The notes beneath the pieces are model-generated. The model had not been told where the DNA came from. It searched no databases and worked only from the letters and a program-made list of their open reading frames with translations. A stretch of DNA of 36,214 bases from a virus. The position numbers and the translations under genes were made by a program. The stretch lies in the IMG/VR virus record IMGVR_UViG_3300020118_000379, positions 1 through 36,214 of that record. One strand, 5' to 3'. This document shows positions 1-36,214 of the stretch, one piece after another (position 1 is the stretch's first letter; each line of letters starts with the position of its first letter).

Positions 1-672
1 GCGCTTCTTCTCGAGCGCGAAGGTGAAGTCGATCGCTTGCTGGCGCTCCTCGTCCGTCGTGGTAATGCCCGACGCGGCCATCTGGCCGTAGACGGACTTC
101 AAGCGCGCGATCCCGCGCTCCTTCGGGATCTCCATCGCGTCCTTCACGGCGTGGAACTGTGCCGAGACGAAGTCCCCGACGATCGGAACCTTCCCGATCG
201 TGTTGTCGACGAGGCTCGTGAGCCCGCCCGTGATCGCGTTGTCCGCGAGGACCGTCGCGGAGGAGGCCGAGGCGCCTTGCGTGTTCCGAATGCCCTGCCC
301 AGCCCCCTTGAGGAACTCCTGCCCGGCCGACGCGAGCATCCCCATCGGGCCGCCCGCGGTCCCCATGAAGTCCCCCGCGCCCGCGCTTCCTCCGAACATG
401 GCCGCGCCGCTGCGCCCGAGTTCGTCCACCGGGTTCTTGCGAAGCCCCGCGAGCATCCCGAGTCCCGTGCCTTCGAGCGTGCCCGACGCCGCCGGGCTTC
501 CTCCGCCAGGCTGGTTCCCCGAAGGCCCCCCGACTCCCGGCCCCGCGGCGCCCCGCATCGCACCCGCGAACCGCTGCGAGGCTCGCTGGGCGAGCTGATC
601 GAAGCGCCTGTCAAGCTCGTCAAAGAACCCCTGGGGGATCTCGATCGGGAGGACGATGCGCTCTTCAGACAT
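1..672 (-). CDS. Probable tail tape-measure protein, N-terminal part (runs off the window)
   Basis: Open reading frame of 224 codons with no stop before the left edge, so only the N-terminus is present. It starts MSEERIVLPIEIPQGFFDEL and continues with a helix-prone stretch (residues 15-40), a Gly/Ala/Pro-rich region (40-130) and a mixed region ending in FTFALEKKR. The ATG overlaps the previous stop by eight bases. Position at the end of the tail gene run, after a tube-like protein, and the Gly/Ala-rich helical composition fit a tape measure, but no diagnostic domain is visible. A minor tail protein is the alternative. Coding frame is confident; function is inferred from position. Confidence 0.6.
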   Translation of the reverse strand, partial: MSEERIVLPIEIPQGFFDELDRRFDQLAQRASQRFAGAMRGAAGPGVGGPSGNQPGGGSPAASGTLEGTGLGMLAGLRKNPVDELGRSGAAMFGGSAGAGDFMGTAGGPMGMLASAGQEFLKGAGQGIRNTQGASASSATVLADNAITGGLTSLVDNTIGKVPIVGDFVSAQFHAVKDAMEIPKERGIARLKSVYGQMAASGITTTDEERQQAIDFTFALEKKR

Positions 673-937
673 CGCCGCCCTCTTGCCCCGTCACGACGAG
701 AAGGGCGTTCACCCGTCCGTCACGACGCGATACCTCGACTCGATGCCCCGACGCGATCCACGCCCGGACGACCGAGAGCCCGTAGAAGATCACGCCCCAC
801 AAGTCGAAGCGCACGACGTCCGGCAAGAGTTCCTCGCCGCGCCGCCTCCGCTCCGCGCACCAGCGGAGCAGCGCCGCCTCGTCCCCGGGGTCGGCCGAGA
901 GGGCTCTCTCCAGCGAGCGTCTGCGCTCCTCGGCCAT
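665..937 (-). CDS. Hypothetical protein, 90 aa
   Basis: Small protein with an Arg/Glu-rich N-terminal half (MAEERRRSLERALSADPGDE, resembling a short helical repeat with a DPxD turn) and a hydrophobic centre (FDLWGVIFYGLSVVRAWI, residues 44-61) followed by a basic beta-like tail. It ends eight bases inside the tape-measure candidate. No Shine-Dalgarno sequence precedes the ATG; instead a shared promoter-like element sits 33 nt upstream, so this is probably the first gene of a leaderless transcript. Family not recognised. Confidence 0.6.
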   Translation of the reverse strand: MAEERRRSLERALSADPGDEAALLRWCAERRRRGEELLPDVVRFDLWGVIFYGLSVVRAWIASGHRVEVSRRDGRVNALLVVTGQEGGDV

Positions 938-944
938 GAGGAGC

Positions 945-989
945 AGGTTAGACGCGGCCGCGCGACCTAAATACGGCGGCAGGGGTCGC
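945..989 (-). promoter_or_regulatory. Promoter-like element, copy B (leaderless late promoter candidate)
   Basis: The minus strand carries GCGACCCCTGCCGCCGTATT (989 to 970), identical over 20 bases to an element before the portal gene at 25923. A TAACCT box lies at 950-945, eight to thirteen bases before the ATG at 937. No ribosome site is present between. The spacing is the same in two other places, so a promoter whose transcript begins at or near the start codon is the simplest reading. This copy also has GCGACC/GGTCGC inverted arms around the core. Confidence 0.55.
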
Positions 990-1022
990 GGTTTCTTGTG
1001 GACTTCCCTCGGGACGGTCGGG

Positions 1023-1028
1023 TAATAT
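1023..1028 (+). promoter_or_regulatory. Possible plus-strand -10 box
   Basis: TAATAT matches the bacterial -10 consensus well in an otherwise GC-rich stretch and precedes a small plus-strand coding remnant. No good -35 box is found at 16-18 bp; TTGTGG lies 21 bp upstream. Weak evidence. Confidence 0.3.
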
Positions 1029-1055
1029 CTCCGGGGTCAGGGCGGGATCAGGGAC

Positions 1056-1236
1056 GTCCGAGACTCGACCGACTTGACGCTCGCGGCGATCGAGGCCCTG
1101 GCGTTCGACGAGATCGGCCCCCAGAAGGCCCTCGCGATCTTCAACGGGGGTCGGGAAGGTGCTCAAGGGAGTCGAGATGCAGATCCGATGGGGCAAGGCT
1201 CAGGGCGACGGTCGTAAGGTGCTCGAACTTCGCTAG
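1056..1236 (+). pseudogene. Small plus-strand coding region split by a +1 frameshift
   Basis: Two adjacent frames both look coding (G/C in most third positions). The first reads VRDSTDLTLAAIEALAFDEI and on to ALAIFNG; the second continues GKVLKGVEMQIRWGKAQGDG to RKVLELR and a TAG at 1234. Removing one G from the run at 1146-1150 joins them into one protein of about 60 residues. No ATG or GTG start is visible in the first frame; a TTG at 1074 is possible. It is flanked by a TAATAT box and a strong hairpin terminator, so it looks like an independent unit facing the tail genes. Family unknown. The frameshift could be genuine or an assembly error. Confidence 0.45.
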
Positions 1237-1244
1237 CGGTGAGG

Positions 1245-1285
1245 ACGAGGAGCGCCCGAGGTCCGCATGACTCGGGCGTCTTCGT
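1245..1285. terminator. Bidirectional hairpin terminator
   Basis: Perfect 8-bp stem CGCCCGAG (1253-1260) and CTCGGGCG (1271-1278) around a 10-nt loop, extended outward by seven more pairs (one G-U) past a single bulged base. A T-rich run (TCTTCGTTT) follows on the plus strand and the complementary arm serves the minus strand. It lies between convergent units: the plus-strand remnant ending at 1236 and the minus-strand gene ending at 1287 that reads into it. Confidence 0.7.
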
Positions 1286-1286
1286 T

Positions 1287-2117
1287 TCACGAGGCGACGG
1301 TGATCGCGAGTCCCTCGTAGACCAGCCCGTTCCTCACCGTTTGCTGCGAGCTCCAACGATTCGGAACGACGGGAGGCGTGACTCCGAGCCCCGTGTAGGG
1401 GTCGACCGTGCAGTCGAATGCCGCGAAGAATGTATACGTGCCCGCTCCGCTTCCGCCAGGGAACGCAATGGCCGCCCCGGGGGCTGCGGCAACGAACGTG
1501 GCGACGGTCGGGTCCGTCCCGCCCTTCGACCACGAGTACCCCACGACGTCGTAGCGCGTCGGGAGCGTGAAGGAGATCGCCGCGGCCGTCGCGCCCTTGA
1601 GGAGCCTCACGGGTGGGTAGAAAGGGAACGTGGGGAAGTTCGACGCGATGATGTCCAGCGTCCTCTCGGCGATCGCCGAGAGTTCTCGCCCCGCGTCGCT
1701 CGTCGGCTGCGCCCCCTGAGGCCGAGGACGCGCGACGAACCCGAGCTGGCTCGCGATCGCGCCCTTGATGAAAGGCTCAATCTCGACGACTCCCCGGCCC
1801 CTCGAGGACCCGAGGTCTACTCGGTTCCCCCCCAGAACGGCCTCCCCGCCCGACTGAGAGGTCGTGTTCGCCGCGAAGAGGTAGAGGCCCCACCGCTGTT
1901 CCTCGATGACGTCCCCGGCGTTCTCCGCGGGGTCGCGCGTCGTCTCGACGTGGATGAAGGCGAAGGGCGCGACGGCCGCCTGGTGGAAGAAGTCCGGGGG
2001 CGCCTTCACGCCCGCGGCGACCCTCGAAAGCATCGGCTCCTTGAGACCGTCTGCCCACTTGAGAGGCGTCGGGCCTGAGAGGATCGAGATGAGCTGGTTC
2101 GTCACGATGGCGATCAC
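1287..2117 (-). CDS. Tail-region structural protein, 276 aa
   Basis: GTG start chosen because GGAGGG lies about 8 nt upstream and it directly follows the previous stop; translation further upstream is Arg/Gly-rich shadow sequence. The N-terminal 170 residues are mixed alpha/beta (VIAIVTNQLISILSGPTPLK near the start, then GLYLFAANTTSQSGGEAVLG). The C-terminal third is beta-rich and Gly/Thr-rich (YTFFAAFDCTVDPYTGLGV), like an appended Ig-like or jelly-roll domain. Its place between a tube-like protein and the tape-measure candidate suggests a tail terminator or tail-tip component, but I do not recognise a specific family. Confidence 0.6.
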   Translation of the reverse strand: MIAIVTNQLISILSGPTPLKWADGLKEPMLSRVAAGVKAPPDFFHQAAVAPFAFIHVETTRDPAENAGDVIEEQRWGLYLFAANTTSQSGGEAVLGGNRVDLGSSRGRGVVEIEPFIKGAIASQLGFVARPRPQGAQPTSDAGRELSAIAERTLDIIASNFPTFPFYPPVRLLKGATAAAISFTLPTRYDVVGYSWSKGGTDPTVATFVAAAPGAAIAFPGGSGAGTYTFFAAFDCTVDPYTGLGVTPPVVPNRWSSQQTVRNGLVYEGLAITVAS

Positions 2118-2122
2118 GCGCG

Positions 2123-2410
2123 CTACCCTCCGGCCCGGCGGGCTTCCTCGACGGCGCCGCGCGCCGCTCGCTGGAGCGCTTCCTCGCGGGAGAGCGGGGC
2201 ACTCGGCGCGACCTCGCCCACGGCCGCCGCGAGCGCCTTGGCGATCATCATCGCGGACAAGGCGGCGCGCTCCTCCTCGATCCGATCCGCTGCTACTTGG
2301 AGCGCCCGCTTGGTCTCCTGGGGGAGGGAGTTCCACGCCTCGAGCGAGACCGTCCCACCGCACCGGAGGAAGTGGAAAGCTTGGAGCGCGTCCTCGGCGA
2401 GATCCGTCAT
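2123..2410 (-). CDS. Hypothetical tail-region protein, 95 aa
   Basis: Almost entirely helical, acidic and alanine-rich protein (MTDLAEDALQAFHFLRCGGT at the start, then long Ala/Glu helices ending EEARRAGG). The ATG overlaps the stop of the tube-like protein (ATGA), indicating translational coupling. Tail assembly chaperones occupy the slot between tube and tape measure in many siphophages and are small and helical, so that is a possible role, but there is no sequence match I can point to and no slippery frameshift site was seen. Confidence 0.55.
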   Translation of the reverse strand: MTDLAEDALQAFHFLRCGGTVSLEAWNSLPQETKRALQVAADRIEEERAALSAMMIAKALAAAVGEVAPSAPLSREEALQRAARGAVEEARRAGG

Positions 2411-2988
2411 GCGACCAGACTCAAGTCCTGTAGCTTCGCCATTCTGATGTCGACCCCCGTCGTGGGGTCCATGCCGGCGTAGACGACGAGCGCGCTCTCT
2501 CGCGTCTTATCGATGCTTCTTTCGAGCTCGAGCTTGGGCGTCGAGCACCAGAGGGGATACGCCAGGAGGCAGCTCTCGTTCTCGGGATCGTCCGCGGCGT
2601 GAAGGAGCGGCCCCGACGCCACGACGATCCCGGGCGCGAGGGACGTCTGACCCGCGCGCGAGGCCGTGAGGATGTTCGCCCCCACGTAGCCGTTCGGGCT
2701 CGTCGTCGAGCTCGCCCAGACGAGTCCCTCCACGTCCGGGTCGTACTGGACCATGATGATGGCGATCCCGACCGCGACGCCTCCGCGGTACGCCCCGATC
2801 TTGTCGCGCCCGTGCGCCTCGGAGTCGCGGAAGGCGACGCGCTCCTCCTTCCAGACGTGCACGGCCCGCTTGATCCCGAGCTCCTTCCCGCCGTACGGCG
2901 CGGCGCCGGCCGCCATGCCGGCCGTCGTGACGCCGAGGTAGAGCTTGCCGGGGAGCGAGAGGACGAGGGAGGGATCAGCGGCGCTCAC
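2407..2988 (-). CDS. Probable major tail (tube) protein, 193 aa
   Basis: GTG start overlapping the previous stop by four bases. Starts MSAADPSLVLSLPGKLYLGV and is beta-rich throughout with alternating hydrophobics, e.g. GVAVGIAIIMVQYDPDVEG near residues 70-88 and LVVYAGMDPTTGVDIRMAKL near the C-terminus. Size and position (after connector proteins, before a small helical protein and the tape-measure candidate) match a siphovirus tail tube subunit. No specific family signature is certain, so function rests mainly on synteny. Confidence 0.5.
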   Translation of the reverse strand: MSAADPSLVLSLPGKLYLGVTTAGMAAGAAPYGGKELGIKRAVHVWKEERVAFRDSEAHGRDKIGAYRGGVAVGIAIIMVQYDPDVEGLVWASSTTSPNGYVGANILTASRAGQTSLAPGIVVASGPLLHAADDPENESCLLAYPLWCSTPKLELERSIDKTRESALVVYAGMDPTTGVDIRMAKLQDLSLVA

Positions 2989-3614
2989 GGCGCGGGCGAG
3001 GACGCAGCCGCGGCGCGCGCGGCGAGTGCCGCCTCGTGCTTCTCGGCGAACGTGGGCTCTTGCTCGTCGTGGGCGTCGTGCGCGTCGACGAACGCCTTCG
3101 CGAGCGCGAGGTCAGGTGTGAGGTCCGGGCCGGACGGGTTCCCGCGCGTCGGGGGAGGGATGGGGCCGATCTTCTCGGCCGCCGCGCGCAGGTCGGCGAT
3201 GTTCGTGACGTCCTTCCCGAGAAGGGCGTTGATCTTCTCCGCCGCCCCGAGGCCTTCCTGGATGATCTCCTGGCGCGAGGGCGCCGTCGCGGGCGTCGAG
3301 GCGGGAGGAACGGGGAGCGCCTTCGCCTCGCCGAGCGCCGGCGCAGGCTTGACCTTGTACTTGGGCTCGCCCGGCCAGAGGAGCGTGTAGAGCCCGTCGG
3401 GCCCCTGGTCGAACCGCGCCCCCTCGGGGATCTCCTCGATGCCGAACTCGAGCCCGAACGCGACGCAGACCGCGGTCATCCGCGACTTCTGCTCCGCTCG
3501 GATCTCGTTGATCTGCCGCTGGAGCTCCTCCGCGTCCTCGTCCAGGAGGTCGCTCGCTCGCTTCGAGCTCTCCACGAGGAGCGACTGCATCTTGTTCAGC
3601 CGGAAGACCGCCAC
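2985..3614 (-). CDS. Hypothetical protein with N-terminal coiled coil, 209 aa
   Basis: GTG start chosen because AGAGG lies 6-8 nt upstream; the extra residues before it look non-coding. Residues 10-45 form a strongly charged helix (LLDEDAEELQRQINEIRAEQ) likely to be a coiled coil, followed by a small folded segment around GLEFGIEEIPEGARFDQGPD, then a Pro/Ala-rich linker (PPASTPATAPS) and an Ala-rich C-terminus. It overlaps the next gene by four bases. First gene of the tail sub-operon after the plus-strand island; function unknown, perhaps a tail or connector accessory protein. Confidence 0.6.
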   Translation of the reverse strand: MAVFRLNKMQSLLVESSKRASDLLDEDAEELQRQINEIRAEQKSRMTAVCVAFGLEFGIEEIPEGARFDQGPDGLYTLLWPGEPKYKVKPAPALGEAKALPVPPASTPATAPSRQEIIQEGLGAAEKINALLGKDVTNIADLRAAAEKIGPIPPPTRGNPSGPDLTPDLALAKAFVDAHDAHDEQEPTFAEKHEAALAARAAAASSPAP

Positions 3615-3746
3615 GCGCTCGCCTCTCTTTCCCGGGCCGAGTCTACCCCGGGCGAGGCCGCGAGACAACGCGCCGCCTTCAGGGAAGGAATCCGGCTCGA
3701 TGCTGCGAGATTCTCCACGGGGACCACGGGACTTACGGGAGCCTCG

Positions 3747-3755
3747 TGCTATTAG
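3747..3755 (+). promoter_or_regulatory. Possible extended -10 promoter for the 3821-4968 unit
   Basis: TGCTATTAG resembles an extended -10 (TGnTATAAT) and is similar to TGCTATTGT just before the HNH gene at 7331. The 206-bp gap 3615-3820 between divergent genes otherwise shows only a TATCTA box (about 3798) and the ribosome site of the next gene. Weak evidence. Confidence 0.3.
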
Positions 3756-3820
3756 GGGTGGAGGCGGGTAATGGGGCCTTCGCGCAGAAAGTTCTCCTAT
3801 CTATGGAGGACACACCACCC

Positions 3821-3955
3821 ATGAGCGCGACGGTCAAGGTTCTCGACGAGACGATCTTCACGGACGGGTCGGGGGTCTCGGGTCTCTACGAGGTCTACGG
3901 GCTCAAGTTCGCCGGCAGCCACGAGACCGCCGCAGCCTCGAAGGGAGCGAAGTAA
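3821..3955 (+). CDS. Hypothetical small protein, 44 aa
   Basis: ATG preceded by GGAGGA ten bases upstream. The peptide starts MSATVKVLDETIFTDGSGVS, continues with GLYEVYGLKFAG and ends ASKGAK; a short beta-rich protein with a charged tail. First gene of a four-gene plus-strand unit set inside the minus-strand tail region. No family recognised. The good ribosome site and the next ATG one base after its stop make it likely to be real. Confidence 0.6.
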   Translation: MSATVKVLDETIFTDGSGVSGLYEVYGLKFAGSHETAAASKGAK

Positions 3956-3956
3956 C

Positions 3957-4577
3957 ATGGACGCGACGATCAGGACGCTCGAGACGGCGGTTGCGAACGG
4001 CGAGACGGGTGCGAAGGCGGCGCTTCGGCGAGCCAAGAACCGGATCGGGGAGGGGGAGCGCGCCTACTGCCTCGTGCTCGTTCGCGAGGTCATCGGGGAC
4101 CGGGAGCACGGGAGCTTCGCCGCGCACGCCGCGGGGCTCCGCGCCGTCTTGAAGCGCCACGGCGCCGCCAAGCTCGGGAGCGCCAAGGCGACGATCCGGA
4201 CCCAAAGCTACTCGATGTGCTCGTCGCTCGGCTTCGAGGTCGAGACGACGCGCTCGCAGCCCCACACGAACGAGCGGGGCTACTCCTACATGATCCAGAC
4301 GAGCCAGGAGGGCCAGGACGAGGCGGACCTGCTCGCGAAGATCTCCGGCCTCTGGGGCTTCCGGGTGTCGCGTCAGGACTCGATCGAGGTCTGGCAGGAG
4401 GACGGGGAGAAGTGGGACGCGGGCATGGACTACGGCCCGAAGGGACAGGGGCCGAGCCTCGCCCCGGAGGACCACGAGGTGTTCCTCGCCGCCTTCCTCA
4501 AGGTCGAGACGAAGAAGCGCGCGAAGCGAGACCAGCAGGTCTCCTCGGCTGCGCCGGACGAGCGCGTGAGCTCGTGA
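3957..4577 (+). CDS. Hypothetical protein, 206 aa
   Basis: Starts one base after the stop of the 44-aa gene. N-terminal half is helical and basic (AALRRAKNRIGEGERAYCLV), giving way to a mixed region with RTQSYSMCSSLGFEVETTRS and GYSYMIQTSQEG, then an acidic, Trp-rich part (VWQEDGEKWDAGMDYGPKG) and a Lys/Arg-rich tail. Composition suggests a soluble cytoplasmic protein. I do not recognise a domain. Codon use (G/C in third positions) matches its neighbours. Ends in a four-base overlap with the next GTG. Confidence 0.65.
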   Translation: MDATIRTLETAVANGETGAKAALRRAKNRIGEGERAYCLVLVREVIGDREHGSFAAHAAGLRAVLKRHGAAKLGSAKATIRTQSYSMCSSLGFEVETTRSQPHTNERGYSYMIQTSQEGQDEADLLAKISGLWGFRVSRQDSIEVWQEDGEKWDAGMDYGPKGQGPSLAPEDHEVFLAAFLKVETKKRAKRDQQVSSAAPDERVSS

Positions 4578-4744
4578 GGACGCTCAGGATTCACCAGTTC
4601 CCGCCGGAGAGCGTCCCGGACCTCTGGATCGCCACCGTCTACGAGGGCAAGACGATCGTCGACACCTTCGAGGGGTCGAGCGAGACCGAGGCCCGGGACC
4701 TCGCGACGGACGCTTACCCCGAGCTCCGGGCGGTGAGCTCGTGA
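4574..4744 (+). CDS. Hypothetical protein, 56 aa
   Basis: GTG start in a GTGA overlap with the previous stop. Short mixed protein: MRTLRIHQFPPESVPDLWIA, then TVYEGKTIVDTFEGSSETEA, then RDLATDAYPELRAVSS. The pattern of two beta strands, an acidic loop and a helix looks like a compact small domain. Translationally coupled to both neighbours. Function unknown. Confidence 0.6.
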   Translation: MRTLRIHQFPPESVPDLWIATVYEGKTIVDTFEGSSETEARDLATDAYPELRAVSS

Positions 4745-4968
4745 GCGCCCCGGGCATCTGCTCCTTTTGGGAGCGCCAGGAGCACCGAGGGGCCGACGAC
4801 GAGATGGGAGGGGGCAACCGCTTCTGCAAGAGCCCGATGTGCCGGAGACCCTTCGAGCGCGACCCGCTCCGGACGACCCCGGAGGACTTCTGCGCCGCGT
4901 GCGCGGAGAAGATCGCCTCGCTCTGGAACGAGCTCCGCGCGATGGCGGCGCTCGCTCCGCTCGGGTAG
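4741..4968 (+). CDS. Small zinc-finger-like protein, 75 aa
   Basis: GTG start in a GTGA overlap. Contains Cys7, then CKSPMC (residues 29-34) and CAAC (50-53), the spacing of a treble-clef or zinc-ribbon site, followed by a short helix (EKIASLWNELRAMAALAPLG). Probably a small metal-stabilised adaptor or DNA-associated protein. Last gene of the unit before a hairpin terminator; related in style, not obviously in sequence, to the cysteine-rich small proteins at 18030-18606. Confidence 0.6.
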   Translation: MSAPGICSFWERQEHRGADDEMGGGNRFCKSPMCRRPFERDPLRTTPEDFCAACAEKIASLWNELRAMAALAPLG

Positions 4969-5030
4969 GATGCCGGACCTCGGGCGTCCATCACCGCCCT
5001 CCACAAGACCCGGTCGCAAGATCGGTAGCT

Positions 5031-5070
5031 CCCGCGGCGAGCGTGATGGCTCGCTCGCGGGGGCGCCTTT
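5031..5070 (+). terminator. Hairpin between the 3821 unit and the HNH gene
   Basis: CCCGCGGCGAGC (5031-5042) pairs with GCTCGC-T-CGCGGG (5049-5061) giving a 12-bp stem with one bulged T and a 6-nt loop, followed by GGCGCCTTT. Likely a terminator or attenuator. An in-frame ATG at 5046 lies in the loop, one reason to prefer the HNH start at 5085. Confidence 0.45.
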
Positions 5071-5084
5071 ACCGGGAGACGAGC

Positions 5085-5624
5085 ATGGCGAAACCCCGCA
5101 TCGGAAGCCACTACTCGCGCGACGTGCGCGGCGCGAAGAACCCAAACCATCGTCACGGCTCGCACGGGACACCGCTCTATGCCCTGTGGCTGAGGATCAA
5201 GAGCCGGTGCTTCAATGCGCGAGAGCCGGGCTGGAAGAACTACGGTGGCCGAGGCATTCGCCTCGCCTCGGAGTGGACAAACGACTTCGTCGCCTTCCGC
5301 GACTGGATCCTCGCGAACCTCGGGCCGTGCCCTGCTGCCTCCTCGCTCGACCGGATCGACAACGATGGGAACTACGAGCCCGGGAACCTCCGCTGGGCCG
5401 ACCATTCGACCCAGATGAGGAACACTCGCGTTACCCGGCTCATCACACATCCGGTTACCGGCGAGACTAAGCCCATCGGCGAATGGGCAGACATGACGGG
5501 CCTCAAAACGGCCACGATCGAGAATCGGATCTCCCGTCTCGGATGGTCGATCACCGAAGCCCTAGCAACGCCTGCTCGCGACTGGGGACGCCCGTCTACA
5601 AGGGCTCGGCGATCGTCCCGTTGA
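5085..5624 (+). CDS. HNH-type endonuclease, probable free-standing homing gene
   Basis: ATG at 5085 with GGGAG about 9 nt upstream; 179 aa. The core reads LYALWLRIKSRCFNAREPGW, then GGRGIRL, WTNDFVAFRDWI, LDRIDNDGNYEPGNLRWAD. The last segment (D-R-I-D-N-D-G-x-Y-E-P-x-N-L-R-W) is a signature of a phage HNH-like nuclease family, where the conserved acidic and Asn residues form a beta-beta-alpha metal site. The C-terminus has a repeat-like DNA-contact region (HPVTGETKPIGEWADMTG). Clearly homologous to the gene at 7331. It lies opposite the structural genes and overlaps the 3' end of the tail gene by 29 bases, the usual placement of a homing gene beside a conserved structural gene. Confidence 0.75.
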   Translation: MAKPRIGSHYSRDVRGAKNPNHRHGSHGTPLYALWLRIKSRCFNAREPGWKNYGGRGIRLASEWTNDFVAFRDWILANLGPCPAASSLDRIDNDGNYEPGNLRWADHSTQMRNTRVTRLITHPVTGETKPIGEWADMTGLKTATIENRISRLGWSITEALATPARDWGRPSTRARRSSR

Positions 5625-7290
5625 AAAGCAAAAGCGAAGCATCGGCCACCCCGCCCGTGTTGGTAGTTGTCGCGTTCCCCGCCACGGTCGCGTAGTAGTA
5701 CGGGGTCGCTGCCGGGCCCACGTCGTCGGCCTTGCTCATGTAGAGGTAACGGTTCGTCGTTCCTCCAGCGCCGGTCGCGATGGCGCTCAAGTCTGCGGCC
5801 TTCGTCCCGTCGAACACGACGATCGCGCTCGGAGGGCCCAGGGCGGTCTCACCCGCGGCGTTCGTGAACGAGACCCAGAAGCGGTGCGCGCCGGCCGTGA
5901 TCGTCCCGCCCGTCGCGCTCACAGCGACCGTCGGCGCGGTCGCGGGGGCCGCGCCGACCGCGGCGCTCGGGAGGTAGAACCCCGGCTGGCTCAGACGGAT
6001 CCAGTTGGCGACCTTCTTCGGCGGGCTCGGCTCGGTGTCGACCGCCGTGATGGTGTCGTTCACGATCCAGGCCGTCGTCCCCCCGACGAGCCAGAAGAGC
6101 GAGCCCCCGATGTTCTGGAATGGGGCCCAGCAGAAGTCGTCGAGCTTGAGCGTCCCCGAGGCGAGCGTGACGGTGAGCGTGACGGCGAGGTTCGCCTGCT
6201 CGAAGTTGATCGCCCAGAGGTTCTTGTCGAGCGTCGGCAGGAGCGTCTTCCACCCGACCTCGCCCGTGAAGGTGTGCGACCACGACTTCGACCCGATCGC
6301 GACGGTGAACGATCCGACCGCGGTCCCGATCGAGGCGTTGTAGGCGATCTGGTTCAGGAACGCCGTGAGGGCGATCGCGCCGGAGTTGCTCGAGATCTTC
6401 TGCGTGATCGTGACGCTCGCCGTGATGCTCAGAGACCCCGGGGTCGTCCCCTCCTGCTGCGAGGCGCGGTAGTAGTTCGTCGTGTCGACGCTCATCGACG
6501 CCGCGAGGCCCGAGGTCTGGGTCCACCCCGTCAGGACGAAGCTCGACGTCGCGCCCGTCCCGGTGAACTGCGAGAAGGAGGAGTTCTGGATGAGCGCCTG
6601 GGTCGTGTCGGCCGAGATCCCGACGAGCCCTTGTTGCCCCGTCGCGATGAGCCCCGAGCCATAGCCCGAGACGTACCACGAGAGGGCGTCCTTGAAGGGC
6701 TGCCCCTCCGCCTTGAAGACCTCCTGGCCGGAGAGCGTCCCCGACTGAGCGTCGTTTGTGCAGGTGAAGTTGATCGTCTCGGCGAAGCCGCCCTCGAGCG
6801 GGAACCCGTACGCGTCCGTGTTGAGCCGGTAGAGGGTCCCGTTGCCCACGTTCGATGCGCCGTACGTCGGGGTGCCGCGCGTAAGGCCGCGCGAGACGAC
6901 GATCGGCTGGGACTTGAAAGCCGCCGCGTTCAGGTTCTGCGCCATGAAGAGGTAGAGCTTCGCGAGCGCCGCCTGGGGGTTCACCTGGGGAACCCCGACG
7001 CCTCCGAGGCCGAGCGTCTTGGCGAACTCGAGCCAGATCGGGGGGAAGAGCGCCCCCGCGTTCACGAGGCTCTGGGAGAAGGAGGCGCGCAGCCCCTGCT
7101 CCGCCGTCGTGTACGCCGGAGCGTTGTTGCTGTCGAAGGGGATCGCGTCCGTGAGGATCACGGCCTCTTGCGTGATGAACCCCGCCGCGGCCGTGTTGAC
7201 GAGCGAGAGCCGCTGGTCCTCGACGAGCTTGACGCTCTCCGTGACGCGGAGACCAGCCGTGTAAAAGTTTGTAACGACTACGGTTGCCAC
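5596..7290 (-). CDS. Large tail-region structural protein, 564 aa
   Basis: GTG start with AAGGGGA about 8 nt upstream. Residues 1-200 are mixed alpha/beta (starts MATVVVTNFYTAGLRVTESV). Residues 200-400 are beta-rich with the look of a carbohydrate-binding jelly roll (SFSQFTGTGATSSFVLTGW near 238; LKLDDFCWAPFQNIGG near 380). A C-terminal fibronectin-like segment follows (AGAHRFWVSFTNAAGETALG). The aromatic-rich beta domains suggest a virion surface or tail-adhesion role such as a baseplate or fibre-associated protein; a family assignment is not possible by eye. Flanked on both sides by plus-strand HNH genes. Confidence 0.6.
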   Translation of the reverse strand: MATVVVTNFYTAGLRVTESVKLVEDQRLSLVNTAAAGFITQEAVILTDAIPFDSNNAPAYTTAEQGLRASFSQSLVNAGALFPPIWLEFAKTLGLGGVGVPQVNPQAALAKLYLFMAQNLNAAAFKSQPIVVSRGLTRGTPTYGASNVGNGTLYRLNTDAYGFPLEGGFAETINFTCTNDAQSGTLSGQEVFKAEGQPFKDALSWYVSGYGSGLIATGQQGLVGISADTTQALIQNSSFSQFTGTGATSSFVLTGWTQTSGLAASMSVDTTNYYRASQQEGTTPGSLSITASVTITQKISSNSGAIALTAFLNQIAYNASIGTAVGSFTVAIGSKSWSHTFTGEVGWKTLLPTLDKNLWAINFEQANLAVTLTVTLASGTLKLDDFCWAPFQNIGGSLFWLVGGTTAWIVNDTITAVDTEPSPPKKVANWIRLSQPGFYLPSAAVGAAPATAPTVAVSATGGTITAGAHRFWVSFTNAAGETALGPPSAIVVFDGTKAADLSAIATGAGGTTNRYLYMSKADDVGPAATPYYYATVAGNATTTNTGGVADASLLLFNGTIAEPL

Positions 7291-7321
7291 GCTAATTCCC
7301 CTTACCGCAGACCGCGTAGCC

Positions 7322-7330
7322 TGCTATTGT
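7322..7330 (+). promoter_or_regulatory. Extended -10 box for the second HNH gene
   Basis: TGCTATTGT ends directly before the ATG at 7331. If it is a -10 box, transcription would begin about 7336-7337, at the second in-frame ATG (7337), giving a leaderless message. There is no ribosome site. Similar to TGCTATTAG at 3747. Confidence 0.35.
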
Positions 7331-7966
7331 ATGTTCATGGTGATAGTCGGCTCTAAGCACGGCTTGCGAACGGTGGTAGAGATCCTTCGCCAGGGCGGTA
7401 GCGTTCGCGTCCGGTGCGCGTGCGGTCGGGAGTCCGTCGTCCAGACAAGCCGGCTCCTTGGCGGGCGCGCCTTGTCCTGCGGGAAGTGCCAAGCTGCCAC
7501 GGCAACCCACGGATCTCTGCGCGGGCTCGGAACGAATGCGCGGCCCTACCTCTACTGCGTCTGGATCGGCATCAAGCAACGGTGCGTCACGGGAAGCGGC
7601 CGCGCTTGGAGGTGGTACGGAGCCCGTGGGATCAAGTTGCACGATCCGTGGATCTCGGACTTCGCGACCTTCCGCGACTGGATCGACTCCAACCTCGGCC
7701 CGAGACCGAGCAAGAAACATTCGCTCGATCGCATCGACTCCGACGGGCACTACGAGCCCGGTAATCTTCGCTGGTCTTCGACGAAGGTTCAGGCGACGAA
7801 CAGGCGAAGCACCGTCTGGCTTACTCACCCCACGACCGGCGAGACGCTGTGCTGTTCCGATTGGGCTCGCCGAGTGGGGATCTGTAAGCAGGTTTTCCGC
7901 TGGCGCCTCGCTCACTGGCCGCTCGAGCGCGTCCTGACGACTCCCAACACGAAGCCGAAGGGCTGA
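7331..7966 (+). CDS. HNH-type endonuclease with N-terminal zinc ribbon, probable homing gene
   Basis: 211 aa from 7331, or 209 from the second ATG at 7337. An N-terminal zinc ribbon (VRCACGRESVVQ ... LSCGKCQ, residues about 27-57) is followed by the same core as the gene at 5085: YCVWIGIKQRCVTG, WYGARGIKLHDPWISDF, FRDWIDSNLG, SLDRIDSDGHYEPGNLRW, and a C-terminal region with LTHPTTGETLCCSDWARRVG. The two proteins are clear paralogues; this one has gained or kept the zinc ribbon. It lies opposite the structural operon between two tail-connector genes and ends seven bases from the facing gene, as expected for a homing endonuclease. Confidence 0.75.
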   Translation: MFMVIVGSKHGLRTVVEILRQGGSVRVRCACGRESVVQTSRLLGGRALSCGKCQAATATHGSLRGLGTNARPYLYCVWIGIKQRCVTGSGRAWRWYGARGIKLHDPWISDFATFRDWIDSNLGPRPSKKHSLDRIDSDGHYEPGNLRWSSTKVQATNRRSTVWLTHPTTGETLCCSDWARRVGICKQVFRWRLAHWPLERVLTTPNTKPKG

Positions 7967-7973
7967 GGTCATC

Positions 7974-8549
7974 CTACTTGCCCTTCTTGAAGTGACCGAG
8001 GAACCACGCCCTGGCGAGGTCGCGGATGTCTCGCCGGTCTTGAGGTGTGATGAGAAGGAACGGCCGCGCGGGAGTCGTGACGGTGAGGCTTCCCGTGTGG
8101 AAGAGGAAGCCGAAGGAGGCGCGCGCGCGCTTCTTCTCGTCCCCGGAGAGCGAGCGGAGCCACGCGGCGAGCCGGCTCCGGAGATCGCGGTCGAGCTGCA
8201 CGGTCGTCGTGTCGCCCCGCTGGACCTTGCTCGCGTAGTCGAGGTTCGACCCGACCGTCACGACGTTCCCCGAGATCGTCCCGGCGATCGAGTTCCGGAG
8301 ACGCCCCGTGTCGACGCCCGCGGGTGTCGGATCCCAGCGCCGCGAGGGAGGGGTCCGGCCCTCCTTGAGGTCCATGAGCACGCCGATTTTGTTCGGGGTA
8401 CTGCGGGGTCTCCACGCCACGCCGCCTCGCCCCTGGTCGCTGAACGCGCGCTGCGCTCTCCCGACGAGCATGAGGGAAATGGCTTCGAGGAGGGCGCGCG
8501 GGTTCTTCGCCTCGTTGCGGAGTTGTTCGAGTGCCAAGGTCAGTTCCAC
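7974..8549 (-). CDS. Phage virion morphogenesis / tail completion protein
   Basis: GTG start overlapping the previous gene by ten bases; 191 aa. Pattern typical of the Mu gpG-like virion morphogenesis family: N-terminal helices (ISLMLVGRAQRAFSDQGRGG), GVAWRPRSTPNK with the conserved Trp, then LVDTGRLRNSI-like segment here as GVDTGRLRNSIAGTISGN, GSNLDYASKVQRGDT, and the conserved near-C-terminal ARPFLLITPQDRRDI. Members act at the head-tail joint or tail end during assembly. The recognisable S/D-T-G-x-L-x-x-S and A-R-P-F motifs make this assignment fairly secure. Confidence 0.8.
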   Translation of the reverse strand: MELTLALEQLRNEAKNPRALLEAISLMLVGRAQRAFSDQGRGGVAWRPRSTPNKIGVLMDLKEGRTPPSRRWDPTPAGVDTGRLRNSIAGTISGNVVTVGSNLDYASKVQRGDTTTVQLDRDLRSRLAAWLRSLSGDEKKRARASFGFLFHTGSLTVTTPARPFLLITPQDRRDIRDLARAWFLGHFKKGK

Positions 8550-9274
8550 TCGCTCGGCTGGACACCCGATGCCCCGCCGCCCGGCCCGCGCTGCGTGAGA
8601 TCGGTAAACCGGGCGTTATCGAAGGCCGGAAGTCCGGAAGGTCCAGGCGACGGGGTGAAGTTAGAGTCCGTGACAGGCAGGCCGAGAGCCCCATCGCCGA
8701 ACACGTGGAGGATCTCCCGCAGCCGGTCGTCAGCGAGCCGCCAGGCGTTCGCCACCTCGGCGTCCGGCCAGGGGTAGCCGCGCCCGTTCTCGTAGAGGAA
8801 CGCGATGACGAGGGCGATGCCCGCATAGATCGTCTTGTTGAGCGTGAGCGTCGCCGTGGCCGCGCCGGCGTTCGCCGTGACGTCGTCGAAGGGGTAGTTC
8901 GTCCGGGCCTGGAAGCGCGCCATCGCGTCGTAGCAGGCCTGCTGGAGGACGTCGTAGTTGATCGACGGGAGGACGGCCGTCGTGCTCGCCGTCGTGACGC
9001 CCCCGTAGGGCTGGACGAGCGTCAGGTGCGTGGCGTCCACGATCGCCGCGACGACGTACGAGACCCCCGGGTGAGAGGCGAACTGGACGATGATCGACGT
9101 GCCGAAGCCCGTGAAGGTCGTCCCGGCCCCGACGACGGCCGTCGACCCGTTCACGAGCGCGACCGTGCCGGCGAGGTTCGGCGGGTTCTTGAGCCCACCC
9201 GGGTTCCCCGCCTGGGTGAGCTGAACGAGTCTCTCCGCGGGGGTACGACGGAGGATCTCCTGGAGGAGGCTCAT
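8540..9274 (-). CDS. Head-tail connector-like protein (DUF1320-like) with inserted beta domain, 244 aa
   Basis: ATG with AGGTG about 6 nt upstream. Residues 100-190 are helical with NYPFDDVTANAGAATATLTL and a C-terminal helix run through YENGRGYPWPDAEVANAWRL, resembling gp36/DUF1320 head-tail adaptors, which attach to the portal ring. Residues 35-100 form a beta-rich segment (TVALVNGSTAVVGAGTTFTG) of a type found in many phage structural proteins. The position just before the virion morphogenesis gene supports a connector role. Family call is by pattern only. Confidence 0.55.
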   Translation of the reverse strand: MSLLQEILRRTPAERLVQLTQAGNPGGLKNPPNLAGTVALVNGSTAVVGAGTTFTGFGTSIIVQFASHPGVSYVVAAIVDATHLTLVQPYGGVTTASTTAVLPSINYDVLQQACYDAMARFQARTNYPFDDVTANAGAATATLTLNKTIYAGIALVIAFLYENGRGYPWPDAEVANAWRLADDRLREILHVFGDGALGLPVTDSNFTPSPGPSGLPAFDNARFTDLTQRGPGGGASGVQPSEWN

Positions 9275-9299
9275 CGTTCACCTCGCGGCTCGCCCGGGC

Positions 9300-10079
9300 T
9301 TAGGCGTCGGGGATGTAGCCGCCCTCCGCCTTGTCGCGACCGCTCCGGATCGTGTTGCGGTCGAACGCCTTCTTGGCGTCGCGCGCCTTCACGACGCTGT
9401 GCGGGTCGGTCTCGCCGACGACGAGCTTCCCGCCCACGCCGGTCTCGAAGACCGCCTGGGGGTTCTCGAGGATGCGCTTCTCCTCCTCCTCGGCCTGCTG
9501 GAGGATCTTCCTCGCCTCCTCGATCGTCACGACGTAGCCCTTCGGCGTCGAGTGAGCGAGCTCGAAGCGGAGGATCGTGTGGAGCGGGATGTCCCCCGCG
9601 GCGGTGCGGTCGGGGATCTCCTCGGGCGGAACGGCCTTCCCGCCGTTCGCGTGCCGCGCCTGCTTCGAGTTGTCCCCGCCGTCCGACGAGTCGATGTCGG
9701 GGAGGCCGAGGAGCTCGCCCGTCGCGGGGCTCCGGGTCGGCCGGATGTAGCGCGTTTGAAGCATCGACCGGACCCGCTGGACCTGCGCCTCGGAGAGGAG
9801 CGTCACCGCGCCGGGCATGAAGACCTGGACGGCCTCCCGGCCCTTCCCCTCCCAGCGGAAGGTCTGCCGGCAGAACGTCGCGGGCCCGACCCCGATGTGG
9901 AAGTCGAAGCGGTCGAGCGCCTCGCCGATCGGCGTGTCCCGCCCCGCCTTTATCGAGCAGAGGTACTGCTTCGACTTGACCCGCGACTCCTGCGGGATCT
10001 TGACCTTGATCCCGTCGAGGAGACCCCCGGGGGCCTCGGTGTTCTCTTGCTTCGTGGCGACCGTCGCGGCTTCGCTCAT
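9300..10079 (-). CDS. Hypothetical structural protein, 259 aa
   Basis: ATG in an ATGA overlap with the previous gene. Soluble, charged protein: N-terminal flexible part (MSEAATVATKQENTEAPGGL), a core with YLCSIKAGRDTPIGEALDRF and HIGVGPATFCRQTFRWEGKG, a long acidic helix (EEARKILQQAEEEEKRILEN near residue 190) and a basic C-terminus. No domain recognised. Lying between the capsid gene and the connector genes, it may be a head completion or minor capsid protein; that is inference from order. Confidence 0.6.
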   Translation of the reverse strand: MSEAATVATKQENTEAPGGLLDGIKVKIPQESRVKSKQYLCSIKAGRDTPIGEALDRFDFHIGVGPATFCRQTFRWEGKGREAVQVFMPGAVTLLSEAQVQRVRSMLQTRYIRPTRSPATGELLGLPDIDSSDGGDNSKQARHANGGKAVPPEEIPDRTAAGDIPLHTILRFELAHSTPKGYVVTIEEARKILQQAEEEEKRILENPQAVFETGVGGKLVVGETDPHSVVKARDAKKAFDRNTIRSGRDKAEGGYIPDA

Positions 10080-10420
10080 GCCTTCTCTTCCTTGGCCTTC
10101 TTGGCGACCGCCTCGCCGTGGAGCGCGGTCGCGTGTGCGAACTTGTCGGCGAACGACCCGAGGGCGTCGAGCGCCTGGTTGAGGCCTCCGAGCGCCGTGC
10201 CGAGGTCGCGCCGCGCGGCGTCGAGCCGCTGGACGTGCGGGTCGGCGGGGGAGTGACCCTCGCCGAGGGTGCCCGCGTGAGCGAGGAAGCCATCGAAGGC
10301 CTCCTTGAGCTGGCCACGCGTCGCCTCGAGCGCCTTGACGTCGACGCGACCGAGCAGCGCCTTGAAGGTCGGCGCGTGGCGCGCCGTGTCGTGCTTCGCT
10401 TCGTGCTTCGCTTCGGTCAT
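10076..10420 (-). CDS. Hypothetical helical protein, 114 aa
   Basis: The ATG at 10420 is chosen because AAGGAG lies 8 nt upstream. Starts with a His/Lys-rich repeat (MTEAKHEAKHDTARHAPTFK), followed by alanine-rich amphipathic helices (TALGGLNQALDALGSFADKF) and a Lys/Glu-rich tail. Likely a small helical head-associated protein. It is the first gene after the tRNA and is coupled to the next gene by an ATGA overlap. Function unknown. Confidence 0.6.
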   Translation of the reverse strand: MTEAKHEAKHDTARHAPTFKALLGRVDVKALEATRGQLKEAFDGFLAHAGTLGEGHSPADPHVQRLDAARRDLGTALGGLNQALDALGSFADKFAHATALHGEAVAKKAKEEKA

Positions 10421-10444
10421 CGTGGGCTCCTTCGTCGATCCGGA

Positions 10445-10518
10445 TGGCGGTGGCAGGATTCGCACCTGCGATCTCGAGCTTATGAGGCTCGCGAGGACGT
10501 CTGCTCCTCTACACCGCG
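10445..10518 (-). tRNA. tRNA-Met (anticodon CAT), initiator-like C1:C72
   Basis: A full 74-nt cloverleaf folds on the minus strand: acceptor CGCGGTG with CACCGCC (six pairs, position 1 C opposite 72 C), linker TA, D stem GAGG/CCTC, anticodon stem CGAGC/GCTCG around loop CTCATAA (anticodon CAT), variable AGATC, T stem GCAGG/CCTGC with loop TGCGAAT, discriminator A. CCA is not encoded (TCC follows). The unpaired 1:72 position is a hallmark of bacterial initiator tRNA, but the three G-C anticodon-stem pairs of initiators are absent. The D loop lacks the GG pair and position 55 is G, so it is atypical. It sits between the capsid gene and the next minus-strand gene. Confidence 0.75.
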
Positions 10519-10551
10519 ACGAGCGACCGGGCGCGACCCCGGTCGCCTATT

Positions 10552-11538
10552 TCACTGGATACCGACCCACTGAATCGGAAGCGAGAGCGCCACGGCGCCG
10601 CGCATGCGCACGTAGAGCTTCCGCACGTCCCACTCGCGGGTGATGTCGCTGTTCCCCGACTCGGCGAGCACCTCCGTCGGCGCGACCCGGTCGAGCCAGA
10701 ACGGCCCCTTCGTCGGGGTGTTCATAGCGCCGATCGCCCAGTTGTTGTTCGTGATCCTGGGGTTCGGCAGCGGCATGACCTTGAGGTCGGAGTCGATGAT
10801 GATGTTCGACGGCGCCGCGTTCCCCGAGAGCGCGACGATGAAGAGCTGCGAGATCGCCGACTTGAAGTTCAGGTAGTTGCCGCTGTTGAAGACGACCGCG
10901 ACCTCTCGCTGGATGTCCCCGGGGTTCCAGTACGGCTGGCCCTGCGTGTTCTGGTAGGAGGCGATCCTCGAGAGACCGTTCATCAGGTCCTGGATGATCG
11001 CCGCGGGGCTCGCGACGCCCGACGTGTCCTGGATGTTCCCGTTCGAGACGTTGAAGCGGTTCAGCCCGTTGCCGTCGAGCTTCGAGAACCAGCCCACGCC
11101 GTCCGGGGCGAGCGGGAGGACGGGCTGCATCTGGACGGCGTCGCTCGTCGTTCCGCCCGTGAAGAGCCAGTAGAAGTGGCGCTCCTTGAGCATCGCGAAC
11201 GAGACCGCGCTCTCGAGGACGCGCGACATGATCATCTTCGACTGGTCGTCCTCGACGGCGACCTGCGAGATCTCGACGCCGACGCCGAACTTCCACGACC
11301 TCTGGAGGAAGAGGTTCGTCAGCATCCCGTCGGTCGGGATCGCCGAACCCTCCGCCCAGTACCGAGCGACGGGCGCGGCCTGCGCGTAGCCGAAGGCTTC
11401 GCTGGCCATGTCGCTCGGCACCGAGAGGTTCATGATCTTCGCGAGGCGACCGTCGACGGTTCGCTCGTTCGCGCGGTACGTGTCCCAGAAGTCGATCCTC
11501 AACTTCGGGAAGAACAGCGCGGTGGCCTGGACTCTCAT
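10552..11538 (-). CDS. Major capsid protein (Mu gpT-like)
   Basis: 328 aa; ATG with GGAGGAG about 9 nt upstream. Features of Mu-like major head subunits: N-terminal FFPKLRIDFWDTYRANERTV, then VPSDMASEAFGYAQAAPVAR with a conserved Tyr/aromatic segment, a beta region (SWKFGVGVEISQVAVEDDQS) and a long central domain, ending VRKLYVRMRGAVALSLPIQW. The length is near that of gpT (about 305 aa). Placement after protease/scaffold and decoration protein is the Mu-like order. HK97-fold coat protein forming the head shell. Confidence 0.8.
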   Translation of the reverse strand: MRVQATALFFPKLRIDFWDTYRANERTVDGRLAKIMNLSVPSDMASEAFGYAQAAPVARYWAEGSAIPTDGMLTNLFLQRSWKFGVGVEISQVAVEDDQSKMIMSRVLESAVSFAMLKERHFYWLFTGGTTSDAVQMQPVLPLAPDGVGWFSKLDGNGLNRFNVSNGNIQDTSGVASPAAIIQDLMNGLSRIASYQNTQGQPYWNPGDIQREVAVVFNSGNYLNFKSAISQLFIVALSGNAAPSNIIIDSDLKVMPLPNPRITNNNWAIGAMNTPTKGPFWLDRVAPTEVLAESGNSDITREWDVRKLYVRMRGAVALSLPIQWVGIQ

Positions 11539-11541
11539 GGG

Positions 11542-12102
11542 CTAGCTCCTCCGGGCTTCGAGCGAGTAGACGAGGACGTGATAGATCGCGGTGGTCCCCG
11601 AGGGCTTGCTCAGGAACTCCTTGATCTCGCCGATCACCGGGTCGGATCCCGGCTGGACGGACGTGAGGTCCGCGGGGTTGCTCGTCGAGGCGTAGAGCGC
11701 GATCCCCACGTCCGCTCCCGAGCCCGCCATCGAGCCCGTGAGGGTCAGGGTGACCTGCTCGAGGACGAACTCCCCCGTGTTGACGATCGCCCGGTTGGCG
11801 TTCCCCGCCGCGGCGCTCGACACGTTCCCCTTCGCGATCGTGGGGATCGGGAGCGTCCCGAGGGCGAACCCGTCCATGACGGGGTTCGATCCCGGGACGC
11901 CCGGCCCGACGATGATCCCGACGCAGGGGGTCGTCTTGCCGCCGCCCGAGGCCATCTTGACGAGCTGGCCCGACGAGAGCTTGCCGAGCATCCCGACGTA
12001 GAGCTGGAGCCCGTCCTGGATGATGTACGGGATCTCCTCGCGGAGCAGCGCTCCGCCCGAGCTCTTGAGGCCCGACGGGTTGTCGTAGGTGAGATCAGCC
12101 AC
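11542..12102 (-). CDS. Probable head decoration protein, 186 aa
   Basis: GTG start overlapping the protease/scaffold stop by eight bases. Small beta-rich protein (LQLYVGMLGKLSSGQLVKMA near residue 32, AIVNTGEFVLEQVTLTLTGS near 105), Gly/Ser/Thr-rich with few charged residues. Genes of this size and composition between protease and major capsid gene usually encode a capsid-stabilising decoration protein; the GIIVGPGV-type segment recalls DUF2190-like proteins. Function by position and composition. Confidence 0.6.
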   Translation of the reverse strand: MADLTYDNPSGLKSSGGALLREEIPYIIQDGLQLYVGMLGKLSSGQLVKMASGGGKTTPCVGIIVGPGVPGSNPVMDGFALGTLPIPTIAKGNVSSAAAGNANRAIVNTGEFVLEQVTLTLTGSMAGSGADVGIALYASTSNPADLTSVQPGSDPVIGEIKEFLSKPSGTTAIYHVLVYSLEARRS

Positions 12103-13786
12103 GGATCACCTCCCCCTGGCGCGCCCCCGCGTTGATCGACGGCTCGCCCCGGCAGAGGTCGTAGAACGTCGAGTTGCCGAGCGACCGCCGGATGTGCTCG
12201 GGCTGCCCCATGTAATCCGCGTAGAACGCCTCCACGCGGCGCTTCGCCTCGGGACGGTTCCCGAAGGTCTCGAGGGCCTTCTTGAGGCTCTCCTGTTCGG
12301 GCGTCACGAGCCCCGGGGCGGTCGCCTGGCCCGGGAGACCCTGGAAGGTCTCGGGCCCGCGCGAGGCCCCGAGACCCATCCCGATCTTGACCTGACGGAC
12401 GAACTCGTCGACCGTCGCCTTCCCGCCCTTGACCGCGGCCTTGTAGACCTCGGCCTCGAAGAGCTCGGAGACGGAGGCCGCGCCGGAGTCGAGGAGCGCC
12501 TTCTTGGCCTCCGCGACGAGCCCGACCGCGTCCCGCTCGCGGTTGAGCTTCTCGACCGCGCCGCGCAGCCCGAGGATCGTCTGCTCCTGGACGGCGAGGC
12601 GCTGCGAGAAGATCTCGGGGATGCCCGGGGCCGGAGCCGTGGCCGTGGCCTTCGGGGCGGTCCCGTTCTTCGCGGGCGCGCTCCCCGCCGCGACTCGAGC
12701 CGCCGCCTCGGCGAAGGTCTTGGCGGAGAAGAACTCGCCCGGGGTCATCTCCGAGACCGCGGGAGGGAGGCCGTCGTTGACGGGCGCGCGCGACTGCGCC
12801 GTCTCGGCTTCCTTCTTCTTCTCCTCGGGCTCAGCCTCGGCCGCTTCGCCGCCAGGCCCCTTGTCGTCGTCGTCGTCGCTCTTCTCGCCCTTGCCCTCGT
12901 ACTTGGACATCAGGGTCTCGAAGCGCTTCCCCATCACCTCGAAGAACTTGGAAGCCATCGCCTCCATGCGCTCCTCGGGACTCGGCGCCTTCTTTTCGTC
13001 CTGCTGGTCGGCCACGCCGCCCTCCTTTTTGCCCTCGGGTCGGGCCGCGAACGACTCGCTACCCTCTCGCTGGATCGCCTTCACGACGTTGTCGTACTGC
13101 GCCCGGTCGATCAGCCCCTTGGTGAGCATCGCGTTCGCGACCGCGTACGGGCTTCGGGCGGAGGCCGCCTCGAAGACCTCGGGGGCGCCGCGCCAGAGCT
13201 GAGGGTGCTCCGCGATCTGAGCGGCGAACGCCTCGCCGGCGAACGCCTCGGCGAGCTCGGGAGTCGTCTCGCGCACGAGCTTCTCGTAGAGCCCCGGGTA
13301 GGGGTTCATCGGCTCCTTGTCCTTGAGGAGCGCGAGCGCCTGGAGCTCTTCGGGGTGGTCGGGCGAGATCTCCGGCGAGCGGTAGAGGTACTTGTCGGCG
13401 GCGGCGAACGACTGGACGTCGTCGTACACCTTGTTGCCGAACAGGGTCCAGCGCGGGGGCTCGTCGGGGTTCACCTCGGCGAGTTCGAGCCGTCCGTTGA
13501 GCTCGTACTCCCCGACGCGCATCGGGTTGTCGAACTGGTGCCGGAGCGTCATCAGGGGCTTCTTGCCCATCTTGGCGCGCGCCTGGTGGAGCGAGAGAGC
13601 GCGCTCGAGCCACGCCTTCGACCGGACCTCGCGCGCTCCCTGCACGGCCGCCGGGTCCTGAGCGCGGACCTCTGAGAACACGGGCACGTTTTCTACGACG
13701 ACCCGTCCATCGGCCAGCACGCGCGCCGGGATACTTCCCGAGGCGAGACGGGTTCCGAAGACCTCAACCTTCCAAGTGGGGGGCAC
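12095..13786 (-). CDS. Mu-like head maturation protease/scaffold fusion, 563 aa
   Basis: N-terminal 250 residues resemble Mu protein I-like proteases: KKPLMTLRHQFDNPMRVGEY with a conserved His, WTLFGNKVYDDV and KYLYRSPEIS. The middle (270-345) is extremely charged (RMEAMASKFFEVMGKRFETL, then Asp and Glu runs), followed by Pro/Ala linkers and a long helical C-terminus, typical of a scaffold that is cleaved during head maturation. The GTG at 13786 is chosen over a TTG nine bases upstream because the shared promoter-like element lies exactly 33 nt before it, as at 937 and 25923. No ribosome site. Heads the capsid operon. Confidence 0.7.
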   Translation of the reverse strand: MPPTWKVEVFGTRLASGSIPARVLADGRVVVENVPVFSEVRAQDPAAVQGAREVRSKAWLERALSLHQARAKMGKKPLMTLRHQFDNPMRVGEYELNGRLELAEVNPDEPPRWTLFGNKVYDDVQSFAAADKYLYRSPEISPDHPEELQALALLKDKEPMNPYPGLYEKLVRETTPELAEAFAGEAFAAQIAEHPQLWRGAPEVFEAASARSPYAVANAMLTKGLIDRAQYDNVVKAIQREGSESFAARPEGKKEGGVADQQDEKKAPSPEERMEAMASKFFEVMGKRFETLMSKYEGKGEKSDDDDDKGPGGEAAEAEPEEKKKEAETAQSRAPVNDGLPPAVSEMTPGEFFSAKTFAEAAARVAAGSAPAKNGTAPKATATAPAPGIPEIFSQRLAVQEQTILGLRGAVEKLNRERDAVGLVAEAKKALLDSGAASVSELFEAEVYKAAVKGGKATVDEFVRQVKIGMGLGASRGPETFQGLPGQATAPGLVTPEQESLKKALETFGNRPEAKRRVEAFYADYMGQPEHIRRSLGNSTFYDLCRGEPSINAGARQGEVIRG

Positions 13787-13793
13787 GCGCCAC

Positions 13794-13828
13794 AACGTAG
13801 AGGGGACCGTCCGGACACAAAACGGCGG
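13794..13828 (-). promoter_or_regulatory. Promoter-like element, copy C (capsid operon)
   Basis: Minus strand CCGCCGTTTT (13828 to 13819) matches the core CCGCCGTATT of copies A and B, and TACGTT (13799 to 13794) takes the place of their -10-like box. Both lie at exactly the same distances from the start codon at 13786 as in the other two copies. Only the core is conserved here, not the full 20 bases. The rest of the 107-bp divergent gap carries the ribosome site and a possible TACGCT -10 box (about 13860) for the plus-strand operon. Confidence 0.5.
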
Positions 13829-13893
13829 TCTAAGGCTTTCCCGCGTCAGTCTCTCTTGCTACGCTTCGCCGCGGTCAGCGAGAGGAGATCACG

Positions 13894-14313
13894 TTGAGGA
13901 AAGGTCGAAGGCCGAAGTGTCTCGAGTTCGAGCCGCAGAGTTCAGTCAAGAAGACGTTCAAGGTGCCGGACAGCGTGGCGGTGGAGTTCTCTTGGCGCGT
14001 CAAGGCCGCGCTCGCGCGCGATCCCCACGCGTCGCGGAACGACCTCTTCCGCCAGATGCTCCTCGAGTACGCCGAGCGTCACCCGCTCGCGGGCCGGCCC
14101 CCGACCGCCTCCTCCGCCTGGCCCGATCCCGGCGACGAACGCTTCACGCGTCTCGAGGTGAGGATCCCCGCGAGTATGCTCGCCGACGCCGAGCAGCGCG
14201 TGCTCCGGGCGCGAGACGTCGACCCGTGCTTCATCATGACCGACCACATCCGGCGCGTCATCTTCGACTACTTCAAGCGCCACCCCTTCGAGAAGAACGG
14301 GGCGAAGCCGTGA
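13894..14313 (+). CDS. Tandem ribbon-helix-helix-like protein, 139 aa
   Basis: TTG start with AGGAG 7 nt upstream. The protein looks like two copies of one ribbon-helix-helix unit: residues about 25-68 (FKVPDSVAVEFSWRV ... LLEYAERHPL) and about 87-133 (LEVRIPASMLADAEQRV ... IFDYFKRHPF). Each has a short strand, two helices and the same ending, with a Pro/Ala linker between. RHH proteins normally dimerise to bind DNA; two in one chain would give a built-in dimer. As first gene of the 13-gene plus-strand operon and facing the capsid operon promoter, it is a good candidate for a local regulator. The RHH call is by pattern, without a search. Confidence 0.6.
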   Translation: MRKGRRPKCLEFEPQSSVKKTFKVPDSVAVEFSWRVKAALARDPHASRNDLFRQMLLEYAERHPLAGRPPTASSAWPDPGDERFTRLEVRIPASMLADAEQRVLRARDVDPCFIMTDHIRRVIFDYFKRHPFEKNGAKP

Positions 14314-14588
14314 GGGCGTGGGCGATGTCGCGCCTTCGCGTCGTCGACGGCCAGCCCGACGAGCACGACGTGATCGCGATCTTCGTGACGGAAGAGCGAG
14401 CGAAGATGGTCTTGAAGACCTGGGAGCACGACGCGCGCAGCGTCGAGATCCTCGGAGGCCCGCGGTGCTACTTCGGCCTCAAGGAGTTTGTCGCCGACGA
14501 GTTCCCTGCGCGCGAGTGGTTCGCCTCGACGGCGGACCCGGACTGGCATCCCCCGAAGAACACCTCGACGGTCTCGGAGGTCGCATGA
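14310..14588 (+). CDS. Hypothetical protein, 92 aa
   Basis: GTG start in a GTGA overlap; an alternative ATG is five codons on. Mixed alpha/beta: SRLRVVDGQPDEHDVIAIFV, TEERAKMVLKTWEHDARSVE, then ILGGPRCYFGLKEFVADEFP. Small soluble protein, no domain recognised. Coupled to both neighbours. Confidence 0.6.
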   Translation: MRAWAMSRLRVVDGQPDEHDVIAIFVTEERAKMVLKTWEHDARSVEILGGPRCYFGLKEFVADEFPAREWFASTADPDWHPPKNTSTVSEVA

Positions 14589-15028
14589 ACCGGAAGCTGG
14601 TCGACGCCTTCTCGCGCGGATCGCGCGAAGCTCTCCTGACGCTCGCCGCGACGCCCCAGGCGGCGAGCGACTTCCACAACGGGCTCGCGCAGTTCCGCGC
14701 GGGGCTCCGGATCGGTCTCGAGGTTCTCGAGCAAAACCTCGCGGATCGCGACGAGCAGTGTACGGCGGCGCGAAGAGTCGTCGCGGTCGCGGGCTCGCCC
14801 GAGGGAACCAACCGCGTCCAGCTTCTGGAACTCGAGATCGCCTCGCTCAAGGGGTCGATCGCGTCGGGCCTCGGGGTCTGCGCCGCCCTCGAGTGCACGA
14901 TGACCGTCCTCGCGCAGCTCCACCCCTCCGACACGGAGACGCGCGTCGAGAAGCCCAAGCACGGCAAGAACGGGCTCCCGCCCGACAGCACGATGGAGCG
15001 GTTCCGGAAGCTCGACCTCGACCCGTAG
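14585..15028 (+). CDS. Hypothetical helical protein, 147 aa
   Basis: ATG in an ATGA overlap. Mostly helical: MNRKLVDAFSRGSREALLTL at the start, a Leu-rich helix (AGLRIGLEVLEQNLADRDEQ), a second region with LLELEIASLKGSIASGLGVC and a basic tail (EKPKHGKNGLPPDSTMERFR). Function unknown. It precedes the RNA ligase by 10 nt, which has its own AGGAGGC ribosome site. Confidence 0.6.
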   Translation: MNRKLVDAFSRGSREALLTLAATPQAASDFHNGLAQFRAGLRIGLEVLEQNLADRDEQCTAARRVVAVAGSPEGTNRVQLLELEIASLKGSIASGLGVCAALECTMTVLAQLHPSDTETRVEKPKHGKNGLPPDSTMERFRKLDLDP

Positions 15029-15038
15029 GAGGCGGCCC

Positions 15039-15893
15039 GTGGGCTACCTGCACATCGACAACGCCTACAAGTTCCCCGAGATCTTCTACTTTCGAGAGGT
15101 CTACTGCCTCGAGAAGATCCACGGGACTTCAGCCCACCTCTCGTGGAACGCCGGAGAGCTTGGCTTCTTCGCCGGGGGCGCGAGCCACGACGCCTTCGTT
15201 GCGCTGTTCGACGCCGAGAAGCTCAGAGCCGCGTTCGTGGCGCTCGGCCACAACAAGGTGCTCGTCCACGGCGAGGCGTACGGCGGGAAGCTCCAAGGCA
15301 TGAGGGCCACCTACGGCGAGGCGCTCCGGTTCGCGGCCTTCGACGTCATGGTCCACGGCGTCGAACACGACTCCTGGCTCTCCGTTCCGAACGCCGCCGA
15401 TGTCGTCGGGAAGCTCGGCCTCGAGTTCGTCCACTTCGCCCTCGTTCCGATCACGGACATCGACGCCGAGCGCGATGCGCCCTCTGTCCAGGCTCGCCGC
15501 AACGGCATCACGGAGACACGCCTCCGCGAGGGCGTCGTTCTCCGGCCCCCGATCGAACTGCATCGCAACGACGGTAAGCGGATCATCGCGAAGCACAAGC
15601 GCGACGAGTTCATGGAGACCAAGACGCCCCGCGAGGTCGACCCGGAAAAGCTCAAGGTCTTGGAAGATGCTCGCGCCGTCGCCGAAGATTGGGTGACGGA
15701 CATGCGCCTCGCTCACGTGGTTGACCGGGTGATCGGCGCTGAGGAGCGCTCCATGAAGCGAACCGGTGAGATCGTCCGGGCGATGCTCGAGGACGTGAGA
15801 CGAGAGGGAGCGGGCGAGATCGTCTGGTCCAAGGACGTCGAGCGCGAGGTCGGGCGCGCGACCGCCTCCCTCTACAAGAGGCTCACGCCGTGA
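15039..15893 (+). CDS. RNA ligase, T4 Rnl2-like nucleotidyltransferase
   Basis: GTG start with AGGAGGC about 5 nt upstream; 284 aa. Nucleotidyltransferase motifs in order: motif I KIHGTS with the adenylated lysine at residue 26; motif III VHGEAYGGK (76-84, Glu79); motif IIIa RFAAFDVMV (97-105); motif IV EGVVLRPP (164-171); motif V IAKHKRDEF (183-191, Lys185 and Lys187). The C-terminal 80 residues are a helical domain. Such enzymes join 5'-phosphate and 3'-OH RNA ends using ATP, often repairing nicked RNA such as tRNA cut by host defence nucleases. The genome also carries a tRNA gene at 10445. Confidence 0.85.
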   Translation: MGYLHIDNAYKFPEIFYFREVYCLEKIHGTSAHLSWNAGELGFFAGGASHDAFVALFDAEKLRAAFVALGHNKVLVHGEAYGGKLQGMRATYGEALRFAAFDVMVHGVEHDSWLSVPNAADVVGKLGLEFVHFALVPITDIDAERDAPSVQARRNGITETRLREGVVLRPPIELHRNDGKRIIAKHKRDEFMETKTPREVDPEKLKVLEDARAVAEDWVTDMRLAHVVDRVIGAEERSMKRTGEIVRAMLEDVRREGAGEIVWSKDVEREVGRATASLYKRLTP

Positions 15894-16129
15894 TCCCCCC
15901 GGAGTTCCAAGCGGTGATCGACGCCGGTCACGACGAGACGCGAGCCCTCACGCTCGCGTTGATCGAGCAGCTCACCACGAAGCTCCTCCCGGGCTCCTAC
16001 CAGACAATCCTGTCGAAGGCCGACGCCGCCGCGATCGTGAAGCGGGCCGGCGAGATGGTCGACGACTTCCGCAGGGAGAGGAAGGCCGCAGCGTCCTCCC
16101 TTGTCCTACCCCCAGGAGCGAACCGATGA
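15890..16129 (+). CDS. Hypothetical protein, 79 aa
   Basis: GTG start in a GTGA overlap with the RNA ligase. Helical protein: MIPPEFQAVIDAGHDETRAL, TLALIEQLTTKLLPGSYQTI, then AAAIVKRAGEMVDDFRRERK. Single-domain, soluble, probably cytoplasmic. Tight coupling to the ligase hints at a linked role, but nothing in the sequence shows it. Confidence 0.6.
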   Translation: MIPPEFQAVIDAGHDETRALTLALIEQLTTKLLPGSYQTILSKADAAAIVKRAGEMVDDFRRERKAAASSLVLPPGANR

Positions 16130-16431
16130 GCGACCGCACGATCAAGGTCCGGATGCCGGTCCTCGTGACCTCCCACGGGAACTGGGCGACGAGCATGGAC
16201 TGGACGACGCCCGACTACCGCGCCAAGGCGAGCCCGCCTCTGATGCTCGACTCCGATGTGAACCGCCTCTCACGGCTCTCGGGCATCCGTTTCTGCGACG
16301 AGGACTCTGTCCCGCAGAGCCGCCACGTCGTATGGGTCGAGGCGGAGATCCCGATTCCCGATGCGCCTCTCCCGGTCGGGCCCGTCCCGGGCATCGCGGG
16401 CGAGGTCGTCAAGGTGGAGGAGAAGTCATGA
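16126..16431 (+). CDS. Hypothetical protein, 101 aa
   Basis: ATG in an ATGA overlap. Beta-rich N-terminal part (MSDRTIKVRMPVLVTSHGNW), aromatic and Asp-rich middle (ATSMDWTTPDYRAKAS), then VWVEAEIPIPDAPLPVGPVP and an acidic tail. Soluble protein of unknown function directly upstream of the GroES homologue. Confidence 0.55.
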   Translation: MSDRTIKVRMPVLVTSHGNWATSMDWTTPDYRAKASPPLMLDSDVNRLSRLSGIRFCDEDSVPQSRHVVWVEAEIPIPDAPLPVGPVPGIAGEVVKVEEKS

Positions 16432-16769
16432 GCGCGCGCGCTGCGAAGGAACAGAAGATCCCCGGGGGGTTCGCCCCCGTGGACGACCGCGTCCTGGTCG
16501 AGCCGTTCGACCCGGACTCCGTCACGACGGGCGGGATCGTCATCCCGGCGACCGCCCAGGAGAAGTCGCTGCGTGGCCGCGTCCTGGCGGTCGGCCCGGG
16601 GAGGCTCCTCGACACGGGCGAGCGCGTCCCGATGAACGTAGCCGTGGGGGACTCGGTTCTCTACGGGAAGCACTCCGGCCTCGAGGTCGAGCTCGACGGC
16701 GCCAAGTACCAGATCATGCGCGCGACGGACCTCCTCATGGTCTACGTCGAGGAGAAGGGGAAGAAGTGA
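16428..16769 (+). CDS. GroES-like co-chaperonin (Cpn10)
   Basis: ATG in an ATGA overlap; 113 aa, against about 97 for E. coli GroES, the extra length being an N-terminal extension. Features: PVDDRVLVEPFDPDSVTTGG, the mobile loop with GGIVIP (GGIVLP type) that docks on GroEL, then RGRVLAVGPGRLLDTGERVP, VAVGDSVLYGKHSGLEVELD and a final strand YQIMRATDLLMVYVEE. GroES forms a heptameric lid on GroEL. Phage copies (T4 gp31 being the classic) replace the host lid for capsid protein folding, and this one is in an operon opposite the capsid genes. Confidence 0.9.
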   Translation: MSARAAKEQKIPGGFAPVDDRVLVEPFDPDSVTTGGIVIPATAQEKSLRGRVLAVGPGRLLDTGERVPMNVAVGDSVLYGKHSGLEVELDGAKYQIMRATDLLMVYVEEKGKK

Positions 16770-17518
16770 GCCAGGACGCGGTCTCGCTCCACGGCGTCTC
16801 CGTCGCGTCGCTCAAGCTCGACTCGGAGGATGTCCTCGTACGCCCCGCCGCCTCGGAGGAGCAGCTCTCGAGCGGGCTCTGGATCATGAACAAGGCGCGC
16901 CTCACGTGGTCGGGCGATTGCTTCTACGGGATCGTAGTCGCGACGGGCCCGGGGCGTCTCGTCCAGCGTCCTCCCACGGCGCACGCGATCCTCGACTTCC
17001 TCTGGGAGCTCGCCGCTTCCGACCGGGACGAGGACGACGACGCGGAGGCCCCGCTCGCCGCGTTCCTCGCGAAGAGCTCGGAGCGCGTCCGCGTCCCATG
17101 CCCCTGGAAAGTCTCGGATCACGTCTGCGTCCGGAAGGGCTTCGGCCCCGAGATCGACCTGCGCGAGGGTCGTCACCACGTCGTCGGGCGCGGCAATTCG
17201 CAGTACGGCCACGGGATCCTCGCCCATTGGGATCCGAAGCACACCCACTGCTGGCACGACTTCGAGCAGGGGCGGAGCCCGTCGCGCGAGGGTCGTCTCG
17301 CGAAGTGCTGCGAGTGCTCCCTCGAAGAGGTCATCCAGGTCCGGCTCCCGACGTGCAACCCGAAGGTCGCGGGGCCGCGCCTCCTCGAGACGCAGCTCGG
17401 CCACAAGGTCTACGAGACGGACCTGGGGCGCGCGGATCCCGTCCCGGAGTACGGCCCGCTCGAAGGGGTCCGCGGAGCGGCGGGAGAGCTCCGGCCCGAG
17501 GAGCACACGGGGGACTGA
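16766..17518 (+). CDS. Diverged GroES-like protein with zinc-binding C-terminal region, 250 aa
   Basis: GTG start in a GTGA overlap with the GroES gene. Residues 16-64 recall the GroES barrel: LDSEDVLVRPAASEEQLSSG, LWIMNKARLTW in place of the mobile loop, and YGIVVATGPGRL. An acidic insert (about 78-95) follows. PWKVSDHVCVRKGFGPEIDL matches the second half of the barrel. The C-terminal part has HWDPKHTHCWHDFE and CCECSLEEVI, a likely metal site not found in GroES. The adjacent intact GroES suggests duplication and divergence. Without structure prediction the GroES fold is an inference. Confidence 0.6.
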   Translation: MSQDAVSLHGVSVASLKLDSEDVLVRPAASEEQLSSGLWIMNKARLTWSGDCFYGIVVATGPGRLVQRPPTAHAILDFLWELAASDRDEDDDAEAPLAAFLAKSSERVRVPCPWKVSDHVCVRKGFGPEIDLREGRHHVVGRGNSQYGHGILAHWDPKHTHCWHDFEQGRSPSREGRLAKCCECSLEEVIQVRLPTCNPKVAGPRLLETQLGHKVYETDLGRADPVPEYGPLEGVRGAAGELRPEEHTGD

Positions 17519-17559
17519 CGTTCTCTCCAAGTAGACTTCAACCCCGAAGGAGGCCGCAC

Positions 17560-18033
17560 ATGCCCGGCGTCATCGTCTCGCTCGCCTCGTGGTCGAGCGT
17601 CGTCCAGAAGCACCTCGAGAACGTGACCCTCCTCGACGAGGAGATCACGAGGCCCGACGGGTCGAAGTTCACCGCGCGCCGCGTGTGTCATCCGTCGGAC
17701 CCCCCGGTGAACTTCCAGGAGTCGTGGGGGGTCAAGCGCCCGGGGCCGCTCCCGGTCCTCGTCGACGTCGCGACGATCCCGCGCGAGGCGCACACGCGCC
17801 GGAGCGATCACTCGTTCGTCCTCGACCACCCGGATGCGGTCATCGTCGACCAGGCGGGCGAGGAGCTCGACACGGTCCAGCATCAGCTCGAGCACCTCGC
17901 CCAGGTCGTCGTCGTCGAGGCGAGGCGACACGGAGCGGGAGCGGTCGCGCTCCTCCCCCCGAAGGTCGAGGGGGACGCGACGATGTTCTCCGTCATCATG
18001 GTGCTGTCGAAGCTCGAGGCCACGAAGGCGTGA
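17560..18033 (+). CDS. Hypothetical protein, 157 aa
   Basis: ATG with GAAGGAGG 7 nt upstream, the best ribosome site in the operon; a 41-nt gap separates it from the GroES-like gene. Mixed protein: MPGVIVSLASWSSVVQKHLE, then RVCHPSDPPVNFQESWGVKR, LPVLVDVATIPREAHTRRSD, and an acidic helix near 105-120 ending in VVVVEARRHGAGAVALLPPK. C-terminus MFSVIMVLSKLEATKA. No domain recognised. Confidence 0.6.
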   Translation: MPGVIVSLASWSSVVQKHLENVTLLDEEITRPDGSKFTARRVCHPSDPPVNFQESWGVKRPGPLPVLVDVATIPREAHTRRSDHSFVLDHPDAVIVDQAGEELDTVQHQLEHLAQVVVVEARRHGAGAVALLPPKVEGDATMFSVIMVLSKLEATKA

Positions 18034-18251
18034 CGCTTTGCCGGGTCTGCCAAAAGCGCCCCGCGACGGTCACGCTCGGGGGGATCTGCGCGAAGGGCCC
18101 CGGGACCGAGCGAGGGCTCCTCGGCGAGGCGATCGAGCGCCTCTGCTTCGACTGCTTCTCCGCGCGCACCCGCGCGGACCTCGACCAGGCGATGGCGGCC
18201 TTCCGAGACATGACGGATGGCCCGAGAGGAGAACCCCGTGCAAAGACCTGA
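18030..18251 (+). CDS. Small cysteine-rich protein, 73 aa
   Basis: GTG start in a GTGA overlap. CRVC at residues 4-7 and CFDC at 39-42 form a likely zinc-ribbon pair; the helix after it (RADLDQAMAAFRDMTDG) is acidic. It overlaps the next gene by 14 bases. Function unknown; a small metal-binding adaptor is plausible. Confidence 0.55.
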   Translation: MTLCRVCQKRPATVTLGGICAKGPGTERGLLGEAIERLCFDCFSARTRADLDQAMAAFRDMTDGPRGEPRAKT

Positions 18252-18606
18252 GTGCCCGTGCGCGTCGGCCGACGAGTGCACGTGCGCGCGCTGCGAGACG
18301 TGCTCCGTCGTCCTCCTCGAGATCGAGAAGACCGACTTCTGCGGGCCGTGCGTTCGGAAGCGCGCCGAGACGATCGCCGCGGGGAGAACGTGCTCGCGCT
18401 GCGGGCGCTCACCGTGCCTCTACTCGACGGACCTCGCGCGCGAGTTCGAGGTCTGCGATGCCTGCGGGCCCGCGGTGAGGACCGAGCGGTTGTTCTACCA
18501 GAAGGGGATGCTGGACGAGCGCGAAGCCGTAGCGAAGTACCTCGAGCGTCACAGCTTTTCGGCGCGCTACGCCCAGGAGATCCGCGAGGAGAGGCACCGG
18601 AAGTGA
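18238..18606 (+). CDS. Cysteine-rich zinc-finger protein, 122 aa
   Basis: GTG at 18238 preferred over an upstream ATG because GAGGAG lies 6 nt upstream. Contains five Cys pairs or near-pairs: CPCASADEC, CARCETC, CGPC, CSRCGRSPC and CDAC, in the first 80 residues, suggesting at least two zinc sites, followed by a charged helical tail (MLDEREAVAKYLERHSFSAR). Likely protein- or nucleic-acid-binding. Third small cysteine-rich protein in the window and second in this operon. Confidence 0.6.
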   Translation: MQRPECPCASADECTCARCETCSVVLLEIEKTDFCGPCVRKRAETIAAGRTCSRCGRSPCLYSTDLAREFEVCDACGPAVRTERLFYQKGMLDEREAVAKYLERHSFSARYAQEIREERHRK

Positions 18607-18773
18607 CCCCCGAAGCCGGAATCGCCGTCGCGGTCCTCGCCGGGGGCTTCTTCCTCTTCGTGGGCTTCGTCTACTTCTTCCTGACGCTCCCCGTCGTCGA
18701 CCACTTCTGGCCCGAGGACGAGCCGATCGAGCCGGAGAACGGCTTCGAGCCCCCGCGCGAGTGGGGCGCGTGA
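18603..18773 (+). CDS. Small single-pass membrane protein, 56 aa
   Basis: GTG start in a GTGA overlap. One clear transmembrane helix spans residues 6-32 (IAVAVLAGGFFLFVGFVYFF) with an acidic, Pro-rich tail (EDEPIEPENGFEPPREWGA) on the other side. Possibly a lysis-related or membrane accessory peptide, but nothing proves that. Confidence 0.6.
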   Translation: MTPEAGIAVAVLAGGFFLFVGFVYFFLTLPVVDHFWPEDEPIEPENGFEPPREWGA

Positions 18774-18928
18774 GGCAGCGCGAGGAGCCTCTCGCCGATG
18801 TGATCCTCGCCGCCGCGCTCCTGTTCGGCGTCTACTTCTTCGCCCCCTTCACGGTCGATCCCCAACCGGACTCCCCGCGCCCTCGCGCGTTCTACGAGCT
18901 CTCCGGCGTGGCGCCGATCGCGTCCTGA
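18770..18928 (+). CDS. Small single-pass membrane protein, 52 aa
   Basis: GTG start in a GTGA overlap. MRQREEPLADVILAAALLFG runs into VYFFAPFTVDP, a single membrane helix (about 10-28) with a short Pro-rich external or periplasmic tail (PQPDSPRPRAFYELSGVAPI). Last gene of the plus-strand operon, right before the terminator. Together with its neighbour it makes a pair of coupled membrane peptides. Confidence 0.55.
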   Translation: MRQREEPLADVILAAALLFGVYFFAPFTVDPQPDSPRPRAFYELSGVAPIAS

Positions 18929-18930
18929 AA

Positions 18931-18980
18931 GGGAACGGGCCACCGCGGGGGTGGCCCGATCGTTTCCCGGTTTTCGGCGC
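18931..18980. terminator. Strong bidirectional terminator closing the plus-strand operon
   Basis: CGGGCCACC (18936-18944) pairs perfectly with GGTGGCCCG (18950-18958), flanked by outer arms GGGAA and TTTCCC, and followed by GGTTTTC. It lies between the converging plus-strand operon and the minus-strand MuF-like gene, whose stop is at 19097. The remaining gap to 19097 shows no gene. Confidence 0.75.
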
Positions 18981-19096
18981 TCGTGCGGACGCGCTCGCAT
19001 GGCTTCCGCCTATGGGTTCCCCGGCGCACGCCTCTGGCAGCGCCTTCGAGTCGCCACGGCCTCGCTCTCTAGCTTCCGTGACCCGAGAGGAGTCTA

Positions 19097-20035
19097 TCAG
19101 CCCTGACGCCCCTGGCGGTCGGGTCGATGCCCAAAGCCCGGAGCGGCGCGCGCGGCGTTCGGGACCGAGACGAAGCCCTCTGGGACCTCTGAGCCAACGA
19201 TGGGCGAGAGGCTGCACCGGCATCCGAACCCAAGCGGGGGCGAGAAGCTGTCCCAGACGGGGTCGTCGACGCGCGCGCGGAGCCCGTCGAGCGCGAGATG
19301 GTTCTCCCCGTGGTCCTCGGGTCGCCCTCGCCGGACGTTCGAGTCGCGCGTCGCCATGTAGACGAACCCGACGGGGATCCCCGCCGCGGCGACTCGCTCG
19401 CCCTCGACGAAGCGCCCCGCCGTCGTCGCGGTCGCGACCGCCGCGCGCGTGACCGTCGAGGCGTAACTCTTCGGCCAGTCCCAGGTACTCGAGAGGTCAG
19501 CGACGATCGCCGGCGTCGAGTGCCCCTCGGCCATCCCCTGCGCGATCCTGTCCCGGACGCGCGTCGCCACCTCCTCGTCGAGCGCACGGGCGGCAGAAAA
19601 GCTGTGCGGATAGAACAGCTCGCCGCTCGGTTCCCGGAAGGGAGCGTACGCGTCCTCCACCGCCAGACCGAACCGCTCGAGCTCCTCCGCGCCGAAGGGG
19701 TCGCGCGACTGGAGATCCTGGATCGCCTCGACGAACGCCACGCGCGGTACGATCTCCGGAATCTCGTTCCCGCGCGAGGCGAAGGCCTCCGCCTCGATGG
19801 GCGCGCCTCGGTCGGGGAAGCGGACGTCGAGCCGGCCCGAGAGGTCGGCGAGCGCGCCGAGCATCGAGAGCGCCCGGGAGAGCTCGCGCGTGACGGCGTC
19901 CGTTCGCTCGAGCGGGCCCGTCCCGGTGAGCTGCCGCGCGTGGATCCCCGCGAGCGCCGCGAGGCACCGCTCGACCTCGCGCGCGGAGGAGCGCGCCTCG
20001 CGCTTCAAGACCGCCTGGAGGCGGGAGACGCTCAC
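19097..20035 (-). CDS. Phage head morphogenesis protein (MuF / SPP1 gp7-like)
   Basis: 312 aa; ATG overlaps the previous stop by four bases. Helical N-terminus, then the C-terminal MuF signature: ASTVTRAAVATATTAGRFVE, FVYMATRDSNVRRGRPEDHG with conserved Arg/Asp and His, HLALDGLRARVDDPVWD, and the closing Cys motif SPPLGFGCRCSLSPI. These proteins are minor head components next to the portal. The order portal, exported genes, MuF, capsid genes fits Mu-like phages apart from the inserted exported genes. Confidence 0.85.
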   Translation of the reverse strand: MSVSRLQAVLKREARSSAREVERCLAALAGIHARQLTGTGPLERTDAVTRELSRALSMLGALADLSGRLDVRFPDRGAPIEAEAFASRGNEIPEIVPRVAFVEAIQDLQSRDPFGAEELERFGLAVEDAYAPFREPSGELFYPHSFSAARALDEEVATRVRDRIAQGMAEGHSTPAIVADLSSTWDWPKSYASTVTRAAVATATTAGRFVEGERVAAAGIPVGFVYMATRDSNVRRGRPEDHGENHLALDGLRARVDDPVWDSFSPPLGFGCRCSLSPIVGSEVPEGFVSVPNAARAAPGFGHRPDRQGRQG

Positions 20036-20520
20036 CGCGCGCGCTGCTCGCGGTAGTAGCGCTCATTGTCGTCCTCGAGCGCGCGCCGGAACTCCTCGTG
20101 AGCCCCCGGGGAGAGGCGGAGGCGGAAGTAGCGGTCCCCCCCGACGTGGATGCAGCTCTCTCCCGGCTCCGCGTGAGCCGCGAAGCCGATCGCGATGCCT
20201 CCCGGGGGAAGCGAGAGAGGCCGGGGCGTCGTGTGGAAGGTGAACGATCCGTCGGGGTTCGGCGTGGCGCGGCCGTAGTCGTCGCAGCTCGCGTTCTCGA
20301 TCTCGAGGAGGACGGTCCCCGGGTCGCCGACGACGCAGCGCCCGATCGCCGGCACGGAGCAAATCGAGCCGCCGAAGCCCGCGGGAGCGCTCTCGCCGAG
20401 GAGCACCGGGCCGGCGGGCTCCTGGTGCTGCGCGCGCGTCGCCAGCACGGCGATCTGCGTCGCGAGGAGCGTCGCGCTCGTAAGGAAGACGAACGCGCAG
20501 AACGCCCAGGCGCGCTTCAC
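20032..20520 (-). CDS. Membrane-anchored or secreted protein, 162 aa
   Basis: ATG overlapping the previous stop by four bases. An N-terminal hydrophobic helix (AFCAFVFLTSATLLATQIAV, residues 6-25) after MKRAW is a signal peptide or anchor. The remaining domain is beta-rich with four cysteines (CSVPAIGRC, NASCDDYG, ESCIHVGGDRYFRL), likely disulphide-bonded outside the cytoplasm, and ends in a charged helix. Unknown family. One of four adjacent genes with export-type N-termini inside the head module. Confidence 0.6.
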   Translation of the reverse strand: MKRAWAFCAFVFLTSATLLATQIAVLATRAQHQEPAGPVLLGESAPAGFGGSICSVPAIGRCVVGDPGTVLLEIENASCDDYGRATPNPDGSFTFHTTPRPLSLPPGGIAIGFAAHAEPGESCIHVGGDRYFRLRLSPGAHEEFRRALEDDNERYYREQRAR

Positions 20521-20837
20521 TTGGCGCTCGACACGGGCGCGACCTCGACCCAGCGGCGCGGGACGCGCTCGTAGGTGAGGCCGAGCGACTGAGGCAGCGA
20601 GCGCCGGCCCTTCGCGTACGCGATCGAGCCGTCGAACCGGCCCTGCAGCTTGGCGCGCTCGTCCTTGATCTGTGCCTCGAGCCGCTCGCTCTCGCCGAAG
20701 ATCCGCTCGATCTCGGCGACCTCGTCGTCGCGCGCCGGCCAGGTCCGGGGCTCGTTCGCCGCCTTGAGGCGCGAGGCTCCGAGACCGAGCGCGACGACGA
20801 ACGGGACGAGCGCAGCTCCGATCGGAGTGAGACGCAT
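20517..20837 (-). CDS. Small membrane-anchored coiled-coil protein, 106 aa
   Basis: ATG with AGGAGG 8 nt upstream. Residues 5-25 (PIGAALVPFVVALGLGASRL) form a membrane helix or signal, followed by a charged helix (EVAEIERIFGESERLEAQIK, 40-66) that could be a coiled coil. The topology recalls an inner-membrane spanin, and it overlaps the next gene by four bases, but the partner is not an obvious lipoprotein, so the spanin idea is not supported beyond topology. Confidence 0.55.
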   Translation of the reverse strand: MRLTPIGAALVPFVVALGLGASRLKAANEPRTWPARDDEVAEIERIFGESERLEAQIKDERAKLQGRFDGSIAYAKGRRSLPQSLGLTYERVPRRWVEVAPVSSAK

Positions 20838-20849
20838 AAGCGACCTCCT

Positions 20850-23800
20850 CTATTGGGGGGTAACCGTTACGGGGCCATTGGCAAGCACCGTATAGGTAAT
20901 CTTGACCGTGGTTGGAGTCCCGCCGGCCCAGGTCGGCGTGATGCGGAGGTTGACGGCTGTTCCCGTAACGGATACAGCCGACGTGGCGGTAAGGGCCGTG
21001 AACGTTGATGTATCGCTCGTCGTGCCGACTGAGGCCGCCGCAGCCGCCGTGACTGTTCCGCCCGAGTTGCTCCCCGCGGCCTCGTAGGTTCCCGAGATCG
21101 ATGAAAAGTGAGTCCCATCATCAACGTGGACCGTGTAGAAGACGGTGCATCCGCCGGCCGAACCCGTGGTGGCAAGCGTCAGCGTGGCGAAGGTCGTCGC
21201 GGTCGCGCTTGTCGTCGAGAGCGCCTTAGTGTTCCCCGAGACGTAGATGCGATCGTAAGTCGTCTGTGCCGTCGTCCCGGTGGCGAGCGCGAAGCCCGTC
21301 TGCACCTGGACGCTCGCCGTTCCGGCGCCGCTCGGAAGGCCCGATGCGACGACCGCTCCACCGGCGTTCTTGTCCGTCCCGACGCCCGCTCCGCCCGTCG
21401 CGCTGACCGCTCCGCCAGCACCCGCGACGCCGGGCCCGCCTGCGATCGAGGCCGCACCTCCGGTCCCTGTCGAACCTGCGGTTCCGCCCGTGCCGGACCA
21501 CGCGCCGCCGTTACCTGATGTCTGCCCCGTCCCGCCGACCCCCGCGACCGAGCCGCCCGCCACGGTGTTAGTGTTCGAGTCGGTGCCGTGGATCGTGAAG
21601 CCAGTCGGCGAGGAGTGCGCCTGCCCCTTGCCGAAGTAAACCGTGTTCATGGGGTAAGACGGACCACCCGCAACGAAAGTGTTATTTCCGCCCGACGCGG
21701 AGCCGTTCCCGAGAGTAATCGCCGAGTTGTGCGTGCTGTTGACCCCGCCACCGATCGCGACGCTCTGCGTCCCCGAGTTGAGCGGCGAGTATGGTCCGAT
21801 GACCACGGACGAGTCGCCAGTGGACGAGAAGCCGTCGCCGATTGCGACGGACTTCTGGCTCATGTTGCCGGAGACACCGATCCCGACACCGTTCGCCGCA
21901 CTCGAGTTCAGTGAGCAAGCTCGACCGATCGCGATTGCATCTGTCGTGTTAGAGACTGCGGCCTGCCCGATTGAGATACAGCCCCCGGCGCATGTCGCAC
22001 CCTGACCGACCGTAACTGAGTTGTTCTGCGCCGCCGTCGCATTCGCACCGATGGCCGTACTCGATGAGCCCGAGGCATAGGCACTCGTGCCGATCGATGT
22101 TGAAGACGTGCCCGCGCTCACCCCGCCCGAGCTGGCCCCGACCGCGACCGAGTTCGAGGCGACCGCATTCGCGCCGTTACCAATCGACGTGGACGATGCG
22201 CCTGCCGCAAGTGATGAGAGGCCGAAGTGTTCGCTAGATCCGCCACCCCCCGCGCTGGAGATCGTGCCTGCGAAGGTCGCGAGCTTCGTCGAGTCGATCG
22301 TGAGAGCGGTGACGAAACTATTTTGGCCACCTCCGCCCGCGCCGGCCGGAGTGACCTGAAATAGAAACGAGCCACCAGCTCCCGAGCCCTTCGATGCTCC
22401 TGTCCGAAGAGTCGTGTTGACGCCAGCGCCGTTCGCCGCGGAGATCGGGCTCGCAAGCGTAAAGGTCGTGGCGTGGGGCGCGGTCGACGCGGTGATGCCG
22501 TCGCCGAAGTTGTAGGAGGAGACGTAGCCCGTGGCGTCGCCGATGTTGAACTGGTTCGCCGCCGTGCAGACGCTCTGGTAGCCGAGCGAGATCGAGTAGT
22601 CGCCTTGGATGTAAGCGAGGTATCCGATGGCGAGACCACCGACTCGGTTCCCTCCGTTGTCCGTGCTCGCGCTCGACCCGATCGCGATGGACCGGATGCC
22701 GCTCGAGGTCGCGAAGTGGCCGAAGACGCACGTGTCCGCGCCCGCGCCCGCTGCCCCGTTTCCGAAGACACTGGTATTCCCGCCCGAGCTGACGGCGCCC
22801 GCACCGAACATCTCGTTGCCGATGTTGCCGTTGCTGCAGGAGATCGTCCCGCCGGTCGAGGAGCAGATGACGTTACCGACGAAGGTCGCATCCTTCGTCG
22901 CGTTCCCCGCGAGCGTGAGGATCGTGGCGGAGGCGTTCGCCGAGGAGCCCGTGCTGCCAGGCGAGGAGACCTGGAAGACGATCGAGCCGCCACCGCCCGT
23001 GCCGGTGCCTCGCGCGCCCTTGAGCGTGAGCGCGGAAGTCGCCGCGACGTTGGACCCGACTGTGTCGCCAATCGTGAGCGTGATGACGCCGGGCTGCCCG
23101 CTCGACGGCCCGTTGCCCGACGTGACCGTGATGTTGCCGGCGGCGCTTCCACCTGCGCTGCTCGGAGCTGCGGGGGACGAGATCCGAACGTCTCCGGATG
23201 CGAAGCCGCTGCCGCCGACTCCACCGCTGAGCAAAAGGTTCGCACCCACGCCACCGCCGGTCGAGCTTCCGCCTTGAACGGTGAGCGTCGACGGCGCCGC
23301 TTCCCCCGCAGGGAGGCCGGACGTGATGGTTCGGACGTAGAGGGTTGCCGAGGAGTTGGTGTCGAAGTCGACCGCGCCCGAAGCCGCGAGCGTCGTGACG
23401 GTCGTTGCCCCGAGGGTCGCTGCCGGCGAGCCAAGAAGCGAGGTCGAGAGCGTGAGCGTCGTCAGGCTCGGCGAAGTCGACCAAGCGGGGGCGACTCCCA
23501 CGCCGCCCGAGACGAGGACCGAACCCGTCGCGACGTCGGCTCGCCGCGCGAGCGTCGTCGTGCCCGAGGCGTAGATGAGATCCCCGACGGCGTAGAGAGC
23601 GAGCCCGGTGCCGCCGTTCGCGGGCGGGAGCGTGCCCGTGGTGACGTTCGTGACGCTGGTCACGGTCGGATTCGGATACGAGCCCGAGAGGTCGCCGCCC
23701 GCCGCTCCGGTCGGGGGGCCTCCGCCTCCCCCACCGCCTCCTCCGGTCGATCCCTGAGAGGGAGAGAAGCCCGCGCGCGCGGCCGCGCTCCACCCGGTGA

Positions 23801-23852
23801 CGAGCGCTGCGATGAGGACGAACGGCCAGACGATTTTCTTCGCGGTCTTCAT
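20850..23852 (-). CDS. Giant YadA-like/tail-fibre-like adhesin with signal peptide, 1000 aa
   Basis: Begins with a signal peptide (MKTAKKIVWPFVLIAALVTG, cut site near SAAARA, residue 27), then a Gly linker and GGDLSGSYPNPTV with GTLPPANGGTG, a segment common in phage fibres. Residues about 380-440 and 530-720 have many repeats of the type SxAIGxxA (SIAIGSSAS, SVAVGASSG, STAIGANAT, SVAIGDGFS), the YadA/Hia head repeat that builds trimeric beta-rolls. Gly-rich segments (GGTGQTSGNGGAWSGTGG) and a beta C-terminal domain follow. No YadA membrane anchor is seen at the C-terminus. It could be a virion fibre or an exported adhesin; the signal peptide favours export. Confidence 0.7.
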   Translation of the reverse strand: MKTAKKIVWPFVLIAALVTGWSAAARAGFSPSQGSTGGGGGGGGGPPTGAAGGDLSGSYPNPTVTSVTNVTTGTLPPANGGTGLALYAVGDLIYASGTTTLARRADVATGSVLVSGGVGVAPAWSTSPSLTTLTLSTSLLGSPAATLGATTVTTLAASGAVDFDTNSSATLYVRTITSGLPAGEAAPSTLTVQGGSSTGGGVGANLLLSGGVGGSGFASGDVRISSPAAPSSAGGSAAGNITVTSGNGPSSGQPGVITLTIGDTVGSNVAATSALTLKGARGTGTGGGGSIVFQVSSPGSTGSSANASATILTLAGNATKDATFVGNVICSSTGGTISCSNGNIGNEMFGAGAVSSGGNTSVFGNGAAGAGADTCVFGHFATSSGIRSIAIGSSASTDNGGNRVGGLAIGYLAYIQGDYSISLGYQSVCTAANQFNIGDATGYVSSYNFGDGITASTAPHATTFTLASPISAANGAGVNTTLRTGASKGSGAGGSFLFQVTPAGAGGGGQNSFVTALTIDSTKLATFAGTISSAGGGGSSEHFGLSSLAAGASSTSIGNGANAVASNSVAVGASSGGVSAGTSSTSIGTSAYASGSSSTAIGANATAAQNNSVTVGQGATCAGGCISIGQAAVSNTTDAIAIGRACSLNSSAANGVGIGVSGNMSQKSVAIGDGFSSTGDSSVVIGPYSPLNSGTQSVAIGGGVNSTHNSAITLGNGSASGGNNTFVAGGPSYPMNTVYFGKGQAHSSPTGFTIHGTDSNTNTVAGGSVAGVGGTGQTSGNGGAWSGTGGTAGSTGTGGAASIAGGPGVAGAGGAVSATGGAGVGTDKNAGGAVVASGLPSGAGTASVQVQTGFALATGTTAQTTYDRIYVSGNTKALSTTSATATTFATLTLATTGSAGGCTVFYTVHVDDGTHFSSISGTYEAAGSNSGGTVTAAAAASVGTTSDTSTFTALTATSAVSVTGTAVNLRITPTWAGGTPTTVKITYTVLANGPVTVTPQ

Positions 23853-23855
23853 GGT

Positions 23856-24326
23856 CTAGTCCACCCCGCTGGTGCACTCGGTGACTCGGAGGACGGGCAC
23901 GGCGCTCGGCCCCCCGACGATGAAGTTGAACCCGGTCGAGTTCGCGGTCGGGCCCCCGATCGCCGCGGAGTTCCTCGCCTCCCAGACGAACGTGTAGAGG
24001 CACCCGCCCGTCAAGGCCGTGCCCCCGTTGAGGAGGCTCGTGAAGGTATGGCCCGAGGCGTCGGTCTCATAGATCGCGAGCGTGACGCTCGACCCGAGGA
24101 CGACCCCGATCCGGATGACGCTCCCCGCTTGGGTCGGCTTGAGGTTCGTCCCGAAGACCGCGGTGCCGCTCGTGACGCTCCCGATGTTCCACCCGGACGC
24201 GAGGAGGATGTAGCCGGGAGCTCCGGCCTGCGCGTGAGCCTTCTTCCCCGGGGGACTCGGGAGCCCGAAGACCGCGAAGCCCACGACGACGAGCGCGAGG
24301 ACGATCGCCAAGAAACGTCGGTTCAT
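23856..24326 (-). CDS. Exported beta-rich protein, 156 aa
   Basis: ATG with GGGAGGG about 6 nt upstream. Typical Sec signal: MNRRFLAIVLALVVVGFAVF followed by GLPSPPGKKAHAQAG, with AHA-QA a likely cleavage site. The mature part is a compact beta domain (YILLASGWNIGSVTSGTAVF, SVTLAIYETDASG, YTFVWEARNS) with two late cysteines (GGCLYTF and TECTSG). Follows the portal gene and precedes the adhesin by three bases, so the two are probably co-expressed and could form a complex. Function unknown. Confidence 0.65.
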   Translation of the reverse strand: MNRRFLAIVLALVVVGFAVFGLPSPPGKKAHAQAGAPGYILLASGWNIGSVTSGTAVFGTNLKPTQAGSVIRIGVVLGSSVTLAIYETDASGHTFTSLLNGGTALTGGCLYTFVWEARNSAAIGGPTANSTGFNFIVGGPSAVPVLRVTECTSGVD

Positions 24327-24354
24327 AGAGCCCTCCCTGCGCGCGAGGCCCGGA

Positions 24355-25923
24355 TCAGGCCGCCACGCCGTTCTTCTCCGCGACGCTGCTCTTCCCCTCG
24401 CCGATCGGACGCCTGGCATCGAAGCCGTCGTTCCTGAGGATGTCCTTGAGGGGATCGGGCGGCTGGCTCCCCGGGACGATCCCGGCGGCCGCCGCCGCGT
24501 CGTAGTCGATAACTTGGTCGCCCTCGTTCGGCGCGGTGAGCTCGAAGGCCTCGCGGAACTCCTCGACCTTGACCGGGACGCGGAGATCGCGCGCGAGCTT
24601 GAAGACCTCGATCATCTGCGCGGGGTCGCGCTGCTGCTTCCCCTTGAGCGAGAGACGCGGCTCGGGGATTCCCCAGAGGCCGAGCTCCTTGAGGTTGTCC
24701 TCGTTGTGCTCGATGAGGAAGCGCACGTAGGTGCGGGTCCACGACTCCTCGAGGGGCTGGCGCAGGTAGAGGATGCGGGAGTCGAGCGAGCCCTCCTCGA
24801 CCTTCGCGCTCGAGAAGCCCCCGGTCTTGTCGCTCCCGCCCGTCGGCTGGAGCGCCGCGAGGATCCGCTTCACGAGCTCGCGGTCGAGGTACTCGATCCA
24901 CGCGAGGACGTTCGCCGCGGCGGTCGCGGGCATGTCGAGGAGCTTGACCTCCGTGAGGTCGTCCGTCGCCGCGAGGTTCTCCGAGCGGTACTTCCGGAGC
25001 GCATCGATCGTCGACTGGAGAGCGGTCGCCTGCCCCGCGCCCTTCGCGAAGCCGTCGCGGAGCGCCTTCGTCTGCGCCCAGAGGAAGCCCTGGCCCCACC
25101 GCTCGAGTCCCTGGAGGCCGAACTGGATCACGCGGGTCTTCGCCCACGCGTAGAACTGGAGTTCGTCCGCGAGCGCGTAGCCGTACGACATCCCCCACTC
25201 GGAGGTGTCGACGACGTGCTGGAGCCAGCGGTCGAGGGGCGCGACGGAGTCGAGGGGCTGCCAGAAGAACGAGGTCTGCGAGGGCTGGACCCCGCCGCCT
25301 CGATGCATCTCCCAGCGGAAGTTCCCGAGGGCGCCCGCGTCGTACCCCGCGACGTTCGACACGTCCTGCGTCGTCGGGGCGTCGCGCTCGGCGCGCGTGT
25401 AGACGCGCGGGTCGTTCTGACCGAGCGGCTTCTCCTCGCCGGGCGTCGCCTTTCCCTGGCTGGAGAGTACCTGAGCCTGGGTGAGGCGGAAGCGCCGCTT
25501 GTCGACGTCCCGGACCTTCCCGATGACGGTCCACTCGCGCTCTTTCCCGTCGCCGAGCTTGAGCCTCTGACGCTCGGGGTAGGCGAGCCCCCACGAGGCT
25601 CCGCGGTGAGACGCGCGCGCCATGTTGTACCAGCATTGCGAGCGGTAGCGCTGCCGCCTCGTCAGCCCGTGGATGACCCCGGCGAGGTCGCGGCTCTGCT
25701 TATCGCTCTCGTCGGGCTCGAAGGAGTACTGGTGCCCGACGATCGACCGGCACAGGACGTCGACCGCGCCGCCGATGACGAGGTCCCTGATTTGCTTCTC
25801 AGCACTCTCAGGGTCGGCGTTTAGAGAGAAGCTCGGATCCCAGAGGACGAATTGCTGGAGAGCGGACGCGATGGAAGTAGCGTATGCGTTCTGGTTCGCG
25901 CTTGAGCTGAGCGGGAGGGGCAC
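24355..25923 (-). CDS. Portal protein (DUF935, Mu gp29-like)
   Basis: 522 aa with GTG start. Portal-like features: N-terminal part with AEKQIRDLVIGGAVDVLCRS and long helices; central FFWQPLDSVAPLDRWLQHVV; the clip/crown region with RKYRSENLAATDDLTEVKLL and AAANVLAWIEYLDRELVKRI, then YVRFLIEHNEDNLKELGLWG. These match DUF935 portals of Mu-like phages, which form the dodecameric DNA channel. No ribosome site precedes the GTG; the promoter-like element is 33 nt upstream. First gene of a probable portal-to-MuF transcript. Confidence 0.85.
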   Translation of the reverse strand: MPLPLSSSANQNAYATSIASALQQFVLWDPSFSLNADPESAEKQIRDLVIGGAVDVLCRSIVGHQYSFEPDESDKQSRDLAGVIHGLTRRQRYRSQCWYNMARASHRGASWGLAYPERQRLKLGDGKEREWTVIGKVRDVDKRRFRLTQAQVLSSQGKATPGEEKPLGQNDPRVYTRAERDAPTTQDVSNVAGYDAGALGNFRWEMHRGGGVQPSQTSFFWQPLDSVAPLDRWLQHVVDTSEWGMSYGYALADELQFYAWAKTRVIQFGLQGLERWGQGFLWAQTKALRDGFAKGAGQATALQSTIDALRKYRSENLAATDDLTEVKLLDMPATAAANVLAWIEYLDRELVKRILAALQPTGGSDKTGGFSSAKVEEGSLDSRILYLRQPLEESWTRTYVRFLIEHNEDNLKELGLWGIPEPRLSLKGKQQRDPAQMIEVFKLARDLRVPVKVEEFREAFELTAPNEGDQVIDYDAAAAAGIVPGSQPPDPLKDILRNDGFDARRPIGEGKSSVAEKNGVAA

Positions 25924-25930
25924 GAGAGAA

Positions 25931-25975
25931 GGGTAAGCGGCGAGCCCCTTATCACAATACGGCGGCAGGGGTCGC
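25931..25975 (-). promoter_or_regulatory. Promoter-like element, copy A (portal operon)
   Basis: Minus strand GCGACCCCTGCCGCCGTATT (25975 to 25956) is identical to the element at 989-970. TTACCC occupies 25936-25931, eight to thirteen bases before the GTG at 25923. No Shine-Dalgarno sequence is present in the interval. It begins at the last base of the upstream gene's stop codon and fills the 51-bp gap to the portal. Confidence 0.55.
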
Positions 25976-26304
25976 TACCGCGACCGAGCGTCCGTGTACG
26001 AGAACCTCGGGGCGCGCATCTGCTCGTAGTTCGACCGGGCGTAGGTAGGCCCGAGGAGCCCGTGCGGGATGGAGAGACGCATCGCATAGCGGGTCCAGTA
26101 CCAGCGGACGTCGGTGAAGCGCCGCCACGTCTTGTAGACTTCGGAGGGGATCGAGGGGCCGAAGAAGGCGAGGGCCTCGAGAGACTCGCGATCGAACGCC
26201 GGGAGGCTCTGGTACACGACCGCGGGGAGGTACTCGTCGCCCGCGCGCCCGCACCTGCCGCACGTCTCTTGGCTGTTCATGTGGGGGTCTCCCGTTCCGT
26301 TCAT
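25975..26304 (-). CDS. Hypothetical protein with zinc knuckle, 109 aa
   Basis: Starts just after the terminase stop; a second ATG at 26280 with GGGAG upstream is an equally good start. CGRCGRAGDEYLPAVVYQSL carries a CxxC pair; the rest is aromatic-rich (FTDVRWYWTRYAMRLSIPHG). Soluble, basic. Between terminase and portal; perhaps a packaging or connector accessory protein. Family not recognised. Confidence 0.6.
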   Translation of the reverse strand: MNGTGDPHMNSQETCGRCGRAGDEYLPAVVYQSLPAFDRESLEALAFFGPSIPSEVYKTWRRFTDVRWYWTRYAMRLSIPHGLLGPTYARSNYEQMRAPRFSYTDARSR

Positions 26305-26305
26305 T

Positions 26306-28615
26306 CTAGCCCCACCCGGGGGGCGCCCGCATCGCCACGCCTTCGGGAAGGTAGAGTTTCTTGGCCGGCTTCCCTTCGCTCGGGAGACCCGCCCCGACTC
26401 CCATCTCCTCCTTAACCACATGCGCCGCCCATCCTAGGCAGTCGACCGCGTCATCGTCATCGCCGTCGGGCTCGAAGTTGTAGAGCTGACGCTCGAAGCC
26501 CGCGAGCCAGTCGGCGTGAGCCGGGACGAGGATGCTGTGACGCTCCCAACGAGCCGCGGCGGGCTGCGCGCGGGACCACTTGTCGCGCGAGCCCGGGACG
26601 ACCGTCCGGAAGCTGATCTTCTCCTCGCGCATGAACGAGAGGAGGTGAGCGGAGACCGCCGACTCCTCGACGAAGGGGTAGGCGTCGTGCTTCGCCGCCA
26701 TCGAGCGGATCTGGCGCATCGCCTCCGGACCCTCGACGCGCTCCAAGAAGAGGTCGAGGAGGAAGAGCATGTCGGAGGAGTGGTGGTAGCCGCACGCGAG
26801 GATCGCCGTGTGGTCCGCGGAGGTCTTCGTCGACGTCGCGGGATCGACGGTGAGGAACTTCACGAGGTCGCTCTCGCGCGCGACGCCGCCCGCCCAGACG
26901 AGCTCGTTGAGCTCCCACCAGTAGGTGCGCGCGTCTCGACGCTTGAAGAGCCCGCCGCCGGGCGCGACGAACTCCGCGAGGTACTCCTGGGCGAACGTCA
27001 ACGCGGTCGACTCGCGCCGCTCGTTCTCGAGGAAGGCGCGCGAGACCTTCGGGTTGTCGCTCGAGGGGCGCTGCCAGCGGGCCCACCCGGGGCGCGTGGG
27101 AGCGGCGTCGAACTCCTTCTTGAACCAGTTCGCCACGCCCTTCGGGGTCGAGATGATGATCGCCCACCCGTCCGTCGCGGCCATCGTGGGCTTGACGACC
27201 TCTTCCCAGACTTTGTCCTTCACGAGCGCCGCCTCGTCGACGATGACGAAGTCGTTGTTGGGGCCTCGCTGCATGTCGGGGTTGTCGCAGGAGCGGATCG
27301 TGATGCCGCCGCCGCCGAGGAGGACGAGACGCCGCCCCTGCTCGTGCTTCTCGACCCAGATGTCCTTCGTCGCGGCCTTGAGGAGATCCCACGCCTCATC
27401 CGCGACGTAGCTCGCCGGGACGTACCACGTGCCGCGCGCGCCGCGTGCTGCTCCCCGGAACTGCTTCTTCGCGCCGTGCCCGTCGACGGCCGGGATGAGG
27501 CACATCGTGGAGTTGTGCGTGGGGATGAACGTCCGGCCCACGAGGAAGAGGTGGGAGGGCGACGCGACCCCGATGCACTTCACGGGGCGCGACGCGACGG
27601 GCGAGATGGACTCGACGCAGCGGAAGTTTTGCCGGGAACTCGAGGGGCTCAACCGCTCGGCCTTACGAGGAAGCCGGAAGACCTGCTCGGTTGGTTTGAA
27701 CTGGACGCGCCAGGAGATCCCGCAATCCTTCCCGTTCACCTTGGCGCGCTTCGTTCGCATGATCGGCTTGAACCCGAGACTCGCCGCGAGCTCGAAGACG
27801 CCCCATGCGAGCTTCGGGTCCATGTTGTCGAAGGCCGCGTGACCCAGCTTCGAGCAAGTCCCGTTGGTGTCCATGAGGCCCGCGAGGAGGCCACGGCGTT
27901 GCTCGATCGAACCCCGGAAGTAGACCGCGGGGATGTGCTTGTTCCCCTTTAGACCGAGTTCGCGGAGTCGCTTCGTGAGCCCGACGATCCTCCACGTCCG
28001 CGCCTTCAAGCTCGGGTAGTGCTGTTCCTCGACCATCCAGCCGGTGGCCGCGATCTGCTCGAAGATGAAGGCGTCGTTCTTCGTGACCATCCCGGCCGCC
28101 GAATGCCCGTCTCCGAGCCACACCCCGAGGAGATACGGGTCGAGCGGGAGATCTACGGCTGGACACTGGATCGGCCCGCACACGCGCACGGCGTGATTCG
28201 CCTCCTCGCGGTAGCGCAGGGAGCGAGACATCTCCTCTGTGGTCACGGTGACGGGCGAGAGGGGAACGTCCTGGCGTTGAAGCGACTTCCGAACGGGCTT
28301 CGTGTAGCTCTCCCAAAGGTGGCCCGCGTCGGCGACTATCACGCTCCCGTCCGTGAATACGACCTCGTAGCACTCGTGCCCGTGCATGACCTCGGAGGCG
28401 AACGTCACGGTGGTCTGGGCTCCCGAGGCATCGAAGACGACGTCGCCGGGCTCGAGCGCCCCCATCGTCGTCCACCCCGAGGGCGTCGGGATGGGGGTCT
28501 CAACGTCTACCGCTTTTCCGAATTTGCGCCCGGCGCAGAGGATCTTGCGCTTCGCGTCGCTCGAGAGGAACTCGATCTGGTGCGGGAGCGGCTGCGGGAG
28601 GAGGACGGTCCCCAC
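26306..28615 (-). CDS. Terminase large subunit, interrupted by an intein
   Basis: GTG start, 769-aa precursor. Removing the 334-aa intein leaves a 435-aa terminase. Walker A is split: GRKFGK (29-34) joins ST (369-370) to rebuild GRKFGKST. Walker B FVIVDEA is at 456-462 and the coupling motif ISTPKG at about 488-493. The C-terminal RNase H-like nuclease has VDPATSTKTSADHTA (Asp591), VEESAVSAHLL (Glu650/651) and DGDDDDAVDC (about 717-726). It cuts and pumps DNA into heads through the portal. ATPase function requires splicing, since the intein sits in the nucleotide-binding loop. Confidence 0.92.
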   Translation of the reverse strand: MGTVLLPQPLPHQIEFLSSDAKRKILCAGRKFGKAVDVETPIPTPSGWTTMGALEPGDVVFDASGAQTTVTFASEVMHGHECYEVVFTDGSVIVADAGHLWESYTKPVRKSLQRQDVPLSPVTVTTEEMSRSLRYREEANHAVRVCGPIQCPAVDLPLDPYLLGVWLGDGHSAAGMVTKNDAFIFEQIAATGWMVEEQHYPSLKARTWRIVGLTKRLRELGLKGNKHIPAVYFRGSIEQRRGLLAGLMDTNGTCSKLGHAAFDNMDPKLAWGVFELAASLGFKPIMRTKRAKVNGKDCGISWRVQFKPTEQVFRLPRKAERLSPSSSRQNFRCVESISPVASRPVKCIGVASPSHLFLVGRTFIPTHNSTMCLIPAVDGHGAKKQFRGAARGARGTWYVPASYVADEAWDLLKAATKDIWVEKHEQGRRLVLLGGGGITIRSCDNPDMQRGPNNDFVIVDEAALVKDKVWEEVVKPTMAATDGWAIIISTPKGVANWFKKEFDAAPTRPGWARWQRPSSDNPKVSRAFLENERRESTALTFAQEYLAEFVAPGGGLFKRRDARTYWWELNELVWAGGVARESDLVKFLTVDPATSTKTSADHTAILACGYHHSSDMLFLLDLFLERVEGPEAMRQIRSMAAKHDAYPFVEESAVSAHLLSFMREEKISFRTVVPGSRDKWSRAQPAAARWERHSILVPAHADWLAGFERQLYNFEPDGDDDDAVDCLGWAAHVVKEEMGVGAGLPSEGKPAKKLYLPEGVAMRAPPGWG
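27512..28513 (-). mobile_element. Class 3 (WCT) intein with LAGLIDADG domain in the terminase Walker A loop
   Basis: 334 codons in frame (precursor residues 35-368) between K34 and S369. Starts with Ala, so it cannot use the usual Cys/Ser1 mechanism. It has the class 3 triad: Trp67 in GHLW (block B), Cys313 in VKCIGVASPSHLF (block F) and Thr332 in FIPTHN (block G), with the terminal HN and Ser at +1. The homing domain has motif 1 LLGVWLGDG (128-136, Asp135) and motif 2 LAGLMDTNG (210-218), where the eighth residue is Asn217 instead of Asp/Glu. Splicing residues are intact; cleavage activity is doubtful. Confidence 0.9.
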
Positions 28616-28618
28616 GTG

Positions 28619-28828
28619 CTACGGGCCTCCGAAGCGGAACTCAGGGTAGGAGTAGAAGTCGCCCCGCGGTTCTTCCTGGTTCCGCTCGGCCTCGAGCTTC
28701 GCCAGCCGCTTCTTCTCGGCGGCGATGCGAGCGCGCCCCGCGGCCTCGCTCGCCGCTCGCCCCTTCCGCATCCAATGTCGGATGGCGATCTCGAGGGCGG
28801 CAACGGGGTCGGCGTGGAATGTGCTCAT
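28619..28828 (-). CDS. Hypothetical small charged protein, 69 aa
   Basis: ATG four bases after the previous stop; ends four bases before the terminase start. Helical, Ala/Arg/Glu-rich: ALEIAIRHWMRKGRAASEAA, GRARIAAEKKRLAKLEAERN, then an aromatic tail (FYSYPEFRFGGP). Probably a coiled-coil accessory of packaging, by position only. Confidence 0.55.
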   Translation of the reverse strand: MSTFHADPVAALEIAIRHWMRKGRAASEAAGRARIAAEKKRLAKLEAERNQEEPRGDFYSYPEFRFGGP

Positions 28829-28832
28829 GCCT

Positions 28833-29438
28833 TCATCGCCACTCCGCCCTGTAGCCGTCAGGCCCGCGGACGCTCGGCCGGCAGAGGAGCCAGTGGAGGT
28901 AGTCGCGATCGGGACCTGCCCCGCCGAATGCCGATGCCCAAAGGTACTCGTAGACCTCTGGAACGCAGCCGCGCATCCAGTCCATGCGGACGATCAGGGC
29001 GAACAAGGACTCCGCCCTGACGAGGATCGGGAGCCAGATCTCCGCCGGGACGGGACCGAAGCGGATGCGCTCGACCTCTCGGAGCGCCCATCCCTGAAAC
29101 GCCCCGATCTCGGCGTCTTCTCCCGGCACGACTTCTCCCTCGACGACGTGGAAGCGGTCGGTCACTGTCCGCTCCCGACGATACCGATGCCGTGCCGCTG
29201 TAGGGCGCGCGCGTTGATCTCCGCCTTCCCCGCTCTCCATGAGCTTCGCGCACGCGAGCGCCTCGACGATCTGCGGGTCGCCCTCGCGGTTCTTCCCGAG
29301 GCGGAGGCGCTCCGCGACCCACGCGCGGATCGCGACAGGCGCCGCGGCGTCGCGAGCGAGGAGCACGAACAGCCGCTCGTCGTCCTTAGCCTTGTTGAAG
29401 CACGATCCCGGGAAGGCGATCTCTTCGGTCTTCCTCAC
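28833..29438 (-). CDS. Hypothetical protein, possibly two genes fused in one frame, 201 aa
   Basis: GTG start in a GTGA overlap. Residues 1-70 contain FPGSCFNKAKDDERLFVLLA and IRAWVAERLRLGKN, a small phage-protein pattern with CFNKA...DDE. Residues about 92-201 start VTDRFHVVEGEVVPGEDAEI and include GFQGWALREVERIRF-like sequence and WMRGCVPEVYEYLWAS. A GTG at 29165 has GGGAG 6 nt upstream, so a second protein may start there. The segment between (residues 70-90) is Arg-rich and looks less coding, which suggests either a fusion or a small frameshift. Function unknown. Confidence 0.5.
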   Translation of the reverse strand: MRKTEEIAFPGSCFNKAKDDERLFVLLARDAAAPVAIRAWVAERLRLGKNREGDPQIVEALACAKLMESGEGGDQRARPTAARHRYRRERTVTDRFHVVEGEVVPGEDAEIGAFQGWALREVERIRFGPVPAEIWLPILVRAESLFALIVRMDWMRGCVPEVYEYLWASAFGGAGPDRDYLHWLLCRPSVRGPDGYRAEWR

Positions 29439-29776
29439 GGCTTCTTCCTCTCCTTCGCCCGCTCGATCATCTTCTCGCGCGGCCCCTCGTGGTAGCCGGG
29501 ATCCTTCGAGCGCTTCACGACCGAGCCCTCGACGGTGGCGCGCCGCTCGAGCTCGGAGCGCGCGATGTCTTCCACGATCGCCCTCGACGAGATCGGGGCG
29601 TTGGGCACGACGACGATGCGAGCGGGCGGGGCTTCGGGGAGGAGCGCGTTCCCTTGGATCGCGTCGGCCTTGAGAAGTTCGACGAGATGCTGATTCAGAG
29701 AGCGGTGCTCGCGCTCTGCCCACGCGGAGAGCGCTGCGTGGAGACCATCGGGTAGCCGGAGATCGTGGCGCTTCAT
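29435..29776 (-). CDS. Ribbon-helix-helix protein (Arc-like) with basic tail, 113 aa
   Basis: ATG at 29776 chosen because the Arc-like unit starts there: MKRHDLRLPDGLHAALSAWA then EREHRSLNQHLVELLKAD, the classical strand, helix, Ser-Leu-Asn turn and helix. A Pro/Val linker (ARIVVVPNAPISS) and a Lys/Arg-rich C-terminus (KMIERAKERKKP) follow. Such proteins bind operator DNA as dimers. It lies between the small and large terminase genes and could regulate the packaging genes or be a structural DNA-binding protein. Confidence 0.6.
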   Translation of the reverse strand: MKRHDLRLPDGLHAALSAWAEREHRSLNQHLVELLKADAIQGNALLPEAPPARIVVVPNAPISSRAIVEDIARSELERRATVEGSVVKRSKDPGYHEGPREKMIERAKERKKP

Positions 29777-29834
29777 GCCGGTAAGCTTCCGGTATCGCGC
29801 GCTCGCCGTCCAGAGGAATACCGGCATCGTGACG

Positions 29835-30533
29835 TCACATCCTGGGGCGCCACCCCTCGTCGGGGTCGGGCGGGGGAGGCGCCTCGACCTTCGGGGCCGA
29901 GGGCGCCGCGGGAGGGGTAACGGCAGGAGGCCCGGGGAGCGCGGGGGCGTCCCGGACGGTCGCCTGCGCGTCGACGATCGGCCCGGCGCCGCGGGAGGTC
30001 CAGTCGGAGACGTACCGGAACTCTATGACCTTTTCTTCCCGCACCGCCGTCTCGATTTGTGCCGAGATCCGCTGAGTCGGGGCGAGCCCCAGGACCTCGA
30101 GGATCATCACCTGGACGCGCAACACCCGATCTGCCCACCGGGCGGCCGCCACGGGGTCGCGCGGGGGCGAGTCGGGCTTCCCCTCGACCTCGGGCTTGAG
30201 CGCGCTCTGGAGCTGCGTGGTGAAGGTCAGGAGGTCTTGCTGAAGCCGCGCCACGAGCTGGGCCTTGTACGTCTTGACCCACTCCCCGTGGTCCCGGTCC
30301 CAAATCTTCTGGAGCGCCGCGAGATCTGCCTGGACGCTCGCCCGCGCGACGGGAGGGCCTCCCCGGGCGACGTTCCGCTTCGTGAGCTCGGCCGCGATCC
30401 CGCGCTCCGTGAGGCCCGCGAGGCGGAACTGCTCGACGAGGCGCCGACGCGCTTCGATCTCTCCCTTGCGCCCGGTCTTCCCGGGGTTGCCAGCGCGCTG
30501 AGACTGGACGGGATCAAGGCTTGAATCGCTCAC
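29835..30533 (-). CDS. Terminase small subunit candidate, 232 aa
   Basis: GTG start; no strong ribosome site. N-terminal helix-turn-helix: EARRRLVEQFRLAGLTERGI followed by AAELTKRNVARGGPPVARAS, then a long helix (LAALQKIWDRDHGEWVKTYK), a central helical oligomerisation-type region and a Pro-rich C-terminal tail (PPAVTPPAAPSAPKVEAPPP). This layout (HTH, coiled region, flexible tail) is that of small terminases, which recognise the packaging site. Position upstream of TerL and after an HNH protein supports it. The assignment is by pattern and order. Confidence 0.6.
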   Translation of the reverse strand: MSDSSLDPVQSQRAGNPGKTGRKGEIEARRRLVEQFRLAGLTERGIAAELTKRNVARGGPPVARASVQADLAALQKIWDRDHGEWVKTYKAQLVARLQQDLLTFTTQLQSALKPEVEGKPDSPPRDPVAAARWADRVLRVQVMILEVLGLAPTQRISAQIETAVREEKVIEFRYVSDWTSRGAGPIVDAQATVRDAPALPGPPAVTPPAAPSAPKVEAPPPPDPDEGWRPRM

Positions 30534-30545
30534 GCGGGTTGCACT

Positions 30546-31169
30546 CTACCGAGAGTCGGGGCGCTTCGGGAAGGGGCGGGAGGGGATGGAGCGTGTCCAC
30601 GATCGCGCGCCCTCGTAGCCCTTCGCCTTCGCGCGCTTATCCGCGAGACGCGCGAGGAGCTTCGCCGACTCGGTCTTGTGGCACGGGACGCACAGCGTGC
30701 GGCGGTTATCGAGCCCGAGATCGTCACCGCCTTCCGCCCGGGGCACGATGTGATCCGCCTCCCAGAGGGGGCCGTTCTCGAGCGCGTCCCGATCCCACCC
30801 CGTGAGGAGAAGCCCGTGGACGCGGTTCTGGAAGGCGCGCCGCTGGACCGCCTCGGGGCTTCCCCATCGAGCCTGCTCGAAGGTCTCCTGGTGAGCGCGG
30901 AGAGCGCGAAGCTCCTGGTCGAGCGCCGCCGTGTCGAGGTGGCAGAGCGCGCAGACGCCGTGATCGCGCTCCTCGACGCGCCGGCGGAAGTGAGCCTGAT
31001 CCGTCGCGAGGAGATGCTCCTCGACGCACGCGGGGTGCCAGTATCCGCGCTTCGTGTCGAGCCTCGGGCGCTTACACCTCGGGCACACGACGCCGCGCCC
31101 GCAACATGCTCCGCAGGGGCCGATCTGCTCGGGGTCGAACCGCGCCCCGTGGCACCGCGAGCACTTCAC
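30546..31169 (-). CDS. HNH endonuclease with N-terminal zinc ribbons, next to terminase
   Basis: GTG start chosen for its GTGA overlap with the previous stop; 207 aa. N-terminus: CSRCHGARFDPEQIGPCGAC, then CGRGVVCPRCKRPRLD and YWHPACVEEH, giving several CxxC pairs. HNH core: RDHGVCALCHLD, then WEADHIVPRAEGGDDLGLDN with the catalytic His pair, and RTLCVPCHKTESAK. HNH proteins beside terminase act with it in packaging in HK97-type phages. The N-terminal CSRCHG...FDPE...GPC..C.GRG block recurs in the gene at 32188-32398. Confidence 0.8.
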   Translation of the reverse strand: MKCSRCHGARFDPEQIGPCGACCGRGVVCPRCKRPRLDTKRGYWHPACVEEHLLATDQAHFRRRVEERDHGVCALCHLDTAALDQELRALRAHQETFEQARWGSPEAVQRRAFQNRVHGLLLTGWDRDALENGPLWEADHIVPRAEGGDDLGLDNRRTLCVPCHKTESAKLLARLADKRAKAKGYEGARSWTRSIPSRPFPKRPDSR

Positions 31170-31450
31170 GGCCGACTCGCGGGATTCTCGGAATCCCCAT
31201 CGCGGGATGGCTCCTCGCGTGGTGTAGAGGATGAAGCCCACCCCTTGCCGCCGCGACGCGCGCGGCCGAGCGCGAACCCGAGGGAGACGCTAGCCGCCTT
31301 GAACTCCGCCGCGGCGTCCTGGTCGAGGTCCCTCAGGAGGTGAAGCTGTTCGCGGGCGCGCTTGGCGTCCTCGAGGCGCTTCTCGAGACGGCGGAGCCCG
31401 GCCTTGAGGCCTTGCCGTTGAAGCTCGAGCGCGCGCTCGTGAAGGCTCAC
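31166..31450 (-). CDS. Hypothetical coiled-coil protein, 94 aa
   Basis: GTG start in a GTGA overlap with the methyltransferase stop. Strongly helical N-terminal half (LELQRQGLKAGLRRLEKRLE, then AKRAREQLHLLRDLDQDAAA), Gly/Arg-rich middle and Ser/Pro-rich acidic tail (STPREEPSRDGDSENPASRP). The coupling on both sides supports a real gene. Function unknown. Confidence 0.55.
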   Translation of the reverse strand: MSLHERALELQRQGLKAGLRRLEKRLEDAKRAREQLHLLRDLDQDAAAEFKAASVSLGFALGRARRGGKGWASSSTPREEPSRDGDSENPASRP

Positions 31451-32191
31451 GGCTCGAGGGCTCCCGGTCCCAGATCCAGGTTGGCGCTCTTGGCCCAGGC
31501 GGTCCAGCGGAGCCGGATGACGTCGCAGTAAGCGGGATCGATCTCCATGAGGGCCGCGAGACGCCCGAGGCCGGCGCAGGCGATGAGCGTCGTGCCCGAG
31601 CCCCCGAAGGGGTCCAGGACGAGTTCACCGGGGCGGGAGGAGTTCTCCACCATGCGCGCGACGAGCTCGACGGGCTTCATCGTCGGGTGGTCCTGGGAGC
31701 GCTTCGGCCTCGGGAACTCGAAGACGCTGTCCTGCGTGCGGTCGGGGACGAAGTAGTGAGCCGCGTCCTCCTTCCACCCGTACAGGATCGACTCGTGCCG
31801 GTAGTGGTAGTCGCAGCGCCCGAAGACGAACTGGTCCTTCACCCAGACGAGGACGTGCTTGAGCGTGAAGCCCGAGGCGGAGAACGCCGCCATCGACTCG
31901 GCAAGCGCTGGACCTGGCGCCGACATCGCATAGAGCGTGGCGCCCTTCTCTACTAGCGCGCATGCGTTGACGAGGACAGCGGACGAGAACGCGGCGAAGT
32001 CACCTTGGTCGTGGGCGATCCGAGAGTCCTTGCGAGGATGGCCTCGCCCGCAGCCCGGATACCACGCCTTCTCCTGACCGGCGTTTCGGGCAGCCAGGTC
32101 AACGCCGTCCCGCGACGGAGGGATCAGGGCGCGGCGGGTTCTTCGGGCTCGGCGATCTCCCGAGCCGGTAGTGGGTCAGTTTGACTTTCAC
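31447..32191 (-). pseudogene. DNA methyltransferase (N6/N4 type), N-terminus frameshifted or lost
   Basis: The well-preserved part (from about 32040) reads GDFAAFSSAVLVNACALVEK, TLKHVLVWVKDQFVFGRCDY, HYRHESILYGWK, DHPTMKPVELV and the SAM-binding motif DPFGGSGTTLIACA, the order of a beta-class DNA methyltransferase. The expected catalytic motif DPPY is not found: the frame upstream reads RRALIPPSRDGVDLAARN. Translational coupling predicts a GTG start at 32191 (GTGA overlap), whose frame reads MKVKLTHYRLGRS and stops at 32099, so a one-base shift between about 32101 and 32175 separates start and domain. A short downstream ATG (31926) would give only the SAM-binding half. Genuine decay or a sequence error are both possible. 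Confidence 0.65.
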
Positions 32192-32398
32192 GGGAGAAGG
32201 CCGACGAGATCGGCCAGCGACCACACCTTACCGGAGAGCCCCGCCTTCATGGCCGGCGTCACGCGGAGCGTCTGGTGGATGCGGCAGAAATTGTAGTGGA
32301 AGAAGAGGACGCCGCGCCCGTAGCAGCGCGAGCACGGCCCGAAGACCTCCGGGTCGAACTTCCCCCCCATGGCAGCGGGAGCACGTGGGGTTGCTCAC
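32188..32398 (-). pseudogene. Zinc-ribbon fused to a transposase C-terminal fragment, frameshifted at a G7 run
   Basis: Coupling gives a GTG start at 32398 (GTGA overlap). The first frame reads MSNPTCSRCHGG; one base shift in the seven-C run (32362-32368, G on this strand) leads into KFDPEVFGPCSRCYGRG and then FFHYNFCRIHQTLRVTPAMK with GKVWSLADLVGLLP. Removing one G gives one continuous 69-residue protein. The first part matches the zinc ribbon of the HNH protein at 30546-31169; the second resembles the extreme C-terminus of IS1-like DDE transposases (YNF.RIH.TLR.TPAM, VWS...L). It lacks any catalytic domain, so it is a transposon remnant or a domesticated fragment. Confidence 0.55.
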
Positions 32399-32943
32399 GG
32401 GGACCACTCGAAAGTCTTCTGGACGACGGGAAGCCCGACGATGAAGCCAGGGGATCGCGCCACGACGCATTCAGCGAAGGCGGCGATCTTGAACCACGCG
32501 AACGCAGTCACGCCGTCGCCGTTCACTCGTTCCCCGAGGACTCCCCGCGCTACTCCTTCGCGCCAGCCCGTTGCCTTGAAGATCTCGCGGAACTTGGCAA
32601 GATCCAGGTAGACCCACGGGTCGATCTCGAGTGTTGGACCTGTCGCGTGGCCGTAGAACGCGAAGTCACCGAAGCCCCCTAGGATCTTCTGGAGTTCGGT
32701 GGTTACGCCGCTGGCGCGCCGAAGGCGAAAGGTGAACTCGTCGCGGAAGCGCTTGAACTCTGGCGTCCGCACGCGGCACGCGATCCTGACGTCCACCTTC
32801 CTGAGCTTGAGCACGACGAGATCGGTAGCCTCACGCTGGTCCTCGAAGTCGCCGGCTTCGGTGAGGAGCAGCGGCCCAACGATGCGCTTGATTGCCGGGA
32901 TGAAGCGGTCGGAGAAGACCCGATCCGTTGAGTAGTTCCTCAC
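32395..32943 (-). CDS. Hypothetical phage protein, 182 aa
   Basis: GTG start in a GTGA overlap with the ParB-methyltransferase stop; the five residues upstream are excluded. Reads MRNYSTDRVFSDRFIPAIKR, LTEAGDFEDQREATDLVVLK, IACRVRTPEF with RDEFTFRLRRASGVTTELQK, ILGGFGDFAFYG, and a C-terminal WKI/FKIAAFAECVVARS stretch. The DF...TDLVVL...ACRVR pattern and TELxKI hint at a nuclease-like alpha/beta fold, but that is not secure. I recall this as a recurring phage protein of unknown function. Confidence 0.6.
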   Translation of the reverse strand: MRNYSTDRVFSDRFIPAIKRIVGPLLLTEAGDFEDQREATDLVVLKLRKVDVRIACRVRTPEFKRFRDEFTFRLRRASGVTTELQKILGGFGDFAFYGHATGPTLEIDPWVYLDLAKFREIFKATGWREGVARGVLGERVNGDGVTAFAWFKIAAFAECVVARSPGFIVGLPVVQKTFEWSP

Positions 32944-34148
32944 GCTTCCTTCCCCCATGCGTCAAAGCCCTCGATCGCTCTCCTCGAGAACATATCGATG
33001 CGCCGCCCCCCTGTCACGCGCCGCACGACGTCGTAGAAGGCTTCGGGCTTCTCACTGTGCTTGCCCCTCGGGGCCTCGAAGCACAGAGGGAGTGCCTTCG
33101 TGTCGAGCAGGACCGGGGCGCCCTTGCGCGCGTAGAGGGCGAACTCGCAGTTGAACTGAGGGAGCCCGACGGGCTGGAAGCCACCGGGCTTGTGCCAGAC
33201 GAACGCACAGACGTAGCGGAAGCCCCAGGACGAGAGGATCTCGAAGCTCGCGGGGAGGAAGCGGTGCGTTGTCCAGAGCCAGAGATGCGCGCTCGCGTCG
33301 GCGGGAAGGGACATCGCCTTGATCTCTTCGAGCGTCATGGTGGGGTAGTCAAGTTCACTCGTCTGATTCGGTCGGACGTCGCGCTCGATCTTTTCGACGG
33401 GCCACGGGGGATCGACCACGAGGACGTCATAGAGCCCCGTCGGGGTCTCGGCGTGTCGCGCCGCGACGCCCGCGAGCTTCTCCACGACAGCCTCGCGCTT
33501 GATCTCTCGCTTTGCCTCGGGGAGGGAGACCGAACCGTCCCGGACCTTCGCCGCGAGAGTGGGCGACGCCGCCTTGATCGCCTTCGCGTCTTCGACGTAA
33601 CGCGGCGAGACCTTGGCAGTTGCGGCTGCGTGTGTGGCGGCCTTCGATCGGGTAGCGCAATCTTGCGCTACCCGATCCGGTCGACTCGTGGACTTCTGGT
33701 CGCCTCCTCCTGCTTTCATGCGCGCCTTCGCCTCGGCCTCAAGCAAGGGAAGGACGTCGACGGCGAGCATGGCGCGCTGCCCGGCCGTGAGATGCCGCCG
33801 GACGAGGTTCGTTGAGACCACCCACTCGACGGGCGAGCCCTCGCCGTTCCACTCAACGAAGCGCCCCTCGATCCCCGCGCGTTCACAGGCTAGCGCTCGG
33901 TTGCGCCCGTCGAGGATCTTCCCGCGGAGCGTGACGATCGGGTGGAGGAGCCCTTGGCGCCGCACGTCGGCCGCGAGTTCTTCGAGCTCGCTCTCGCCAA
34001 GCAGAGGAAACAGGTTCGCCGCGGGGTGTGCCTCGCGCCCGAGCGCTACGAACGAGAGCGAGTCCCCTGCTCGAATCGTCTTCACGGCCAACCCCCAAAG
34101 GGGCGCACGCGGGCCGGTCAGCCCCGTGCGCTCGCAGATTGCCTGCAT
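32940..34148 (-). CDS. ParB-like domain fused to MT-A70 adenine methyltransferase
   Basis: 402 aa. Residues 26-120 are a ParB/Srx-like domain (REAHPAANLFPLLGESELEE, LHPIVTLRGKILDGRNRALA, NLVRRHLT), 120-220 a helical linker with HTH-like segments, and 238-402 an MT-A70 methyltransferase: LYDVLVVDPPWPVEK with the catalytic DPPW at 246-249, LDYPTMTLEEIKAM, LWLWTTHRFLPASFE, FVWHKPGGFQPVG and the closing RRIDMFSRRAIEGFDAWGKE. It probably makes N6-methyladenine in DNA, protecting phage DNA from restriction. The start could also be a GTG at 34085; the ATG at 34148 has GGAAGGG too close to it. A perfect inverted repeat lies in its linker. Confidence 0.85.
   Translation of the reverse strand: MQAICERTGLTGPRAPLWGLAVKTIRAGDSLSFVALGREAHPAANLFPLLGESELEELAADVRRQGLLHPIVTLRGKILDGRNRALACERAGIEGRFVEWNGEGSPVEWVVSTNLVRRHLTAGQRAMLAVDVLPLLEAEAKARMKAGGGDQKSTSRPDRVAQDCATRSKAATHAAATAKVSPRYVEDAKAIKAASPTLAAKVRDGSVSLPEAKREIKREAVVEKLAGVAARHAETPTGLYDVLVVDPPWPVEKIERDVRPNQTSELDYPTMTLEEIKAMSLPADASAHLWLWTTHRFLPASFEILSSWGFRYVCAFVWHKPGGFQPVGLPQFNCEFALYARKGAPVLLDTKALPLCFEAPRGKHSEKPEAFYDVVRRVTGGRRIDMFSRRAIEGFDAWGKEA
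33646..33677. repeat. Perfect 15-bp inverted repeat with 2-nt spacer inside the ParB/MT-A70 gene
   Basis: GATCGGGTAGCGCAA (33646-33660), spacer TC, then TTGCGCTACCCGATC (33663-33677). Both arms end in GATC. It encodes the linker residues PDRVAQDCATRS, after the ParB domain. Such a long perfect palindrome is not expected by chance in coding sequence and stands out against the surrounding codon use. Confidence 0.85.
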
Positions 34149-34208
34149 CCCTTCCGCTTGCGCGGCGTTCTCGGCGAGAGGTGACCGCCCCTCGCGTCGC
34201 CGACGACT

Positions 34209-34643
34209 CTACCCGACGGTCCCGACATCCTCACGACGGCCCTCGGCCGGGTGCGAGCCCCACGCGACGAGGGCCGGGCACCCATCCGTGAAGCCGAGCA
34301 ACTTGGCATCGTTGAGCGGCCCGACGGGGTCCAGTCCGCGCGCGATGGCGCCTCGCAATTCCTCGGGATCGGTCGCGCGGTAGGCGAACAAGTTGAGCAT
34401 GAGTAGGCCGCCGAAGCCCCACCGCTTCGCGAAGCCCACGCACCGGCGGATGGTCGGATCGTCCTGCGTCGCGTCGGCCGTCGAGGGGTTGAGCCCGATC
34501 ACGACGAGGAGCTTCTCGCCCGGAGTCCACCGGCGCCCGAGCGAGTAGCGGTAGAACCCATCCGGGGAGAGGTCGGCCCACGAGGGGATCGTCGCGTCGA
34601 GCGCCGCCGCCGCCTTCATGCACTCCTCGAAGCTCTTACTCAC
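34209..34643 (-). CDS. DUF1643 family protein, C-terminus shortened
   Basis: GTG start in a GTGA overlap; 144 aa. Family features: FYRYSLGRRWTPGEKLLVVI, GLNPSTADATQDDPTIRRCV, FAKRWGFGGLLMLNLFAYRA, PEELRGAIARGLDPVGPLND and CPALVAWGSH. DUF1643 proteins are usually about 150-170 aa and end with a conserved LG-T-x-x-G-x-P-x-H-P-L-Y-like tail; here the protein stops soon after AWG (HPAEGRREDVGTVG), so the tail is missing. Biochemical role of the family is unknown; it is common in phages and near modification genes. Confidence 0.8.
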   Translation of the reverse strand: MSKSFEECMKAAAALDATIPSWADLSPDGFYRYSLGRRWTPGEKLLVVIGLNPSTADATQDDPTIRRCVGFAKRWGFGGLLMLNLFAYRATDPEELRGAIARGLDPVGPLNDAKLLGFTDGCPALVAWGSHPAEGRREDVGTVG

Positions 34644-34951
34644 GCGGGATCGCCTCCGATCCTTAGAATCCAGAGACCGTCCTCGCGCTTGAGCCACTTC
34701 CCGACCGAGATACTCTTGCCGTCGCGCTCGACCTCCACGAAGCGCCCGGCCTCCGGCCCCGGAGGGCCGTCGAAGACGATGTCGAACCGGGACGGTTCGG
34801 GGACGAAGACAGCCCATCCCGAGACCGGATGCGCGGGATCGCTCTCGGCGTAGGTGTAATCTCGCTCGTAGAGCCACCCGCCGGGCACGGCGAGGCGCGT
34901 CAGGTCGCCACGTCCCTTCTCCTGCGGTCCAACTACTTCCTTCTCGCTCAT
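34640..34951 (-). CDS. Hypothetical protein, 103 aa
   Basis: ATG in an ATGA overlap with the HNH stop. N-terminus charged (MSEKEVVGPQEKGRGDLTRL), then an aromatic beta region (AVPGGWLYERDYTYAESDPA, SGWAVFVPEPSRFDIVFDG) and a C-terminal beta hairpin (SVGKWLKREDGLWILRIGGD). A small, all-beta soluble protein. Not recognised; coupled to the DUF1643 gene by another overlap. Confidence 0.6.
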   Translation of the reverse strand: MSEKEVVGPQEKGRGDLTRLAVPGGWLYERDYTYAESDPAHPVSGWAVFVPEPSRFDIVFDGPPGPEAGRFVEVERDGKSISVGKWLKREDGLWILRIGGDPA

Positions 34952-35463
34952 GCGTCCCCCTTCGGAAGGGGCGAGCCCTTCGCCGCCAGGGCGTCGAGGA
35001 GCGCCGTCGAGGTTCGGTGCCTCTTGCCGAAGATGCGGGAGCATTCCCTGCAATGCCGATGACCGCTCGACGGGCAGACGTAGAGATTCTCCCCGGCATA
35101 GGGATGCCCGCGAGGACACTCGGTCTTCTTCGCGTTCTTCCCGGCCGTACTCTGGCTCCGATGGGTGTTAACTCGTGCCGTTACGGCTTCGAGGTGTGCC
35201 GGGTTGACGCACGCGGTTCGACGGCAGAGGTGGTCGAGCTCAAGCCTCTCGGGGATAACTCCTCCGTGAAGTAGGAAGGCTACCCTATGCGCCCTGTGTA
35301 TCCGAGTGGGGCGACCCGGCTCGCCCCTGAACTGCCCGTATCCCTGCCGGTCGAATGCAGCCGTCCAGAGCCAGCATGGCCCCTTGTCGGCGAAGACCGG
35401 CCCGTTCTTGTCCACCTTCGGCCAGAAGCGCTGAGCGACACTCTTCGCTGCGACCGCCATCAT
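34948..35463 (-). CDS. HNH endonuclease with C-terminal zinc finger, 171 aa
   Basis: ATG at 35463 in an ATGA overlap with the RHH gene; a second ATG follows directly. NUMOD/HNH_3-like layout: VAQRFWPKVDKNG, PCWLWTAAFDRQGYGQF, RIHRAHRVAFLLHGGVIPER, then LELDHLCRRTACVNPAHLEA with the catalytic His and the Asn-Pro-x-His motif. The C-terminus adds CPRGHPYAGENLYVCPSSGH with CRECSRIFGKRH, a zinc site seen in related phage nucleases. Unlike the HNH genes at 5085 and 7331 it lies in the same direction as its operon and is translationally coupled. Confidence 0.85.
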   Translation of the reverse strand: MMAVAAKSVAQRFWPKVDKNGPVFADKGPCWLWTAAFDRQGYGQFRGEPGRPTRIHRAHRVAFLLHGGVIPERLELDHLCRRTACVNPAHLEAVTARVNTHRSQSTAGKNAKKTECPRGHPYAGENLYVCPSSGHRHCRECSRIFGKRHRTSTALLDALAAKGSPLPKGDA

Positions 35464-35624
35464 TTCCCCGCCTTGAGCTTGTCGAGGATCGCGAGCCGGA
35501 TCCATGACGAGACCGTCCGTTGCTCCTCGCCGGCAAGACGCCGAACGGTCGCGAGTTCTTCGGGTGTCAACCGGACTCCCGTGCTTGCGCCGCGGTCGCC
35601 GTGCGCCACCTTGGTCTTGGGCAT
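35460..35624 (-). CDS. Ribbon-helix-helix DNA-binding protein, 54 aa
   Basis: The ATG at 35624 has AGGAG 7 nt upstream, so the longer frame before it is not used. MPKTKVAHGDRGASTGVRLT, then PEELATVRRLAGEEQRTVSS and WIRLAILDKLKAGK: a strand, helix, turn (RTVSSWIR) and helix as in CopG/Arc repressors. Likely a small transcriptional regulator of this operon or a DNA-binding accessory of the HNH gene to which it is coupled. Confidence 0.75.
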   Translation of the reverse strand: MPKTKVAHGDRGASTGVRLTPEELATVRRLAGEEQRTVSSWIRLAILDKLKAGK

Positions 35625-35676
35625 CGTTCTACTCCTGGCGCGTAGTTTACCTCTCGCTACCTCTCGCGTCCAGTCG

Positions 35677-36021
35677 TTAGTCGGAAGGAGCAACGCCGCT
35701 CTTGGTCAGCGCCGCCGCGAGCTTCTCCATAGAAACATGGGGGGAAGCGGTCGCGTGGTTCCGAGCGCGCGCCTCGACGAGCGAGCCGTAGCGCGCGACG
35801 ATGAACCGCTCGAAGATCCTCGTGCGGGCGCGGGAGAACTCGATGTCGATGACCGTCTGGGACTTGTCCTCGAGGTCGTCCCGCCCCTGGATCTCCCGGT
35901 GGGCTTCCGCCGTCGCGTCCCCCATGACGACCTTCTCCTGCTCCGCCGTGAGATCGCCCCGCACGACCCCGTAGAGGACTCGGATGCGGGAGTCGCGGAG
36001 CTGGCCGGCGCGCGTGCTCAT
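35677..36021 (-). CDS. Hypothetical protein, 114 aa
   Basis: ATG start without a clear ribosome site. Helical: GQLRDSRIRVLYGVVRGDLT, DATAEAHREIQGRDDLEDKS, VIDIEFSRARTRIFERFIVA, then RARNHATASPHVSMEKLAAA. Charged soluble protein; no family recognised. A 52-bp gap separates it from the RHH gene, whose own ribosome site lies there. Confidence 0.55.
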   Translation of the reverse strand: MSTRAGQLRDSRIRVLYGVVRGDLTAEQEKVVMGDATAEAHREIQGRDDLEDKSQTVIDIEFSRARTRIFERFIVARYGSLVEARARNHATASPHVSMEKLAAALTKSGVAPSD

Positions 36022-36051
36022 GGACGCACCGTTGAAGGCTTGCCTATCCGG

Positions 36052-36213
36052 TTAACGCCCATAGGCACTACCTGTAGATTCGGGGTCGTTCTCGTCCAGG
36101 CCGCGCGCGGGCGTAAGCGCACCGTCCCAGGCCGCGAGCTTGTCGAGCGACCAGAGCGGCGCCGAGGAGTCGATCGAGTCGGCCCCGATCTCGAAGGCCC
36201 ACCGGACGTAGCG
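36052..36213 (-). CDS. C-terminal end of a protein cut by the window edge
   Basis: Last 53 residues of a frame open to the right edge: RYVRWAFEIGADSIDSSAPL then WSLDKLAAWDGALTPARGLD and a polar tail before TAA. The IGADSID segment recalls the conserved (A/C)DS(V/I)DG motif in several phage proteins, but too little is present to assign a family. Confidence 0.5.
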   Translation of the reverse strand, partial: RYVRWAFEIGADSIDSSAPLWSLDKLAAWDGALTPARGLDENDPESTGSAYGR

Positions 36214-36214
36214 A

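What the first reader, a model, noticed from the sequence alone, without database searches (positions are those of the whole stretch)
937..989. Shared element exactly 33 nt before three SD-less start codons: candidate leaderless late promoter
GCGACCCCTGCCGCCGTATT is identical before the genes starting at 937 and 25923, and the core CCGCCGTTTT recurs before 13786. In all three, the A/T end of the core is exactly 33 nt from the start codon, a TAnnnT-like box (TAACCT, TTACCC, TACGTT) sits at -13 to -8, and no Shine-Dalgarno sequence exists, although most genes here have one. These are the first genes of the tape-measure, capsid and portal transcripts. This fits a phage-specific promoter with a 19-nt spacer whose transcript starts at the start codon, giving coordinated late expression.
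Basis: partly seen in the sequence, partly recalled or inferred. Interest (0 to 1): 0.75.

Follow-up and report, generated by a model that had tools for sequence, protein, structure and literature searches.

The report
Repeated leaderless phage promoter candidate
An uncultured phage carries the same short DNA box at exactly the same distance in front of three of its particle-building gene blocks, most likely a promoter whose messenger RNA starts right at the start codon, which is a well-supported but fairly ordinary kind of phage gene switch.

Summary
CCGCCGTWTT (up to one mismatch) occurs exactly three times in the window. Each copy ends 32 nt before a start codon (937, 13786, 25923). The 937 and 25923 copies extend to an identical 20-mer. 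All three genes lack a Shine-Dalgarno sequence, and all have TAnnnT 6-7 nt before the start codon. Only one other of 51 called genes has TAnnnT at 5-9 nt. Chance expectations are about 5e-7 (20-mer), 1e-4 (third core) and 4e-7 (three TAnnnT boxes).

Best reading: leaderless promoters used by host sigma-70-type polymerase, with a degenerate -35 slot and a phage-specific, probably activator-binding, box overlapping it. Two corrections: the -35 to -10 spacer is 17-18 nt, not 19, and the box at 25923 is TACCCT at -12. A matrix of the window sites ranks the orthologous start in relative G002 first of 2336. The GC-rich core is not conserved there, and the site is absent at the G001 ortholog and G002 portal. 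A divergently encoded tandem ribbon-helix-helix protein is a speculative regulator. Late timing and coordination are unproven; the 'tape-measure' label is doubtful. New member of a known kind.

The parts
970..989 (-). Box A: 20-mer GCGACCCCTGCCGCCGTATT, core CCGCCGTATT at 970-979, positions -52 to -33 from the start at 937
968..973 (-). A, canonical -35 slot (-36..-31): TATTTA, overlapping the end of the core
   Evidence: sequence; geometry is inference
945..950 (-). A, -10-like TAACCT (-13..-8), 7 nt before ATG
665..937 (-). Gene A, 90 aa, ATG start without SD; overlaps the start of the next ORF (672..1, runs off the contig)
   Evidence: GC3 0.86
25956..25975 (-). Box B: identical 20-mer, core 25956-25965; begins at the last base of the stop codon of the upstream ORF
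25954..25959 (-). B, canonical -35 slot: TATTGT
   Evidence: sequence; geometry is inference
25930..25935 (-). B, -10-like TACCCT (-12..-7), 6 nt before GTG
24355..25923 (-). Portal protein gene, GTG start without SD, first gene of the block running to 19097
   Evidence: PHROG 113, E 8.6e-8
13819..13828 (-). Box C: core CCGCCGTTTT only, same offset from start 13786
13817..13822 (-). C, canonical -35 slot: TTTTGT
   Evidence: sequence; geometry is inference
13794..13799 (-). C, -10-like TACGTT (-13..-8), 7 nt before GTG
12095..13786 (-). First gene of the capsid block (putative head protease/scaffold, no family hit), GTG start without SD; putative major capsid protein follows at 10552-11538
13894..14313 (+). 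Tandem ribbon-helix-helix DNA-binding protein, divergent from box C; speculative regulator of the boxes

Best explanation
The three boxes are phage promoters that make leaderless mRNAs. Host sigma-70-type RNA polymerase recognises a TAnnnT -10 box 6-7 nt upstream and starts transcription at, or within about 1 nt of, the start codon, so no Shine-Dalgarno sequence is needed. The -35 hexamer is degenerate (TATTTA, TATTGT, TTTTGT) but lies at the canonical 17-18-nt spacing. The phage-specific box overlaps and extends upstream of it (-42..-33 in all three, -52..-33 in two) and most likely binds a phage-encoded activator, in the manner of Mu Mor or T4 MotA, so that three structural blocks (portal, capsid, and the unit after 937) are switched on together. 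Shown: box, fixed spacing, TAnnnT boxes, SD absence, one orthologous site. Inferred: promoter activity, leaderlessness, activator and late timing.
For: Exactly three genome-wide copies, all at one offset from starts of structural block heads. TAnnnT at N6/N7 in all three; only 4 of 51 genes have it at N5-9. No SD in any. TAnnnT about 12 bp upstream of a start is the published signature of bacterial leaderless genes (PMC3160421). A matrix of the window sites ranks the orthologous start of G002 (21960) first of 2336 start codons, also when built from sites 937 and 25923 alone; column-shuffled matrices never ranked it first in 300 trials. The relatives have other TAnnnT starts with N6-N8 (G002 35386 N6, G002 22025 N7, G001 7005 N8). 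RNA folding of the three regions shows no common structure. No sigma-70 region 2 domain was found.
Against: The G001 ortholog (ranks about 600-800 of 1063) and the G002 portal (rank about 1800) lack the site. The G002 match keeps TATT and the -10 neighbourhood but not CCGCCG, and its -10 lacks a strict TAnnnT. That TATT is also the complement of a possible -35 of the divergent gene. With the site pair 937+13786 the G002 start ranks only 14th. No transcription data exist and the host is unknown. The activator is a guess.
Confidence: 0.62

Rival explanations
1. The box is a repressor operator, similar in logic to stoperators: a phage regulator, perhaps the tandem ribbon-helix-helix protein, sits over the -35 of three promoters and keeps structural genes off until released.
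For: The box overlaps the -35 slot. A tandem ribbon-helix-helix gene lies divergent to box C. Most proteins of that fold are repressors (own knowledge).
Against: The fixed position relative to the start codon is stricter than an operator needs. No copy lies before the + strand genes other than in the shared C intergenic region. No integrase or lysogeny gene was seen among the scanned genes.
Confidence: 0.17
2. The elements are constitutive sigma-70-type leaderless promoters with no phage factor; the 937/25923 identity is a recent promoter copy and the 13786 core a less similar relative.
For: Canonical -35/-10 spacing. A 20-nt block ending abruptly fits copying. No activator is identified.
Against: CCGCCG lies upstream of the -35 hexamer and would not be kept by sigma-70 contacts alone, yet it is the part shared by all three while spacers have diverged.
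Confidence: 0.15
3. The transcript starts further upstream and the conserved block is part of a 5' leader (RNA element or ribosome-recruiting signal).
For: Fixed distance to the start codon, as in start-associated sequences of cluster K mycobacteriophages (PMC3203893).
Against: No common RNA fold, z-scores -1.5, 0.4 and 1.4; no SD-like part; TAnnnT at the leaderless position would be unexplained.
Confidence: 0.05
4. Chance, or a shared recombination or nuclease target site without a role in expression.
For: A 20-bp direct repeat could be a recombination trace; several homing-type endonucleases are present.
Against: Expected numbers 5e-7 and 1e-4 for the placement; identical offset from starts.
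Confidence: 0.01

Closest known systems
TA-led (leaderless) genes of high-GC bacteria (PMC3160421)
   Same: TAnnnT about 12 bp before the start codon, no Shine-Dalgarno sequence
   Different: Here an extra 10-20-bp box is shared at -52..-33, and leaderlessness is not yet mapped
Leaderless mRNAs of Thermus phages (phiYS40, PMC3594737; P23-45 middle/late promoters of extended -10 class, PMC7403470)
   Same: Phage genes grouped under promoters apparently independent of a good -35; leaderless mRNA is stated for phiYS40
   Different: No extended -10 (TGn) here; a GC-rich box sits at the -35 instead; host unknown
Mu middle promoter with activator Mor (PMC4390567)
   Same: Binding element centred near -43 next to a sigma-70 -10; the 20-mer here is centred at -42.5
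   Different: The Mor site is an inverted repeat, this box is not; no Mor homolog found among genes scanned; site C has only the downstream half
T4 middle promoters with MotA box (PMC2988021)
   Same: A phage-specific box replaces the -35 and works with the host -10
   Different: MotA box is centred at -30 and 12 bp from the -10; here the core is centred near -38 and 19-20 nt from the -10; no MotA/AsiA homolog found among genes scanned
Start-associated sequences of cluster K mycobacteriophages (PMC3203893)
   Same: Conserved box repeated at start codons of selected genes in one phage group
   Different: There the box lies beside the start codon (position from own knowledge) with inverted repeats upstream; here it lies 32 nt away with a -10 in between

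Membership tests
Bacterial leaderless (TA-led) gene | TAnnnT with about 6-7 nt before the start codon | tested here: met
   All three genes; 4 of 51 genes genome-wide at N5-9
Bacterial leaderless (TA-led) gene | No Shine-Dalgarno sequence | tested here: met
Bacterial leaderless (TA-led) gene | Transcript 5' end at the start codon | not testable with these tools
   needs RNA from infected cells
Sigma-70 promoter with consensus -35 | TTGACA-like -35 at 16-18 nt from the -10 | tested here: not met
   Slots read TATTTA, TATTGT, TTTTGT; consensus scan finds no promoter there
Activator-dependent phage promoter (Mor/MotA type) | Specific box at or just upstream of the -35 shared by co-regulated promoters | tested here: met
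   Core at -42..-33 in three promoters; co-regulation itself not tested
Activator-dependent phage promoter (Mor/MotA type) | Phage-encoded activator that binds the box | not testable with these tools
   Only candidates: tandem ribbon-helix-helix protein 13894-14313 and another at 35460-35693
Phage RNA polymerase or sigma-factor promoter | Phage encodes its own RNA polymerase or sigma factor | tested here: inconclusive
   No PF04542 match in three contigs with working controls; PF00940 search had no control response; contigs may be incomplete
Cluster K start-associated sequence | Box immediately adjacent to the start codon | tested here: not met
   Box ends 32 nt upstream

The most novel reading that the evidence does not exclude
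A new phage promoter class in which a single-chain tandem ribbon-helix-helix protein, a fused version of the single-domain regulator of related phages, binds an asymmetric -42..-33 box and activates host polymerase at leaderless structural promoters; fusion of the two domains would explain why the box is asymmetric and absent in relatives with the single-domain protein.
Probability: 0.12. Interest if true: 0.6.

Novelty: new member of a known kind. Interest (0 to 1): 0.36.

Why it matters
If true, it gives a sequence signature for structural-gene promoters in a phage group for which no annotated phage relative was found, and an example of leaderless structural-gene transcription directed by a phage-specific box. 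It also suggests a testable regulator that has been fused in one phage and is single-domain in its relatives.

Tried and rejected
Exact 20-mer in IMG/VR and in 84,980 species genomes: no hit. Relatives by terminase, portal, first capsid-block gene and capsid: only G001 and G002 share the structural genes; L003 and L004 match only part of the terminase at 29%. Capsid and portal against GenBank phages: none. A common RNA structure was rejected. Archaeal TATA box: considered because TATTTA lies near -33 before 937, but SD sequences are common here and the -10 boxes fit bacteria (own judgement). An equivalent in-register repeat inside G001 or G002: longest shared runs 6 and 8 nt, judged to be chance level. 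Sigma factor: none found.

Full report
WHAT THE WINDOW IS. The window is a whole IMG/VR virus record of 36,214 bp, about 68% GC. Its identifiable genes are those of a tailed phage: terminase large subunit and portal, a minor head/morphogenesis-type protein at 19097-20035 and a putative major capsid gene at 10552-11538. Only two records sharing its structural genes were found: G001 (15,291 bp; capsid 76% identical) and G002 (39,779 bp; capsid 68%). The host is unknown.

CCGCCGTWTT with up to one mismatch has three matches, all on the - strand at 970-979, 13819-13828 and 25956-25965. The 20-mer GCGACCCCTGCCGCCGTATT is exact at 970-989 and 25956-25975 only. In each case 32 nt separate the core from the start codon. 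ATG 937 and GTG 25923 are the first starts of their frames. GTG 13786 is preceded by one other possible start, TTG 13795, but the N-terminus of the orthologs fits GTG 13786. All three starts lack an SD, whereas 36 of 51 called genes have at least a 4-nt match. Among 51 genes only four have TAnnnT with 5-9 nt before the start: 937 (N7), 13786 (N7), 25923 (N6) and 30533 (N9). Chance expectations are 5e-7 for the in-register 20-mer, 1e-4 for the third core and 4e-7 for the three TAnnnT boxes. They are post hoc but far from marginal.

CORRECTIONS TO THE GEOMETRY. The 10-mer is better not read as a -35 hexamer 19 nt from the -10. With the start codon as +1, the canonical -35 slot is -36..-31 and reads TATTTA, TATTGT and TTTTGT, 17-18 nt from the -10 boxes. 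The GC-rich half, CCGCCG at -42..-37, and the 20-mer extension to -52 lie upstream of it. A 20-mer centred at -42.5 is where activators that touch sigma region 4 sit (own knowledge); the Mu Mor element is centred at -43.5 (abstract), while T4 MotA boxes are centred at -30.

RELATED PHAGES. The core is not found before homologous genes in G001 or G002. A position matrix of the three window sites (-45 to +3) nevertheless ranks the orthologous start 21960 of G002 first of 2336 start codons on both strands. It stays first when built from 937 and 25923 only, so the match is not just orthology of site C. With the pair 937+13786 it is 14th, and in 300 column-shuffled matrices it was never first. What is shared is TATT at -36..-33 and a pyrimidine-rich CTTnCC neighbourhood of the -10, not CCGCCG, and TAnnnT is imperfect there. 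One caution: on the other strand that TATT is part of TTGGAA-17-TAGGAT-7-ATG, a possible leaderless promoter of the divergent gene. The G001 ortholog and the G002 portal give no signal; the G002 portal instead has TAGACT, a leader and GAGG. TAnnnT starts with N6-N8 exist elsewhere in the relatives (G002 35386 and 22025, G001 7005), so leaderless starts seem to be part of this group's repertoire.

MECHANISM. The best reading is a leaderless promoter read by host RNA polymerase with a degenerate -35 and a phage-specific box that probably binds an activator. TAnnnT about 12 bp before a start is the published mark of leaderless genes in high-GC bacteria. Leaderless phage mRNAs are reported for the Thermus phage phiYS40. 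No sigma-70 region 2 domain was found. The search for a T7-type polymerase was uninformative because its controls did not respond; the only called genes above 600 aa are the 1000-aa fibre-like protein and the intein-bearing terminase, but the contig may be incomplete.

A CANDIDATE REGULATOR. The gene divergent from box C, 13894-14313, encodes two ribbon-helix-helix motifs in one chain. The N half and the C half each align to the single-domain ortholog in both relatives. AlphaFold gives strand-helix-helix twice at moderate confidence (mean pLDDT 70). The top fold matches, weak (best E 0.04), are chains of the F-plasmid relaxosome, which I take to be TraY; TraY is described as a monomer holding the whole ribbon-helix-helix dimer fold. 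A single-chain dimer could read an asymmetric box. This is a lead, not evidence that it binds.

WHAT IS NOT SHOWN. There is no transcript mapping, no timing and no binding. The transcript after 937 was called 'tape-measure'; its second ORF (672..1) matches a complete 226-aa G002 protein, so the label is doubtful. The 13786 gene has no family hit; its role is inferred from position before the capsid gene.

VERDICT. A real, non-random, repeated promoter-like element that is probably leaderless. It is a new member of a known kind, of moderate interest.

Noticed in passing
window 26306-28615 (-): Terminase large subunit gene carries an in-frame intein with a LAGLIDADG homing endonuclease domain (about residues 30-368), similar to stretches annotated in DnaB-like helicases of other phages.
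   Followed up: partly
window 13894-14313 (+): Tandem ribbon-helix-helix protein; relatives G001 and G002 have a single-domain version at the same divergent position.
   Followed up: yes
window 10442-10519 (-); L016 18657-18728 (-): tRNA-Met (CAT) gene inside the structural block just after the putative major capsid gene, at the same place in G002.
   Followed up: partly
window 5283-5396 and 7658-7774: Two pairs of stretches 80-83% alike that appear to encode HNH-type homing endonucleases (+ strand), in gaps between structural genes of the opposite strand.
   Followed up: no
window 16428-16769 and 16766-17518 (+): A GroES-like co-chaperonin (Cpn10, E 1.7e-27) followed by a second, longer protein with a weak Cpn10-like start.
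   Followed up: no
window 32940-34148 (-): Protein with a ParB-like N-terminal part joined to an MT-A70-type methyltransferase.
   Followed up: no
window 2985-3614 (-), upstream of 3614: TTGTCT-17-TAGACT promoter-like pair with a leader and SD, contrasting with the three leaderless sites; GTAGACTCG also occurs twice in G002.
   Followed up: partly
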